Of a DNA stretch of 64,000 nucleotides, positions 1 to 64,000 are shown one piece after another (within the stretch, counting starts at the first letter, position 1; each line of letters opens with the position of its first letter). The position numbers and the translations under genes are program-made. Under the pieces are notes generated by a model, which had not been told where the DNA came from, did not search any database, and saw only the letters and a list, made by a program, of their open reading frames with translations. Source of the stretch: Methylobacter sp. (GTDB lineage: Bacteria > Pseudomonadota > Gammaproteobacteria > Methylococcales > Methylomonadaceae); assembly GCA_026399025.1 (NCBI GenBank), contig JAPLRU010000066.1:9999-73998 (forward strand), given 5' to 3'.

Positions 1-272
<272 letters not shown>

Positions 273-320
273 AACTCAGACCGCATTGATACGTTGTGTA
301 AAATTTTATCGTTTTTATAG

Positions 321-418
321 TTCCCACGCTCCGGCGTGGGAACTCAGTCTGCAACGCTCCAGCGTTGCGGGACGCTGGAGCGTCTACCACTGCATTCCCA
401 CGCCGGAGCGTGGGAACG
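321..418. repeat. Palindromic intergenic repeat
   Basis: Two near-perfect hairpins built from GTTCCCACGC...GCGTGGGAAC flank an inner inverted pair (CGCTCCAGCG/CGCTGGAGCG). The block fills the gap between the convergent ferredoxin and hyi genes. Degenerate pieces of the same unit recur near 8701 and 15560, so it is a dispersed REP-like element and could also act as a bidirectional terminator. Confidence 0.7.
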
Positions 419-465
419 ATAGGGTCAGCGTCTCCGTGTTCCATCAAATTCTCCCTCGCTCTCGC

Positions 466-1248
466 TCAACTTGGTCCTTGCCGCGTTAACCACTCCAAAC
501 TTTCAATCGTAGTCCCAACCGGCTTATATTCGGCTCCGAGCCATCCGCTATAGGCCGATTCTTCTACGGCCGAAAATATCCGTTTGAAATCCGTCCGGCC
601 GGTGCCGGGTTGTCCGCGTCCGGGACAATCGGCAAACTGGATATGGCCGATTTTATCCGCGTATTCGGCAATAAAAATCTCGGGCTTTTCGCCCATCATG
701 TGCATATGGTAAATATCGTACTGCATCAGCAATTCCGGGCGATTGAGCTGGTTTAATATGTCGAGCATTTGCGCTCCGCCATGAATGATAAACCCCGGCA
801 TATCGTGGCTGTTAATCGCTTCAAATACGGTTTTAACGCCCAACGGCGAGAAGGCATCGATAGCGAAACACAGGTTCTCTTTAAAAGTCTGCAAATAGTG
901 CTCCAGCCGATTTTTATCAAGACAGCGCCCCGGCAGTACATTGATGACTTCCGGTTTTAACAGTTCAGCATAATTGACGGCTTGAGCGACGGCTTCGTTA
1001 AATTGATCGCGCTTTGCAGGCACGCAGGCAAGTCCTTCGCCGCCTTGTAATAAATCGGCCGCGTCTACATTAAACAACACCAGTTTCAAGTCGTATCGGT
1101 CCAATTGGTTTTTTATCGCGGCCGCGCTTAACGCATAAGGAAATTGCATTTCAACAGCGTTGAAGCCTGCTTGCTTGGCCGCTTTGAAGCGATCGATAAG
1201 CGCAACTTCGGTAAACAACAGGCTCAGATTGGCGGTAAATTTAAGCAT
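466..1248 (-). CDS. hyi: Hydroxypyruvate isomerase
   Basis: A 260-residue TIM-barrel protein of the xylose isomerase-like AP-endonuclease 2 superfamily, interconverting hydroxypyruvate and tartronate semialdehyde. Family landmarks visible are the N-terminal FTANLSLLFTE strand, the metal-ligand region FEAINSHDMPGF, the QYDIYHMHMMGE segment and the C-terminal GHIQFADCPGRGQPGTG loop. Length matches the family (about 258-260). Its start overlaps the end of the reductase gene by 8 bp, so the two form a translationally coupled pair that takes C3 intermediates towards glycerate. Confidence 0.92.
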   Translation of the reverse strand: MLKFTANLSLLFTEVALIDRFKAAKQAGFNAVEMQFPYALSAAAIKNQLDRYDLKLVLFNVDAADLLQGGEGLACVPAKRDQFNEAVAQAVNYAELLKPEVINVLPGRCLDKNRLEHYLQTFKENLCFAIDAFSPLGVKTVFEAINSHDMPGFIIHGGAQMLDILNQLNRPELLMQYDIYHMHMMGEKPEIFIAEYADKIGHIQFADCPGRGQPGTGRTDFKRIFSAVEESAYSGWLGAEYKPVGTTIESLEWLTRQGPS

Positions 1249-2125
1249 CGGTTTTATTGAATAGTTTGATTAAAGTGGCCGGGTCTTGTTCCAGATAGCC
1301 GTGGCTGCCGTGCAGTTGCATCAATTGTGCAGCCAGAGCCGACATCGGTACGGCATTGCCTTGCTTAACGGATAAATCAACCGCCATGTTTAAATCCTTC
1401 AACAGGGTTTTAACTCGCCACTTGACGGGCTCAAAGGTTTCGTTCGCCATTTCCGGGGCGACAATCTGTAAGGGTTTGGAGTCCGCGAAACCGCCCGCCA
1501 AGGCGACCGGTATTTGTTTGGCGTCAACCCCGGCCTGTTTGGCCAAGGCCATCATTTCGGCAATAACCAGCACGTTGCAGCTGACTATCATCTGGTTGCA
1601 AATCTTGGTGATTTGACCGCTGCCGACTTCGCCCATCGGGGTTAATTGTTTATACAGCGGCGCTAGAACGATTCGGGCGATTTCGATATTTTCAGCGCTG
1701 CCGCCCGCCATAATCGCCAGATTGCCTTGTTCCGCACCGGCAACGCCGCCGGAAACCGGCGCATCGACCCAACCCATCGCACATTTTTCATGTAGCAGCG
1801 CGGCTAATTGCCGGGTGGTTTCCGGATGAATGCTGGATAAGTCAATTAGCAATTTGCCTGCTGTTCCGTTCGGTAAAACAGCATTGCGCACGATCGATTC
1901 CACGACTGCCGTATCGGCCAAACACAGGATAATCACTTCGGAGTTGCAGACTAATTCGGCAACGGAAGCACAGGCTGTTGCGCCCGCCTCAATAACCGGC
2001 TGGAGCTTATCGGGGCTGCGGTTCCAAACATTGACGCTAAAGCCTGCATTCAGTAAACGCAAGCTCATCGGTTTGCCCATCAGGCCGATACCGATGAAAC
2101 CGAGGGTGGGTTTTTTATCCGACAT
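1241..2125 (-). CDS. garR: 2-hydroxy-3-oxopropionate (tartronate semialdehyde) reductase
   Basis: A 294-residue member of the beta-hydroxyacid dehydrogenase family that reduces tartronate semialdehyde to D-glycerate with NAD(P)H. The Rossmann motif GFIGIGLMGKPMS is at the N-terminus. The substrate motif DAPVSGGVAGAEQG is near residue 118 and the catalytic lysine segment GSGQITKICNQM near residue 168. It is the first gene of the pair with hyi. The product can be phosphorylated by the glycerate kinase encoded at 37368. Other family members such as 3-hydroxyisobutyrate dehydrogenase are similar, and the hyi neighbour decides the call. Confidence 0.88.
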   Translation of the reverse strand: MSDKKPTLGFIGIGLMGKPMSLRLLNAGFSVNVWNRSPDKLQPVIEAGATACASVAELVCNSEVIILCLADTAVVESIVRNAVLPNGTAGKLLIDLSSIHPETTRQLAALLHEKCAMGWVDAPVSGGVAGAEQGNLAIMAGGSAENIEIARIVLAPLYKQLTPMGEVGSGQITKICNQMIVSCNVLVIAEMMALAKQAGVDAKQIPVALAGGFADSKPLQIVAPEMANETFEPVKWRVKTLLKDLNMAVDLSVKQGNAVPMSALAAQLMQLHGSHGYLEQDPATLIKLFNKTDA

Positions 2126-2237
2126 AGTTGATCACAGGTTAATAGTCAAAATGAAACGCTAGACAAGAAGCCTGTTCGAAGGCTTGCTAATTGCTATAAC
2201 CTTTGCCGGCAAGCGGCTTTAGCTAAGCGTTCTACGG

Positions 2238-2243
2238 TATAAT
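2238..2243 (+). promoter_or_regulatory. -10 box upstream of efpL
   Basis: A perfect TATAAT lies about 105 bp upstream of the efpL start in the divergent gap. No convincing -35 hexamer stands 16-18 bp upstream, so the promoter assignment rests on the -10 alone. Confidence 0.45.
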
Positions 2244-2348
2244 AGCGGTTTTAACGGCGCTGCTTGCGGCTTAGATCAAGCCGCATAGCGCTTTTTAATA
2301 AACCCTTGCTGCGTTTTGGTCGGCAAGTTTAACCGAGAGGAGATTGGC

Positions 2349-2915
2349 GTGGCAAAAGCGAGTGATTTAAAAAGGGGCATGGTGGTTGAGATCAACGGTA
2401 TTCCACATGCGGTTAAGCAGGTCGATGCTAAAAGTCCGTCATCCCGTGGCGCATCGACTTTGTACAAAATTCGGTTTACTAATCTTAAGACCGGTCAAAA
2501 ACTGGATGAGTCGTTAAAAGGCGACGATTTTTTTAAGGATGCCGATTTGGTGCGCGCCAAAGTGCAGTTTTCTTATGTCGACGGGGATAATTATATTTTT
2601 ATGGATAGCGAAGATTACACGCCATACGGTTTGAATCGCGAAGAGTTGGAAGATCAAATCGACTATTTGACCGAAGGTCTTGAAGGCATCGTGGCGTTGT
2701 TGGTAGACGACGAGATATTGGCTATCGAACTGCCCAGTTCCGTGGTGTTGCCCATCGTGGAGACGGCTCCCGCCATTAAAGGCGCCACCGCATCGGGGCG
2801 CACCAAGACGGCCAGAGTGACTACGGGGCTGGAGGTTCAGGTGCCTGAGTATTTGGAGCCCGAAGAATTGATTAAGATTAATACCGAGACCGGAAAATTC
2901 ATGTCTCGTGCTTAA
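2349..2915 (+). CDS. efpL: Elongation factor P-like protein EfpL (YeiP)
   Basis: A 188-residue paralogue of EF-P, the factor that relieves ribosome stalling. It has the three beta-barrel domains of the family. Domain I carries SPSSRGASTLYKIRF, whose loop-tip arginine replaces the modifiable lysine of canonical EF-P, as in E. coli YeiP/EfpL. Domain II has YVDGDNYIFMDSEDYTPY and domain III ends with VQVPEYLEPEE. The start is taken as GTG 2349: GAGAGGAG stands just upstream and the family begins at this point. An upstream ATG at 2316 would place extra unmatched residues before it. rlmG follows after 3 bp. Confidence 0.9.
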   Translation: MAKASDLKRGMVVEINGIPHAVKQVDAKSPSSRGASTLYKIRFTNLKTGQKLDESLKGDDFFKDADLVRAKVQFSYVDGDNYIFMDSEDYTPYGLNREELEDQIDYLTEGLEGIVALLVDDEILAIELPSSVVLPIVETAPAIKGATASGRTKTARVTTGLEVQVPEYLEPEELIKINTETGKFMSRA

Positions 2916-2918
2916 TTC

Positions 2919-4055
2919 ATGAGCACTCGTTTAAGCGTCGCCCAAGGCGAATTTGAACTGAACCGCTTGCCGAAACGCTCGAAAGAGTTGTTGCAAGCGT
3001 GGGATGCGGCGGATGAATATCTGCTCGATACGCTTGCACAACAGTCAATGTCGGCCGATGCGCGGATTTTAATAGTGAATGACAGTTTCGGCGCTTTGGC
3101 TGTCGCGCTGAGCGCTTTTCGACCGCATGCACTGTCCGATTCCTATTTGTCGCAGCAGGCGACGCGGATTAATCTAGCTGCAAATAACTTGCCCGAACAC
3201 AGCGTTAATTTGCTGAGCAGCCTTGACCCGCCGCAGGGGATATTCGATTGGGTGTTGATTAAGGCGCCGAAAACGCTGGCGTTGCTGGAAGACGAGTTAA
3301 TACGCCTGCATCCGAATTTAGCGCCTTCAACGCGGATTATCGTGGCGGGCATGATCAAAACCTTGTCGCCTTCGGTCTGGAAGTTGTTGGAACGCTTGGT
3401 CGGGCCGACGACGACCTCGTTAGCAAGAAAAAAAGCGCGGCTGATTTTCGCGTCCGTCGATGCCGGGCTCATTATGCCGCCCAGTCCTTATCCGGTTTAT
3501 TACCGGCTTGAAAATAGCGAATACTTGATCGGCAATCACGCCAACGTATTTTCGCGCGACAGCCTCGATATAGGCACGCGCTTTTTTCTCCAGCATCTGC
3601 CGTATCGTCAGGATGCTTGCGACATTATCGATTTGGGCTGCGGCAACGGTCTGGTCGGTTTAATCGCCGCCGAGCGCAGCCCGGCGGCGGCCGTGCATTT
3701 TATCGATGAATCTTTTATGGCGGTGGCGTCGGCGCGGGATAACTTTCATCGCGCCTTTGGCCGGTCGCGCAAGGCGACTTTTTGTATTGGCGACGGCTTG
3801 GTTGAGGCGGCTTCGGCATCGGCCGACTTGATTTTTTGCAATCCGCCGTTTCATCAACACAACACAATAGGCGATCAGATTGCCGTTAGTTTATTTAAAC
3901 AATCACGGAGAGTCTTGCGTAAAGGCGGCCAGTTATGGGTAATCGGCAACCGGCATTTAGGCTATCACAGCTATCTTGACCGTTTTTTTGGCGGACATTC
4001 GCTTATTGCGGTCAACGCGAAATTTGTTATCGTCAAAGCAGTGGTGGCGGATTAA
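2919..4055 (+). CDS. rlmG: 23S rRNA (guanine1835-N2)-methyltransferase RlmG
   Basis: A 378-residue protein with the length and layout of E. coli RlmG. It has an N-terminal RsmC/RlmG-type pseudo-methyltransferase domain (LLQAWDAADEYLL, VLIKAPKTLALLE, ARKKARLIFAS). This is followed by an active SAM-binding domain with IIDLGCGNGLVGLIA near residue 238 and the catalytic NPPFHQHN motif near residue 307. The motif NHANVFSRDSLDIGTRFF is typical of the family. It modifies G1835 of 23S rRNA. It lies 3 bp behind efpL, so the two ribosome-related genes are probably one transcript. Confidence 0.93.
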   Translation: MSTRLSVAQGEFELNRLPKRSKELLQAWDAADEYLLDTLAQQSMSADARILIVNDSFGALAVALSAFRPHALSDSYLSQQATRINLAANNLPEHSVNLLSSLDPPQGIFDWVLIKAPKTLALLEDELIRLHPNLAPSTRIIVAGMIKTLSPSVWKLLERLVGPTTTSLARKKARLIFASVDAGLIMPPSPYPVYYRLENSEYLIGNHANVFSRDSLDIGTRFFLQHLPYRQDACDIIDLGCGNGLVGLIAAERSPAAAVHFIDESFMAVASARDNFHRAFGRSRKATFCIGDGLVEAASASADLIFCNPPFHQHNTIGDQIAVSLFKQSRRVLRKGGQLWVIGNRHLGYHSYLDRFFGGHSLIAVNAKFVIVKAVVAD

Positions 4056-4082
4056 CCCTCGCTGTACGGGTAAAATTCAGGC

Positions 4083-4115
4083 AAAAAAAACTCCCGTTGC
4101 GTGAGCGCCGGGAGT
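4083..4115 (-). terminator. Rho-independent terminator of the small membrane protein gene
   Basis: Read on the minus strand, ACTCCCG-GCG pairs with CGC-AA-CGGGAGT around a short loop and is followed by eight T residues. It lies 58 bp past the stop of the 53-aa ORF and faces the end of rlmG. Confidence 0.75.
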
Positions 4116-4172
4116 GAAGACAAACAGGAGAGATGCTGTTTGAGGTAGGATACCAAGAGGTGGTGAAAACGT

Positions 4173-4334
4173 TTACTTTGAGTAAGTATGCAATTTTCGG
4201 TTCAAGATGATATTGCTAAATATAGCGGCGATTGCAAACATAAGGGTTGAAACAATGAATTCGCCGGAAAGAAAGCCCAAAATGCCCATGACGAACATCA
4301 GGCCAATTAAAATATCTCTTTGAAAGTCATTCAT
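4173..4334 (-). CDS. Small membrane protein, 53 aa, function unknown
   Basis: A short frame begins MNDFQRDILIGLMFV and ends LHTYSK. AAGGAGC stands 7-8 bp before the ATG and a strong terminator follows, which supports a real gene. The middle of the protein is almost entirely hydrophobic, with two likely membrane segments (roughly residues 8-22 and 27-45) separated by a short SGE turn. I do not recognise a family. It stands alone between rlmG and the hemerythrin gene. Confidence 0.6.
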   Translation of the reverse strand: MNDFQRDILIGLMFVMGILGFLSGEFIVSTLMFAIAAIFSNIILNRKLHTYSK

Positions 4335-4619
4335 TTTCAAGCTCCTTCGCTAGGACTAAGAATTAATCAACGTTGGCGATACTATACGTGCGCATACTGT
4401 TGACTGACAATAGCAGTAACTATTGATTAATAATTTCTTATATGGAAATAATTGATTATGCTTATTCCATTATTAAATTTAGGAAATTCGTCTAAAAATT
4501 TTATAATTATTCAGCGTTTAGAAACATAGAGCACTGATGCCCACAAGTTGAGAGGCTGCAAGTTTTTACACCTACTATTTGAAGCGTGTTTTCACGTCTG
4601 TTTATTGAGAGAGGTACTT

Positions 4620-5048
4620 ATGCCGATTAAATGGGATTCCAGGTTAAGCGTGGGAAATGTCCATATTGATATTGAACACAGATTAATCATAGCGCTGATT
4701 AATGCTCTGGAAGCGGTATTGCGTCATCCCGAGGAAAAAGATTCGTTGAAATTTTTTATCGATCAGTTATACGAGTTTGCTGTGGAGCACTTTCGTCATG
4801 AAGAAAAGCTGCAACTTAGATTTATGTTTCCTCATTATGAGGAAAATAAAAAAGGCCATCAGCAGTTGATGGCTGAATTGGATAATATTAAAAATATCAT
4901 CTACGTTTTTGTCGAAAAGCCGGACAGCACAAAAGCAGAAGCCAAAGCAACCAGTGAAAAAGTGAATGATCTGATACGAAACTGGTTTATCGGACATATT
5001 GTAAAATCCGACATGAAAATGAAAGGGCTCATGGATAATGCCGGATAA
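4620..5048 (+). CDS. Bacteriohemerythrin
   Basis: A 142-residue four-helix oxygen- or iron-binding protein of the hemerythrin family. The di-iron ligand pattern is visible: HIDIEH early, HFRHEEKL in the second helix, FPHYEENKKGHQQL in the third and HIVKSD (HxxxxD) near the C-terminus. The start at 4620 is preferred over an in-frame upstream ATG at 4548 because GAGAGAGG lies 5 bp upstream and the family begins with the equivalent of IKWDSRLSVG. In methanotrophs such proteins are thought to carry or buffer O2 for methane monooxygenase; that role is inferred here. Confidence 0.9.
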   Translation: MPIKWDSRLSVGNVHIDIEHRLIIALINALEAVLRHPEEKDSLKFFIDQLYEFAVEHFRHEEKLQLRFMFPHYEENKKGHQQLMAELDNIKNIIYVFVEKPDSTKAEAKATSEKVNDLIRNWFIGHIVKSDMKMKGLMDNAG

Positions 5049-5075
5049 GCTTCAATTTCCGCCGGAATGACCGGG

Positions 5076-5384
5076 CTAATCCAGATCGCTTAAATACAAA
5101 TCTTCAATCAGCTTTCTTTCTTCTTCGGTCAGTAAAATTGTGGAAAATTTTTTCTCGGAACGGCTTTGTTCGGAAAGCTGTTGCTCTCGACGCTCGGGTG
5201 TGCGTCTTTCATTGCCTCGTCTGTCCGTTTTGCGACGATTGAACTTCGGCCAAGCCAGATAGTGTTCTTTTATGTTTTCGATCCACTCTTTCGAGCCGAA
5301 CGGATAAGCGATTTTTCGCCTGTCGGCTACGCGTCGAGTGGCTACCGAACGGCGCGAGTCGCGCCGCAAATCATATAGGTTCAT
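5076..5384 (-). CDS. Charged hypothetical protein, 102 aa
   Basis: A basic protein unusually rich in Arg-Arg-x repeats (RRDSRRS, RRVADRR, FNRRKTDRRGNERR). Its acidic tail LTEEERKLIEDLYLSDLD resembles a short helix. The start MNLYDLRRD is chosen because GAGGAAA lies 7 bp upstream, while the upstream in-frame ATG at 5420 has no ribosome-binding site. It is convergent with the hemerythrin gene. No domain is recognised; the composition suggests nucleic-acid or ribosome contact, but that is only a guess. Confidence 0.65.
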   Translation of the reverse strand: MNLYDLRRDSRRSVATRRVADRRKIAYPFGSKEWIENIKEHYLAWPKFNRRKTDRRGNERRTPERREQQLSEQSRSEKKFSTILLTEEERKLIEDLYLSDLD

Positions 5385-5743
5385 GCTACTTTTCCTCGGT
5401 AATTGCTCTATCTCCTGCATAAATTCGGATGAAGAGAGTTACTACAGATTTGCAAACGCAAATATCTGTCCGGGCAGACTGTCTGCTGACGTGTTTGTAT
5501 CGGCGGCTTAAGGCGTTTTTTAAATAGGATAACTTTTTCCGGAGCGCATTTTGCCCGGACGATCGGCTTTTAAAGAGGACTATTATTTTGTGTTCGGTCG
5601 CGTGAGTCTATAGGTTTTTCTGCTTATTCTGACGCAATATTTTGATTTTTAGGGGGGTGGTGATTGGTTTTGATCGGCGCCCAGCGTAATGTTGTCATGC
5701 ACGACGGCAGGAGAGAATTGTAACGACTGAATCAAGTTCGTGT
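5385..5743. other. Intergenic, no gene seen
   Basis: About 360 bp between the charged hypothetical protein and the AI-2E permease. I see no RNA gene, no convincing open frame and no strong hairpin followed by T residues. Confidence 0.5.
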
Positions 5744-6901
5744 TCATTGGCCGTCGTCGAATTCGATCAGCGATGAGCTTGCGGCTTGTTCATCTTTATG
5801 TTGTGTTTCCTGCGGCGCTTTATCTTGTGTACTTAGCTTAGATGGAATCGACTTGGCATTATCCATATCGGCAACCCAGTCGCGCCAGATCGAGATCAGC
5901 ACCGCCATTAGCGTAGGTCCCAAAAACAAGCCCAGTAGACCGAAGTTTTCCAGTCCGCCGAAAATGCCGAGCAGCGTCCAAATGAACGGCAGTTTAACCG
6001 CGCCGCCGATGAGTCTGGGACGTACATAATTGTCAGCCAGCAAAATAACCACTACACCGAAGATAAACAACGAACTTCCGGCCGCCATGTGTCCTTCGGC
6101 GACCAGCACTAATGCGCAAGCGCTGAAGATCAGTTTGGCCGCGAACGGAATCATCGCAAAAACGCCGGTCAGTGCGCCAAGCATGGCCGGGTGGCTTAAT
6201 CCGGCTAACGCATAGCCCACGCCCAGCAGCAAGCCTTCGCCCAAACCGACCAACACCAAGCCGTTGACCGTGGCGCGGATGGCCGCTGTCGCATGAATGG
6301 CGTAACTGACGCCGGTTTTACCGAACAGTTTCCGGTTGCTCGCCAGCACATATTGACTCAGTGAAGTGCCGTGTTGATAAACAAAAAACAGCACCACCAG
6401 CGTCAGCAAAAAACCGAAGAAACGGTGTAAAAGCTGACTGGCGAAATCCTTGGTGTAAGTAATAGCGCCGCCGGTTCCAAGCCAATGCAACGATTCATTG
6501 GCGACAACCGGATCGCCGAGGGCTTTTATCCAAGTATCTTTGGCCCAGTGGCCGATCATGGGAATGGTTTCCAGCCACGCCGGCGGCGGGATGCCGACCT
6601 GCTGCGCTTCGGTCAGGATTTGTCCGAGCGATTGCGCTTCATCCAATAGCCGACTCAAGCCATAGCCTAACGGCACCAGAATAACCGCACCGATCAGCAA
6701 GGTCAGCAGCAGCGCTCCCCAAGTGACTTTGCCGTGTAATGTGCTGGAATCCAGCAGGCGTTGATAAATCGGCCAAGTGGTAATGGCAAGCACCACCGCC
6801 CACACCAGTAAAGCCAGAAAACTGTGTAAAACCCAACTACCCAGCAGCAGTAAAATAAAACCGCCGATAAGACGTGCTTTGACTTCCATATTATTGGTCA
6901 T
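5744..6901 (-). CDS. AI-2E family transporter (PerM/TqsA-like permease)
   Basis: A 385-residue polytopic inner-membrane protein with about seven or eight hydrophobic segments. The family hallmark region NGLVLVGLGEGLLLGVGYALAGL is followed by a GALTGVFAMIPFAAKLI stretch and a DNYVRPRLIGGAVKLP loop, then a last segment GLFLGPTLMAVLISI. The C-terminus (about 45 residues) is hydrophilic and acidic. Substrates vary in the family (autoinducer-2 export, ion or solute transport), so no specific substrate is assigned. Confidence 0.85.
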   Translation of the reverse strand: MTNNMEVKARLIGGFILLLLGSWVLHSFLALLVWAVVLAITTWPIYQRLLDSSTLHGKVTWGALLLTLLIGAVILVPLGYGLSRLLDEAQSLGQILTEAQQVGIPPPAWLETIPMIGHWAKDTWIKALGDPVVANESLHWLGTGGAITYTKDFASQLLHRFFGFLLTLVVLFFVYQHGTSLSQYVLASNRKLFGKTGVSYAIHATAAIRATVNGLVLVGLGEGLLLGVGYALAGLSHPAMLGALTGVFAMIPFAAKLIFSACALVLVAEGHMAAGSSLFIFGVVVILLADNYVRPRLIGGAVKLPFIWTLLGIFGGLENFGLLGLFLGPTLMAVLISIWRDWVADMDNAKSIPSKLSTQDKAPQETQHKDEQAASSSLIEFDDGQ

Positions 6902-7014
6902 AATTTATAGTTCGGTCGACTGCATGGATGCAGGGGTAGGGCAATGCAAGCAATTGCCGAGGTTTAAAAAAGAATTCGCAGGTGGCGAAACCTTGGTAAG
7001 TCGTATGCCGAATT

Positions 7015-8484
7015 TTACTTTACAGTTAGTTGACGACCTTCGCATAGCAGGGTAATCAGCACATAAATCAGCATTAATGCACCGGCCAGTTGCCACGATG
7101 GCCAGGTTATCGTCGTTAACAATTGCCCGTGAGCGAAATACAAGCCGATGCCCAGGACGATATATGTCATCACGCGCTTAACGTCGTAATCCACCGGATA
7201 ATATTTTTGTCCCAACAGATACGAGACGACAGCCATGCCGCTGTAGCAGGCCAATGTCGCCCAGGCCGAACCTACATAACCGAGCAACGGTATCCACCAT
7301 ACATTAAGTCCGATAGTCAGCAGCGCCCCGGCTAAAGAGACCCACGCGCCCATTAAGGTGCGATCGGTTAATTTATACCAGATGGACAGGTTAATATAAA
7401 TACCCAGACACAGGTTCGCCAGCAGCAGAATCGGCACGACTTCAAGACCGGCGCGGAACTCGTCGCCGACAAAATATTTAAAGAAATCGATAAATAAAGT
7501 CACCAGCAGGAAGATGAAGACGCAGAAAATGACAAAAAACTTAAGCACCTTTGCATAAATCTTGCGGGCATCGCTTTTGTCGGCATAAGCAAAGAAAAAC
7601 GGCTCGGCCGCATAACGAAAGGCCTGAATAAATAAAGACATCAAGATCGACAACTTGTAACAGGCGCTGTAAATCCCCAACATCTTCATGTTGGTTTGGA
7701 CATCGTAAGGCAGCAAGTACTTGAGCAAAGCGCGGTCGAGCATTTCGTTGATAATGCCGGCGAAACCGATTACCACCATCGGCAACGAATAACGCAGCAT
7801 GCGCCCGAATAAGGCCCGGTCGAAACCCCAGGCAAGGCCCGATAACTGGGGCGCAAGCAATAAAAACTTAAAGCCGCTGGCGGTTAAATTGGCGATAAAA
7901 ATATAGCCTATGCCTATAGCGGGGTTATAGACCGGTGCTATCCAGGATTGGGGGTTGTCCGCGTAAGCCTTGGGACAGTAGATAATAAAGAATAAGCTCA
8001 GCAGCACGGTGACGCCTATCTCCAGGATCTTGATGCCGGCAAAACGGAGCGCCTTGTTTTCCGCCCGCAATCGGGCGAACGGAATGGCGGCAATAGCGTC
8101 CAGAATTAAAATCAGACTAAAGCACAGTACATATTCCGGGTGATCAGCGTAGTTCAGCGCCGCCGACAGTTGCGAGTTGATCAGCAGTATCAACCCAAAA
8201 AAGCCCAGATTGATCAGTACCACGAATAGTAATGCTGTTGAATAAGCGACATCGCGGCCCGGACCTTGTTTATCGCGAAAGCGAAAATAACCGGTTTCAA
8301 AGCCGAACAGCAGCAGCACCGAAAAAAATCCGGCGTAGGCATAGAACTCCGACACCACGCCGTACTCCGCCGCGGTGAAATAATAGGTATACAGCGGCAC
8401 CAACAGATAATTGAGGAATCGGCCGAAAATGCTGCTAAGGCCGTAGACCGCAGTTTGAGAGGCAAGTTTTTTTATAATACTCAT
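7015..8484 (-). CDS. Oligosaccharide flippase family protein (Wzx-like)
   Basis: A 489-residue protein of the polysaccharide/MATE superfamily with about 14 hydrophobic segments. It begins MSIIKKLASQTAVYGLSSIFGRFLNYLLVPLYT in the pattern of RfbX/Wzx proteins, which move lipid-linked glycans across the inner membrane. It stands alone here, without glycosyltransferases, so the glycan is unknown. The region between it and the downstream permease is short and has no separate gene. Confidence 0.87.
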   Translation of the reverse strand: MSIIKKLASQTAVYGLSSIFGRFLNYLLVPLYTYYFTAAEYGVVSEFYAYAGFFSVLLLFGFETGYFRFRDKQGPGRDVAYSTALLFVVLINLGFFGLILLINSQLSAALNYADHPEYVLCFSLILILDAIAAIPFARLRAENKALRFAGIKILEIGVTVLLSLFFIIYCPKAYADNPQSWIAPVYNPAIGIGYIFIANLTASGFKFLLLAPQLSGLAWGFDRALFGRMLRYSLPMVVIGFAGIINEMLDRALLKYLLPYDVQTNMKMLGIYSACYKLSILMSLFIQAFRYAAEPFFFAYADKSDARKIYAKVLKFFVIFCVFIFLLVTLFIDFFKYFVGDEFRAGLEVVPILLLANLCLGIYINLSIWYKLTDRTLMGAWVSLAGALLTIGLNVWWIPLLGYVGSAWATLACYSGMAVVSYLLGQKYYPVDYDVKRVMTYIVLGIGLYFAHGQLLTTITWPSWQLAGALMLIYVLITLLCEGRQLTVK

Positions 8485-9118
8485 GGCGCGAAATTATACA
8501 TGAACAGGGTAGAAGGGCGGAGTTTATGCCGGAAAACGGCAAAAGACGGAACCTGCCTTTTAAATCAATAAAGTTCTTTCAATTACCAATGTTGTTCGCG
8601 AGTGGTTATAATTAATAACTTAATAATATTGATTATAGGGGACGGGTTTTAATCCTCGACCTTTAAGGCAACTCGCAATAAATACTCCATCGACCCGAAT
8701 AGTTCCCACGTTCCCGCGTTGCGTGACGCTGGAGCGTCACTGGCGGCGTTGCCACGCCGGAGAGACTGTGAAAGTATTCGTTTTAGAACAAAAGCAAAAG
8801 CCTTCACCACGAAGACACGAAGGACACGAAGTTTTTAATGCGTTGAGTTTAATCAATTATTTTTTCTTCGTGAACTTCGTGTCTTCGTGGTGAATAGGTG
8901 GAACGTAGCTGGATTTATTAGTGCGAGTTACCTAAATGAAATACAGGCAGGTTAGGAACTCGTTTTTTACGCCCCTGGTGGGTAAACAATTCCAACTGAA
9001 GAAGAGATGTAATTATTTTGATGTTAATACTGAAGGCAGAATGCTTGAGGGGTTCCGTTCAGTTGCTTTACAGGCTAATGAAAGAACCGGGAATTCGTTT
9101 TGGGACTAATGTCGGGTA
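8485..9118. other. Intergenic region with dispersed repeats
   Basis: Between the divergent flippase and PBP genes. It contains a degenerate copy of the palindromic unit seen at 321 (about 8700-8765) and a long GAAG-type inverted repeat (8803-8894). The segment 8762-8830 resembles 15573-15630 (both contain GTGAAAGTATTCG and GAACAAAAGCA), so a composite repeat has been copied. No convincing gene is present. Confidence 0.6.
8803..8894. repeat. Long inverted repeat of the TTCACCACGAAG family
   Basis: TTCACCACGAAGACACGAAG at the left end pairs with CTTCGTGTCTTCGTGGTGAA at the right end around an A/T-rich centre. Other copies lie at 15610-15752 and 34775-34818, with a fragment at 30399-30411. The unit is non-coding and always intergenic here. 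Confidence 0.8.
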
Positions 9119-12100
9119 ATGAGAATGTATAAACGAGTGCTTTCACGGCTCCTGCTGCTGTATATTCTGGCAGGGTGTGTAGTAATCGGAATAGCGGTTA
9201 CAACGCTGGTCAAAAAAGAGGTGCAGACCTCTACCTATCAAGCGCGTTATCTCTCGGAAATCAGTAAGCAATTGAGTTCGGAACTCAAGCAAGGCCATAG
9301 TTCGGCGATACGTTATCCCGACCACGGCCCTTACGATCAACGCTTGGGTTACACGCTGCTGTCGGAGCAAATTGCGCGCTTGGAAAAAGCGGGTTACGGC
9401 GTGACTACGCAAGCCTCTATTTCGCCGATGATGAGCAAGCTGGTCGATGACTACGGCCTGTTTCCGATCTATCAAGAGAAAACCCAAGCGGGGCTCCGCA
9501 TTGTCGACCAAACCAACCAAACCCTATTCAGCGCGGTCTATCCTACCCACGGTTACCCCAATTTCAATGCCATCCCGCCGGTGATATTAAACACCTTGCT
9601 GTTTATAGAAAACCGGGAATTGCTTGACGAAAATCATAAAAACATCAATCCGGCCGTGGAATGGGATCGTTTGGGCTTTGCCGCCTTGCAAATGATGGCG
9701 CGAAAACTGGGCGCGGATATCAACGTGCCCGGCGGCAGCACCTTGGCTACGCAATTGGAAAAATACCGGCATTCGCCGGACGGCTATACCGAGTCCATGC
9801 TGGAAAAGCTTCGCCAAATGGCCAGCGCGTCGATACGCGCTTATCTGCTGGGGCCGGATACGCGCGAGATGAGACGGCAAATCGCTCTGGCCTATTTGAA
9901 CTCGATGCCGCTGGCTGCGACTCAGAAATTAGGCGAGGTGCATGGCTTGGGCGACGGTTTGGCGGCTTGGTTCGGCGCCGATTTCAATACGGTTAACCAG
10001 TTGCTCAGCCCGGCCGCCTTAGAGGACGTAAGAGCCTCGCTCGATCAACAAACGATCGTTCCCACCGCCATGAAAAACGGAGACGGCTCAATCGAGACAG
10101 AACCGAAAGATGTCCATTCAACCGAACGGGTCACCCGTCAACAAGCGTTAGCCTACCGGCAGGTGCTGAGTATTCTGTTGTCGCAAAGACGGCCTTCTTA
10201 TCTTTTGGGGGCCGGTTACGACGCCTTGCAAAAACTGACCGACAGCTATTTGCGCATTTTGGCGGAGCAGGGGGTTATTTCGCCCTCTTTACGGGATGCG
10301 GCTTTACAAGTTCCCACAGTACGCACGCTGAGTCCCGAGTCCCTACCGGCCAAATTTATGGTCGAACAAAAAACCCAAAATGTGCTGCGCACTCGCCTTG
10401 CCAAAACATTGGGCATGAAGTCCAACTATGAGTTGGATCGTCTCGATTTAACCGTTAAAACCACGCTCGATTACGGCATCCAACAAGCGGTAACTCAGGA
10501 ATTACGTCGCTTGGGCGAACCCGATAAAGCCCGCGCCGCCGGCATCGTGGGTTTTAGAATGCTGAATGAGAATATCGATTTGGCCCCCATCGTGTATAGC
10601 TTGATGTTGTTTGAGCGCAGCGACAAAGGCAACGTGCTGCGCATCCAAACCGATAATTACGATCAGCCGCTCGATATTAATGAAGGTATTCGGCTTGATT
10701 TGGGATCAACCGCCAAGTTGCGGACAATGGTGCATTACCTGGAACTCGTTACCGAAATCTACCAGCAGTATAAAGACCGGCCGGTGAAGGAGTTGAGCCG
10801 GATAGAATTACATCCGCGCGATTACTTATCGGCCTGGGTGATTACGCAATTGCGGGCGAATCCGAAAGTAATGCTGGAGGATTTGCTTAACCAAGCGTTG
10901 GATCGGCGCTACTCGGCCAGCCCTTATGAAAGCTTTTACACCGGCGGAGGCGTGCATAGTTTTAATAACTTTACTAAGGATGAAAATCAAAAAATCATGT
11001 CGGTGCGCGACGCCTTGCGCGATTCGGTCAATCTGGTCTTTATCCGGTTAATGCGCGACTTGGTCTACCATCACCTTTATAAGCCGGACGGCATAGCGCG
11101 ATGGCTGGAAATCCCTGACGATCCCCGGCGTTTTGAATACCTGGAACGCTTTGCGGATAAGGAAGGTCTGGTTTATTTAAGACGTTTTTACGACAAATAC
11201 CACGGCAAGCCGACCGAAGACATTATGGAATTGCTGACCCAGAGAGTGATCGCCAAGCCGTCGCGTCTGACCATGCTTTTTGAGGCGGTTTATCCGGATG
11301 CGGATGTTGCTGCGCTAAGCCGCTATTTGAAAGCGCACTTGAGCTCCGTTAGCTTAAACGCCGAAGATATCGATCAACTTTTTTATAAATATTCACCGGC
11401 GAATTTCGATTTGCAAGACCAAGGCTATATCACCAAAGTTCATCCTCTTGAATTGTGGCTGGTCGGCTATCTGATCCAGCATCCCGACGCCTCGCGTAGC
11501 GAAGTAATCGAAGCCAGTAGCCAACAGCGGCAGGATGTGTACCGGTGGCTGTTTAAAAGCAGCCGCAAAAACGCCCAACAGCGGCGCATTATGACCTTGC
11601 TGGAAGATGAGGCTTTTAAACAGATTCATACCGCATGGGATCATCTGGGTTATCCGTTTGGATCGTTAACGCCTTCTTATGCGACCTCCATCGGCGCTTC
11701 GGGTGACCGCCCGGCGGCACTGGCGGAACTGATGGGGATTTTACGCAATGACGGCGCCCGCTTGCCGACAGTCCGCTTTGACAGCTTGCATTATGCGCAG
11801 TCGACACCTTATGAAACCGTGCTCGATAAATTGCCCGAGCAAGGCCAGCAAGTGCTTGCGCCCGAGATAGCAAAAGCGGCGCGCGGCGCACTTATCGGCG
11901 TGGTCGAGGCGGGAACGGCAGGGCGGCTGCGCGGCGTTTATAAAAGCGCCGACGGCAAACCGTTGTCGGTGGGCGGAAAAACCGGAACCGGCGATCATCG
12001 CCGGGAAAAATGGGGAGCAGGGGGGCGCTTAATTGAGTCGGTATTTATCAGTCGCGCCGCCACCTTTACGTTCTTTCTCGGAGAGCGTTTTTTTGGCGTG

Positions 12101-12298
12101 ATTACCGCTTATGTCGCCGGGCCGGATGCCGAGCGCTATCACTTTACCAGTTCATTGCCGGTGCAAATCATCAAGTTTCTGGAGCCGACCTTGTCGCCTT
12201 TGTTGAATAAAACCGCTGACGGCGGCACTCACGACTTGCCGGCAGAGTCAAAAATGGTAGCGGCTATCAAGGACCCCGCCGCCGTATCTCCGCCTTAG
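9119..12298 (+). CDS. Bifunctional penicillin-binding protein (transglycosylase/transpeptidase)
   Basis: A 1059-residue class A PBP-like peptidoglycan synthase. An N-terminal membrane anchor (residues 8-30) is followed by a GT51 glycosyltransferase region with ENRELLDENH and GGSTLATQLEKYRH near residue 205. The transpeptidase carries SxxK as GSTAK near 527, SVN as DSVNLVF near 636 and KTGTGD near 953. The protein is longer than a typical PBP1 (about 800 residues), mainly through extra sequence between the SVN and KTG motifs. The start is uncertain: ATG 9119 and ATG 9125 are both possible and neither has a strong ribosome-binding site. The kinase/regulator pair follows after 200 bp. Confidence 0.85.
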   Translation: MRMYKRVLSRLLLLYILAGCVVIGIAVTTLVKKEVQTSTYQARYLSEISKQLSSELKQGHSSAIRYPDHGPYDQRLGYTLLSEQIARLEKAGYGVTTQASISPMMSKLVDDYGLFPIYQEKTQAGLRIVDQTNQTLFSAVYPTHGYPNFNAIPPVILNTLLFIENRELLDENHKNINPAVEWDRLGFAALQMMARKLGADINVPGGSTLATQLEKYRHSPDGYTESMLEKLRQMASASIRAYLLGPDTREMRRQIALAYLNSMPLAATQKLGEVHGLGDGLAAWFGADFNTVNQLLSPAALEDVRASLDQQTIVPTAMKNGDGSIETEPKDVHSTERVTRQQALAYRQVLSILLSQRRPSYLLGAGYDALQKLTDSYLRILAEQGVISPSLRDAALQVPTVRTLSPESLPAKFMVEQKTQNVLRTRLAKTLGMKSNYELDRLDLTVKTTLDYGIQQAVTQELRRLGEPDKARAAGIVGFRMLNENIDLAPIVYSLMLFERSDKGNVLRIQTDNYDQPLDINEGIRLDLGSTAKLRTMVHYLELVTEIYQQYKDRPVKELSRIELHPRDYLSAWVITQLRANPKVMLEDLLNQALDRRYSASPYESFYTGGGVHSFNNFTKDENQKIMSVRDALRDSVNLVFIRLMRDLVYHHLYKPDGIARWLEIPDDPRRFEYLERFADKEGLVYLRRFYDKYHGKPTEDIMELLTQRVIAKPSRLTMLFEAVYPDADVAALSRYLKAHLSSVSLNAEDIDQLFYKYSPANFDLQDQGYITKVHPLELWLVGYLIQHPDASRSEVIEASSQQRQDVYRWLFKSSRKNAQQRRIMTLLEDEAFKQIHTAWDHLGYPFGSLTPSYATSIGASGDRPAALAELMGILRNDGARLPTVRFDSLHYAQSTPYETVLDKLPEQGQQVLAPEIAKAARGALIGVVEAGTAGRLRGVYKSADGKPLSVGGKTGTGDHRREKWGAGGRLIESVFISRAATFTFFLGERFFGVITAYVAGPDAERYHFTSSLPVQIIKFLEPTLSPLLNKTADGGTHDLPAESKMVAAIKDPAAVSPP

Positions 12299-12303
12299 AC
12301 CGT

Positions 12304-12388
12304 TGAATATAGAGTCCGAAGTGAATAAAACGATAGCCGATTCTCTCCAGACTTGGCGTCGCTCTATTAATTCCGGGCTCTATATTTA
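12304..12388. repeat. Imperfect inverted repeat after the PBP gene
   Basis: AATATAGAG-TCCG near 12304 pairs with CGGG-CTCTATATT near 12380 across a loop of about 55 bases. No T-run follows directly, so it is a weak candidate for transcript-end structure. Confidence 0.35.
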
Positions 12389-12496
12389 TTTTTAAAGAAA
12401 AGGTATTTCCAGATACGTCTTTGCAATAACCGACTGTACGTTATAAGCAAGCGGCATCCAACAAACAATCCTTTTCACCGTGACGGCTTATTTTAA

Positions 12497-13948
12497 ATGA
12501 AACCGATTTTTTATCACCCCGCCCAGCGCCGCGGCTTGGCCTTTCTGGGAATGTTGCTGCTGGCTTTGGCCATACTTGGCGGTATGATCTGGCGTAATGT
12601 CCATCACTTTGAAACGGTTTTTTCCTATGTCAATTATTCGCACCGCATTCAAAATGTATCGGTGGGTTTACAGCAATCGTTGATTGAATACCTGACCGAA
12701 ACCGTGCCGGATTCGCATCCCGAAGCCTTGACCAAAACCTTGGACGAGATGGACGCTTTAATGATGGATAACCGCTATTTATCGGTGGAAACCCGAGCAG
12801 GCCTGGAAACGGTCAGAGCCATGTTGGCCGATTTATCGCTGCAAAAAAAAGAAGAAAGACATAATCGACTGCTGGCGGCCCTCAAGCTAATGAGTCAAAC
12901 GCTGGATAACGAGTCGTTGCAACGCGAAGAATTACTCGAAGACATCAGTCGGGATACGCAAATCGAATTGTATGTCGCCCTGGCCGTGTTCTTGGCGATA
13001 TTGTTTGTGGCGGTTCTATTTTTACGCTTTCGCATCCTGCATCCGCTGAATGATTTGAGAGAACTGCTCCAGCATTTGACCGAAGAAAATTTTACGCCGA
13101 TTACCACGGATCACCTTGACCCTTTGCTGTTACCGGTATTTAACAGTTATAACGAGATGGTTAAACACCTCGCTGAACTGGAAGACGCCAATCGCCTCCA
13201 TGCCCAGTCCTTGCAGCATGAAGTAAGGCTGGCTACGCAAGCCTTACTGGAACAACAATACAGTCTGGCGAGGGCCGACCGCTTGGCGGCCACGGGCGAA
13301 GTGGCGGCCGAATTGGCTCATGAGATACGTAACCCATTGGCGGGCATCCAAATGGCCATCCACAATTTACGCCGTGATATTGATGACCAAGATCAGTTGG
13401 AAAGACTGGATTTGATCAATGCCGAGCTAAAACGCATGGCCAGACTGCTTAACGACATGCTTGATCAAAGCCGTCATTCGCCGGAAGTGGCGAACGCTTT
13501 TGATATGCATACGTTAATCCGGAACTTGGTCGCGTTGACGCGTTACCAGATCGCCGAAACCATACACCTGCAAATAGACGCTCCCTGCCCGTTGCCGGTG
13601 CATTTGCCTGAGAGCGGCATACGGCAAGCCTTGCTGAATTTGATCCTGAATGCCGCCGATGCCCTTGAAGGTAATGCCGGCACTATCTGCGTCAAAGTCA
13701 GAGCGGACCAACAAGGCTTACGAATCGACGTGCAGGATGACGGCATCGGTTTCTCCAAGGACATGCTGGAGCATGGTATTCGGCCGTTCCGCACCAGCCG
13801 TCAGCGCGGCACCGGTTTAGGCTTGTCTATGGTACAGCGCTTCGTCAAAGACGTCGGTGGTACAATCCTGCTGACCAATCAACCGTCTCATGGCGCCTGC
13901 GTCTCCTTATTGCTACCCAACGACTGTATTATCCGGGATAAATTATGA
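12497..13948 (+). CDS. Sensor histidine kinase
   Basis: A 483-residue membrane kinase. A membrane segment near residues 12-32, an extracytoplasmic helical region and a second segment near 153-176 lead into a HAMP-like linker. HisKA carries the phospho-accepting His in ELAHEIRNPLAGI near residue 277. The ATPase domain has the N box LILNAADAL, G1 DDGIGF and G2 GTGLGLSMV. Its stop overlaps the start of the response regulator by 4 bp, so the two are translationally coupled partners. The signal is unknown; the upstream PBP suggests, but does not prove, a cell-envelope link. Confidence 0.9.
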   Translation: MKPIFYHPAQRRGLAFLGMLLLALAILGGMIWRNVHHFETVFSYVNYSHRIQNVSVGLQQSLIEYLTETVPDSHPEALTKTLDEMDALMMDNRYLSVETRAGLETVRAMLADLSLQKKEERHNRLLAALKLMSQTLDNESLQREELLEDISRDTQIELYVALAVFLAILFVAVLFLRFRILHPLNDLRELLQHLTEENFTPITTDHLDPLLLPVFNSYNEMVKHLAELEDANRLHAQSLQHEVRLATQALLEQQYSLARADRLAATGEVAAELAHEIRNPLAGIQMAIHNLRRDIDDQDQLERLDLINAELKRMARLLNDMLDQSRHSPEVANAFDMHTLIRNLVALTRYQIAETIHLQIDAPCPLPVHLPESGIRQALLNLILNAADALEGNAGTICVKVRADQQGLRIDVQDDGIGFSKDMLEHGIRPFRTSRQRGTGLGLSMVQRFVKDVGGTILLTNQPSHGACVSLLLPNDCIIRDKL

Positions 13949-15519
13949 TAGAAACCTTGCTCATCATTGAAGATGAAAAACTGCTAGGCTCCGAATTGTC
14001 GCGTCATTACCGGCAATCCGGTTGGGAAGTGGTGCTGGCGACCCGTCTGAGTGAGGCCAAGGATTTGTTGCTGAATAAAAAATTGGAACCGTTACTGATT
14101 CTTTCGGATATGAATTTACCGGATGGTAACGCGCTGGACTTCATGGAGAAAATCAAAAAAAACAGTAATTCCGCCGACGCTGCCGGAGATGGCGGAGGTA
14201 GAGCATTGCCGGGAGCACTTGCCGACGACTCCAGGGATGGCGGAGGTAGAGCATTGCCGGGAGCATTTGCCGACGACGCCAGGGATGGCGGAGGTAGAGC
14301 ATTGCCGGGAGCATTTGCCGACGACTCCAGGGATGGAGGAGGTAGAGCGTTGCCGGGAGCATTCGCCGAGTGGCTGTTTTTAACCGGCTACGGCAGTGTG
14401 CCGGATTCGGTCCGGGCATTACGGCTGGGCGCTTATGATTTCCTGGAAAAACCTTGCGATTTGGAACGCCTTGATCTGGTCGTCGCCAGCGCCGCGCGCA
14501 GTGCGTCAATCCAGCGCCGCGTCGTCGATCAAACCAAGCACCGGCATCGGCGTTATTCGCCGGATGCTTACGTCGGCCATAGCCGGCAGGCGCAGAGCAT
14601 ACGGCAGCTTTTGGCTAAACTGAACCAAGTGCCGTTCAGCGCGCTGATTATCGGCGGCGAGAGCGGCACCGGCAAAGGCCTTGCCGCGCGCATCTTGCAT
14701 TACGGCGGCTCCCGCGCCCAGCAGCCGATGATTGAAGTGAACTGCGCGGCTTTACCCAGAGAATTGCTGGAATCGGAATTATTCGGTCATGAGCCCGGCG
14801 CCTTTACCGGAGCCGCGGGACGCCATCGCGGCCTGCTCGAACAGGCCGACGGCGGCACCTTGTTCATGGACGAAATCGGTGAAATGCCGTTGGATTTGCA
14901 GGCCAAATTGCTCAAAGTCATTGAAGACCACAAAGTCCGGCGCTTGGGCGGAGAAAAGGAAATCCAGGTCGATGTGCAAATCGTTGCGGCCAGCAACCGC
15001 GATCTGGAAAAAATGGCGCTGGACGGCAGCTTTCGCGCCGATTTATACCATCGATTAAGCGTGTTCAAACTGATCTTGCCGCCGCTACGCGAGGCGGTAG
15101 AGGACCTGGACGAATTGGTGCCGCTGTTTGTCGCTGAATACAACGCCAAAGCCGGACGGCAGGTCAAAGACATCCCCAATGCGGTGTGGGACAAACTGAA
15201 AGCGCACTATTGGCCGGGCAATGTCCGGGAATTGCGTAACGTCATTGAGCGTTGCGTATTATTCGCCGACGGGCCGACCTTCCCCGGACAATGGCTGCAA
15301 TTGCCCGGCCAGCCTTCGGCAGAAGCCTTGCAAACCGAGCAGGGCATTTGGTTGCCGTTGGACGGCAGCATGGCATTGGACGATATGGATTGCTTTATTA
15401 TCAAAACCGCTCTGGAGCGGGCGGATAACAATCTGACCGCCGCCGCCAGAGCGCTGGGCGCTACGCGGGAAACATTACGTTATCGGGTGCGGAAATATAA
15501 CTTGAAAACAGCCGATTGA
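13945..15519 (+). CDS. NtrC-family sigma-54-dependent response regulator with a repeat insert
   Basis: A 524-residue regulator. The receiver has the acidic cluster IIEDEK, the phospho-acceptor Asp in LILSDMNLPDG, the conserved Thr in LTGYG and the Lys in LEKPCD. Between helix 3 and strand 4 it carries about 65 extra residues made of a 16-residue repeat (DGGGRALPGAFADDSR). The AAA+ domain has Walker A GGESGTGKGLAARIL, the sigma-54 contact motif GAFTGA and Walker B GTLFMDEIGEMP. The C-terminus is a Fis-type helix-turn-helix (NLTAAARALGATRETLRYR). It should act with the adjacent kinase on sigma-54 promoters. Whether the receiver still folds around the insert is open. Confidence 0.9.
   Translation: MIETLLIIEDEKLLGSELSRHYRQSGWEVVLATRLSEAKDLLLNKKLEPLLILSDMNLPDGNALDFMEKIKKNSNSADAAGDGGGRALPGALADDSRDGGGRALPGAFADDARDGGGRALPGAFADDSRDGGGRALPGAFAEWLFLTGYGSVPDSVRALRLGAYDFLEKPCDLERLDLVVASAARSASIQRRVVDQTKHRHRRYSPDAYVGHSRQAQSIRQLLAKLNQVPFSALIIGGESGTGKGLAARILHYGGSRAQQPMIEVNCAALPRELLESELFGHEPGAFTGAAGRHRGLLEQADGGTLFMDEIGEMPLDLQAKLLKVIEDHKVRRLGGEKEIQVDVQIVAASNRDLEKMALDGSFRADLYHRLSVFKLILPPLREAVEDLDELVPLFVAEYNAKAGRQVKDIPNAVWDKLKAHYWPGNVRELRNVIERCVLFADGPTFPGQWLQLPGQPSAEALQTEQGIWLPLDGSMALDDMDCFIIKTALERADNNLTAAARALGATRETLRYRVRKYNLKTAD
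14188..14370 (+). repeat. 48-nt in-frame tandem repeat inside the receiver domain
   Basis: Four tandem units start at 14188, 14236, 14284 and 14332; the last is incomplete, giving about 3.8 copies. A partial unit tail is also recognisable from about 14173. Each unit is 48 nt, adding 16 residues without a frameshift. Units differ at a few bases only, which points to recent expansion. The array is open in more than one frame and on the other strand. Confidence 0.9.
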
Positions 15520-15609
15520 GGATACGGCTCCTCATATAATGGCATGTAGATGCCATTATCGTTCCCGCGCTCCAGAGCCTGTGAAAGTATTCGGTTTAGA
15601 ACAAAAGCA

Positions 15610-15752
15610 TTCACCACGAAGGCACGAAGAGCACGAAGGAAAAAAATAATTATTTAAACTCAGTGTATTGAAAACTTTGTGTCCTCGGCAACTGCTCCTG
15701 CGTTGCTCTACCTCCTGCATCCTTACAGGTCGTTCGTGCCTTCGTAGTGAAC
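15610..15752. repeat. TTCACCACGAAG-family inverted repeat, long copy
   Basis: Starts TTCACCACGAAGGCACGAAG and ends with CGTGCCTTCGTAGTGAAC, flanking about 100 bp. It lies between the convergent regulator and pncC genes. It is related to the copies at 8803 and 34775. Confidence 0.7.
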
Positions 15753-15757
15753 TAAGC

Positions 15758-16240
15758 TCAGTAAAACAACCAAATTCCCTCCAGTGCGCTTTTCACCGTC
15801 TGCTCCCTTATTTGCCGCCGGTTTCCGGCGAATTTCTTTTTAACCGTCTTGGCTTCCCCGTTTTTATGCACCCACGCAATAAACACGGTACCGACCGGCT
15901 TATCCGGCGTTTCGCCATCCGGTCCGGCTATACCGGTGACGGCAACGGCCACATCGGCATCGCTGCGCGCTAAGGCGCCCGCCGCCATTTCCGCCGCTGT
16001 TTCGGCGCTTACCGCACCGTAGTGCTCCAGCGTGTGCGGATTGACTCCCAACATTTGCACTTTCGCGGCATTGCTGTAAGTCACAAAGCCCCGATCGAAC
16101 CAAGTCGAACTGCCCGGAACTTCGGTAATCGCTTGAGCTATACCGCCTCCGGTGCAGGACTCGGCGGTGGCTATGGTTTTTCTGCGGACTTTTAAAATGT
16201 GCCCGACTTGCTCGGCCAATTCAAATAATTCGGTATCCAT
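15758..16240 (-). CDS. pncC: Nicotinamide-nucleotide amidohydrolase (CinA C-terminal family)
   Basis: A 160-residue stand-alone CinA C-terminal domain that deamidates NMN to NaMN in pyridine nucleotide salvage. Hallmarks are IATAESCTGGGIAQAIT near residue 23, YSNAAKVQMLGV, GAVSAETAAEMAAGA and VAVTGIAGPDGETPDKPVGTV. The start MDTELFELAE at 16240 is chosen: the family begins here and a GAGGT site precedes it. A longer frame to 16501 would run into the divergent mutS gene and shows no homology. Confidence 0.92.
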   Translation of the reverse strand: MDTELFELAEQVGHILKVRRKTIATAESCTGGGIAQAITEVPGSSTWFDRGFVTYSNAAKVQMLGVNPHTLEHYGAVSAETAAEMAAGALARSDADVAVAVTGIAGPDGETPDKPVGTVFIAWVHKNGEAKTVKKKFAGNRRQIREQTVKSALEGIWLFY

Positions 16241-16276
16241 GATGTGACCTCGTGCGACTTCGGATAAAATAGACCC

Positions 16277-18859
16277 ATGAGTATAAAACAAAAAACCGCC
16301 GAACAGCACACCCCGATGATGCAGCAATTTATGCGCATCAAAGCCGAACACCCCGATACCCTGTTGTTTTACCGTATGGGGGACTTTTACGAACTGTTTT
16401 TCGACGACGCCAAAAAGGCTTCGCAACTGCTGGATATTACCTTGACCAGCCGGGGGCAATCGGGAGGACTGCCGATTCCTATGGCGGGTATTCCTTATCA
16501 CGCCGCCGAAGGCTACCTTGCCAAGCTGTTAAAACACGGCGAATCCATCGCAATCTGCGAACAAATCGGCGATCCTGCAACCTCCAAAGGTCCGGTCGAG
16601 CGTAAAGTCGTGCGTATCGTGACGCCCGGCACTGTCACCGACGAAGCTTTACTCGAAGACCGCAAAGATAATTTATTGGTTGCGCTGTGTGCGCTGCCAA
16701 GTTCCAACTCGACTACGCAGCACGGCATCGCCGGCCTGGATTTAACCAGCGGCCGTTTTGTGTTGCAGCAAGTGGAATCCATCGATCAGCTGTTAAGCGA
16801 AATCGGCCGTTTGAATCCGGCCGAACTGCTGTTTAGCGAAGATTGGCCGTTACCTGCAAGCTTAAAACAGCGTAGCGGTTTATGCCGAAGACCGCCTTGG
16901 CATTTTGACACCGAAAGCGCCAAGCAATTGGTGCTAAAGCAGTTTAACATTCTTGATTTAAAAGGTTACGGCTGCGAGAACATGCCCGCCGCGATCGCTG
17001 CCGCGGGCGGTTTATTGCAGTACGTGAAAGACACCCAGCAAAGCGCATTGCCGCATATTCAAGGCATCCGCACCGAAAGCAGCGACGACAGCATTTTGCT
17101 GGACGCGTCCAGCCGCCGTAATCTGGAACTGGATTTCCATCCGTCCGGGCAACTGCAATACACCTTATTCGGCGTGCTGGATAAAACCGCAACCGCGATG
17201 GGTAGCCGTTGTTTACGGCGCTGGATCAACCGGCCTCTGCGCGATCATGATCTGTTGAACAACCGTTATGCCTGTATAGACACCTTGCTTAACGTGTTGC
17301 TGTATCGCGATATTCAAAGCCACTTGCGGCAAGTGGGCGATATTGAACGGATCAGTTCCCGTATCGCATTAAAATCGGCGCGGCCGCGCGATTTGCTGGT
17401 GTTACGTAATACCTTAGCGGTGCTGCCCGCACTGCAACAGACGCTATCCGGCGGCGATAACCCGCAGCTTACGCAGTTATGCGAACAAATCGGCGAGCAG
17501 CCTGAGATATTAAAGCTATTACAAGCCGCCATCATCGACAATCCGCCGGTGCTGATTCGCGACGGCGGCGTGATTGCGCCCGGCTATCATCCCGAACTGG
17601 ACGAGTTGCGCAACCTGAGCCAGAACGCCGACCAGTTCCTGATCGATATGGAAAACCGCGAAAAAGCGGCGACCGGCATCAGTACGCTGAAAGTCAATTA
17701 CAACCGGGTGCATGGCTATTACATTGAGATTTCCAACCTTCATGCGGAAAAAGTCCCCGCGCATTACACCCGCAAGCAAACCTTAAAAGGCGCCGAGCGT
17801 TACATTACCGAAGAGTTGAAATTGTTTGAAGACAAAGTGCTCAGCGCCAAGGAAAAATCGCTGTCTTTCGAAAAAGCCTTGTACGATGAATTACTGAACC
17901 TCATCGGCGCGTCGTTAATCCCGTTGCAACAATGCGCCGCCGCCTTGGCCGAGCTGGATGTACTGGTCAATTTTGCCGAACGCGCCGAAACTTTGAATTT
18001 AGCGCAACCGACGCTGGTCGATGAACCCGGCATCGAGATTGAAGCCGGTCGGCATCTGGTGGTTGAGCAGGTTTCGGATATTCCGTTTGTGCCCAATGAC
18101 TTGTCGTTTTCCAACCAGCGCCGGATGCTGGTCATTACCGGTCCGAACATGGGCGGTAAATCGACTTATATGCGCCAAGCCGCGTTGATCGTATTAATCG
18201 CCCATATCGGCTGTTACGTTCCGGCCAAGACTTTAACGTGTGGGCCTGTCGACAAGATTTTCACCCGTATCGGGGCCTCCGACGATTTGTCCAGCGGCCG
18301 CTCGACCTTTATGGTGGAAATGTCGGAAACCGCCAACATCCTGCATAACGCCACTTCGAACAGCCTGATCCTGATGGACGAAATTGGCCGCGGCACCAGC
18401 ACTTTTGACGGCTTGTCGTTAGCCTGGGCTTGCGCCGATCATCTGGCTAAAGAAACTCAGGCGTTTACCTTGTTCGCGACGCATTATTTCGAGTTAACCT
18501 CGCTGCCCGAAGAGCAAAAAACCATCGCAAACGTGCATCTGGATGCGATGGAGCACGGCGACAAGATCGTTTTTTTACATGCGGTCAAAGACGGCCCGGC
18601 CAGCCAGAGTTACGGCTTGCAAGTGGCGTCGTTAGCCGGTGTGCCGCGTTCGGTGATCGATAAAGCAAAAGCCAAATTACGGCATTTGGAAGACCATGCC
18701 TATATTGAGCAGCAAGCCGAAACCGGGGTTAAGCAGCTGGATTTGTTTTCATCGAAAGAATGCCATCCGGCGGTGGTTTTGCTGGAAGACATGAACCCGG
18801 ATGAACTGAGTCCCAAGCAGGCGTTGGAATTGCTTTACCGGCTTAAGGGGATGGTGTAG
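16277..18859 (+). CDS. mutS: DNA mismatch repair protein MutS
   Basis: An 860-residue mismatch sensor of full family length. The mismatch-binding Phe-x-Glu is in [15 protein letters not shown] near residue 37. Connector, lever and clamp domains follow. The ATPase has Walker [14 protein letters not shown] near residue 621, the [14 protein letters not shown] segment, Walker [17 protein letters not shown] and the ATHYFELT motif. It acts with MutL to start strand-specific repair. It is divergent from pncC with only 36 bp between starts. Confidence 0.97.
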
Positions 18860-18923
18860 TTATAAAAACAAGTTGTAGCTTGCCGGATTTATAACTTTTG
18901 TATTGATAAGGCAAAAAAATTTC

Positions 18924-19017
18924 GTAGGCCGGGTTAGCGCTAGCGTAACCCAGCATTTTTGCGCGAGTGTGTCGGGTTACGTTATCTCGCTACGCTCAAT
19001 AAGCTAACCCGACCTAC
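18924..19017. repeat. GTAGGCCGGGTTAGCG-type palindromic repeat
   Basis: CGTAGGCCGGGTTAGCGCTAG at the left and CTAACCCGACCTAC at the right can pair. The inner part carries GTAACCC/GGGTTAC. It sits between the convergent mutS and 19035 genes, matching a widely dispersed intergenic repeat type of gammaproteobacteria. Confidence 0.7.
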
Positions 19018-19034
19018 CTCTACCGACCTTGATT

Positions 19035-20435
19035 TTATTTATAAGCGCAGCCTTTACGTTGAATCAAATTCTCGCTCAATTTATCCGCCATATCGGAACG
19101 CACTTTTGCGCCGGAGGGCTTGCCTGCTGCCGTATCAATGCTCTTGTTCGGAGTCCCCGCAAAGTCTTTAAACAATGATTTCAGAACTTCGCCGCTACAC
19201 GCCGGTTTTTCAAGTGCCTGATATTGGCTATGGCCATTTTCCCGCAAAAATTGCAGCAGCACCGCATAGCTGGTTTCAGCCGCTTTAAAACTATCCTCTG
19301 AGTGCAAGGTCACATGATAGCCGGGGGCTCCGGTTTCGGTGACGACGGTAATCACATCCTGCGGAATTTTGCCGCCGCCCAGTGCGCCGTTTTTGAGTAC
19401 GCCGTATTCGCCTGCATAGTGCGAAGTGACAAAACCCGCTAAGGAGCGCAAGTCCATCGGCCTATCGGATTTAGCCGGGCTGGGTATCAATAGCGGGTGT
19501 ATGAACGCCGATTCGCCGCTGGCTTGGTAGCTGTCCAGTATGGTTTTATGCGAGTGCGCATCTTGCACCGAATGCAATACCGCGCCCAGCGCCGAAAGAG
19601 AATTGGGTTTGATCGGATTGGTGCTGGAATATTTAATGAGCGGCCCGCTGCCGATGGCATAGTTACATTGATTTAATAAATTCTCTCCGCCCGCTAATGC
19701 GGCCCAGTGCCAAAGATCTTTCATGGCAACCAAATCGGTATAAGGAGTGGCAATATTTGGAATCGGGTCCGGCGCGGTGCAGTGTGTGGTAAACGTACCT
19801 TTAGCCAAGTCGGCGGTCTCAAAGGTTGGATTCCAGTGAAAAGTTGCCGCTTCGCGGTTAATTTCCGGCGGCCTTGTACCCACGGCCCGTTGCGTAAAAT
19901 CCGGGCTGATCGAGGCGCCGGGACGATTGTCCACCGCGCTTGACACCGGCGTAATGCCTTCAGCCGCGAACAAGTCGGCACAGGATTGCGGGTCGATGCC
20001 GGGCGGTAGCGGCGCCCAGAACAGCCGGTCACCGGCGCTACCAACATCCGCGCCTTCATCGGACAGGGCAACGGCAAAAGCCGCGCAGGGCTGATAACCC
20101 GCCGCCAAGGCCGCGGCTTGCGTCATATTGAAATGCATGCTGCTTTTCAGCATATCGCCTTTGCTCTGGTAAGAAAACGCCGAATCGTTATCGTCGAAAG
20201 GATTGCAACCGGTCTGCGCGGCCAACGCGAAATCGCCGAAAAGAGGCGCGGAGTTGGCATTTTTACCGGTATCGGTGCAGCGGCCAAAGGCCGGATTATT
20301 ATTCGGCTGCGCGCCGCCTTCTTCCAGGAAAGCAAAGCTGGGCGCGGATACGGCCATTAGGCCGAGACCTAAGGCGCTTAGTTTGATCATGTGAGGCAAG
20401 TTGATGAGGCAACGCCGGGGTTTACGTTTATTCAT
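19035..20435 (-). CDS. Secreted protein with HSxxDxxSH motif, function unknown
   Basis: A 466-residue protein with an N-terminal signal peptide (basic start, hydrophobic ALGLGLMAVSAPSFA, cleavage likely after residue 35). Near residue 287 it has LGAVLHSVQDAHSHKT. This is a His/Asp cluster like the metal-ligand helices of zinc-dependent phospholipase C/S1-P1-type proteins, and a second conserved-looking stretch (FVTSHYAGEYGVL) follows. Several Cys residues suggest disulfides in the periplasm or outside the cell. Whether it is an active hydrolase cannot be decided. It is a single gene with no operon partner. Confidence 0.7.
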   Translation of the reverse strand: MNKRKPRRCLINLPHMIKLSALGLGLMAVSAPSFAFLEEGGAQPNNNPAFGRCTDTGKNANSAPLFGDFALAAQTGCNPFDDNDSAFSYQSKGDMLKSSMHFNMTQAAALAAGYQPCAAFAVALSDEGADVGSAGDRLFWAPLPPGIDPQSCADLFAAEGITPVSSAVDNRPGASISPDFTQRAVGTRPPEINREAATFHWNPTFETADLAKGTFTTHCTAPDPIPNIATPYTDLVAMKDLWHWAALAGGENLLNQCNYAIGSGPLIKYSSTNPIKPNSLSALGAVLHSVQDAHSHKTILDSYQASGESAFIHPLLIPSPAKSDRPMDLRSLAGFVTSHYAGEYGVLKNGALGGGKIPQDVITVVTETGAPGYHVTLHSEDSFKAAETSYAVLLQFLRENGHSQYQALEKPACSGEVLKSLFKDFAGTPNKSIDTAAGKPSGAKVRSDMADKLSENLIQRKGCAYK

Positions 20436-20930
20436 GGTAAATTTCCTACTAAAAAATCAGTCAAATGCCGGGTTTTACTATCGCTAACTCGGCTGTGATT
20501 CGATCATGTTGATGTCGACTCGGACGATAAGCCTGTGTTCAGCTCGGAATGATTCAGTTCCGGAAAAGTCGCAGTATTTAAAGGACAGAGTCGATTCATC
20601 GTTTGTCATTTCGATCTCTAACGCATTAGCAGAGCGATATTAAACGACGATGTCATTGTGACCTAAAACCCCCGTCCCTGTATTGACAGCCAAAACCTAC
20701 GCCTGTAAGCGTATATTTACAGAGCGCTGCAAATTTATTGTAGGTAATTGAATTTGAACGATAATATAGAGCTCTATTTGTCCTTTACGCCGGGCAAAAA
20801 AACATTTTTTAGTCAAAATATTCAGTTGAGCGGCTCGGGCGGCGGATTGTTTTTGTGTGTTTTTGAGGAATAGCGGACGGGTGAGGGCGTATTAACTAAA
20901 CCTGCGGTGAAATCGCTGAATGTAATTGTT

Positions 20931-21275
20931 CACCTCCCCCTTTGAAAAAGGGGGATTGAGGGGGATTTATTTAAAAAATCTCCCCTAACCCTGAGGTATC
21001 CCCACGAATTTTCCAAGCTCGTCGTTCCGGCAGGGATGCCGGAACCCAGTGCCATGGACGGTAACGTTGTGACTTTTCAGGTGCTTAATAAAAGCGGGTT
21101 GCCTTTTAAAGTTTCACATCCTTGCGACTGGATGTTGGCATCCCTGCCGGCATGACGATTTTCCGGCTATGTTGTATATATTGACTGCGCGCAAAATCAA
21201 AATCTTGTTGCTTTATAATATTATTTTCTGGGGATACCTCAGCCCCTACCCCCTCTTTTTCAAAGAGGGGGACTG
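20931..21275. repeat. CCCCCTTT/AAAGGGGG inverted repeat interrupted by the MITE
   Basis: The left part (CACCTCCCCCTTTGAAAAAG...) and the right part (CCCCTACCCCCTCTTTTTCAA...) look like two halves of one palindromic unit. The MITE at 20991-21242 has landed between them, giving a nested insertion. Confidence 0.6.
20991..21242 (+). mobile_element. 252-bp MITE, copy 1 (IS10-like ends)
   Basis: Perfect 13-bp terminal inverted repeats CTGAGGTATCCCC/GGGGATACCTCAG bound a non-coding element. The flanks CCCCTAACC and CCCCTACCC match at 8 of 9 bases, consistent with a 9-bp target duplication. Inside is an imperfect inverted pair around GGCAGGGATGCC. A 252-bp copy in the opposite orientation lies at 46171-46422 and differs by about six substitutions. 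The end sequence resembles IS10 (CTGAGAGATCCCC), an IS4-family element that also makes 9-bp duplications. Confidence 0.88.
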
Positions 21276-21610
21276 AATAGCTAGCACTGAATTAAGATGT
21301 CGGAGTAGCCATAGGGCACAAGTAAGCCCGCCCGGCGACAGCCAAAATGGGCGTTTTCGGTAGTCCTAAGCGTTGATGAGAAGTTGCAGTGAAAACTATT
21401 TTTAACGAAATCCTAAAGCAACGCAGGAGCGGTTGCCGAAAGGAAAATTGAAGGGAATACGTAAGTCAGCAGGGCTGAAGTTAAGGGGCATTCTAAATGC
21501 CGCGACCACTTCGGGGTCTGTACATCGCCATTGCAACTTCGCGTAGAGGCTTGTTGATAACTTAAAAGCCTTAAGGTTATCAACAACGCCCCCACGCGCT
21601 TGTTCTACAG

Positions 21611-23044
21611 CTATTTTTTTATATAAAGATCGGTAATCGAGCCGGTGATCATTTCGGCGGCGAAGGCGAAGGTTTCGGATAGCATCGGATGGGCATGAAC
21701 GGTCAAACCGATGTCTTCGGCATCGGCGCCCATTTCCAGGGCCAGCACCGCTTCGGCAATCAATTCACCGGCATTGGGGCCGACCATGCCTGCGCCGAGT
21801 ATCCTGCCTGTGCCTTTTTCGCAGAGTATTTTGGTTAAACCTTCTTTGCGGCCCAAACTCAACGAACGCCCGCTGGCCGCCCACGGGAAAGTCGCTTTGT
21901 CGTAGTCTATGCCTTGCTGTTTGGCTTGGTTTTCCGTCAGCCCCATCCAGGTGACTTCAGGATCGGTATAGGCAACAGCCGGAATGGTTAAGGCATCGAA
22001 TCCGGCTTTTAACCCGGCCGCGACTTCGGCCGCGACTTTGCCTTCATGAGAGGCTTTGTGCGCGAGCATCGGATTACCGGCTATATCGCCGATAGCAAAG
22101 ATATGCGGGATGTTGGTGCGTTGCTGCTTGTCGACAGCGATAAATCCGGCTTCATCGACATTAACGCCCGCCAACTCGGCGCCGATCAGTTTGCCGTTTG
22201 GTCTGCGGCCTACCGCGACCAAGACCGCATCGAATACAGCCGACTCCGGCGCGCCTTTGCCTTCGAAGGAAACTTTCAGGCCGTCTTCCTGGGCTTCAAT
22301 CGAGGTCACTTTCGTTTCCAGCCAGATGTTTTGATATTGCTTTTTGATGCGCCGGTACAGCGGAGTTACTAAATCGTTATCGCAGCCGGGAATAATCTGG
22401 TTCATCAATTCGACTACGCTGATTTCCGAGCCCAACGCATGATAAACCGTAGCCATTTCCAGGCCGATGATGCCGCCGCCGACGATTAACAGCTTTTTGG
22501 GGATTTCTTTTAGTTCCAACGCATCGGTCGAATCCCATAAACGCGGGTCGTCGTTCGGGAAAACCGGGATTTTAGTGGGGTGCGAACCGGCGGCGATAAT
22601 CGCTTGGTCGAAGTTGACGGTTTTTATGCCGGTTTCGCTGCTGACTTCGAGGCTGTTCGATGAGACGAATTTCCCGGCGCCCTGAATTAAAGTGATTTTG
22701 CGCTGTTTTACCAAACCGGCGAGTCCGCCCACCAGCGTATTGGTCACGCTTTGTTTCCAGTCGCGGATTTTGTCTAAATCAAAAGCCGGTTTGCCGTAAC
22801 TGAGGCCGTGTTGTTCGAATTCATCGACTTCGTGAATGATCTGCGCAACATGCAGCAAGGCTTTAGACGGAATGCAGCCGACATTGAGACAGACGCCGCC
22901 CAGAGCCGGATAGCGCTCGACCAATACCACTTGCTTGCCCAAATCGGCGGCGCGAAAGGCCGCCGTGTAACCGCCGGGGCCGCCGCCCAGAACTAAAACT
23001 TCCGCGTGTATTGTAGATTCATTAACCGCTGGATTAGCGTCCAT
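21611..23044 (-). CDS. lpdA: Dihydrolipoyl dehydrogenase (E3)
   Basis: A 477-residue flavoprotein that reoxidises the lipoyl groups of the pyruvate dehydrogenase complex. The FAD motif GGGPGGYTAAFRAADLGK is followed by the redox disulfide GGVCLNVGCIPSKALL. The NAD motif is VGGGIIGLEMATVYHALG and the C-terminal catalytic pair HAHPMLSE. The start at 23044 is preferred because AGGAAGAA lies upstream; an in-frame ATG at 23089 would overlap the gap to aceF. It is the last gene of the aceE-aceF-lpd operon. Confidence 0.95.
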   Translation of the reverse strand: MDANPAVNESTIHAEVLVLGGGPGGYTAAFRAADLGKQVVLVERYPALGGVCLNVGCIPSKALLHVAQIIHEVDEFEQHGLSYGKPAFDLDKIRDWKQSVTNTLVGGLAGLVKQRKITLIQGAGKFVSSNSLEVSSETGIKTVNFDQAIIAAGSHPTKIPVFPNDDPRLWDSTDALELKEIPKKLLIVGGGIIGLEMATVYHALGSEISVVELMNQIIPGCDNDLVTPLYRRIKKQYQNIWLETKVTSIEAQEDGLKVSFEGKGAPESAVFDAVLVAVGRRPNGKLIGAELAGVNVDEAGFIAVDKQQRTNIPHIFAIGDIAGNPMLAHKASHEGKVAAEVAAGLKAGFDALTIPAVAYTDPEVTWMGLTENQAKQQGIDYDKATFPWAASGRSLSLGRKEGLTKILCEKGTGRILGAGMVGPNAGELIAEAVLALEMGADAEDIGLTVHAHPMLSETFAFAAEMITGSITDLYIKK

Positions 23045-23095
23045 ATTATTCTTCCTGATTAAAGTTAAGTAACGATTCGGCACTATCAAATAGTT

Positions 23096-24403
23096 TTAAA
23101 GTAACAAACGCCGAATATCGCCCAAATACTGTTTGATTGCGGCCATAAAACGCGCCCCTTCGACACCGTCTATGACCCGATGATCGTAAGTCAGATCCAG
23201 CGGCAGCATCAGTCGCGGCACAAATTCCTTGCCATTCCAAACCGGCTGCATTCTGGCGCGGGTCACGCCGAGTATTGCAACTTCAGGCGCATTGACGATG
23301 GGGGTAAAAGCCATGCCGCCGATACCGCCTAGACTGGAAATAGAAATGCAGCCGCCTTGCATGTCGGCGGGCATCAGTTTTCCCAGACGGGCTTTGTTAC
23401 TTTTATCGTTCAATTCGATGGATAACTCGTTGACGCCTTTGCGGTTAACGTCGCGCAGCACCGGCACCACTAAGCCATTGGGGGTATCGACGGCAATGCC
23501 GATATTGAAATATTTTTTGAGGATCAGGTTTTCGCCATCGGCAGACAGCGACGCATTAAATTGCGGAAACTGTTCCAAGGCGGCGACGACCGCTTTGATG
23601 ATGAAGATCAGGCCGGTGATTTTGATGTCGCCGTTGGATTTTTCGGCATTCAGCGTAGTGCGGAAGGCTTCCATTTCGGTAATATCCGCTTCGTCATGGT
23701 AAGTGACCATCGGTAGATTCAACCACACGCGGCTCAGGTTTTGGCCGGTCAAGCGTTTGATTTTGCCGAGTTTCTTTTCTTCTATCTCGCCGAACTGAGA
23801 AAAATCGATGCTGGGCATTGCCGGAATTCCGCTGCCGCTGCTTTGGGCTGTGCCTTCGGCCATGACCTTTTTGACGAAGTTTTTGACGTCGTCTTTTAGG
23901 ATGCGTCCTTTACGGCCGCTGCCGCTGGTGATTTTGTGTATTTCAACGCCCAGTTCGCGGGCAAACAGCCGAACCGCCGGGGTGGCATGAGCGGCTCTGG
24001 CGGAAGCATCGCTAGGCGTGGCTTCCGGTATGGCTTTGACTGTCGCCGCAACCGGTTCAGGCGCTTTTTCCTGCGGTGCCGGTACAGCTTGCTGTACCGG
24101 CGGTTCAGGTTCCGGCTTTGCCGCGCTACTGTCTTCGGCGACGCTCGTGGTCGCCTGTTCAGTGTCGGCCAATACCGTCGCAATCAATGTGCCTTCGGAC
24201 ACTTTATCGCCGGGTTTGATAAATACTTCCTGGATCTTGCCGGTCGCGCTGGAAGGTAAATCCATGCTGGCTTTGTCGGTTTCAAGTATGGCCAGGGTTT
24301 GTTCCAGTTTGACCTCGTCGCCCGCTTTAACCAATACGTCTACTACATCAATATCAGCGACATTGCCGACATCGGGAACTTTGATTTCAATTAATAAAGC
24401 CAT
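23096..24403 (-). CDS. aceF: Dihydrolipoyl acetyltransferase (E2 of pyruvate dehydrogenase)
   Basis: A 435-residue E2 with a single N-terminal lipoyl domain (lipoyl-Lys in ETDKASMDLPS near residue 44). A Pro/Ala/Glu-rich linker and a peripheral subunit-binding domain (TPAVRLFARELGVEIHKI) follow. The catalytic core ends with the DHRVIDGVEGARF motif. E. coli AceF has three lipoyl domains, so this is the shorter form. It transfers acetyl groups to CoA. It lies 14 bp behind aceE. Confidence 0.95.
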   Translation of the reverse strand: MALLIEIKVPDVGNVADIDVVDVLVKAGDEVKLEQTLAILETDKASMDLPSSATGKIQEVFIKPGDKVSEGTLIATVLADTEQATTSVAEDSSAAKPEPEPPVQQAVPAPQEKAPEPVAATVKAIPEATPSDASARAAHATPAVRLFARELGVEIHKITSGSGRKGRILKDDVKNFVKKVMAEGTAQSSGSGIPAMPSIDFSQFGEIEEKKLGKIKRLTGQNLSRVWLNLPMVTYHDEADITEMEAFRTTLNAEKSNGDIKITGLIFIIKAVVAALEQFPQFNASLSADGENLILKKYFNIGIAVDTPNGLVVPVLRDVNRKGVNELSIELNDKSNKARLGKLMPADMQGGCISISSLGGIGGMAFTPIVNAPEVAILGVTRARMQPVWNGKEFVPRLMLPLDLTYDHRVIDGVEGARFMAAIKQYLGDIRRLLL

Positions 24404-24417
24404 TTTCCGTCCTTCCG

Positions 24418-27147
24418 TTAGATGAGCCAGGGAGCTGTTGCTTCTGGGTTAATGCCGTATTTGGCAATCGCCACATCCACTTTGGCGGCATCGAACTGCC
24501 CTTGATCCGCCAAGCTCTTGAGTGCCGCAATGGTGACATGGTAGCGGTCTACCTCGAAAAACCGGCGCAGATTGTCTCGCGTATCGGAGCGGCCGAAACC
24601 ATCGGTGCCCAGCACGGTATAAGGAACGGAAATAAGGCTGCGAATCTGTTCGGCAAAGGCGCGGGTGTAATCGCTGGCCGCGATGACCGGGCCCTGCGCA
24701 TTGGCAAGACAATGCGCGACATGGGATTGCTTGGGGGTTTCGGTCGGATGCAGACGATTCCAACGCTCGCAGAACTGACCGTTTCTGGCCAGTTCGGTAA
24801 AGCTGGTGCAACTCCATAAATCGGCTTCGACGCCCCAATCGTTATGCAACAATTCGGCGGCCGCTTCGACCTCTCGAAAAATCGTTCCGGAACCTAATAA
24901 TTGTACGCGGGGCGCTCGTGTTATCTCCAGGGATGGAGTGTATGCCGCATGACTGTCGGGAACAGTCGCGGCGTCAGCGCCTTTTTTAAAGCTGTACATA
25001 CCTTTGAGTATATCCAGCTCGACACCTTTAGGCATAGCGGGATGAGCGTAGTTTTCGTTCATTACCGTGATGTAATAAAAAACATCTTCCTGCTCGACAT
25101 ACATACGGTGCAAACCGTCTTGAATAATCACCGCCAACTCATAGGCGTAAGTCGGATCGTAGGATATGCAGTTGGGCACGGTGGCCGCCAGCAAGTGGCT
25201 GTGTCCGTCTTCATGTTGCAGGCCTTCGCCGTTCAATGTGGTCCGGCCTGCGGTGCCGCCCATTAAAAAGCCGCGTGTGCGTTGATCGGCGGCGGCCCAG
25301 ATTAAATCGCCGACGCGCTGGAAGCCGAACATCGAGTAATAAATAAAAAACGGAATCATCGGCACGTTATGGGTTGAGTACGAGGTGCCCGCCGCAATCC
25401 AGTCGCACAAACCGCCCGCTTCATTGATGCCTTCCTGCATGACTTGACCGTGCTTGTCTTCTTTGTAGAACATCAGTTGATCGGCGTCTTGCGGCGTGTA
25501 AAGCTGTCCGACCTGCGACCAGATGCCCAGTTGCCGGAACATGCCTTCCATGCCGAAGGTTCTGGATTCATCGGGCACAATCGGCACGATGCGCTTGCCG
25601 ATATTTTTATCTTTGGTCAGGATATTCAGCAGACGCACGAAAGCCATGGTGGTGGAGGTCTCGCGGCCTTCGCCGCCGGCTTCCAGTAAGGATTTAAAGT
25701 CGTTCAGTACCGGAACATCCAAGGCGTAAGATTTCGCCCTTCTGGCGGGTAAATGACCGCCCAAGTCGGCACGGCGCTGATGCATGTAGGTGTGTTCTTT
25801 TGAGCCTTCGGCAAAGCTTAAGTAAGGCAGTTCGTGCAATTGTTCGTCAGTAACCGGCAAGGCGTAACGGTCGCGAAAATTACTCAGCGAAATATCGCTC
25901 ATTTTTTTCTGTTGATGAGAGATATTCTGGGCTTCTCCCGATGCGCCCATGCCGTAACCTTTAATGGTCTTAGCCAGAATGACGGTCGGTTGGCCTTTAT
26001 GATGTACTGCCGCATGGAACGCGGCAAAAACTTTAACCGGATCGTGTCCGCCGCGATTGAGTTCCCAGATGTCGCGATCGGACCAGTCGGAAACCATGGC
26101 TTTTAGTTCGGGAGTATTAAAGAAATGCTCGCGCACATAAGCGCCGTCTTTGGCTTTAAAGGTTTGGTAATCGCCGTCGACACAAGCCATCATACGAGCC
26201 GCCAGCAAGCCGTCTTTATCGCGAGCCAGTAAGGTATCCCAGCGTTGGCCCCACACCAGTTTGATCACATTCCAACCGGCGCCGCGGAACTCGCTTTCCA
26301 GTTCCTGAATGATTTTGCCGTTGCCGCGTACCGGTCCATCCAGACGTTGCAGATTGCAATTGACCACAAAAATAAGGTTATCCAGTTTTTCCCGTCCGGC
26401 CATGCCGATAGCGCCCAAGGATTCGGGCTCATCGGTTTCGCCATCGCCGAGAAAGCTCCAGACCTTGCGCTCCGAAGTGTCGCCAAAACCGCGATCCTGC
26501 AAATAGCGCATAAACCGCGCTTGGTAAATGGCCATAATCGGCCCCAGCCCCATGGAAACCGTCGGAAACTGCCAGAAATCCGGCATCAGCCAAGGGTGCG
26601 GATAAGACGGTAAGCCGTTGCCGTCCACTTCCTGGCGAAAATTATCCATCTGTTCCAGAGTCAATCGGCCCAGTAAAAACGCGCGGGCGTAATCGCCCGG
26701 CGTCAAGTGGCCTTGAGTGAAAATCAGGTCGCCGTCATGGTGTTCCGAAGGCGCGCGCCAGAAATGGTTATAACCGACGTCGTATAAAGTCGCTGCCGAA
26801 GCAAAACTGGCGATATGTCCGCCGACGTTGGTGTGCTTATTAGCCCTTAACACCATCATCATCGCGTTCCAGCGGACATAAGCGCGAATATTGTGTTCTA
26901 TCGTCACGTCGCCCGGAAATTGCGCCTGCTGTGCAACGGGAATGGTGTTGATATAAGCGGTATTGGCGCTGAAAGGAATATCGAACCCCGCTTTCCGGGT
27001 GATCGAAACCAATTGCTCAATCAGAAAATGCACGCGTTCGCTGCCGTCGTGTTCCAGCACGGCTTGCAGTGCTTCAATCCACTCCTTGGTTTCTGCTGGA
27101 TCGATGTCATTCTGTCCGGTGATTTTTGAAATTAAACTGTTGGTCAT
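24418..27147 (-). CDS. aceE: Pyruvate dehydrogenase E1 component
   Basis: A 909-residue homodimeric-type E1 that decarboxylates pyruvate with thiamine diphosphate. Typical features are DVGYNHFWRAPSEHHDGDLIFTQGH near the N-terminus, the ThDP motif GDGETDEPESLGAIGMA near residue 233, GYGMGASGEAQNISHQQKK and GEGLQHEDGHSH. Length fits the family (about 890). It is the first gene of the operon. It is interesting in a methanotroph because most carbon enters below or around pyruvate, where this complex supplies acetyl-CoA. Confidence 0.96.
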   Translation of the reverse strand: MTNSLISKITGQNDIDPAETKEWIEALQAVLEHDGSERVHFLIEQLVSITRKAGFDIPFSANTAYINTIPVAQQAQFPGDVTIEHNIRAYVRWNAMMMVLRANKHTNVGGHIASFASAATLYDVGYNHFWRAPSEHHDGDLIFTQGHLTPGDYARAFLLGRLTLEQMDNFRQEVDGNGLPSYPHPWLMPDFWQFPTVSMGLGPIMAIYQARFMRYLQDRGFGDTSERKVWSFLGDGETDEPESLGAIGMAGREKLDNLIFVVNCNLQRLDGPVRGNGKIIQELESEFRGAGWNVIKLVWGQRWDTLLARDKDGLLAARMMACVDGDYQTFKAKDGAYVREHFFNTPELKAMVSDWSDRDIWELNRGGHDPVKVFAAFHAAVHHKGQPTVILAKTIKGYGMGASGEAQNISHQQKKMSDISLSNFRDRYALPVTDEQLHELPYLSFAEGSKEHTYMHQRRADLGGHLPARRAKSYALDVPVLNDFKSLLEAGGEGRETSTTMAFVRLLNILTKDKNIGKRIVPIVPDESRTFGMEGMFRQLGIWSQVGQLYTPQDADQLMFYKEDKHGQVMQEGINEAGGLCDWIAAGTSYSTHNVPMIPFFIYYSMFGFQRVGDLIWAAADQRTRGFLMGGTAGRTTLNGEGLQHEDGHSHLLAATVPNCISYDPTYAYELAVIIQDGLHRMYVEQEDVFYYITVMNENYAHPAMPKGVELDILKGMYSFKKGADAATVPDSHAAYTPSLEITRAPRVQLLGSGTIFREVEAAAELLHNDWGVEADLWSCTSFTELARNGQFCERWNRLHPTETPKQSHVAHCLANAQGPVIAASDYTRAFAEQIRSLISVPYTVLGTDGFGRSDTRDNLRRFFEVDRYHVTIAALKSLADQGQFDAAKVDVAIAKYGINPEATAPWLI

Positions 27148-27213
27148 TGATTGATCCTGTTACGACGGATAGGCATGGATTAAATTAAAAATGTTGGGGG
27201 CTACTCTATAGGG

Positions 27214-27367
27214 CAATGCTGTTGACTTAAGCAGTGCAAAGTCCTCTCCAGAGGGAGAGGGTTGGGTGAGGGGGGAATAAAATAAGGAACAAAGCTTATT
27301 TAATCCCCTCATCCCAATCTTCTCCCTTAAGGGGGAAGGAGCGCACAGCCTTAAGTCAACAGTATTG
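27214..27367. mobile_element. 154-bp MITE with 18-bp ends (IS4-subgroup-like)
   Basis: Ends CAATGCTGTTGACTTAAG and CTTAAGTCAACAGTATTG form an 18-bp inverted repeat with one mismatch. Both sides carry the identical 11-bp direct repeat ACTCTATAGGG (27203-27213 and 27368-27378), a clear target duplication. The interior is a second palindrome of CCTCTCC/GGAGAGG type. There is no coding sequence. It is unrelated to the 252-bp element. The ends and duplication length resemble the IS4 subgroup. Confidence 0.85.
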
Positions 27368-27378
27368 ACTCTATAGGG

Positions 27379-27976
27379 TACAAGAGCTTAGCGTAACCGG
27401 ATATTTTTACTGAAATAACGCAAATAAGGCCGGAAATGCTCTGGTTAATGTACATAGTATAAACAATGCGAGGGGGGCAATGCACCCGTTTTAGTCATTT
27501 TGATGCCGAAAGCGGGATGATTGATTGGCTTTTGATCTACCCGGCAGGCTTGTTGCATCCTGTTGCGCTTGAAGCGAACAACGCGGAGATATAAGGGGTT
27601 TAGACTATAGCAAAACGGTTTGTTAACGATCTCGGGCGAATACCGGCCGCCGGTGGCGCGGCCTATTAGAGTTAAGCAGTCGTTCAAAAGTCTTTTTGCA
27701 TTTTGTTAAAAATGCTTTTAGTTGTCTGCTTAACAGTGACTATCGGTTTGAGAAGGAGCAAAAATTGGAGGTGATAAAAAGGCGGGATGGAAAATACGGA
27801 TTTGACTGACTTCGACTGAGAGCCGCAGGGCGTACTGTGCGAGCTGGAATGCGCGCAGCTTGCCCTGCGTTGTGGGCAAAAATTTTCCGGAATTCAGAGT
27901 CCAGGTTTAAGATTAAATATTACTACCTGTCCGGATCATTTTATTTCGTTAATATGACTCAAAAAGGCCAAGTTAT
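27379..27976. other. Intergenic, no gene seen
   Basis: About 600 bp between the MITE and the HU-like gene. An 80-codon minus-strand frame (27445-27687) has no ribosome-binding site or recognisable domain and is not called. No RNA gene or strong terminator is evident. Confidence 0.5.
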
Positions 27977-28252
27977 TTATTCGGCATTGACCGCTTTTTT
28001 CTTGGCTTTTGCGGCTTTGAAAATTACCCGACGACCGGTCGTTTCGGTGCCTTCTTTTTTAACCTTGACTTTTTTCGCCACAAATGTTCCTAAAACGGGC
28101 AAGGTAATTTCGCCTTCTTCGGTATTTTGAATGGATTTTTTCAACTCAATTAATGTAGCTTGCATAATGGCTACTGCCCGCTTTTCAGTAATTTTGCCAA
28201 ATGCTTTAGGTTTAGCAGCTTGAGCGGTTTGTACTAATTCTAATAATGTCAT
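27977..28252 (-). CDS. HU-like DNA-binding protein (divergent)
   Basis: A 91-residue basic protein with the HU/IHF fold pattern: an N-terminal helix pair (TLLELVQTAQ... AVAIMQATLIELKKSI) and then ITLPVLGTFVAKKVKVKK, matching the GFGTF strand. The DNA-binding arm is divergent; the usual RNPxTG motif is replaced by KEGTETTGRR. The C-terminus is Lys-rich. TTTGGAG precedes the ATG. It follows the 118-aa gene at 62 bp, with a small AAGCGTCA/TGACGCTT hairpin between, and is likely in the same transcript. It may bend or package DNA. Confidence 0.75.
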   Translation of the reverse strand: MTLLELVQTAQAAKPKAFGKITEKRAVAIMQATLIELKKSIQNTEEGEITLPVLGTFVAKKVKVKKEGTETTGRRVIFKAAKAKKKAVNAE

Positions 28253-28314
28253 TGTAGATACTCCAAATAGGATTTAGTTATAAAGCGTCATTGACGCTTT
28301 GGGTGGGGTCATCA

Positions 28315-28671
28315 TTACAGCTTATTCAAGGTCTTACGTAACAACTGTAAGGCCGGCAATATGTCGGCTGCGGCTATCCGCGCAGCTTCGGTATCGCCTT
28401 GGCGGGTAAACCAATTGTTAGCTAACCTCAGTGTATCCGCCAAGGTTAAAGCCTCCAGTTCCTCCTTTAATAAAACTGCATGATGTTGGTGTTTAATCCA
28501 AGTTTCAGCTTGAATTATTTCTTCTTCCGACAGTTTGGCGCGTAGATCATCGCCAATCATCGCTCGACCTAGAGGGATAGTGCCAACCACTATCGCTTTA
28601 GGTTTTTTAGTTTCCGGATTGTAGGTGGTGCGTACAAACTGGATAATGTTTTTACGGGTTCGAAAGTGCAT
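28315..28671 (-). CDS. Hypothetical protein, 118 aa, first gene of the HU-like operon
   Basis: A soluble protein beginning MHFRTRKNIIQFVRTTYNP with an N-terminal beta-rich part and a helical C-terminal half. AGGAC precedes the start. A strong promoter with a palindromic operator lies 30-60 bp upstream. I do not recognise a family, though conservation beside an HU-like gene would suggest a nucleoid or element-borne role. No membrane segment or signal peptide is present. Confidence 0.6.
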   Translation of the reverse strand: MHFRTRKNIIQFVRTTYNPETKKPKAIVVGTIPLGRAMIGDDLRAKLSEEEIIQAETWIKHQHHAVLLKEELEALTLADTLRLANNWFTRQGDTEAARIAAADILPALQLLRKTLNKL

Positions 28672-28700
28672 GGCTAACGTCCTGTTTTTCTATTTAGTGT

Positions 28701-28733
28701 GGGCAGTATACTGCCCGAAAAATAATTGTACAA
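28701..28733 (-). promoter_or_regulatory. Sigma-70 promoter with palindromic operator over the -10 box
   Basis: On the minus strand, TTGTAC (28733-28728) and TATACT (28710-28705) are separated by exactly 17 bp. The perfect 16-bp palindrome GGGCAGTATACTGCCC (28701-28716) covers the -10 box. This is the arrangement expected if a dimeric repressor blocks RNA polymerase. It drives the 118-aa/HU-like operon. Confidence 0.75.
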
Positions 28734-29069
28734 GTTTTATTTTAAACGGCTTGATGAAGAGCTCCCTCACCGGCTTTACTCCTGTTTATCAATCTAATTC
28801 ATATCACCCGTACTCCATTTCTATAAGTGCTAAGCATGAGGTTGAGGGAATTTTTTTTGCAAACTGTCGATGAATTTACGTTTACAAAAAGCAAGATTTT
28901 TCTGAATAGTTATACAATCAGCCCGCCACGTTAAAGTTGAGTTTTCGCCATCTCTCAAGAAAGCGGCTCACTGTATTTATTAATCATAATCTTCATGCAT
29001 CTACGCGCATCAAGTAGTTGCCGGTGTATTTTATAAACCCTACTACTTCATTAAATAAGAAGGTTACTC
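28734..29069. other. Intergenic, no gene seen
   Basis: A/T-rich divergent gap between the HU-like operon promoter and the symporter gene. No further hairpins or open frames can be supported. Confidence 0.45.
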
Positions 29070-30341
29070 GTGCATAACGTTTACGCCACCCCAAAAGGCT
29101 TTCACCATTTGTATTTTCAAGTTCTGGCCGCGATCGGTATCGGTATTTTGCTGGGTTATTTTTATCCTGAAACCGGTGTCGCCATGAAGCCTCTCGGCGA
29201 CGGTTTTATCAAGCTGATTAAAATGATTATCGCGCCGATCATTTTTTGCACGGTAGTCACCGGCATTGCCGGGATGCGGGAATTGGACAAGGTAGGCCGG
29301 GTCGGCATTAAGGCGCTGCTCTATTTTGAAGTCGTGAGTACGCTGGCGCTCATTATCGGGCTGGTTGTCGTGCATCTGATTCAGCCCGGATCGGGCATGA
29401 ATATCGATGCAGGCACACTCAATACCGAAGGCCTTAACGCTTATACCGCCGCCGCGAAAACCCAAAACACGGTCGATTTCATGCTGAATATTATCCCGAC
29501 CAGCGTCATTGATGCGTTCGCCAAGGGCGATATATTGCAGGTATTGCTGTTTTCATTGCTGTTCGGCTTTTCGCTGGCTGCAATGGGTGAGACCGGAGCG
29601 GAAGTGGTGGCGTTCATCAACAAAATTTCTCACGTCCTGTTCGGCATCGTGGAAACGCTTATGAAGCTGGCGCCGATCGGCGCTTTCGGTGCGATGGCTT
29701 TTACCATCGGCAAATACGGCGTTGCGTCGCTGCTGCCGTTGGCGAGTTTAATGGGCAGTTTTTATCTTACTTGCCTGCTGTTCATTTTTATCGTGCTCGG
29801 TCTGATCGCCCGATTTACAGGGTTCAGCATCGTCAAATTCATTGTTTATATCAAGGACGAGCTGTTTATCGTATTGGGCACCTCATCCTCGGAATCGGTG
29901 CTGCCGCGCATTATGATCAAACTGGAGCAACTGGGCTGTGCAAAATCCGTCGTCGGTTTGGTTATTCCGACCGGTTATTCGTTTAACTTGGACGGTACTT
30001 CGATTTATCTGGCCATGGCCGCTATGTTTGTCGCCCAAGCCACCAACACCCCGCTAACCCTGAGCCAAGAACTGACTTTGCTCGGTGTGCTGCTGCTGAC
30101 CTCAAAAGGCGCGGCGGGCGTCACCGGCAGCGGCTTTATTACCCTGGCGGCAACGCTCTCGGTCATTCCGACCATTCCGGTCGCCGGGCTTGCGCTTATT
30201 CTCGGCATCGACCGCTTTATGTCCGAAGCCCGTGCCTTGACCAACCTAATCGGCAACGGCGTTGCCACCATCGTTGCGGCCAAATGGGAAAATGAATTGG
30301 ATATGCAAAAGCTTGATGATGCGTTGAATCCACCAAGCTGA
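29070..30341 (+). CDS. Dicarboxylate/amino acid:cation symporter (DAACS family)
   Basis: A 423-residue inner-membrane symporter of the DctA/GltP family with eight hydrophobic segments and two re-entrant hairpins. Family landmarks are the serine-rich motif [13 protein letters not shown] near residue 270, [22 protein letters not shown] near residue 310, [20 protein letters not shown] and the [20 protein letters not shown] ending. It couples Na+ or H+ entry to uptake of C4-dicarboxylates or acidic amino acids; which is not decidable. It is a single gene. Confidence 0.9.
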
Positions 30342-30441
30342 AGCTTGATTAATTCACTACTAAAGAATGCGAAGTTTTTTATTTCAACTGTTGATGTCTT
30401 CGTGGTGAACTATTTTTTAAATCAATACGGAAATAAAGAGC

Positions 30442-31260
30442 TTGAACATGAGAATTTTACTGGTTTTATTAGCCTGTTTGCCCGGCTGGGTTAACGCGGA
30501 AATCTATCAATGGCAGGATGCCGACGGCAGCCGGCATTTTTCCGACCGCCCGGTTGCCGATGCGAAAGTAGTCGACATCAAACCGGGCTATGGTTTTTAC
30601 CGGGTGCAGACGGTTTACGACGGCGACACGGTGGTGCTGGAGGATGGTCGTAAAATCCGCTTTTTGGGCATTAATACGCCGGAAGTTCAGCATCGCGATA
30701 AAGCGGCCGATGCGGGCGGCGATGAAGCCAAGCGCTGGTTGATCGATAAGCTGAAAAATACCAAAGTCCGGCTGGAGGTCGGCGTCGAAAAAACCGATAA
30801 ATACGGAAGAACGCTGGCGCATGTGTTCACCGAAAACAAAGCGCATATTAACCTGCAATTGGTGCAAGCGGGTCTGGCCTCGGTCAGCATTTATCCGCCC
30901 GAGCTTTTTTATATCAATGAATTGGCCAAGGCGCAGGATCAGGCGGAGCAAGCCAAACTCGGCATTTGGGGGCGGCCGGAATATGCGGTTATGTCGGTCG
31001 GCAGCCTTAGCGAAGCCGGACATTCGGGCTGGACGCGGCTGCTCGGTAAAGTGCTTAATATTCGTCTTACCCGGAAGTCGGTTTACCTGAAATTTTCCGA
31101 TACCTTCGAGGCGCGTATTGAAAGCCAATGGCTGGATTTATTTCCCGATGTTAACGACTATTTAGGCAAAACCCTCGAAGTGCGCGGCTGGCTGAACAAA
31201 AGTAACGGCCGTTTCTCTATGCTAATCCGTCATCCGAGCGCGATTAAGGAAAAGACTTAG
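30442..31260 (+). CDS. Secreted DUF4124/thermonuclease-family protein
   Basis: A 272-residue exported protein. After a signal peptide (LVLLACLPGWVNA) comes a DUF4124 domain (EIYQWQDADGSRHFSDRPV). This is followed by a staphylococcal-nuclease-like fold with DGDTVVLEDGRKIRFLGINTPE near residue 60 and the active-site region EKTDKYGRTLAHVF. The catalytic Arg/Glu/Arg set appears present, so it is probably an active Ca2+-dependent nuclease in the periplasm or outside. A further beta-rich region ends the protein. The role could be nutrient salvage or DNA degradation. Confidence 0.82.
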   Translation: MNMRILLVLLACLPGWVNAEIYQWQDADGSRHFSDRPVADAKVVDIKPGYGFYRVQTVYDGDTVVLEDGRKIRFLGINTPEVQHRDKAADAGGDEAKRWLIDKLKNTKVRLEVGVEKTDKYGRTLAHVFTENKAHINLQLVQAGLASVSIYPPELFYINELAKAQDQAEQAKLGIWGRPEYAVMSVGSLSEAGHSGWTRLLGKVLNIRLTRKSVYLKFSDTFEARIESQWLDLFPDVNDYLGKTLEVRGWLNKSNGRFSMLIRHPSAIKEKT

Positions 31261-31341
31261 CCGTTATTTTACTCACCTAAAATTTTTATTTGGGTAGCCA
31301 CTCCTATAAACTAGCGCGCTTTAACCTTACCTGAGATTTAA

Positions 31342-32652
31342 ATGACTGCTCCACATATTGGTTTTATTAGTTTGGGTTGCCCCAAAGCCCTGGTCGATAG
31401 CGAAAGAATTTTAACCAAGCTGCGCTCGGAGGGTTACACCATTTCGCCGACCTATCAAGACGCCGATTTGGTTGTGGTGAATACTTGCGGTTTTATCGAT
31501 GCGGCGGTGGAGGAATCGCTGGACAGCATCGGCGAGGCGCTGGCTCAAAACGGCAAAGTCATCGTCACCGGCTGTTTGGGTTCCAGGGAAGCCGAAATCC
31601 GCGAGCGTCATCCGCAAGTTTTAAAAGTCACCGGCGCGCACGCCTTGGAAGAAGTCGTAGCCGCGGTGCATGAGCATTTGCCGCCGCCGCATGATCCGTT
31701 TATCAGTCTGGTGCCGCCGCAAGGCATCAAATTGACGCCGCGTCATTATGCGTATTTAAAAATTTCCGAAGGCTGCAATCATCGTTGCACCTTCTGCATT
31801 ATTCCTTCAATGCGCGGCGACTTGGTCAGCAGGCCGATTGACGATGTGATGTTGGAAGCCGAACGTTTAGCCAACGCCGGCGTCAAGGAATTACTGGTGG
31901 TTTCGCAAGATACCAGCGCCTACGGTCTGGATTTGAAATATCAAAACCGGGATTGGCAAGGCCGTTCGCTCAGAACCCGCTTTTACGATTTAGCCGAAGC
32001 GCTCGGCGATTTAGGCATTTGGGTCAGAATGCATTACGTGTATCCGTATCCGCATGTGGATGAAGTGATTCCGTTAATGGCCGAGGGCAAAATTTTGCCT
32101 TATTTGGACATACCGTTCCAACATGCCAACAGCCGTATTCTTAAGCTGATGAAGCGTCCTGCGGCTAGTGAAAATAATCTGGAGCGCATTAAAGCCTGGC
32201 GCGAAGTTTGCCCCGACATTACCTTGCGCAGCACCTTTATCGTCGGCTTCCCCGGCGAAACCGAGCAGGAGTTTGAGCAATTATTGGATTTCCTCAGCGA
32301 AGCGCAAATGGACAGGGTCGGTTGTTTTGCCTATTCGCCGGTCAAGGGCGCGGTTGCCAATGATTTACCCGATCAAATACCTGAAGCAATTAAACAGGAG
32401 CGTCTGGCGCGGTTTATGGCGCATCAGGCCGAAATCAGCGCCGAACGTTTACAGCGACGGGTGGGCCGCATCGAAACGGTGTTGATCGATGAAGTCGTCG
32501 AAGAAGGCGCGGTCGCAAGAAGCAAAGCCGATGCCCCGGAAATCGACGGGCAAGTGTTTATCGACGGTGCGACGCATTTGAAAGTCGGGGATTTTGTCGA
32601 TGTCGAGCTGGAAGAAGCCGATGAATATGATTTGTGGGGGCATTTGGTTTAA
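31342..32652 (+). CDS. rimO: Ribosomal protein S12 methylthiotransferase RimO
   Basis: A 436-residue radical-SAM enzyme that methylthiolates Asp88/89 of ribosomal protein S12. The N-terminal MTTase domain carries [21 protein letters not shown] and [10 protein letters not shown], whose Cys residues bind the auxiliary cluster. The radical-SAM motif is [18 protein letters not shown] (Cx3Cx2C). The C-terminal TRAM domain includes [10 protein letters not shown]. Full family length. Two small genes follow directly. Confidence 0.96.
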
Positions 32653-32679
32653 TTGCGCGGTTTATGCGGCTGAAAAATC

Positions 32680-32958
32680 ATGGCTGAGAAAGTGTTTGTA
32701 GTAACGGATTACCTGAAGTTTCGAGCGGAATTACGTCATTTTGATTTGCTGTTAATCGAACAAATTATCCGTTACGGCTCGGAAAGATATTATGATGTGG
32801 AAACGCAACGAGTCATTGTGGTAGGTGAGCATGGCGATAAGCTGGTGATGATTCCTTATGAGGAAACAGAGATGGAGTTAATACCTGTCACAATACATAC
32901 GACAACGCGTCAACAAATCAAGTTTAGACTGACTACAGGCAGGTTGATTTATGAATAA
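32680..32958 (+). CDS. DUF4258-like small protein (putative toxin of a pair)
   Basis: A 92-residue protein with a RelE-like alpha-beta pattern: an N-terminal helix FRAELRHFDLLLIEQIIRYG, then strands RYYDVETQRVIVVGEHGDKLVMIPYEE. The short C-terminal RFRL-type strand resembles DUF4258 proteins. It overlaps the DUF2283 gene by 8 bp, the layout of a two-gene toxin-antitoxin or regulatory pair. Toxicity is inferred from the arrangement only. It begins 27 bp behind rimO and may be read through from it. Confidence 0.55.
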   Translation: MAEKVFVVTDYLKFRAELRHFDLLLIEQIIRYGSERYYDVETQRVIVVGEHGDKLVMIPYEETEMELIPVTIHTTTRQQIKFRLTTGRLIYE

Positions 32959-33199
32959 ACCAAAAATGAATTATTTCCCGGACCAAGACATTATCCACCT
33001 GACAATGACCGACGATGATGAAGTTGACAGTATGGAGTTAAGCCCCAATATCACGGCGGAATTGAATGCCGACGGCGAATTGATCGGAGTGGAAATTCTA
33101 AGGGCCAGTATTTTTTTACGTGATTTTATTCTGGAAAGTACTCAGGCGAAATTAATGCATTTACAGCAAGCGAAACAGCATCCTGGCAATTCAACTTAA
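32951..33199 (+). CDS. DUF2283 family protein (putative antitoxin)
   Basis: An 82-residue acidic protein with the DUF2283 pattern: YFPDQDIIHLTMTDDDE, MELSPNITAELNADGELIGVEIL, then a helix. Such genes are often found next to DUF4258 genes. Acidic composition and overlap with the preceding gene agree with an antitoxin role, which has not been shown by the sequence itself. Confidence 0.7.
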   Translation: MNKPKMNYFPDQDIIHLTMTDDDEVDSMELSPNITAELNADGELIGVEILRASIFLRDFILESTQAKLMHLQQAKQHPGNST

Positions 33200-33301
33200 A
33201 AACCGTAGTGGGGATGCTTGTCAGCTTTCGGTATTTAGAAAAATAGCCAACGGATAGCGCGGGTTTGCCGGATAAACGGCTATAGCAGTGCTCCGCGTAT
33301 G

Positions 33302-34093
33302 TCAATGCTTCACAAACACCTCGTCCTTCAATACATCAAACGCGTTAAAAGCACTATTCAAGCTGAGTTTCAGGTTGACGACGGCGGCGATGGCGTTGCC
33401 GGTGAAGATGCAAATCATGATCGCGATTTGGTATTTCACCGCCAGCCACGGTTCGCTGCCGCCTAGAATCTGCCCGGTCATCATGCCCGGCAAAGACACC
33501 AAGCCCATGGTCGCCATGCCGGCAATGGTCGGGTTCAGCGCCGCCTTGACTGCATCCCGAAAATACGGACGCACGGCTTCCCAGCGGGTCGCGCCCAGCA
33601 TTAAAAAGGTCGTGTATTCGTTTTCGTTACGGCGCAATGCAGAGTAGAAGCGCTCCAAAGCGATGACGTTGCCTTGCAGACAATTGCCCAAAATCATACC
33701 GGCCAAAGGCACGATGTAACGGGCATCGTAATAGTGCGTCGGTTGGATGACCAAGATCACCAGGTAACCGGTAGAAAACAGTATGCTGGAAGCAATCGCG
33801 GTAAAAGTGGCTAACGCAAAATAACGCGCTTTAAGTCCCGCACGGCGCAGAATGCTGAAATCGGCGACGACTAACATCATCAGTATCCATAAGCCGTTGA
33901 GCCAAGGCCGGTTAAGCTCGAACAGCATTTTCAAGTAAATGCCGACCAATGCCAACTGAATGCTCATGCGCAGAATGCTGATGCCGATATCCCGATTCAT
34001 GCGTAAACCGAGCAGCCACAGCAGCAAGCAAGGCAGTAAACACAGGCCGTAAAGCAGCGCCATTCGCGGCAGCTCAATATCAAGTGTTTCCAT
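33302..34093 (-). CDS. fetB: Iron export ABC transporter permease FetB
   Basis: A 263-residue membrane protein of the YbbM/FetB family with about seven hydrophobic segments. The motif RRNENEYTTFLMLGATRWEAVRPYF is typical, followed by the conserved GLVSLPGMMTGQILGG stretch. It forms the channel of the FetAB exporter that protects E. coli from iron overload. Its start overlaps the end of fetA by 14 bp, so the two are coupled. Confidence 0.92.
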   Translation of the reverse strand: METLDIELPRMALLYGLCLLPCLLLWLLGLRMNRDIGISILRMSIQLALVGIYLKMLFELNRPWLNGLWILMMLVVADFSILRRAGLKARYFALATFTAIASSILFSTGYLVILVIQPTHYYDARYIVPLAGMILGNCLQGNVIALERFYSALRRNENEYTTFLMLGATRWEAVRPYFRDAVKAALNPTIAGMATMGLVSLPGMMTGQILGGSEPWLAVKYQIAIMICIFTGNAIAAVVNLKLSLNSAFNAFDVLKDEVFVKH

Positions 34094-34742
34094 TGCGCCT
34101 TACCTGAGTCAATCGACCCGCTTCAAGTTCAAAAACAAGGCCGCAACGTTCCAACCATTCGGGATCGTGTGCGACCGAAACAACCGTCAACTGCGGATCG
34201 GAGAAAACATCGAACACGGCGTGTTTGCTTTTTGCGTCCAGTGCGCTGGTTACCTCATCCAGCAAATACAGTTTTTTACCCAACAACAGGCCTCGAGCCA
34301 GCGCAATCCGCTGCTTTTCGCCGCCTGAAATACGGTTGCTGTTTTGGCTTAAAATATCTGCGGGCAGTTGCAGCCGTTGCAAGACCTCAATAAGTTGAGC
34401 TTCCGTAGGCCGATGCTCGCGATGGGTTTTAAACTGAAAAGGCACTAGCAAAGCGTCCCGCACACTTTCCGCGGCCAATACCGGTTCTTGCCCGATGTAA
34501 GCGCTACAGCTTCGAATGCTGTGAACGGATGCCGGTGTTAGCGGCTTTTCCTGAAAGTAAACCGTACCTTGTTTTATTACATGAAGCCCCAGTAAGGTTT
34601 TCAGCATAGTGCTTTTGCCGGAGCCGGACTTGCCGCATACCGCCGCCTTTTGTCCTGGATACAGTGAAAAGCTGATGTCGGATAGAATCGTTTTTTCGCG
34701 GCTAATGACCGTTACGCGGTCGAATCGAATCAGAGGGGACAT
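34080..34742 (-). CDS. fetA: Iron export ABC transporter ATP-binding subunit FetA
   Basis: A 220-residue ABC ATPase. Walker A is GKSGSGKSTMLKTLL near residue 37, the signature ISGGEKQRIALARG and Walker B LYLLDEVTSALD, with the H-loop in VVSVAHDPEW. It pairs with FetB. Length is close to E. coli FetA (225). Upstream is only a dispersed inverted repeat. Confidence 0.92.
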   Translation of the reverse strand: MSPLIRFDRVTVISREKTILSDISFSLYPGQKAAVCGKSGSGKSTMLKTLLGLHVIKQGTVYFQEKPLTPASVHSIRSCSAYIGQEPVLAAESVRDALLVPFQFKTHREHRPTEAQLIEVLQRLQLPADILSQNSNRISGGEKQRIALARGLLLGKKLYLLDEVTSALDAKSKHAVFDVFSDPQLTVVSVAHDPEWLERCGLVFELEAGRLTQVRRNGNT

Positions 34743-34774
34743 TGAGGACTTGTAGGTCGGACAGTGTTTATTTA

Positions 34775-34818
34775 TTCACCACGAAGACACCAAGTCCTAT
34801 GTTTTTCTTCGTGGTGAA
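34775..34818. repeat. TTCACCACGAAG-family inverted repeat, short copy
   Basis: TTCACCACGAAGACACCAAG followed closely by CTTCGTGGTGAA. It is a 44-bp compact hairpin between fetA and mdh. Confidence 0.7.
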
Positions 34819-34857
34819 AATTTTCAGCCGGTGAGGCTGCTGGCTAAGCCGTTCTTT

Positions 34858-35838
34858 TTATTTCAATAAATGCTTCACCGCATCCCGTTCTTCTTTTAAC
34901 TCAGCCTCGGTAGTGCGCATTCTTTGTCTGCTGAAATCGTTAATCTCCAAGCCCCTGACAATATTAACTTCGCCGTCAACGACGGTAACCGGAAAAGAAT
35001 AAACCAGACCGGGTTCAATGCCGTAAACGCCGTCCGATAACACCGCCATGCTGACCCAATCGCCCGGTTCGGTGCCGAAAGCCCAGCTTTTCATCTGGTC
35101 TATCGCCGCATTTGCCGCCGACGCGGCGCTGGATTGGCCGCGGGCTTTAATGACTTCCGCGCCCCGCTGCTGAACGATGGGAATAAATTCATTGACATAC
35201 CAATCATTGTCCACCAACGACAAGGCATCCTGTCCCTTGATCTTGGTATGGTGAATGTCGGGATATTGCGTCGTGGAATGATTACCCCAAATAATCATAT
35301 TTTTAACGTCAACCGGTAAAACGCCGCATTTGTCAGCCAATTGGCTGAGCGCCCGGTTATGATCCAAACGGGTCATCGCGGAAAAATTTTCCGGTTTTAA
35401 GTCGGGCGCATTGCGTAAGGCAATCAAGGCATTGGTATTGGCAGGATTACCGGTCACCAACACCTTGACATCTCTGCTCGCGACATCGTTCAAGGCTCTG
35501 CCTTGAACCGAAAAAATCTCTGCGTTAACCTCTAATAAATCCTTACGCTCCATACCCGGCCCCCTTGGCCGGGCGCCAACTAAAAAGGCATAGTCGACAT
35601 TTTTGAACGCCACTCGGGGATCGTCTGTGACTTTAATGCGATGCAGCAAGGGGAATGCACAATCTTTCAACTCCATGACTACGCCTTGCAGGGTATTCAG
35701 TGCCGGCGTGATTTCAAGCAAATGCAATATGATCGGCTGGTCGGGGCCCAGCAATGCGCCGGCCGCCAAACGGAACAGCAAAGAATAACTGATTTGTCCT
35801 GCGGCGCCTGTTACGGCTATATGAACGGGTGTTTTCAT
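34858..35838 (-). CDS. mdh: Malate dehydrogenase
   Basis: A 326-residue NAD(P)-dependent malate dehydrogenase of the cytosolic-type family. The N-terminal Rossmann motif is [19 protein letters not shown]. The Arg loop [14 protein letters not shown] and catalytic [14 protein letters not shown] with the active-site His are clear. The start [11 protein letters not shown] is chosen because AAAGGAA precedes it, giving normal length; a longer frame begins at 35907 with unrelated Lys-rich sequence. It converts malate and oxaloacetate, a TCA and serine-cycle step, and is divergent from the mtdA cluster. Confidence 0.93.
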
Positions 35839-36390
35839 CTGTTTTTTCCTTTGATTTTTATGTTTTTTCCCAAGCTTCTTCGATAAAGCTATCAGGATAA
35901 TGGGCAAATATTACATTAACCCGCTTTCCCGATAACGCCTAACAACCACAGTAAAATGCTTCTTTTGCAGATAATAACGAAGATAAGCCCGCACAGGCAA
36001 GCATATCGGAAAACATGTTCAAGAGGGCAAGCGGCGCCTAAGTCTATTGGCAAAAAATAAACGACCTTATCCTGCGGTTTTAGCGGCCCGGCCGCCTAAA
36101 ATGGAACGCGGATGGCGACGATGATTATGATTGAGTTAAGATTTTTTATGGTTTATCTGTGTTTATCCTATTCATCGGCGTTATGCGTTCTTCTGTATTT
36201 AAGCACTCGAATATTTATCGGTTGCGAGTTGCCCGGTCAGGACGCAGGCGTCTGAGTCGGTTCGATTCCGAACGCCGTCTGTCGGTAATTAAATTGCCGG
36301 CGGGCTAAATAAAGCACTGTTGAGTTTATTGGGTATAATATCCGGTTTTGAATACTATTACGCAGACCCGCAACCCATCACGAGTAACAC
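35839..36390 (+). other. Divergent regulatory gap between mdh and mtdA
   Basis: About 550 bp without a convincing gene. A TATAAT at 36334-36339, 52 bp before mtdA, is a possible -10 box, but no good -35 is seen. An inverted repeat (GTCTGTCGGTAAT...ATTGCCGGCGGGC, about 36280-36306) lies just before it. The stretch 36225-36290 contains a T-arm-like GGTTCGATTCC but does not fold as a full tRNA. Confidence 0.45.
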
Positions 36391-37248
36391 ATGAAAAAAC
36401 TGCTATTCCAATTCGATACAGACACCCACCCTTCAGTTTTCGATACTGTTGTAGCCTATGACGGCGGTGCGGATCATGTCATCGGACACGGCGGATTAAC
36501 CCCCGAAAACATCTCGGCTTTGGTAGAAGGCACCATGTTTACCCGTGCGCCCAAAGACAAAAAAAATACCGCCATTTTTGTCGGCGGCAGCGATATGATT
36601 GCCGGTCAGGCATTATTTGCGGCCGTGCAAAAACACTTTTTTCCGGGTTTTCAGGTTTCGGTTATGCTCGACAGTAACGGTAGTAATACCACCGCTGCGG
36701 CCGCAGTCGCCAAGCTGGCGTCCAGCGGCGTTCTCGCCGGTAAAAAAGCGGTGGTGCTGGCCGGTACCGGCCCGGTAGGGCAGCGCGCTGCGGCGATGCT
36801 GGCTAAAGAAGGCGCGGACGTCACCTTGACCGGCCGAAAAATGGAACGCGCCGTGCAAGCTTGCGACAACATGAAAGCCCGCTTCGGCGTCAACCTGACG
36901 CCTGTTGAAGCCTTCGATAACGAGGCCCGAGCCCAAGCCATCGAATACGCCAATATCGTTTTCGCAACCGGTGCGGCAGGCGTGGAACTGCTTTCGGCCG
37001 ATCAATGGCAACATAATACTCACATTGAAATGATGGCCGACGCCAACGCGACGCCCCCCATCGGCATCGGCGGTATCGAGGTCATGGATAAAGGCACGGT
37101 GCGCAACGGCAAAATCATTTGGGGCGCTATCGGTTTCGGCGCGCTGAAACTGGCTTTGCACCGCGCTTGTATTGCCAAACTGTTTGAAGATAACAAGCAG
37201 GTTTTCGATGCCGAAAATATCTTTGCGTTGGCTAAGGAAATGGCCTAA
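36391..37248 (+). CDS. mtdA: NAD(P)-dependent methylene-tetrahydromethanopterin dehydrogenase MtdA
   Basis: A 285-residue C1 enzyme with the start KKLLFQFDTDTHPSVFDTVVAYDGG and the substrate region HGGLTPENISALVEG diagnostic for MtdA. The nucleotide motif is VVLAGTGPVGQRAAAMLAKEG, and TLTGRKMERA lies where NADP binding is expected. It oxidises methylene-H4MPT or methylene-H4F with NADP+ and links formaldehyde oxidation to the folate branch. It is the first gene of a three-gene cluster with glycerate kinase and glyA. MtdA is nearly confined to methylotrophs, which supports the host call. Confidence 0.94.
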   Translation: MKKLLFQFDTDTHPSVFDTVVAYDGGADHVIGHGGLTPENISALVEGTMFTRAPKDKKNTAIFVGGSDMIAGQALFAAVQKHFFPGFQVSVMLDSNGSNTTAAAAVAKLASSGVLAGKKAVVLAGTGPVGQRAAAMLAKEGADVTLTGRKMERAVQACDNMKARFGVNLTPVEAFDNEARAQAIEYANIVFATGAAGVELLSADQWQHNTHIEMMADANATPPIGIGGIEVMDKGTVRNGKIIWGAIGFGALKLALHRACIAKLFEDNKQVFDAENIFALAKEMA

Positions 37249-37367
37249 GACCATCTGAAATAGAACGTAGGTCACGTGGATAGTTATGATGAACGCGAAT
37301 TTTCATAGCTTATCCGCGCTCATCATAAGCCATTTGCCTCCTTAGCCTTCCCTGAACAGAAATTGAC

Positions 37368-38693
37368 ATGCGTCCTTTAGCCGATCAAGCCGATTTGACC
37401 TCAATAAGACAAGATGCCCTCAGCCTTTTTAAGGCAGGCATAGCGGCTGCCGATCCTTATCAAGCGGTTAAACATCACCTTGTTCCTGAGTTGTTTGATA
37501 ACTTCTCGAAAGTCCATCTGATTGCGTTCGGCAAGGCCGCTTGCACGATGGCAAAAGCGGCTGCGGAAATCATTCCGGCCACAAGGCTGGCGGGCAGAGG
37601 CCTTGCCGTCACCAATTACGAAAACGTAATGGCTATCGACAATGTCGACGTCATAGGGGCAGGGCACCCTTTACCGGATGCCGCCGGGCTTAACGCGGCG
37701 CAAACCCTTGCCGAACGGCTGGATAATGCCAAAGTGGATGAATTAGTGTTGGTATTGGTCAGCGGCGGCGGTTCGGCGTTGATTCCGTATCCGGCGGGCC
37801 AAATTACCTTGCCGGAAAAGATTGCCACGACCGATTTATTGTTGGCTTGCGGCGCGACCATCAACCAGATTAACTGCGTCCGCAAACATTTGTCGCGGCT
37901 AAAAGGCGGCGGTTTGGCCCGCATAGCAGCGCCCGCCCATGTCCATGCGCTGATTTTATCCGATGTGTTGGGCGACGATTTAAGCGTCATTGCCAGCGGC
38001 CCCACCGTAGCCGACGACAGCACTTATGCCGATGCCGTTGACGTTTTTCAAAGCCGAGGCATTTGGCAACAAGTACCGGCTAATGTTCGCGCGCATCTCG
38101 AACAAGGCGAACGGGGGCGGATTGCCGAAACGCCTAAACCGGGCGACGCTATATTCAAAAATACCGGACAATCCCTGATCGGCAGCAATCGCCTTAGCGT
38201 CAACGCGATGCTGCACGCTGCCGCACAATTGGGCTATGAAACCCACCTGCACAGCGATCATTTATGCGGCGAAGCCAGTGAAGAAGCTGAAAAATGGGTT
38301 CTTTATGCGAAAACGCTCAGCGTCAACACACCCATCGCTTTGTTGGCGGGCGGCGAAACCACGGTCACCTTAAAAGGCAACGGGCGCGGCGGTCGCAATC
38401 AGGAAATGGCGCTGGCTTTTGCGCTTGCCGCAGAGCATCATGGCTTGACCGGCACTTGGACTTTTCTTAGCGGCGGTACCGACGGTCGCGACGGGCCTAC
38501 CGATGCGGCAGGCGGCATCGTTGACCGAAACACGATAAAACGCATGACTCAAGCCGGTGTAAATCCCCGCGCATTGCTTGAAAATAACGATTCATACACC
38601 GCATTAAAAACGGCTAATGACTTAGTCACGACCGGTGCGACAGGCACCAACGTCGCCGATCTGCAAATAGTGCTGATTCGGCCCGAACTTTAA
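37368..38693 (+). CDS. Glycerate 2-kinase (MOFRL family, GckA/TtuD-like)
   Basis: A 441-residue protein with an N-terminal DUF4147 kinase domain (HLIAFGKAACTMAKAA, GAGHPLPDAAGL, VSGGGSALIPYPAG). The C-terminal MOFRL domain has GGETTVTLKGNGRGGRNQEMALAFA and SGGTDGRDGPTDAAGG. It phosphorylates D-glycerate to 2-phosphoglycerate. Older annotations call it hydroxypyruvate reductase. Serine-cycle methylotrophs use this enzyme (GckA), and here it lies between mtdA and glyA. Confidence 0.9.
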   Translation: MRPLADQADLTSIRQDALSLFKAGIAAADPYQAVKHHLVPELFDNFSKVHLIAFGKAACTMAKAAAEIIPATRLAGRGLAVTNYENVMAIDNVDVIGAGHPLPDAAGLNAAQTLAERLDNAKVDELVLVLVSGGGSALIPYPAGQITLPEKIATTDLLLACGATINQINCVRKHLSRLKGGGLARIAAPAHVHALILSDVLGDDLSVIASGPTVADDSTYADAVDVFQSRGIWQQVPANVRAHLEQGERGRIAETPKPGDAIFKNTGQSLIGSNRLSVNAMLHAAAQLGYETHLHSDHLCGEASEEAEKWVLYAKTLSVNTPIALLAGGETTVTLKGNGRGGRNQEMALAFALAAEHHGLTGTWTFLSGGTDGRDGPTDAAGGIVDRNTIKRMTQAGVNPRALLENNDSYTALKTANDLVTTGATGTNVADLQIVLIRPEL

Positions 38694-38731
38694 AATAGCA
38701 GCTATTAAATAGTATTAATCCAGGAGAAAAC

Positions 38732-39985
38732 ATGTTTAAAAAATCAATGACCATCCAAGGCTTCGACGATGAATTATTTCAAGCCATCGAAGAAGAACGT
38801 CAACGCCAGGAAGATCACATCGAACTGATCGCCTCTGAAAATTACGCCAGCCCGCGGGTGTTGGAAGCCCAAGGCTCGCAATTAACCAACAAATACGCCG
38901 AAGGCTACCCCGGCAAACGTTATTACGGCGGCTGCGAGTTTGTCGATAAAGCCGAGCAATTGGCTATCGACCGCGCCAAAGCCTTGTTCGGAGCCGATTA
39001 CGCTAACGTGCAACCGCATTCGGGTTCGCAAGCCAATATGGCGGTGTTTATGGCGCTGATTCAACCGGGCGACACCATCTTGGGTTTAAGCCTTGCCGAT
39101 GGCGGCCATTTAACCCACGGCGCAAAACCCAACTTCTCGGGCAAAATCTACAATGCCATTCAATACGGCTTGCATCCTGAAACCGGTGAAATCGATTATG
39201 CTCAAGTGGAAGCTTTGGCGCTGGAGCACAAACCTAAAGTCATCGTTGCCGGTTTTTCCGCCTACTCGCGCATTTGGGATTGGCAACGTTTCCGCGACAT
39301 CGCCGATAAAGTCGGCGCTTACTTTTTTGTCGATATGGCGCATGTTGCCGGTCTGGTTGCCGCCGGTTTATACCCCAATCCGGTGCCGATTGCCGATGTC
39401 GTTACCAGCACCACTCATAAATCTTTACGCGGCCCACGCGGCGGCTTGATTTTGTGCAAAAGCAACCCGGAACTGGAGAAAAAATTCGACTCCAACATCT
39501 TTCCCGGCATTCAGGGCGGTCCGTTAATGCATGTGATTGCGGCCAAAGCCGTGGCCTTTAAAGAAGCCATGCAACCGGAGTTTCGCGTTTATCAGCAACA
39601 AGTGATTAAAAATGCCCAAGCCATGGCCGCCGTGTTTATGAAACGCGGCTTTGACGTCGTTTCCGGCGGCACCGACGATCATTTAATGCTGGTTTCGTTG
39701 ATCGCCAAAGGCATCACCGGCAAAGCGGCCGATGCAGCTTTAGGCAAAGCCCATATTACCGTTAATAAAAACGCCGTGCCGAACGACCCGCAATCGCCGT
39801 TTGTGACCAGCGGCATTCGTGTCGGTACGCCTGCGCCAACTACGCGCGGTTTTAAAGAGCCGGAAATGATCGAAATCGCCAATATGATGTGCGATGTGAT
39901 GGAAAACATGGAAGACGAAAATGTAATTGCAGCGGTACGCGAGAAAGTCAGTCATCTTTGTGCGCGGTTTCCGGTTTATAGTTAA
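38732..39985 (+). CDS. glyA: Serine hydroxymethyltransferase
   Basis: A 417-residue PLP enzyme. Motifs are [36 protein letters not shown] and DGGHLTHG. The PLP-lysine motif is [16 protein letters not shown] near residue 229. It converts glycine and methylene-H4F to serine, the entry step of the serine cycle and a general source of C1 units. AGGAG precedes the start. Its place beside mtdA and glycerate kinase suggests the methylotrophic role. Confidence 0.97.
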
Positions 39986-39994
39986 GGTTCTTTA

Positions 39995-40028
39995 GGTGCA
40001 ACATAACCGGAGTATCGGATGTTGCACC
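39995..40028 (+). terminator. Hairpin after glyA
   Basis: A perfect 10-bp stem GGTGCAACAT/ATGTTGCACC with a 14-base loop lies 10 bp after the glyA stop. No U-run follows, so it may stabilise the 3' end or give weak termination. Confidence 0.5.
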
Positions 40029-40167
40029 GTATGGTTGGGGGCGGAGTATGCTTTGTTCTGTTTTTATTGGCTAAACCAAGCTAAAGTTAAATAGGCAAAT
40101 ATTCGATTAAAGCTCAAGCTCATAGCTCAGCCTGTATGCCGCATGAATACTGGGTTTGCTTAAATAC

Positions 40168-40196
40168 TTGTACAATTTTTATCCAACTCGTATAAA
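40168..40196 (+). promoter_or_regulatory. ssrA promoter
   Basis: TTGTAC (40168-40173) and TATAAA (40191-40196) are 17 bp apart and stand 11 bp before the tmRNA 5' end. Confidence 0.75.
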
Positions 40197-40207
40197 ATAT
40201 GCATCAA

Positions 40208-40596
40208 GGGGGCGACATGGCTTCGACGTGGGTAGCAAAACCTTAAGTGCATGCCGAGGACAGTACACCTCGTAAAATCTACTGAAACTAAAGTATTCGC
40301 AAATGACGAAAACTACTCAATGGCTCTAGCTGCTTAAAACCAGCACCATTCCTTTGACCATCTGTGCTTATGCGGGTGGAGTCTTAAGTACTTCGGTATG
40401 AGGGACGCTCAGAGGTCATCTACATAAGATCGCGCTGAAATCTGTCCGGTGTGGATGCGCTAAAACCTTACGGAATCGCTGGTGATTTTCTTGGCCCGAC
40501 GGGTAGTCACTAGCTAAATCAAAAGAGCGGGATAAGCATGTAGACCTTGTGGCGGAGTACTTGCGGACGCGGGTTCAATCCCCGCCGCCTCCACCA
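40208..40596 (+). ncRNA. ssrA: Transfer-messenger RNA (tmRNA)
   Basis: The 5' end GGGGGCGACATGGCTTCGACG and the tRNA-like 3' end GGTTCAATCCCCGCCGCCTCC followed by encoded ACCA are unmistakable. The tag frame runs 40299-40337 and encodes ANDENYSMALAA then TAA, a 12-residue proteolysis tag with the usual ALAA ending. It rescues stalled ribosomes with SmpB (not in this window). The 3' end of ssrA is a frequent phage and island integration site, and accessory genes follow. Confidence 0.97.
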
Positions 40597-40945
40597 AATA
40601 AACTACTGAATTATAAAAGAAATACAAGTTTATAATTTAGCAAGTGGCGATAAATTGGCGGTTTGTGATTTCATAAATCGCCGATTCTCTTCAATCAGCG
40701 CCAATTCAAAACAAATATTTAATCGATAAATACGCAGCACTCCTGCGGCATTAGCTATAAATTCCAGTAGCAACCTAAATTACAATTACATTTTTTCATG
40801 CAAAAAACGCGCGGGTGAGGAGGAGTGCCCGAGGCCTCGTTGGATGAGGTTTGGCGGAATGGCTGAGTATTGGGTTGGACACAAAAAAGCCGGGGCTTGC
40901 CCGGCTTTTTTGTGGGTGACGGATTGGCGCCCGGATGGGGACGGG
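40597..40945. other. Island left junction, no gene seen
   Basis: About 350 bp after ssrA. No integrase gene is present. The only structure supported is the terminator at 40883-40911 belonging to the minus-strand operon. Confidence 0.5.
40883..40911 (-). terminator. Terminator of the antirepressor operon
   Basis: AAAAAAGCCGGG-GCTTG-CCCGGCTTTTTT is a symmetrical hairpin with T-runs on both strands, 35 bp past the stop of the 49-aa gene. Confidence 0.85.
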
Positions 40946-41095
40946 TTAGTTCAGGGTTGCGGCCACATCTTGGATAAGGATGTGGAGTAGACAGTAGATT
41001 TGGATTGGCGTGATGGTCTCTTGCTCTACTGTGGCGCTGATGCCTTGGGCGGCTCCGTTTAAGGCGTGGATGAGTTGTTCTTGTTGTTCTGTCAT
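40946..41095 (-). CDS. Small phage-type ORF, 49 aa
   Basis: MTEQQEQLIHALNGAA... ending QDVAATLN, preceded by GGGAGCG and followed by a strong terminator. It starts 13 bp after the antirepressor gene and is the last gene of that operon. It is hydrophilic and helical. No family is recognised. Confidence 0.6.
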   Translation of the reverse strand: MTEQQEQLIHALNGAAQGISATVEQETITPIQIYCLLHILIQDVAATLN

Positions 41096-41108
41096 CGCCC
41101 GCTCCCTG

Positions 41109-41654
41109 TTAGTTTGTGTTAGGGGTGTCGAACAGGTCGACTTGGTCGTGGTTCAGTGCTATCCATTCCGTTGGCGGGATGGGCTGGTTTACTCTGTTGC
41201 AGAGTCGGCGCAACCGGTCTTGTAGTAATTTTCTTCTGAAAGCATTGGAATTATTTACGATTTGTAAGGATATGCTTTCAAGCTGCTTTGATACACTGAT
41301 TTGGTCTTTGATGCTGATGGCGCCGAAGAAGCCGGTCTTGCGGATCTCGGGCAGCACGGTTTCGGAAACCCAATTGGCGAAGGCTTTGGCTTTGGGTTTA
41401 TTGGAGCGAAAGATCAGGTGATAAAGACCCGCTTCGTTGATGGAATGGGCGTTTTTTTCGTCTTTTATAGCGATGAGCTTTGTCGCCGTAAACCGGTTTT
41501 CCGGCATGTTATCGAGAGTATGACTTGACCATGTAATGTCGAGTGCAGTGCAAACATCTTTAGCGCAGAACCCGATTTTGCTGTGTTCATCGGTGGCGGT
41601 GCGGATGTCCAGCTCGGCGAACCGGAACGGATTGGCTAAGGTTTTTAAATCCAT
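41109..41654 (-). CDS. BRO-N domain antirepressor-like protein
   Basis: A 181-residue protein with an N-terminal BRO-N domain: FRFAELDIRT, IGFCAKDVCTALDI, then SINEAGLYHLIFRSNKPKAKAF and FANWVSETVLPEIRKTGFFG. The C-terminal helical part includes FRRKLLQDRLRRLCN. BRO-N proteins in phages act as antirepressors or DNA-binding regulators. GGGAGG precedes the ATG. The stop of the previous broken frame lies 1 bp upstream. Its place behind a C4-like RNA and an Icd-like ORF matches the ant gene of P1/P7 immI regions. Confidence 0.85.
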   Translation of the reverse strand: MDLKTLANPFRFAELDIRTATDEHSKIGFCAKDVCTALDITWSSHTLDNMPENRFTATKLIAIKDEKNAHSINEAGLYHLIFRSNKPKAKAFANWVSETVLPEIRKTGFFGAISIKDQISVSKQLESISLQIVNNSNAFRRKLLQDRLRRLCNRVNQPIPPTEWIALNHDQVDLFDTPNTN

Positions 41655-41655
41655 G

Positions 41656-41799
41656 TTACACCTCCCGAGTTAAAGCCGGTGGCAACAGCTGGGCACACAA
41701 CACACACTTAATGTGTTGATAGCGGATTTGAAACAGACGGGTAGGGATTTGGTAGCGTAGCGGCGCATTGGCGACTAGCTAGGTTAGTAGCTTGTTCAT
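41656..41799 (-). pseudogene. Small ORF interrupted by an in-frame TAG
   Basis: ATG 41799, with GGAG 7 bp upstream, opens M-N-K-L-L-T, then meets TAG at codon 7 (41779-41781). After it the frame stays open for 40 more codons (LVANAPLRYQIPTRLFQ... IKCVLCAQLLPPALTREV), with a CxxC. It ends TAA exactly 1 bp before the antirepressor ATG. The fit to both neighbours suggests a real gene with a nonsense mutation, or a read-through or leader-peptide design. Confidence 0.5.
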
Positions 41800-41802
41800 G
41801 GG

Positions 41803-41988
41803 TTACTCCTCTGTGATTAAAGAGACCGCCACTGAAGTGCGAAAATCGGGTGGCGGACTGACCTGGGTTCGCACTACCGCCACCGAGAGCGGCCCGCCCG
41901 AAGGCGGCCCAAGCCAGCCCACCATAATGATGACGTTACCGAAACGGATCTCGGGAACACAAAAACGATAGGCAAAAAAATAGCGCAT
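41803..41988 (-). CDS. Icd/Ash-like small ORF of an immI-type module
   Basis: A 61-codon frame whose middle reads GNVIIMVGWLGPPSGGPLSV, similar in pattern to Icd-like/Ash proteins of P1- and P4-type phages (MVGW-G-x-P-x-S followed by a VRTTT-like region). The nominal ATG at 41988 lies in the 3' arm of the C4-like terminator hairpin; an internal ATG at 41925 is an alternative start. Icd inhibits cell division in P1. Identification rests on weak similarity and strong context. Confidence 0.5.
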   Translation of the reverse strand: MRYFFAYRFCVPEIRFGNVIIMVGWLGPPSGGPLSVAVVRTQVSPPPDFRTSVAVSLITEE

Positions 41989-42060
41989 TCGATGCGCTGG
42001 TATCTTGGTAATTAAGCGGGGTGCAAATCCCGACTCTCGTTTTTTGCGAGAGCGTGATTA
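41974..42060 (-). ncRNA. C4-like antisense RNA (candidate)
   Basis: On the minus strand the order is a CTCTCG/CGAGAG hairpin, the single-stranded stretch GTCGGGATTTGCACCCC and a terminator-like hairpin AGCGCATTCGATGCGCT (read in either sense), with TATTTTTTT after it. This matches the architecture of C4 antisense RNA of P1/P4-type elements upstream of icd-ant. GGATTTGCAC can pair with GTGCGAACC in the following Icd-like region (about 41865-41875), as C4 does with its target. Confidence 0.55.
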
Positions 42061-42103
42061 GGTCAGTTCTTAATTTTTTATTTGTCAAGCGAGGTGTGTG
42101 AAA

Positions 42104-43306
42104 ATGAAGGGGAGCATAAATAAAAGGGCAGTTATTTTGTTTGGCGCAGGTGCCTCGATAGAATATAACGCACCATCCACCAGTGGGCTGACTGACGTTA
42201 TAGAACAGAAAGTGATGGCTGATGAGTGGATGAAGTCGTCCGGAGGAGATAAGGCCTTCTCTAAGATCAAGGATGGTCTGAAAAATTACCTTAAGCATCC
42301 CGGTATAGTCCAGTTTGAGCAGATTTACCACTGCGTCCATGAGTTGATTTATTCATTTGAACCGACATCAGGTGCGTTCGATGAGTTTCGCCCTTTGCTT
42401 TATCCCTTTTTTACCAATAACACCGGCCTTGATGAGTGTTCCTTACGATCACTGGCAAAGAAAATGGTGGAAGTGATCTTTGCCGAAGTTTCTGCCTGTT
42501 GTAATGGAAGTCCAATTAGCTTGGACCCTCTCACAAGTTTTATCAAAACATTACAGGATCAATACATCACACGCATCTACACGACAAATTATGATGACTT
42601 TCCTCTACAAGCCGTTGCCGATATGTACACTGGCTTTGATTCAACACTGAAGCCTGGCTCTAAACGATTCGATGTCGATCAGTTTTGGAACAAGGAAGAT
42701 TTAAACTCTATCTTTCATTTGCACGGCTCAGTCCATATGGGATTTCCACACCCAATTCCGCCTGAAGGAGATATAGGTGAGTTGTACTGGTTCGATGATC
42801 GAGCTGAAGCACTGCAACACTGTTCATTTTCAGGCTCCGACATCCGGCGCATGGACGGTAGTTCTTACCTACGTACCGCAGTTATCACTGGGCTAGATAA
42901 ACTTTCCCGCATCCAACAACGTCCATTATCGCATTTCTATTCGGCAATGGCGCGAGACATAATGCAAGCGGATGTCATCTTCGTTATCGGTTCAGGCTTG
43001 GGTGACCTGCATTTGAACACATGGCTAAAAGAATCGCGGCTACGCAAACCTGCTACACCGCTATTATTTGTCGACTGGTGGGAAGATGGTTTCTTAGAGA
43101 CTGTGGAGTTCGATTTTGATCGCAAAGAAATCGAGATGCTTCATGCGCTTAGAATTCTGATTGGCTCCCATTATCCTAGCATCAAATACGGTTCGGGCTG
43201 GACAGTATCAAATGATCAATCAGCGGCGGTGTGGGACAAGGGATTTCAGAGTTTTCTAAACACTCCTGCTGAACTTCAGGATGTCATGAAACAACTTAAG
43301 CTGTAA
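42104..43306 (+). CDS. SIR2-like domain protein (putative anti-phage NADase)
   Basis: A 400-residue protein of the SIR2_2-like superfamily. The NAD-binding N-terminus is AVILFGAGASIEYNAPSTSG; RIYTTNYDDFPLQ holds the Asn and Asp of the active site and IFHLHGSVHMG the catalytic His. A later VIFVIGSGLGDLHLNTWL completes the fold. In bacterial defence systems such domains deplete NAD+ on infection. ATG 42104 is preferred to GTG 42098 because GAGGT is then 8 bp away. It is divergent from the C4-like RNA. No other known defence partner (helicase, HerA, STAND) is adjacent. Confidence 0.8.
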   Translation: MKGSINKRAVILFGAGASIEYNAPSTSGLTDVIEQKVMADEWMKSSGGDKAFSKIKDGLKNYLKHPGIVQFEQIYHCVHELIYSFEPTSGAFDEFRPLLYPFFTNNTGLDECSLRSLAKKMVEVIFAEVSACCNGSPISLDPLTSFIKTLQDQYITRIYTTNYDDFPLQAVADMYTGFDSTLKPGSKRFDVDQFWNKEDLNSIFHLHGSVHMGFPHPIPPEGDIGELYWFDDRAEALQHCSFSGSDIRRMDGSSYLRTAVITGLDKLSRIQQRPLSHFYSAMARDIMQADVIFVIGSGLGDLHLNTWLKESRLRKPATPLLFVDWWEDGFLETVEFDFDRKEIEMLHALRILIGSHYPSIKYGSGWTVSNDQSAAVWDKGFQSFLNTPAELQDVMKQLKL

Positions 43307-43331
43307 GGTGGATTCGCCGCAAGGCAATCCG
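43299..43331. repeat. Island hairpin repeat, copy 1
   Basis: AAGCTGTAAGGTGGATTCGC... with GGTGGATT/AATCCGCC pairing. It begins inside the last codons and stop of the SIR2-like gene. Copy 2 is at 44487-44519 and a weaker one at 45205-45240. Confidence 0.7.
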
Positions 43332-43546
43332 CCCCGACCTCGGTCGGCTGTAGCGCGGTAGGCTGGGTAGAGCATCGCGAAACCCAGATTTGATGCTAAT
43401 AAGGCGCACCGACATGACAGATGCGCCTCATTCGTCGTCAGTAACCTATTGCGCATCGTATCGTGGTCGATAGCCGAATCGCCCATAAGCCAGCGTAGAT
43501 CAGCCGTATAGAATTGTATATTTTTTCAAATATAAGGATGTCCAAA

Positions 43547-44299
43547 ATGTCATATGTTCTTTTTAAGATGTGGCAACCATTTAGAGAACATCTAATTGCC
43601 CGCCATAATTTTTTTATGGAGCAGGCTCAAAAACGGTTACTCTCACAATTTATGAATATAGGGGCTGAAGCCGATGAGTATGGTAATAACTGGCTGAATG
43701 AGCAAGGCCATTACTTTGATCCTGACAGGCATGATCCCGATAGCTTCCTTGAACAGGCATATGATGAAAGCATGGGGTTTTATTCATTGCTTGCTGATAT
43801 GCAAACTAATACCCGCCTAAGTGTAGTAGCAGGCATGTTTCATGAGTGGGATAAACAATTAAGAGATTGGACTCTAAGAGAAATAAACCATTGGCACCAT
43901 GGTGATGCCGTCAAAAAGACCGTTTGGAAAGCTAACTTTTCTGAGATCATTGAATTATTTGAAAGCTTTGGCTGGCCAATAAAACAAAAAAATTATTATA
44001 AAGCTATCGATAAATGTAGATTGGTGGTCAATGTTTACAAACATGGATCTGGCAATGCCTTTGATTCTATTAAGCGAGAATATCCTGAGTTCATAAGTCT
44101 TTATGCAGATCTCGATCCTCTTTTTTTAGAAATGGCTAGCTATACTGATTTGAAAATTGAAGATAATCATATACTCGAGTTTTCAAATGCAATCGTAGAA
44201 TTCTGGAATGATGTGCCGGAGACTATCTGCAATAAGGATACATATGATTTGCCGGCATTGTTTGTGAAAGCGTTTGAAAAAGACCGGCGTGGGCTGTAG
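43547..44299 (+). CDS. Unrecognised island protein, 250 aa, HEPN-like motif
   Basis: A soluble, helical, aromatic-rich protein. The segment CRLVVNVYKHGSGNAFDSIK resembles the N-x-x-K-H-G element of some HEPN or Abi-type RNases. No catalytic assignment is safe. The start at 43547 (MSYVLFKMWQ) is chosen because AAGGA lies 8 bp upstream; the longer frame from 43514 lacks a site. Higher A/T and different codon use from the core genes point to transfer. Position after the SIR2-like gene suggests a defence or companion role. Confidence 0.65.
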   Translation: MSYVLFKMWQPFREHLIARHNFFMEQAQKRLLSQFMNIGAEADEYGNNWLNEQGHYFDPDRHDPDSFLEQAYDESMGFYSLLADMQTNTRLSVVAGMFHEWDKQLRDWTLREINHWHHGDAVKKTVWKANFSEIIELFESFGWPIKQKNYYKAIDKCRLVVNVYKHGSGNAFDSIKREYPEFISLYADLDPLFLEMASYTDLKIEDNHILEFSNAIVEFWNDVPETICNKDTYDLPALFVKAFEKDRRGL

Positions 44300-44426
44300 G
44301 TTAGTATCGTCGGGCAATGCTTTTCTGCCCGACATTACCGCCTTTTTCAATATTTTCCGATTTAACATGCCGGAAGGCACCGTGATCGGGCAATCCTATT
44401 CTACCTGACATTATCGTGCATCAAAT

Positions 44427-44461
44427 GTCGGGCACGAACGGCATGTGCCCGACCTTTTTTT
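44427..44461 (+). terminator. Rho-independent terminator
   Basis: GTCGGGCAC...GTGCCCGAC is a perfect 9-bp stem followed by CTTTTTTT, 130 bp after the 250-aa gene. Confidence 0.85.
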
Positions 44462-44486
44462 GTACTCATTGCTGTGTTTTATGTGA

Positions 44487-44519
44487 ATAAAGCTGTAAGG
44501 CGGATTCGCCGCTAGGTAA
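44487..44519. repeat. Island hairpin repeat, copy 2
   Basis: AAGCTGTAAGGCGGATTCGC... matches copy 1 at 43299 over 33 bases with four differences. Confidence 0.7.
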
Positions 44520-44595
44520 TCCTCCACACTGCGACAGACTGTCATCGGCATTGCGCATATGAGGCGGTTTGCTACGCGACACCGCTCTACGGGGC

Positions 44596-44624
44596 TTGAT
44601 GCACTAAATAATTGCATATACAAT
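44596..44624 (+). promoter_or_regulatory. brnTA promoter, apparently leaderless
   Basis: TTGATG (44596-44601) and TACAAT (44619-44624) are 17 bp apart. The brnT ATG at 44632 is only 7 bp after the -10 box, where transcription should begin, and no ribosome-binding site is present. Confidence 0.6.
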
Positions 44625-44631
44625 TATTTCC

Positions 44632-44931
44632 ATGAAAAAGAAACTCACCTGGGACGAAACCAAACGGCAAGCCAACCTGCAAAAGCATGGATTGGACTTT
44701 GCCGATGCAGGGGAAGTGCTCAACTCGCGTTATCGTTTGGATTTAATGGTCGAGAGAAATGGTGAACAGCGCTTCCAGTCTTTTTCGTATGTGATGAATC
44801 GGCTGGCGGTTTTATCCTTGGTTCATTTGGATCGCAACAATACGGTGCGGGTCGTCAGCTTTCGGCCTGCAAGCCAATTAGAATCGGAGATGTATTATGA
44901 GTGGCTCGAAAACAACGGCAATGAGTCGTGA
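44632..44931 (+). CDS. brnT: BrnT family toxin
   Basis: A 99-residue RelE-fold ribonuclease toxin. Family marks are the N-terminal LTWDETKRQANLQKHGLDFADAGEV (the W-x-x-x-K-x-x-x-N-x-x-K-H-G motif) and the late VRVVSFRPAS...YYEWL. It overlaps brnA by 35 bp. The product should cleave RNA and be blocked by BrnA, which with BrnT also represses the operon. Confidence 0.9.
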   Translation: MKKKLTWDETKRQANLQKHGLDFADAGEVLNSRYRLDLMVERNGEQRFQSFSYVMNRLAVLSLVHLDRNNTVRVVSFRPASQLESEMYYEWLENNGNES

Positions 44932-45202
44932 GCAAATTCTTGAATCGATGAAAACGCCCCCACCCGACGGTTATTACGTTTGGGACGGTGTTGATGAAGA
45001 TGATCGCCCAGCGACCGAGGAAGAATTACGCGCAGGTATTGCGTTAGCGCGAAGCCGTGGGCGTCCGGCCGGTTCGGATAAAACCCAGATTGCTTTGCGT
45101 GTTGACAACAGTGTGTTGGAGGCTTTTCGTGCCACGGGTAAGGGCTGGCAAACACGCATGAACGAGGCATTGAAAGAATGGCTTAAAGAACATGCTGCTT
45201 GA
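44897..45202 (+). CDS. brnA: BrnA family antitoxin
   Basis: A 101-residue antitoxin with the C-terminal ribbon-helix-helix-like DNA-binding part: KTQIALRVDNSVLEAFRATGKGWQTRMNEALKEWL. The start at 44897 is supported by GGAGAT about 5 bp upstream. It binds BrnT and represses transcription. Confidence 0.88.
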   Translation: MSGSKTTAMSREQILESMKTPPPDGYYVWDGVDEDDRPATEEELRAGIALARSRGRPAGSDKTQIALRVDNSVLEAFRATGKGWQTRMNEALKEWLKEHAA

Positions 45203-45258
45203 TTAACGCAGTAAGGAATTCGCCGGTAGGCAATATCCCCCCGGCAGGCTTACAAAAC

Positions 45259-45399
45259 TTAGCCACTAAATCCCGGCAATGCCATTTGATCGACACTTTG
45301 CCCGATTAACTCAAATTCAAGCATGGACTGTTGGGCGATATTACAGATACGGCGTAAGCGGTCCATCAATAACTGACGGCGAAAGGTGTTTTGGTATTG
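45259..45399 (-). pseudogene. Remnant of a second BRO/antirepressor gene
   Basis: A minus-strand frame QYQNTFRRQLLMDRLRRICN... ends PGFSG-stop (TAA 45259-45261). FRRQLLMDRLRRICN matches FRRKLLQDRLRRLCN at the C-terminus of the antirepressor at 41109. The N-terminal part is missing: upstream the sequence becomes a GATGCGCTTCGTACCTCAGC repeat. This is a truncated duplicate. Confidence 0.65.
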
Positions 45400-45452
45400 G
45401 CCAGCCCGTAGATGCGCTTCGTACCTCAGCGTATCCTACGGTCCTGTCATCG
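45400..45452. repeat. Small dispersed repeat truncating the antirepressor remnant
   Basis: CCGTAGATGCGCTTCGTACC...CGTATCCTACGG has 6-7-bp inverted ends and resembles a common gammaproteobacterial intergenic repeat. Confidence 0.4.
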
Positions 45453-45524
45453 GCGTTGGACTATTTGGAGGTTTCGCGTACCCCCCTACGGGATTACAAC
45501 TTTAATTCTTCTCCCCTCTTATCT

Positions 45525-45552
45525 TTGACAAGTCTTATATAATACTTATAAT
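45525..45552 (+). promoter_or_regulatory. relE/xre promoter, apparently leaderless
   Basis: Consensus TTGACA (45525-45530) and TATAAT (45547-45552) are 16 bp apart. The toxin ATG at 45560 is 7 bp after the -10 box, so the transcript should start at or next to it. A second TATAAT (45538-45543) lies inside the spacer. Confidence 0.7.
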
Positions 45553-45559
45553 TTGACTT

Positions 45560-45817
45560 ATGAACACGATCAGCTGGAAACCCAAAGCCCTTAAGCAGCT
45601 TGAAAAGATCAAGGAAATCGCCATACGTCAGCGGATTTATACCGAAGCGCAGGTATTGGCTGATTTTCCGAATTGCCAGGGCGTTAAAAAGCTGACTAAC
45701 CATGCCTACAGTTACCGCCTGCGGGTGGGGGATTTCCGGGTGTTTTTCGAGTTCGACGGCGACGTTCGTATTATTGACATTGAAGAGGTGAAAAAACGCG
45801 ATGAGCGCACTTACTAA
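45560..45817 (+). CDS. RelE/ParE-family toxin
   Basis: An 85-residue RelE-fold protein: ISWKPKALKQLEKI, then VKKLTNHAYSYRLRVGDFRVFFEFDGDVRIIDIEEVKKRDERTY, with the typical YRLRVGDFRV(F/I) strand. It overlaps the Xre gene by 17 bp. The product may cleave mRNA on the ribosome or, if ParE-like, poison gyrase; the sequence does not decide. Confidence 0.85.
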   Translation: MNTISWKPKALKQLEKIKEIAIRQRIYTEAQVLADFPNCQGVKKLTNHAYSYRLRVGDFRVFFEFDGDVRIIDIEEVKKRDERTY

Positions 45818-46133
45818 CTACCAAACCATTCTAGGCGACGACGGCAAACCGGCGTTTGTAGTGCTGCCTTATGCCGATTTCATTAAACTGCCCGGCGTTG
45901 TCCGCCCCGGCATGATTCCGAACGCTGTCGTCGGTAAGCGCGTCATGGATGGGGTCAGTATGCTGCAAGCTTGGCGTGAATATTTGATGCTGACTCAAAC
46001 CGACATGGCGGAACGGATGGGCATTAGCCAAGCCGGTTACGCGCAGATTGAGGCCGCCAAGCGTCCACGCAAAGCCACACTGCAAAAAGCCGCCGATGCT
46101 TTGGGTATTACGCTGGAGCAGTTGGCCTATTAG
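45801..46133 (+). CDS. Xre-type antitoxin
   Basis: A 110-residue protein. The N-terminal half resembles a Phd/DUF-type region (FVVLPYADFIKLPGV). The C-terminal half is a helix-turn-helix (AWREYLMLTQTDMAERMGISQAGYAQIEAAKRPRKATLQKAADALGI). It neutralises the upstream toxin and represses the operon. Confidence 0.85.
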   Translation: MSALTNYQTILGDDGKPAFVVLPYADFIKLPGVVRPGMIPNAVVGKRVMDGVSMLQAWREYLMLTQTDMAERMGISQAGYAQIEAAKRPRKATLQKAADALGITLEQLAY

Positions 46134-46170
46134 GTGAATCGGCCGGCGGTTTTAACAACAGAGTCAGACC

Positions 46171-46422
46171 CTGAGGTATCCCCAGAAAATAATATTATAA
46201 AACAACAAGCTTTTGATTTTGCGCGCAGTTAATATATACAACATAGCCGGAAAGTCGTCATGCCGGCAGGGATGCCAACATCCAGTTACAAGGATGTGAA
46301 ACTTTAAAAGGCAACCCGCTTTTATTAAGCACCTGAAAAGTCACAACGTTACCGTCCATGGCACTGGGTTCCGGCATCCCTGCCGGAACGACGAGCTTGG
46401 AAAATTCGTGGGGATACCTCAG
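46171..46422 (-). mobile_element. 252-bp MITE, copy 2 (IS10-like ends)
   Basis: The reverse-orientation copy of the element at 20991. It has perfect 13-bp ends CTGAGGTATCCCC/GGGGATACCTCAG and perfect 9-bp target duplications AGTCAGACC on both sides (46162-46170 and 46423-46431). Identity with copy 1 is about 97-98%, with no length change, so both insertions are young. There is no coding potential. Confidence 0.92.
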
Positions 46423-46491
46423 AGTCAGACCCCATACCCTTTATTAAATTGGCTGTCGATTTGTGTGCAGCGTGCCGCTCTCGATGCTGCC

Positions 46492-49400
46492 TTACAACAC
46501 AAAATCCGTAGCGACCAAATTACTCACTCCGGCCAACTGGATAGAGAAATCCGCGGCATTATCCGCATCGTTGTTGCCATAAAGAATTTGCGCGGTTTTG
46601 TCGAAATAGAGTTCGCCCGAATTGGCGAATACGCCCGAAAAAGTGCCGCCTACGGTGGGCGCTGAAAAAGCATTATTACCGGTAAATGCGGTGTTCGCAT
46701 CAATCGCGGATAAATTGATTTTATCGCCTTGGCTGTGGCTAAAATCAACGATGCTGTCTCGAGTGCCGGCGCTGACGCCGGTTTCGGTTTCGCTGTTAAA
46801 CTTGAATTGGTCGCTGCCTAAGCCTCCGGTCAGGGTGTCGGCCCCGGTTCCGCCGGTTAAAGCATTAGCGCCTTTATTGCCGGTTAAGGCATTATTAAGC
46901 GAGTTGCCGATGCCGTTAATCGCCGCCGTTCCGCTGAGGGTCAAATTTTCTATATTAGTCTTCAGTGTGTAAGTGGTTGAGCTGTTAACGGTATCGATTT
47001 CGATTGCCAAGGCGGAGGTTTCAGTGACTACGTCGCCGGCTTTATCGACAAAGTAAGTGTCGTTACCCAAACCGCCTATCATGGTATCGTTGCCCGCACC
47101 GCCGGAAAGGGTGTCATTGCCTGTAAAGCCGTCCAGCACATTATTGCCGGCGTCGCCGGTCAAGACGTCGCCGGCTTGCCCGCCGATCACATTTTCGATG
47201 CTGTTAAGCTGGTCGCTGTCGATTTCATTGCCGCCGGCGGTACCCAATGCCAAGCTGACTGTAATACCGGTCGTCGCGCTGGAGTATTTAATGGTGTCGA
47301 TACCGGCGCCGCCGATATAGATGTCGTCGCCAATGCCGTTACCGCCGACAATAAGATCGTTGCCGATACCGCCATTGACGGAGTCGTTGCCGTTGCCGCC
47401 TTCCAACGAGTCGCTGCCGTTACCGCCGACCAGGGTGTCGTTATCCAAACCGCCTAATAATTCGTCATTGCCCGAACCGCCGAATAATGAGTCCCGGCCT
47501 ACCGCACCGTCTAAAACGTTATTGCCGTCATTACCGCTTAAGGCGTTATCGCTATCGTTCCCGGTAAGGTTACTGGCTTTTGCGCCTGCGGCAATGGTGC
47601 CATTTTCAATACTTGCCGGTAAGGTGTAGCTTTGTAACAGATACGGCATGATGACGGTATCTTGGTCCGTCGCTAAGCCGTTATCGGCGATAACATCAAT
47701 GGCATCGTAACCTAAATAATAGATATCGTTACCTTCACCACCCGTCATGAAATCAGCGCCCTTGTCGCCACCATCCAAGGTATCGTTACCTGCACCGCCC
47801 TCCATGCTGTCTACGCCCTTGCCTCCATCTAAGCTATCGTTACCTTCTCCACCCATCAGGGTGTCCAGGCCGTCACCTCCATCTAAGGTATCGTTACCTA
47901 CCCCGCCATCCAAATAATCATTTTCTTGCTCTCCATATAAATCGTCATTGCCTTCTTCACCGAACAGGTTATCGTCGCCATTGCCACCCAAAAGCGTATC
48001 GTTGCCCCGGCCGCCCGATAAATTATCCGCCATATTTAAACCATGCAAAATATCCGCGCCGTTACCGCCGATAAGAACATCGGATGTCGCAATGTCGCCG
48101 CCTTGATCGCCGTATAAATCCAGTGGACTGTCTAAACCATCATCGGTATTGGTTAAACTTAATGGAGTGACAGTGACATTTTTATAAAAAACATCCCTTG
48201 AACTGATGGTTGCGGTGATTTCATAAGGGATATTGCCGTCATCCAAATAATCGTCCACCCCGCTTACCGTTAACGTTTGCGGCGTAGAATAATTCGCCGA
48301 GGTAAAGGTAAATGTGGTCTTGCCGGTAACAATGCCTTCGCTGGCATCATTACTGGCAAAAGTCACGACGACGTTTTGATTAACCGCCGGAGCGGTGTTC
48401 AGCTGAACTTTGTAAGTGACGCTTGCGCCATTTTCACCGGTAGTTTGCGCGGTCGCGGGACTGATGGTGACGCCGGGGGTGGACGGAGGAATGACGACTC
48501 CGGAACTTGCGCTGCTAACGCTTTCAGCCGTACCGAAAGCATCGGTGTAGGTCGCTGTGGCGGTGACGGTTTTGCCTATCTCATTGGCGGTTAAGGTGTA
48601 AGTGTTGCCGGTGCCGATAGTGACAGCGCCCGCTCGCCATTGATAAGTGATAAGCCCTAAGCCATCGGTATCGGCCAAGGTATTGGATGCGGTTAACACT
48701 TCGCCTTTTTTTGCAGTGCCGGCAATGGTGACTTTGCCGGTAGGCAAGTCATTGACGTTAAGTACTGCCGCCGTTGCCGTACTGGCGGCGTGTTCAACCG
48801 TGCCTAACTTATCGGTATAGTGAGCGGCTACCGAAATGGTTTTGCCGACTTCAGTCTGGGTCAGGGTATAAGTTTTGGCGGTTGCGCCGGTAATAGCCAC
48901 TCCGTTTGCTTGCCATTGATAAGCGATCGTCCCTAAACCATCGGTATCCGCCAGGGTATTGCCGACAGTCAGTTTTTGTCCTTGAGCCGCGGTGCCGGTA
49001 ATGCTGACTGTTCCTGTCGGGGCGTCGTTAGTGGCTATTCCGGTAAAGTTTTTGCTGCCGGATACGCTTAAGGTGTCATCGCTGATATCGGTGGCGATGG
49101 TAAAGCTGCTGTTAAAATTAGCTGCCGGGGTAAAGCTTAAGCCCGCCAATAAAGTATTAACGTCCGCGACCGCGCCGTTGGCTGTCCACACGCCGGTACC
49201 GGCGTTGTAGCTTGACGTCACCGCGTTCGATGTGCCTGTACTTAAGCTGCCTGCCGCGAGGTTGGATAAGGTCAAGGTTGCTGAAATAACAGGACTGTCT
49301 ATATCGTTGGCGACAATGTTAGTCAGGTTTAAGGCTGTATCTTCGGTATACGTTTCGGCGCTATTCAGAGCTGTCGCGGTCGGTGCGTCATTGGCGGCGA

Positions 49401-51582
49401 TTCCGGTAAAGTTTTTACTGCCCGATACGCTTAACACGCCGTCGCCGATGGTGGTGGAGATGGTAAAGCTGCTGTTGAAATTGGCCGTTGGGGTAAAACT
49501 TAGGTTTGCTAATAAGGCATTAACATCCGCAGACGCGCCGCTGACAGTCCATACGCCCGCACCTGCGCTGTTGTAAGTGGACGTCGCGGTATTTGATGTG
49601 CCGGTGTTTAAGCTGCCTGCCGCCGGGTTGGATAATGTTAAGGTTGCGGTAATAGTGGCGCTGTCTACGTCGGTGGCGACAAGATCGGTTAAGTTTAAGG
49701 CTTCATCTTCGGTATAGGTTTCAGCGCTATTAAGGGCTGTCGCGGTCGGAGCGTCAGCGACGGCGGTTCCGGTAAAGCTTTTGCTGCCCGATACGATTAG
49801 GGAGCCATCGCTGATCTGGGTAGCGATGGTAAAGCCGCTGTTAAAGTTAGCCGCCGGGGTAAAGCTTAAGCCTGCCAATAAAACATTAACGTCCGCCGTC
49901 GCACCGGCAGCAGTCCATACGCCGGTGCCGGCGTTGTAGCTTGACGTCACTGCATTTGAGCTGCCGGTGCTTAAGCGGCCCGCGACCGGGTTGGATAGGG
50001 TCAAGGTAGCTGTGATGGTGGCGCTGTCGACATCGGCGGCGACAAGATCGGTTAAGTTTAAGGCTGTATCTTCGGTATAGCTTTCGGTGCTATTGAGAGC
50101 GGTAGCGGTCGGTGCGCTATTGACTGGCGTTCCGGTAAAACTTTTGCTGCCCGATACGCTTAACGAGCCGTCGCTGATGTTGTCGGCAATGGTAAAGTTA
50201 CCGTTGAAATTAGTGGTTGGAGTAAAGACCAAATTCGCCAATAAAGCATTAACATCGGCACTGGCGCCGCTGACCGACCATACGCCGGTGCCTGCGTAGT
50301 AGCTTGAAGTTACGGAATTTGAGGTGTCGGTATTTAAGCTGCCGGCAGTCGGGTTGGATAAGGTTAAGGTTGCTGTAATGGTAGCACTGTCCGCATCGGT
50401 GGCGACAATATCGGTTAAATTCAAGGGGGCGTTTTCGGTATAGGCTTCGGCAGCACTGAGAGACGTGGCCGTGGGCGCGTCATTGACGGCGCTTCCGGTA
50501 AAGGTTTTGCTGCCCGATACGTTTAACAAGCCATCGCTGATACTGGTGGCGATGGTGAAGCCGTTGTTAAAGTTGGCCGCTGGGCTAAAGCTTAAACCCG
50601 CCAATAAAATATTAACATCCGCGGTTGCGCCGGTAGCTGTCCATATGCCGGTGTCCGGGCTATAAGCCGATGTCACTGAGTTTGCCGTACCGATGTTTAA
50701 GCTTCCCGCCGCCGGGTTCGATAAGGTTAGCGTCGCCGTTAAGGTAGCATTGTCACTATCGGCGGCGACGATGTCCGTTAAATTTATGGCGCTATCTTCG
50801 GTATAGGTTTCGGCGGTATTAAGAGCCGTCGCGGTGGGGGCGTCATTAACGGCGGTTCCTGCAAAGCTTTTGCTGTCCGATACGGTTGAAAAGCTGTCGC
50901 TGATGCTGGTGGCAAGGGTGAAGCTGCTATTGAAATTAGTTGCCGGGGTAAAAATTAAGCCCGCCAACAAAGTATTAACATCTGCGATTGCGCCGTCGGC
51001 TGTCCATACACCGGCGCTGTAAGTTGAAGTGACTGAGTTTGATGTGCCGGTGTTTAAACTGCCCGCCGCGGTGTCGGATAAGGTCAGGGTTGCGGTGACG
51101 CTGGCGCTGTCGGTATCGGTGACGACAATATCGGTTAAGTTTAAGGCCGTATCTTCGGTATAGGTTTCGGCAGCATTAAGATTAGTGGCGGTCGGTGCGC
51201 TATTGATGCTGCTAATTTCGATAATGCCTAGCGGGGCGGAGCCTTGTGGCGAATTGGGCACATCGTTCCATTTTCCATTATTGGTCGTTAACATCACGTA
51301 ATCTTCATTACCGTTGCGATTGTCCGGCTGGATAGTATCCCAATTAGTGAAAGTTGAGGATTCCCCATTAACCCACTTAAAAACGCCTTCCGTTTCCTGG
51401 TCTGTATAACCCAGCCATAGCGCTGGATTATTGCCAAAAGTGGCGATTAGCCAATCTTGTTCCGCTTGATTGTTAATAGTAACTAAGTTTCCCCCCAAGC
51501 TCTGCGCACTGGCTTGCGCTTCCTGCCATGTGCCGGCGGTGGTTAATAAATAAGTATGTCCGTTGTATTGATAAGTAGCCAT
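46492..51582 (-). CDS. Giant lectin/Ig-like/RTX adhesin
   Basis: A 1696-residue secreted protein. Residues 1-128 are a C-type lectin domain (GHTYLLTTAGTWQEAQASAQ, DNRNGNEDYVMLTTNNGKWND). Six about-121-residue Ig/cadherin-like repeats follow (each opening with a DAPTAT...ETYTED motif). Then two about-90-residue repeats (DTDGLG-x-Y-Q-W), a Calx-beta-like unit and about 15 RTX nonapeptides (GGxGxDxL) with a DSIVDFSHSQGDKINLSAID-type type I secretion terminus. Ca2+ should fold the RTX part outside. No type I transporter is in the window. It lies 86 bp behind the TpsA-like gene. Confidence 0.9.
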   Translation of the reverse strand: MATYQYNGHTYLLTTAGTWQEAQASAQSLGGNLVTINNQAEQDWLIATFGNNPALWLGYTDQETEGVFKWVNGESSTFTNWDTIQPDNRNGNEDYVMLTTNNGKWNDVPNSPQGSAPLGIIEISSINSAPTATNLNAAETYTEDTALNLTDIVVTDTDSASVTATLTLSDTAAGSLNTGTSNSVTSTYSAGVWTADGAIADVNTLLAGLIFTPATNFNSSFTLATSISDSFSTVSDSKSFAGTAVNDAPTATALNTAETYTEDSAINLTDIVAADSDNATLTATLTLSNPAAGSLNIGTANSVTSAYSPDTGIWTATGATADVNILLAGLSFSPAANFNNGFTIATSISDGLLNVSGSKTFTGSAVNDAPTATSLSAAEAYTENAPLNLTDIVATDADSATITATLTLSNPTAGSLNTDTSNSVTSSYYAGTGVWSVSGASADVNALLANLVFTPTTNFNGNFTIADNISDGSLSVSGSKSFTGTPVNSAPTATALNSTESYTEDTALNLTDLVAADVDSATITATLTLSNPVAGRLSTGSSNAVTSSYNAGTGVWTAAGATADVNVLLAGLSFTPAANFNSGFTIATQISDGSLIVSGSKSFTGTAVADAPTATALNSAETYTEDEALNLTDLVATDVDSATITATLTLSNPAAGSLNTGTSNTATSTYNSAGAGVWTVSGASADVNALLANLSFTPTANFNSSFTISTTIGDGVLSVSGSKNFTGIAANDAPTATALNSAETYTEDTALNLTNIVANDIDSPVISATLTLSNLAAGSLSTGTSNAVTSSYNAGTGVWTANGAVADVNTLLAGLSFTPAANFNSSFTIATDISDDTLSVSGSKNFTGIATNDAPTGTVSITGTAAQGQKLTVGNTLADTDGLGTIAYQWQANGVAITGATAKTYTLTQTEVGKTISVAAHYTDKLGTVEHAASTATAAVLNVNDLPTGKVTIAGTAKKGEVLTASNTLADTDGLGLITYQWRAGAVTIGTGNTYTLTANEIGKTVTATATYTDAFGTAESVSSASSGVVIPPSTPGVTISPATAQTTGENGASVTYKVQLNTAPAVNQNVVVTFASNDASEGIVTGKTTFTFTSANYSTPQTLTVSGVDDYLDDGNIPYEITATISSRDVFYKNVTVTPLSLTNTDDGLDSPLDLYGDQGGDIATSDVLIGGNGADILHGLNMADNLSGGRGNDTLLGGNGDDNLFGEEGNDDLYGEQENDYLDGGVGNDTLDGGDGLDTLMGGEGNDSLDGGKGVDSMEGGAGNDTLDGGDKGADFMTGGEGNDIYYLGYDAIDVIADNGLATDQDTVIMPYLLQSYTLPASIENGTIAAGAKASNLTGNDSDNALSGNDGNNVLDGAVGRDSLFGGSGNDELLGGLDNDTLVGGNGSDSLEGGNGNDSVNGGIGNDLIVGGNGIGDDIYIGGAGIDTIKYSSATTGITVSLALGTAGGNEIDSDQLNSIENVIGGQAGDVLTGDAGNNVLDGFTGNDTLSGGAGNDTMIGGLGNDTYFVDKAGDVVTETSALAIEIDTVNSSTTYTLKTNIENLTLSGTAAINGIGNSLNNALTGNKGANALTGGTGADTLTGGLGSDQFKFNSETETGVSAGTRDSIVDFSHSQGDKINLSAIDANTAFTGNNAFSAPTVGGTFSGVFANSGELYFDKTAQILYGNNDADNAADFSIQLAGVSNLVATDFVL

Positions 51583-51668
51583 CGCTTAGTCTCAAATGAA
51601 AAATGGTTATTGTAATGGGTTATGTCGGCTTGCTAAGCCGTATCTTGAACCCATCTGGAAGCGCCAAC

Positions 51669-54600
51669 TCAGAACGGCAATTGATCGCCGCTTTTCGGTT
51701 TCAAGCCGCCGGCTCCTTTACGGGTAAGGGAACTGCCGGTGCCTAATCCGCAATAGTCTTGGCTGATAATCTGGGTGTCGAATTGGGGGCCGCCCAAGTT
51801 GGCAATAATACCACTCAGGTTCAATTGCGGTGCGGTTACGCTCAGGGTGCCGCTGACGCCCGCTTGCGAGGCGGCCTGGATGACGTTAAAGCCGGACATG
51901 AACGCTTGCCAATTGACCGGCGCGCCGCCCAGAATCAGCATATTACAGCTGGGAATCAGCGCGTTCAGGTTCAGTGCGATATTGCCGCCGGAGCCGCCGA
52001 CCGCGTTGGCTTGGATGATGCCGCTATCCATCAGCAACATGTCGGCGCTTATCGCTATGTCGCCTCCGTTACTGTCGGCGCCGCCTACTGTGGTCATAAA
52101 ACCGGCGTTTTTCAGGAAGATCAATTCTCCGCCGCTGATGGTTATCATGCCGCCGTTGCCGGTATTCGCCGTGGTACGGATAAAGGACGGGTCCATGGTT
52201 AGCCAATGGGAGAAGTTAATATAAACATTTCCCGCGCTCACGTTACCGGTCGAATGGGTGCTGATAACACTATCCTTCATATCAATGTCTTGAGCACTGA
52301 CGGTAATAGCGCCGGGCCTAACCGTCGGTTCGACAGCATTGCCGGCATTCTCGATGCTGATTTTGGCGTTATTGGATAAACTCAGCAAAGACGCGGCTCG
52401 AACGGTCACATCGCCGGTGCGCCCGGTCGAACCGGCCTTGGCTTCGGCGGAAATGACCGAGTTAGCCACGCTGACGCTTGGCGCTTCTATGGTTACACTG
52501 CCGGCGCTGCCGGTACCGGAGGCGGAAGAGTTGATGGTAGACGCATTTTGTTCCGACAGGGATTGCATCGCCGTGACTTTCACCGAGCCCGCATCGACAT
52601 TGCCGACGGTAGCGGCTGTGATAGTGCCGCCGTCCAATGCTAGGGTTGCGGCCGAAACTGTCAAGCTGCCGGGTCTAAGCGTTGCCGGGTCAATGGCCGT
52701 GCCGGCATTTTCGATGCTGATTTTGCCGCCGTTGGCGAGTTGGACAGCGTTCGCAGCTTGGACCGCAACGTTGCCGACTTGGCCGCCGCTGCCGGGTTTC
52801 GCTTCCGAGAAAATCCCGGTCGCCACGGTTGTATTGCCTTGTCCATCGACAATTAAAGTCTCTGCATTAACGGTAACGCTACCGGCATCGCCTTCGGCGA
52901 AAGTGGAACTCGACACATTGCCGCCGTTGACGATATCGACAGTTTTAGCCTGAACCTTCACGTCACCGGCGCGGCCGCTGCTGCCTTGATTGGCGCGAGA
53001 GACAATGCCGGTGGCCGTCAACAGGTTGCCTTGACTATCGATCTTTAACGCATCCGCCGTCACCGTAACGTTGCCGGCATTGCCTTCGGCAAAAGTGGAA
53101 CTCGAAATCACCCCGCCGTTGAGAATATCGAGCGCTCCAGCCTGAATGGTCACATTACCGGCATGGCCGCTGCCCAGATTCGCTTGCGAATTAATGCCGG
53201 TCGCCCTTGTTTTATTGCCCAGTCCGTTAATGGTTAAAGTGTTCGCGATGACTTCAACATTGCCGGCATTGCCTTGGGCAAAAGTGGAACTCGACACATT
53301 GCCGCCGTTGACGATGTCGACGCTTTGAGCGCGAATGCCGACGTTCCCGGCTTGACCGCTACTGCCTTGATTCGCACGCGAGTATATGCCGGTTGCCGTT
53401 GACGCATTGTCTTGGCTGTTGACGGTCAATGCATCCGCCGTGATGTCAACATTGCCGGCGTCGCCTTGAGCGGACGTGAAGCTCGACACGACGCCGCCAT
53501 TGAGGATGTTGAGGATGGCGGCCCGGATATTGACGTTACCGGCGTTACCTAGCGCATCGGTCGAACTGGAAATATCCCCGGCATTGGCAACGTCCAGCTT
53601 TCCGGTTTGAACGCTCACATTACCGGCTTGGCCGCTGCTGTTCGCTTCCGCTTTCGAGAAAATACCGGTTGCACCTGCCGAATAGTCTTGGCTATCGACG
53701 CTTAAGGTATCGGCCGCGACGGTCACGTTACCGGCGTGGCCTTGACTGAAAGTCGAGCTGGAAATACGTCCGCCGTTTAGAACATCCAGCTTGCCGGCCT
53801 TGACTGTCACATTGCCGCCGAGGCCGCTACTGCCCGGATTCGCGCGCGAGACAATGCCAGTTGCGGATCTCTCGTAGCCTTGGCTATCGATGGTTAACTT
53901 ATCCGCGGTGACGGTAACATCGCCCGAGTAGCCTTGGGCATAAGTGGAACTGGAGATATTGCCTCCATTTAGAATATCCAGCGTTCCGGCTTTCAGGATT
54001 ACATTACCGGCATTGCCGAAACTAAAGGCGGAACTCTTGATATGCCCGTTGTTATCGATAGTCATCGCAGCGGTGCTTGTCAACGTCACATTTCCGGCCT
54101 TACCGGAGTCCAAGGCATCGAACGAAATCCAGCCGTTATCCACTTTTAGCGTGTATGCGCGCATATCGACGCCTTTTGCCGCCGTGGCATCGGTAGCGCC
54201 GCTATTGTCGTTATATGACGTACTGTTAGTGAGCGAAATATCGCCTCCCCACAGCGCGATGCGGCCGCCGCCGTCGCCGGTGCCGTCAATGGCGCCGGCG
54301 TTAATGGTGATGGGGCCTGCATTCGTCGCCGAGGGGAGGGCAGTCGGCAAAGGCAGCGTGCCGTCCGCGGATTTTTCCAAACTTGTTGAGCCTTGTCCCT
54401 GTATGGCGACCAAACGTAAGTCTCCGGCGGGGGCGGCGACGAGCGACAGGTTTTCAATGGTAATTGCACCCGCCACCATATCGAATGTTCGACCGGTCTT
54501 TACGCTCAGTTGGGCGTTGTTGACGTCAATTAGCCCATTGTTGGCTGTGGAGGTGCCGAGAAAGCCGAAAGCCGCCGGCGCTTCGGCGGACAAGGTGCTG

Positions 54601-55091
54601 GTTTGATTCGAGTCGGCGTAAAAGCTTCCGCCATGATTGGCGAAATCGATTTTATCCGCCGTGCTGATGTGGAAAGCGCCGGGAACATTTACCTGAGCGC
54701 CTGTTCCGAAAGTAATGCCATTAGGATTGATGAAGTAAAAAGCGGCGTTGGCGATAGCGGATCTTAGCGTTCCTTCGATTTCCGTTACATCGGTGCCGGT
54801 TACGCGGGAGACCACATTGTGCAAGGCATCGCTGCCGGTGAATCTGACTGTTTGGCCATTCGCTATGTTGAATTCGGTAAAACTATGGAACAGATTATTG
54901 CCGACGGTGGTGCCCAGACTTTGCGGCACGGTGAGGTTGGCGCCGTTCAAGGTCTGAGTCGCGCCCATCGTGCCGTCAGTGCTGATACCGCCGCTGACGT
55001 CCGCCCAAGCGCTAGGAGCGAGGGCTAGCGCTTCGATCAGGAAATAGCCGAAAGCGCGTAGCCAAGACAATGTTTGCGATCTGTTGCTCAT
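51669..55091 (-). CDS. TpsA-like filamentous hemagglutinin (TPS domain) exoprotein
   Basis: A 1140-residue protein with a signal-like start and an N-terminal TPS/haemagglutination-activity domain: NLFHSFTEFNIANGQTVRFTG, VSRVTGTDVTEIEGTL, FYFINPNGITFGTGAQVNVPG. The rest is a right-handed beta-helix of about 75-residue repeats (a VTVTADxLxI-DSQG-xx-ATGIxS unit and an NVxVQAxxLDIxNGGxISSST unit). Such proteins are exported by a TpsB porin, which is not nearby. An adhesion or matrix role is likely. Confidence 0.9.
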   Translation of the reverse strand: MSNRSQTLSWLRAFGYFLIEALALAPSAWADVSGGISTDGTMGATQTLNGANLTVPQSLGTTVGNNLFHSFTEFNIANGQTVRFTGSDALHNVVSRVTGTDVTEIEGTLRSAIANAAFYFINPNGITFGTGAQVNVPGAFHISTADKIDFANHGGSFYADSNQTSTLSAEAPAAFGFLGTSTANNGLIDVNNAQLSVKTGRTFDMVAGAITIENLSLVAAPAGDLRLVAIQGQGSTSLEKSADGTLPLPTALPSATNAGPITINAGAIDGTGDGGGRIALWGGDISLTNSTSYNDNSGATDATAAKGVDMRAYTLKVDNGWISFDALDSGKAGNVTLTSTAAMTIDNNGHIKSSAFSFGNAGNVILKAGTLDILNGGNISSSTYAQGYSGDVTVTADKLTIDSQGYERSATGIVSRANPGSSGLGGNVTVKAGKLDVLNGGRISSSTFSQGHAGNVTVAADTLSVDSQDYSAGATGIFSKAEANSSGQAGNVSVQTGKLDVANAGDISSSTDALGNAGNVNIRAAILNILNGGVVSSFTSAQGDAGNVDITADALTVNSQDNASTATGIYSRANQGSSGQAGNVGIRAQSVDIVNGGNVSSSTFAQGNAGNVEVIANTLTINGLGNKTRATGINSQANLGSGHAGNVTIQAGALDILNGGVISSSTFAEGNAGNVTVTADALKIDSQGNLLTATGIVSRANQGSSGRAGDVKVQAKTVDIVNGGNVSSSTFAEGDAGSVTVNAETLIVDGQGNTTVATGIFSEAKPGSGGQVGNVAVQAANAVQLANGGKISIENAGTAIDPATLRPGSLTVSAATLALDGGTITAATVGNVDAGSVKVTAMQSLSEQNASTINSSASGTGSAGSVTIEAPSVSVANSVISAEAKAGSTGRTGDVTVRAASLLSLSNNAKISIENAGNAVEPTVRPGAITVSAQDIDMKDSVISTHSTGNVSAGNVYINFSHWLTMDPSFIRTTANTGNGGMITISGGELIFLKNAGFMTTVGGADSNGGDIAISADMLLMDSGIIQANAVGGSGGNIALNLNALIPSCNMLILGGAPVNWQAFMSGFNVIQAASQAGVSGTLSVTAPQLNLSGIIANLGGPQFDTQIISQDYCGLGTGSSLTRKGAGGLKPKSGDQLPF

Positions 55092-55260
55092 AAGGTTCCT
55101 TGGTTTTTCGCCAACGGTTTGTTCTATTGCGGTTCAGCTTGTTTAGGTGCTTTAGCGCGCAGAATTAATAGAGCGGCGCAAAGGTTTGCCGGCGGCTTAT
55201 TCCGGCCTGCCGCAAAAAGCAAGTAACCTTGAGGATCACCAATCATCCGGTTCCACTACT

Positions 55261-55500
55261 CTACATACAGACTACACGACGAATAAAACTTTCAACCTCA
55301 GCCTGATCAAACGGCCACCCCAACTCTTGCTTGGTCTCCGAATCATATAAAACCGGAATGCGCACTGCATATAACTCCTGCCACTGTTCCTGCTCGGCAA
55401 TATCCACAGTCTCAACGCCATCCGGCACACAGGCATTAACAATAAGCTCCGCCTGTTCGCAAAGATGGCAGCCGGAGGTGCCGAACAGTATTAAGCGCAT
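55261..55500 (-). CDS. Glutaredoxin-like (DUF836) protein, 79 aa
   Basis: A small thioredoxin-fold protein: RLILFGTSGCHLCEQAEL carries a GCHLC (CxxC) redox site and VRIPVLYDSETKQELGWPF the cis-Pro segment. The start at 55500 is 1 bp past the metH stop, so it is coupled to metH; a longer frame to 55605 overlaps metH. The coupling may reflect redox care of a thiol-sensitive enzyme, but that is only a guess. Confidence 0.82.
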   Translation of the reverse strand: MRLILFGTSGCHLCEQAELIVNACVPDGVETVDIAEQEQWQELYAVRIPVLYDSETKQELGWPFDQAEVESFIRRVVCM

Positions 55501-55501
55501 A

Positions 55502-58500
55502 TTAATGGTGTAAATGCGCCGCCAGCCAGCGCTCGGCGACTTCTTCGGCGATGCCTTTGCGTTTGGCGTAATCTTGCAGTTGGTCTTTATCGATCTTGCC
55601 GACATTAAAATACTGCGATTCGGGATGGGAGAAATACCAGCCGCTTACCGCCGACGCCGGATACATCGCATAACTTTCGGTCAGCTCTATGCTGGTATGT
55701 TCGGTCACGTTGAGCAAGTCAAACAGCTTGCCTTTCTCGGTATGATCGGGACACGCCGGATAGCCGGGCGCGGGCCGTATGCCTTGATAGGCTTCGTTGA
55801 TTAACTGCTCGGCCTCATGCGTTTCATTTTCGGCATAACCCCAATATTCTTTTCTGACCACTTGATGCATATATTCAGCAAACGCTTCGGCCAACCTATC
55901 CGCCAGCGCTTTGAGCATAATTGCACTGTAATCGTCATTATCCTGTTCGAACTCTTGCAGTTTTTGTTCTATACCGATGCCGGTGGTGACCGCAAAAGCG
56001 CCGATATAATCGGCTTTGCCGCTGTCAACCGGGGCGATAAAGTCGGACAAGCAATAATTGGGCCTGCCCGGCGCTTTGACGTTTTGCTGACGCAAATGAT
56101 GCAACGTTTCTTTTTTCGCGCTGCGAGTGTCGTCCGTGTATACCACAACATCGTCGCCATCGCTGTTGGCCGGAAAGAAGCCGATCACGGCACGAGCGGT
56201 CAGCCATTTTTCATTGATGACTTTTTTCAGCATCTCTTGCGCTTCTTCAAACAATTTTCTGGCTTCGGCGCCGATGACTTTATCATCGAGTATTTTGGGA
56301 TAGCTGCCGGCCATTTCCCAAGTTTGGAAAAACGGCGACCAATCGATATACCAGACCAGCGTATCCAACGGAAAATGATCGACGACCTTGATACCCAGGA
56401 ACCCCGGTTTAACCGGTTGATAGTTACCCCAGTTGAATTTATTGCGCCGGGCTTCTTCTATCGTGTGCTGCTTGGTTTTGGCTTCTCGGCCTTTGTGCCG
56501 TTCCCGGACTTCTTCGTATTCTTTGCCGACGCTTTTTACGAAGTCGTCTTTTAGCTCGGCGCTGAGCAAGTTGCTGGCGACGCCGACGCCGCGCGAGGCG
56601 TCGGTCACGTAAACAACCGGGCCGTCATAATTCGGGGCGATTTTGACCGCGGTATGCGCACGCGAAGTGGTTGCGCCGCCTATCATCAACGGCATAGTAA
56701 AACCTTGGCGCTGCATTTCTTTGGCAACATGCACCATTTCATCCAGCGACGGCGTAATCAGGCCGCTTAAGCCGATAATATCGACATTTTCCAAACGCGC
56801 GGTTTGCAATATTTTTTCGGCGGGCACCATCACGCCCAGATCAATCACGTCGTAGTTATTACATTGCAAAACCACGGCGACGATATTCTTGCCGATGTCA
56901 TGCACATCGCCTTTGACCGTCGCCATCAGGATTTTGCCGTTGGTTTGCCGCTCGCCGGCGGCTTTATCGGCTTCCATATACGGCATCAGATAAGCCACGG
57001 CTTTTTTCATGACTCGCGCCGATTTGACCACTTGCGGCAGGAACATTTTGCCCGCACCGAACAGGTCGCCGACCACGTTCATGCCATCCATTAACGGACC
57101 TTCGATAACATGCAAAGGCCGTTCGGCTTCGAGTCTTGCCTGTTCGGTATCTTCGTCGATGTAATCGGTGATGCCTTTTACCAGCGCATGTTCCAGACGC
57201 TTGCTGACCGGCCAGCTGCGCCATTCCAAATCTTGTTCTTTTGACGAGCTGCTGCCGTCGCCGCGATATTTTTCGGCAATTTCCAACAATTTATCAGTGC
57301 CGCTGCCGTCATGCGTATTTAATATGACTTCTTCAACCGCATCGCGCAGGTCTCTGGGAATGTCTTCATAGATCGCCAATTGCCCGGCGTTAACGATGCC
57401 CATATCCATACCGGCCTGTATCGCATGGTATAAAAATACCGCATGAATCGCTTCCCGCACCGGGTTGTTGCCCCGAAACGAAAACGACACGTTGGACACG
57501 CCCCCGGAAATCAGCGCGTAAGGCAAGGTTCGCTTGATCTCGGCGGTGGCTTCGATGAAATCCAGGCCGTAATTGTTGTGCTCGTCGATGCCGGTGGCGA
57601 CGGCGAATATATTGGGGTCGAAAATAATATCTTCGGGCGGGAAGCCGATTTGTTCGGTCAGGATTTTGTAAGCCCGTTGGCATATTTCGATTTTCCGGGT
57701 TTTGGTATCGGCCTGCCCTGCTTCATCAAAAGCCATCACGATAACCGCCGCACCATAGCGGCGTACCAATTTGGCGTGTTCGATAAACGCCGCTTCGCCT
57801 TCTTTCAGCGAAATGGAATTGACTACGCCTTTGCCCTGAATGCATTTGAGCCCGGCTTCCAGAATATCCCATTTGGATGAATCGAGCATGATCGGCACTT
57901 TGGCTATGTCCGGTTCGGATGCTATCAGCATCAAAAAACGCACCATCGCTTCTTTGGAATCGAGCATGCCTTCGTCCATGTTGATGTCGATGATTTGCGC
58001 GCCGTTTTCGACTTGCTGCTTGGCGACATCCAGCGCGGTTTCAAAATCGCCTTCGACAACCAGCCGCTTGAATACCGCCGAACCGGTCACGTTGGTGCGT
58101 TCGCCGATATTGACGAACAACGAATCCGGGCCGATATTCATCGGCTCAAGTCCTGATAAGCGGCACTGTTTGGGGATTTCGGGGATTTTTCTGGGGGGGT
58201 GTTTTTGTACCGCCTCGACTATCGCTTTGATATTCGCAGGCGAGGTTCCGCAACAGCCGCCGATAATATTCAAGTAGCCGTTCTTCGCCCAATCGGCCAA
58301 CTCTGCGGCCATCGCTTCGGGCGTTTCGTCGTATTCACCGAACTCGTTAGGCAAGCCTGCATTGGGATGCGCGGAAATGTAGGTGTCAGCAATGCCCGAT
58401 AATTCATCAATATGTTGACGCAATTCGGTTGCGCCCAACGCGCAGTTAAAGCCGAAAGAAATCGGCTCAACATGTTTCAGTGAATTCCAAAAAGCGGCAA

Positions 58501-59179
58501 CGGTTTGTCCGGACAGCGTTCTGCCGGAAGCGTCGGTAATGGTGCCGGAGATCATCACCGGCAGTTTATAGCCGATTTGTTCAAAATATTGCTCGACCGC
58601 AAAAATGGCGGCCTTGGCATTCAGGGTATCGAACACGGTTTCGATCAGGATAATATCCGCGCCGCCGTCTATCAGGCCTTTGGTTGCTTCGGTGTAGGCG
58701 ATAACCAAGTCGTCAAAGAAAATATTGCGAAACCCCGGATCGTTGACATCGGGCGACATAGACGCGGTGCGGTTGGTAGGGCCTAATACACCAGCAACAA
58801 AACGCGGTTTCTCAGGTGTTTTTTGTGTGTATTCATCAGCCGCCTGCCTTGCCACACGCGCCCCGGCAACATTGATTTCATAGGCCAGCGCTTCCATTTT
58901 GTAATCGGCCATCGCGATACTGGTTGCATTGAACGTATTGGTTTCAACAATGTCGGAACCGACTTCAAAATAAGCGCTATGAATCGCTTTGATAATGTCA
59001 GGCTGGGTCAACGACAAAAGGTCGTTATTGCCTTTAAGGTCGACTTCCCACTGGGCAAAACGTTCGCCGCGATAATCTTTTTCTTCCAGCTTGTAGCTTT
59101 GGATCATTGTCCCCATCGCGCCGTCGAGAAATAAAATACGTTGGGAAAGTTGCTGCTTTAATAATTCTGTTTTGCTCAT
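55502..59179 (-). CDS. metH: Cobalamin-dependent methionine synthase
   Basis: A 1225-residue multi-domain enzyme transferring methyl from methyl-H4folate to homocysteine. In order: the homocysteine domain with the zinc ligands ([15 protein letters not shown]) at residues 1-325; the pterin domain ([14 protein letters not shown]); the cobalamin cap; the B12 domain ([15 protein letters not shown]) near residue 757; and the C-terminal activation domain with [15 protein letters not shown]. Length matches E. coli MetH (1227). No cobalamin riboswitch is recognisable in the 87-bp gap upstream. Confidence 0.97.
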
Positions 59180-59266
59180 AGAACGGTCCGGGAGGTTGTT
59201 GAATTAATCATTGCTTAAAAGGATATCAAGCACTATTATTTTTCACTATTTTTGTCGGAGATGGGC

Positions 59267-59458
59267 ATGTCAAAACCAACGATTACTCAAGTCATAAAAA
59301 GCGTTCTAGCTGCCGCCATTGGCGTACAAAGCAACGATAACAGGCAAAAGGATTTTACCCACGGATCGCTTTCAACCTATGTTATTGCAGGGTTGATTTT
59401 TACGGTGCTGTTCGTTTCCGGTCTGATTTTTTTGGTATCTGCTGTTTTAGGTAAATAG
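59267..59458 (+). CDS. DUF2970 family small membrane protein
   Basis: A 63-residue protein with the DUF2970 pattern: SKPTITQVIKSVLAAAIGVQS then a charged turn and one membrane helix (YVIAGLIFTVLFVSGLIFLVS). ATG 59267 is preferred because CGGAG is 6 bp upstream. It is divergent from metH. Function unknown. Confidence 0.85.
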   Translation: MSKPTITQVIKSVLAAAIGVQSNDNRQKDFTHGSLSTYVIAGLIFTVLFVSGLIFLVSAVLGK

Positions 59459-59487
59459 CAGCGGAGCTTTCACAAAAGTACAGCCAT

Positions 59488-59519
59488 AAAAAAAGCCCAA
59501 GCATCGCTTGGGCTTTTTG
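59488..59519. terminator. Bidirectional terminator
   Basis: AAAAAAAGCCCAAGC-ATC-GCTTGGGCTTTTTG lies between the convergent DUF2970 and 59539 genes and can end both. Confidence 0.88.
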
Positions 59520-59538
59520 TTATAACCAACTGTCCAGC

Positions 59539-59970
59539 TTAGTTGTCGGACGAGGTTTTAAAACTTTGTTTGATGCTTTGAAACATTTCTTTAAGACCGC
59601 CGAATAAATTACCTACGGTAATCGCTTCGTGAGTAATAAATTTTATCCGAATCAGTGCTGCCGTTAAAAAGCCGACAATCGACGGCATTAATTCCAAATA
59701 CACTGAAAGCAGAACACCGCCGAAGCCCTGAAAACCGCCTTCATTTTTTCTATCGCCAACGCTGGTTAAATCGCGTTCGTAGTCGCTGCCGCCTTCGCCG
59801 CCTCGTATTGCTTCCAAAATATAAAGGTTGATATCGATAAACGCGACTTGCACGGCAAAAAAAGCAACCGCGCCAATCGCTACCCACATTATTACATTAG
59901 TTGTTTTCGCTCTCATAGCGGACTGGTAAATCCAGAGCGCTACAAAAATCATTACAATGCCACCTATCAT
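59539..59970 (-). CDS. Hypothetical membrane protein, 143 aa
   Basis: An N-terminal membrane helix (MIGGIVMIFVALWIYQSAM), a second (VIMWVAIGAVAFFAVQVAF) and a third in the C-terminal half (SIVGFLTAALIRIKF), with a hydrophilic Gly/Glu-rich loop between. AAAGGAT precedes the ATG. No family is recognised. It is transcribed after the 59990 gene with a 19-bp gap. Confidence 0.65.
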   Translation of the reverse strand: MIGGIVMIFVALWIYQSAMRAKTTNVIMWVAIGAVAFFAVQVAFIDINLYILEAIRGGEGGSDYERDLTSVGDRKNEGGFQGFGGVLLSVYLELMPSIVGFLTAALIRIKFITHEAITVGNLFGGLKEMFQSIKQSFKTSSDN

Positions 59971-59989
59971 AGCTATATCCTTTTTAAAA

Positions 59990-60373
59990 TTATTTTTTTG
60001 TTAGAAAGAAGAAATATGTGCACTTTAAAACCATCTCTGAACCCTCTTTTTCAACCACTTTGCAGGATTCGTATTTTTCTCGCCCGGGAGCGGACTGTTT
60101 TTTGATTTCTCCATTTTCGATCGAATATTTTAACGCAATCTTCAACGCACTGATGCGTCCCGCGACATCCGATGCCGTTGAAATAAGGGTTCCATCTTCC
60201 TTAAATTCCCACTCCTGAGTTACTGCTTTTTTGGGACTTGTTAACGAAACCGCCTCGTCATGAAGATTCCACTTCCCTAAAATTTCAGTATTATCTTTTA
60301 GTTGAACGTCAGCATTTGCCGATAACGTAAAGAAAATTGCGACCAGTGGTAATATTTTAACGCATTTATTCAT
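59990..60373 (-). CDS. Small secreted protein, 127 aa
   Basis: A signal peptide (KILPLVAIFFTLSANA) is followed by a compact domain: LGKWNLHDEAVSL, then QEWEFKEDGTLIST, a layout like lipocalin-like/DUF proteins (W-x-F-x-x-D-G-T). Function unknown. It is the first gene of a pair with the membrane protein at 59539. Confidence 0.65.
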   Translation of the reverse strand: MNKCVKILPLVAIFFTLSANADVQLKDNTEILGKWNLHDEAVSLTSPKKAVTQEWEFKEDGTLISTASDVAGRISALKIALKYSIENGEIKKQSAPGREKYESCKVVEKEGSEMVLKCTYFFFLTKK

Positions 60374-60596
60374 TATAATTCCTTATCTTAAAATGTATCA
60401 GCACTCAAAAAACAGATTTTAAACTATACCACATCGGCTATCGAGCACTAAATTTCTACGAAGAACAATAAATAAAACCGCATAACAAGCATAACAATAA
60501 GCCTTGACTTTAACTTTCCCTAAAGTATTATGCTCATTCCGTTTGCTATGTACTTAGCATTATTTCTAAAATACAAAATTATAGGTAGGACATCCC

Positions 60597-60728
60597 ATGG
60601 GAGCGATCTTAGATATCACCGAAATGTTAAAAGAACCAGCTGGTATGGTTGGCGCGGTTGTAGTTATAGCCGCAGGCTACTTCCTCGTAAAGTGGGTATT
60701 CGCCGAGCACCCAGACGACGAAAAATAA
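60597..60728 (+). CDS. Micro membrane protein, 43 aa
   Basis: MGAILDITEMLKEPAGMVGA..., one membrane helix (VVVIAAGYFLVKWVF) and an acidic end EHPDDEK. AGGTAGGA lies 8-10 bp upstream and a hairpin terminator follows. No family is recognised. Confidence 0.65.
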   Translation: MGAILDITEMLKEPAGMVGAVVVIAAGYFLVKWVFAEHPDDEK

Positions 60729-60754
60729 GTCGTCAACCGATTTAATCTTAACTT

Positions 60755-60801
60755 AGGCTGCACATTTCAATTCTTTATGAATTGAGTGCGGCCTTTGTTT
60801 T
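60755..60801 (+). terminator. Terminator of the micro membrane protein gene
   Basis: AGGCTGCAC...TCAATTC pairs with GAATTGA-GTGCGGCCT and is followed by TTTGTTTT. Confidence 0.75.
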
Positions 60802-60877
60802 ATCTGTATCTTTCACAGCATAAACCCTACATTTCTTATATAATTTATACATCCTCTCGATTTTTTCTAATCATGAA

Positions 60878-62770
60878 ATGTATAAACTTATCTCCGCTAA
60901 AATCTTAGAACTTCTTGCCAAGCAAGCGCCTGCCACAGGGATTGGCCTATTCCGAATTTTTTACGGCCTGATCACGCTACAGGAAGTCATTTTTCTTCTG
61001 TATTTCAATCATTTAATTTTCGATCCTATTCCCTATAGTGATGTCGAATTCCCGATGATCCCTTTTTTCTTGTGCCTTTGGGGCGTGATTGCCGCTTTTA
61101 TCGTGGTCGGCTATCGCTATCAATTTGCCGTAATCTGCAATTATATTATTTGGATTGTTTTTGTTAATTTCACTCCGATGCAACGGGACTTTGACGGTGG
61201 TTTTGACTTATTCATGATCGGAGCGGGATTTTTTCTGCTTTTCATGCCTGGGGATAAAGCATTTTCAATAGACAGCCTTCGACGTAAATTAAGCACTCCA
61301 TTTACTCACTATAGCGCTTACCCGAAACCAAGTGTTTCAGCGCTGGCTTACACCTTGCCGGTTGCCATTTGCCTCGGCTTTTTGTACTTTGACTCAGCCA
61401 TCCACAAAATGTTTGCCGAACACTGGCGTAACGGTCTCGGGACTTGGTTGCCCGCAACGCAACCTTATTATGTGTCGGCCATCGACATGTCGTATTTGCT
61501 GAACAATAAGCTGCTGCAAAATATTCTTGGTTACACCATCTTAATTTTCCAGTTTACCTTTATCTTCTTTTTTACCCGACGTCGGTTACGTTCGATCTAT
61601 TTACTGGTCGGCCTTGGCCTTCATCTCGGCATCACCTTATCTTTCAATATTTATCCTTTTGGCTTAGGCATGCTCAGCTTTTATAGCTTGTTGGTTCCCT
61701 TTAAGTGGTGGCGATGTATCGGACGGTTGGTTACGGCAAAGCAGCCTTCTCTTACCGTATTCTATGACCAACTGTGCCCTTTATGTAACCGCACCGTTCT
61801 AATCCTAAATCATTTCGACATATTCGGCTGTATAGATTTTAAGAGCGCTCAGGAATATGCCGCACACTACCCGGCGCTTGCCTCCGTCAGCGATGAAACT
61901 CTGCTGACCGACTTATATGCGCTGGATAGCGCCGGTTGCATCTATTCGGGTGTCGATACCTATGCCCAAATTTTCATGAAAATGCGTTACTTATTCCCGC
62001 TCGGCATTGTTTTAAATCTTCCGGGAATCCATCATTTTGCCTTAAAAAAATACCGCTCTATTGCCGATACGCGCGCTCGCGTTCCCTGCACTTCAACTTG
62101 CCTTCTGTCGCAAGCCTTGCCGGATACCACGCTCTACCATCGTTTCTTTGAAGAGCTTGTCGCGCAAAAACCCAATGCATTTGCCAGAAAGCTCGCAAAA
62201 ATAGTGATTGCGCTGCTCGTTTTGCAACTCAACAGCTCCATCCATTACGGGCTTATTTACAGGCTAAATGCGGACAACCCTCAAAGCCCTCTCTCGCAAG
62301 CCAGTAACGCCGCTCTAATGATCTCACAGACCTTTTTAGGTATTACTCCTCATGCACTTTACCTGCACGACCATTTTGCAGGCTACGATCATATTTTAGC
62401 GATTACCTATACCGATCAAAACGGCGTTGAACAATGGCTACCTTTTGTTAATGAACAAGGACGGCTTCTTGCGCCGAATTGGGGCAGGGTGCATTCTATG
62501 TGGGCCAACATTGCGGTAACACCCAACATTGATAACACACGGCTGCATAAACTGCTGATGAAAGTAACTGCTTTCTGGGGGCAAAAAATCGGTTTAAATC
62601 TGGATAATGCCGTTTTCACGATTAAGCTTAAAAGAATTAATGCGCCTTCCTATTGGGTGTATGATCAATTGCACCTTAACTTCGCCTCTCCCTGGACTAC
62701 TATCGGAACGGTAAAATGGCACCATCGGCAAATTGCTTTTGATTTACCCGATAACATCAATGACCTGTAA
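60878..62770 (+). CDS. HTTM-domain/DCC1-like thiol oxidoreductase fusion
   Basis: A 630-residue membrane protein. The N-terminal half is an HTTM (vitamin K-dependent gamma-carboxylase-like) domain with multiple helices and the FHx-type conserved stretch FGLGMLSFYSLLVPFKWW. Then comes a DCC1/DUF393 thioredoxin-like domain (LTVFYDQLCPLCNRTVLIL, with a CPLC redox site, near residue 291). A C-terminal soluble part is of unknown fold. In most bacteria HTTM and DCC1 proteins are separate genes. It may process or redox-modify an exported substrate; activity is unproven. Confidence 0.75.
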   Translation: MYKLISAKILELLAKQAPATGIGLFRIFYGLITLQEVIFLLYFNHLIFDPIPYSDVEFPMIPFFLCLWGVIAAFIVVGYRYQFAVICNYIIWIVFVNFTPMQRDFDGGFDLFMIGAGFFLLFMPGDKAFSIDSLRRKLSTPFTHYSAYPKPSVSALAYTLPVAICLGFLYFDSAIHKMFAEHWRNGLGTWLPATQPYYVSAIDMSYLLNNKLLQNILGYTILIFQFTFIFFFTRRRLRSIYLLVGLGLHLGITLSFNIYPFGLGMLSFYSLLVPFKWWRCIGRLVTAKQPSLTVFYDQLCPLCNRTVLILNHFDIFGCIDFKSAQEYAAHYPALASVSDETLLTDLYALDSAGCIYSGVDTYAQIFMKMRYLFPLGIVLNLPGIHHFALKKYRSIADTRARVPCTSTCLLSQALPDTTLYHRFFEELVAQKPNAFARKLAKIVIALLVLQLNSSIHYGLIYRLNADNPQSPLSQASNAALMISQTFLGITPHALYLHDHFAGYDHILAITYTDQNGVEQWLPFVNEQGRLLAPNWGRVHSMWANIAVTPNIDNTRLHKLLMKVTAFWGQKIGLNLDNAVFTIKLKRINAPSYWVYDQLHLNFASPWTTIGTVKWHHRQIAFDLPDNINDL

Positions 62771-62896
62771 TTACCGAGACGATTATTCAACTTTTATTAT
62801 TGCATCGTCATTCCAGTCATGATATAAAATGCATGTGCTTTAATTTAATGGCGCAACTTAATAAAAATAATTGAAACCCCTTTGGAGGATATTCTT

Positions 62897-63010
62897 ATGA
62901 ATAAAATTTTATCTCTTATAGCTATGGCATTAATGATTGTTGGTTTATCTGGCTGCTTAGACGATCCAGATAAAGCTGCACAAAAAGTTTCTAGTTCTAT
63001 CCAACTGTAA
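62897..63010 (+). CDS. Micro-lipoprotein, 37 aa
   Basis: MNKILSLIAMALMIVGLSGC is a lipoprotein signal with lipobox LSGC (Cys at 20). The mature part LDDPDKAAQKVSSSIQL is only 17 residues. TTTGGAGGAT precedes the start and a strong terminator follows. No family is recognised. Confidence 0.65.
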   Translation: MNKILSLIAMALMIVGLSGCLDDPDKAAQKVSSSIQL

Positions 63011-63030
63011 ATAGAACGCTTAGCGGTACC

Positions 63031-63058
63031 AAAAAACCCAGCTTCCGCTGGGTTTTTT
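63031..63058. terminator. Terminator after the micro-lipoprotein
   Basis: AAAAAACCCAGC-TTCC-GCTGGGTTTTTT, active on either strand. Confidence 0.88.
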
Positions 63059-63214
63059 GTTTTCATCGAATCTGTTTTTTAATTGCGACACACAAGCTAC
63101 GAACAATCAGTTTCGCCTCTGAATCACAACATCAGTCGCCGCACAATCTGTTACTCGCCTTCCGTTAAAGCCACGTTTAAGCTCACCCTTCCCGCCCGCG
63201 TTATCAGACCTAAA

Positions 63215-64000
63215 TTATTTTCTCCAGAATTCCGGCACGAATAGAATGACAATGGAAAATATCTGCACCCGCCCCAACAGCATCGCAAAAGTACAAACAC
63301 CGGTCTGAAAGTCGCTCAGAATAGCGTAATTGGTCGCAGGACCGACTTGGTTGAGCCCGGGCCCGGCATTGTTAAAACAAGCGATAATCGCCGAAAACGC
63401 GCTTATAAAATCCATGCCGCTTAACAACAGCATGAACACTAATATAACGATGCTGATAAAATACAGAAAAATAAAGCCGGTCACAGAAGTAACGATTTTA
63501 TTGCTAACCACGGTATCGCCGATTTTCATCGACCTGACCGCAAACGGATGAATAAACTTGAACAATTCCAAGCGTGCCTGCTTCATCAGGATGATGGTAC
63601 GAATCATACGAATACCGCCCCCGGTGGACCCTGAAGACGCCGAAATACAACTTAAAAACAACATCCACATCGGCACGAAGATAGGCCACTGATTAAAGTC
63701 TTGACTAGCGAAGCCGCAATCGGTAGCAATAGTCACCAAATTAAACGTTGCGTGCCGTAACGAGGTCAAAAAGTCCGGATAAGTACCCGCATGCCAAAGT
63801 ACTGCAGCCGTTGCTAAACAACTGCTTAATACCAAAACAAGAAAAGCCCTCGCCTCCCTGTCATCAACATAAGGGCTGAATGAACCTTTGCGAAGAGCCA
63901 CAAAATGGGTGGCGAAATTGATCGCCGCCAGCAATTGAAAAATAGTTAACACCATCTCAATGGACAGCGAATTAAAAAAACCGACATTGGCGTCATGCGT
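63215..64000 (-). CDS. trkH: Trk-type potassium transporter subunit TrkH (3' part)
   Basis: The frame continues off the window end; the last 15 codons before the internal ATG 63955 read THDANVGFFNSLSIE, typical of TrkH. The remainder has conserved pore segments (ATAVLWHAGTYPDFLTSL..., SSGSTGGGIRMIRTI, FNNAGPGLNQVGPATNYAILS). TrkH forms the K+ pore and binds TrkA. The 5' part lies outside the window. Confidence 0.92.
   Translation of the reverse strand, partial: THDANVGFFNSLSIEMVLTIFQLLAAINFATHFVALRKGSFSPYVDDREARAFLVLVLSSCLATAAVLWHAGTYPDFLTSLRHATFNLVTIATDCGFASQDFNQWPIFVPMWMLFLSCISASSGSTGGGIRMIRTIILMKQARLELFKFIHPFAVRSMKIGDTVVSNKIVTSVTGFIFLYFISIVILVFMLLLSGMDFISAFSAIIACFNNAGPGLNQVGPATNYAILSDFQTGVCTFAMLLGRVQIFSIVILFVPEFWRK

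Follow-up and report, generated by a model that had tools for sequence, protein, structure and literature searches.

The segment adjoining the 3' end of ssrA in the genome of Methylobacter sp. is very probably the end of a decaying prophage carrying an immunity module of the P1/P7 immI type, composed of an IsrK-type (a1b1) RNA, a C4 antisense RNA, a leader ORF, a Bro-N antirepressor gene and a small gene designated orf49. The window—the whole stretch of 64,000 nucleotides analysed here—contains the tmRNA gene at 40208-40596 on the plus strand (ARAGORN and Rfam), at which the former prophage was probably attached, and the module itself is located on the minus strand. The initial annotation had placed the locus next to ssrA in a methanotroph, a label that fits, since the genome exhibits two AMO/pmoA-family matches. 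In the immI system of P1 and P7, the C4 RNA is processed by RNase P and represses ant, the product of which antagonises a C1-type repressor. By analogy with P1 and Gifsy-1, a single promoter would drive isrK, C4, the leader and ant in a working copy; the C4 RNA would pair with the sites a2 and b2 over the leader ribosome site, halting the translation of the leader and thereby of the coupled ant, so that the prophage repressor would stay active. The short terminated IsrK, bearing the same C4-binding sites a1 and b1, would either titrate C4 or remodel the transcript, and ant would then be made. This regulation, the former prophage and the loss of switching in the window copy are what we infer.

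Concerning the two RNAs, the search of the 64-kb window with the Rfam covariance models located C4 at 41929-41846 of the minus strand (RF01695, 74.7 bits, gathering cut-off 45, E 9.6e-13) and isrK at 42053-41976 of the same strand (RF01394, 50.2 bits, barely over the cut-off of 50, E 8.5e-8), each of them being the single match of its model in the genome. No match to c4-a1b1 (RF03163) up to E 1 was obtained upstream of C4 in 40600-42400. The structured RNA with a T-run, regarded previously as C4-like, was thus recovered, its identity being that of IsrK; the region 41960-42070 (minus strand), put forward for a search with RF01695, yielded no match and is excluded as C4, the model matching about 30 nt further downstream. 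Judged from the sequence, the RNA at 41976-42053 is accordingly of the IsrK type and the true C4 is the one predicted at 41846-41929.

All the elements of the module can be followed along the minus strand. A -35-like TTGACA is kept at 42083-42088, 35 nt before isrK, with a -10 region that departs from those of the relatives; the hexamer is absent from the list of the simple pattern scan, which in 40700-42400 revealed no excess of promoter-like sites (1 vs 1.8 in shuffles) or of terminator-like sites (3 vs 2.6 in shuffles). The second hairpin of isrK carries a1 (42021-42027), where GGATTTGCAC could form 7 pairs, one of them G.U, with GTGCGAACC, i.e. with the C4 linker or a' site (41868-41874, from the pairing scan); it is this complementarity between the RNA and the ORF downstream of it that was noticed at the outset. 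A b1-like stretch (42003-42009) has one mismatch to the apical loop of C4 P3, the b' site (41882-41888, from the predicted fold and the alignment), and is followed by the isrK terminator-like stem (41998-41982, pattern scan). Directly past C4, the a2 site (41836-41843) is predicted to form 8 Watson-Crick pairs with the C4 linker. The leader Shine-Dalgarno sequence (41806-41812) represents the expected b2 region; pairing of the P3 loop there is below the norm and not supported, the longest Watson-Crick run with that loop being 4 and lying away from the expected leader ribosome site.

The leader ORF occupies the position of icd (41656-41799), starting 46 nt past the end of C4. It corresponds to the small broken frame of the initial annotation, which is real: a stop is present at codon 7 (41781-41779). 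The homologous leader of L172, a viral contig, has an uninterrupted frame of 46 residues; in G158, a genome of the same genus as the window, the frame stays open for the 44 residues compared, and in G110 it is frameshifted. With regard to Icd homology, neither Pfam nor PHROGs gave a match for the window leader read with X at the stop, and the leader peptides of seven relatives together with that of the window yielded nothing better than E 0.03 in both collections. The gene ant (41109-41654), recognized from the beginning as a BRO-N gene, follows on the same strand downstream of C4 and the leader in a predicted operon, as antirepressor genes do in P1/P7 immI; its open frame encodes a Bro-N antirepressor-like protein of 181 aa (PF02498, 61.1 bits; assigned as anti-repressor by PHROGs). 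The comparison of the 181 codons in three sequences, made without a tree, ascribed 11 synonymous and 17 nonsynonymous differences to the window alone vs 37 and 14 to L172 and G158 together (Fisher p 0.007), and two tryptophans common to L172 and G158 are replaced in the window; ant thus seems to have come under relaxed constraint. The 49-aa orf49 (40946-41095), also seen previously, has a counterpart kept in L172, and the terminator reported past it agrees with an inverted repeat flanked by A- and T-runs between the ant module and ssrA (40883-40911), seen by eye and absent from the pattern-scan list. The scan of genome contigs with the ant protein returned 22 pattern stretches with no relative confirmed. 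Elsewhere in the same genome as the window, a second ant copy, reduced to a fragment and interrupted by stops, is found at L186 (G000, contig C129, 12511-12943), where neither C4 nor isrK was detected up to E 0.05.

Phage P1 (AF234172), scanned with the same models, gave c4-a1b1 at 51.0 bits, isrK at 35.1 bits (below the cut-off) and C4 at 68.8 bits, in the same order as in the window. Its record annotates a1, b1, a2 and b2 as well as c4 (48343-48419) and icd (from 48470); the icd start is positioned 47 nt past the end of the Rfam C4, and the pairing scan recovers all four annotated sites a1, b1, a2 and b2. Since isrK and c4-a1b1 overlap in P1, isrK was taken as the a1b1 element plus terminator. 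The window thus resembles P1/P7 immI in the order, the spacing, the fold of C4 and the pairing of its linker with a2, but differs in having a stopped leader without detected Icd homology, a poor b2 pairing, an antirepressor assigned by Pfam as Bro-N only, and the state of an end remnant in a methanotroph. The immI design proposed in the initial annotation holds as to a P1-type C4 RNA plus an antirepressor at ssrA, whereas its parts had been misassigned and the supposed Icd/Ash homology was not found.

The second system to be compared, isrK-orf45-anrP of Salmonella Gifsy-1, is alike by its description in having a terminated IsrK and a short leader ORF coupled to an antirepressor. According to the available part of PMC4825925, the Gifsy-1 IsrK activates anrP via orf45 and is reported to open the mRNA; STnc1160 is not termed C4 in that part. 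The seqA-CI-seqC arrangement of P4 likewise has, as described, an antisense RNA between two copies of its own target, and the accessible text of PMC10111431 reports that the Rfam models C4 and isrK detect relatives of CI and seqA in Bro zones of satellites. In P4, however, replication genes are controlled by early termination. A satellite or phage immunity switch had been suggested for the locus; no P4-type satellite gene such as primase was seen among the nine ORFs scanned (40949-46130) or, by eye, in the rest of the window, and the evidence favours a decaying prophage end over a working switch. As for Acinetobacter baumannii, many chromosomal copies of C4-like group 1 sRNAs are expressed, as stated in the part of PMC5320573 at hand, vs one C4 match, known from its sequence, in the window genome. 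Both C4 and c4-a1b1 are listed in PMC2864571 and neighbouring C4 and isrK in Xylella are given in PMC12189769, as far as the available portions of these papers go. The occurrence of C4 outside enterobacteria is already known, from the papers on Acinetobacter and Xylella as well as from the genomes described below.

Two samples were used, i.e. 151 genomes of the host's family and 398 genomes drawn from the phylum. In the family, 76 of the 151 genomes contain C4, 72 of them with a score over the cut-off, and 68 contain isrK, the matches of which mostly stay below the Rfam cut-off (9 genomes over it); in the phylum sample, 62 of the 398 genomes contain C4 (60 over the cut-off) and 61 contain isrK (24 over the cut-off). 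Of the 113 isrK matches listed for the family, 102 are followed after 8-69 nt by a C4 on the same strand; conversely, an isrK precedes 102 of the 149 listed C4 matches at that distance. At least 30 of the 35 over-cut-off isrK of the phylum sample have a C4 within 200 nt downstream among the C4 matches listed. A Shine-Dalgarno sequence plus ATG 40-58 nt past C4 was seen in 84/101 tandems vs 2/101 shuffled (ATG alone in 97/101), and a TTGACA-like hexamer upstream of isrK in 96/100 tandems vs 13 shuffled, being placed 35 or 36 nt before isrK in 80 of those 96. The 132 downstream proteins produced few Pfam matches—Bro-N 9, Toprim_3 8 and KilA-N 7, with Phage_pRha 2, ORF6N 2, P22_AR_N 1 and AntA 1 being rarer. 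A literature search of partial coverage turned up no paper whose title or abstract deals with the isrK-C4 tandem on a large scale.

The complementarity within the tandems was expressed as the longest Watson-Crick run between segments delimited in the alignments by the column positions of the window row, for 101 unique tandems with their kinship ignored. A run of at least 6 between the isrK hairpin-2 loop and the C4 linker was found in 99/101 cognate tandems vs 7% of mismatched ones, and between the isrK spacer and the C4 P3 loop in 86/101 vs 9%; the first 0-55 nt downstream reached it with the C4 linker in 90/101 cognate tandems vs 12% and with the P3 loop in 85/101 vs 16%. One of the swapped-part controls gave 3% vs 4% and the other one a slight excess, 9% vs 4%. 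The longest cognate runs represent 45 loop types and 99 loop-plus-spacer combinations, both counts being inflated by the run ends because exact strings were compared. The isrK:C4 runs of the window are the lowest among the 101, i.e. 4 for a1 (7 with G.U) and 3 for b1 (5 with G.U), a position that depends on the counting of Watson-Crick runs, since the defect of a1 is one G.U. The duplexfold energy of the window pair is not weak (-52.3 vs a cognate mean of -48.6 kcal/mol). Such energies part cognate from other pairs overall; as they leave internal structure out of account and the window does not stand out by them, run lengths were used in their place. Based on the stopped leader, the codon differences of ant and isrK:C4 runs lower than in any other of the 101 tandems, the window copy reads as decaying, C4 apparently being its best kept part.

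It should be pointed out that the locus appears as a mosaic. The promoter and the first isrK hairpin (42100-42017) exhibit 83-85% identity to L077, L172 and G158 by blastn, and from the leader onward (from 41821 or later) the identities are 87.5% for L077, 75.9% for L172 and 73.7% for G158. The block between them, 42032-41812, reaching from isrK hairpin 2 to the leader Shine-Dalgarno sequence, resembles other relatives rather than this flank lineage, i.e. L127 (76.8%) and L085 (75.9% over the first 184 nt); L077, L172 and G158 have no blastn match above 38 bits to it. The simplest reading is that the whole specificity block would have been exchanged between lineages.

An att partner was sought without success, so the case for a prophage origin is based on the relatives. 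L172, the ant of which is 78% identical to that of the window, carries at one end isrK (39.3 bits), C4 (67.1 bits), an intact leader, ant, orf49 and tRNA-Ser, with a ligase-like ORF (named by eye) among the module genes, and at the opposite end an integrase match with a 23-nt repeat of the tRNA-Ser end beside it. In G158 the module (C4 58.0 bits, isrK 35.1 bits) adjoins ssrA itself, and methyltransferase-like and long tail-like ORFs, named by eye and phage-like, are situated beyond it. A partner of the ssrA 3' end was found neither in the window (exact 14-mers of 40541-40640) nor in the genome (25-mer, up to 3 mismatches). Neither integrase nor structural gene was detected by Pfam and PHROGs among the nine ORFs scanned, and none of the integrase matches listed for the genome (8 of 12) is on the window contig. 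The window holds the end segment alone, the next genes being a SIR2-domain ORF, a phrog_19541 protein and toxin-antitoxin pairs. The SIR2-domain ORF (42098-43306, plus strand; PADLOC matches SIR2 and Aga_SIR2) is divergent from isrK, the two starts lying about 45 nt apart, and is possibly a prophage-borne defence gene. The protein at 43514-44299 (plus strand) matches phrog_19541 at 2e-65, and 44632-46133 (plus strand) contains a BrnT/BrnA pair and a ParE-type toxin with an HTH protein; short segments at 43298-43399, 44489-44596 and 45444-45765 recur, like interspersed repeats, in the loci L185, L186 and L188. Elsewhere in the window, a 48-base tandem repeat (14173-14369, 4.1 copies, 93% matches) is in frame within a response-regulator-like ORF (13945-15519), and two very long repetitive ORFs of 1696 and 1140 aa (46492-55091, minus strand) have by eye a secreted or surface look.

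The preserved parts of the module—the promoter-like -35, the terminator, C4, a2, the Shine-Dalgarno sequence and the open ant—would also suit a live prophage or satellite whose switch is intact and regulated, and the open frame of ant counts against a remnant, because a dead remnant need not keep it; given the leader stop, the nine scanned ORFs without integrase or structural gene, the missing att partner and the lack of an integrase on the contig among the matches listed (8 of 12), such a switch is nevertheless highly improbable. Still harder to credit is the reading of the initial annotation itself, a gene for an Icd/Ash-like protein with a C4-like RNA upstream. The 61-aa ORF (41803-41988) exists and its start indeed falls within the terminator hairpin, that of isrK; it consists, however, mostly of the C4 RNA and has no family match in Pfam or PHROGs, where the proposed check against Ash/Icd profiles came to nothing, so that, as far as the sequence can tell, it is excluded as an Icd/Ash protein by the overlap with C4 together with the absent match.

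The remnant could, finally, still serve as a resident immunity element: its well-preserved C4 would be produced and would silence ant operons brought in by phages that share its a/b specificity, be it host-selected or by chance. In line with this, C4 of the window ranks fifth among the 149 matches listed in the host's family, the a2 pairing comprises 8 nt, and in some viral contigs the C4 linker of the window is accompanied by fitting a1 and a2 sites. A 15-mer taken around the linker has 26 exact matches in viral stretches, of which six (L194, L196, L197, L201, L207 and L208) are flanked as predicted, by a1 upstream and a2 downstream; as L194, L201, L207 and L208 are nearly identical, these amount to about three independent cases. 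L205 and L210 have an a1-like match alone and the other 18 have neither a1 nor a2, the 20 matches without the a1 and a2 pair being probably due to chance. On the other side stand the departing -10 region, the poor b2 pairing and the apparent decay of the leader and ant, and the high C4 score may just mirror a recent acquisition of the block. This role is considered unlikely, and the decaying prophage end is preferred.

A wider idea, likewise unlikely, is that the IsrK-C4 blocks would be exchangeable cassettes of immunity specificity, a1, b1, C4, a2 and b2 moving together from one phage lineage to another, as suggested by the block 42032-41812 of the window, and that a stranded C4 could be retained by the host as an immunity RNA addressed by its sequence. 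If true, the exchange of cassettes would account for a wealth of specificities within a single bacterial family, and such a C4 would act against phages of its own type after the loss of the prophage. On the family scale, isrK and C4 appear as one tandem whose pairing parts vary together, linking systems described apart—a1b1-c4 of P1, IsrK of Gifsy-1 and seqA-CI of P4—and the tandems may represent a natural collection of specificities for testing the orthogonality of antisense immunity. To these the window adds an RNA immunity module from a methanotroph, very probably of the P1 type and caught decaying.
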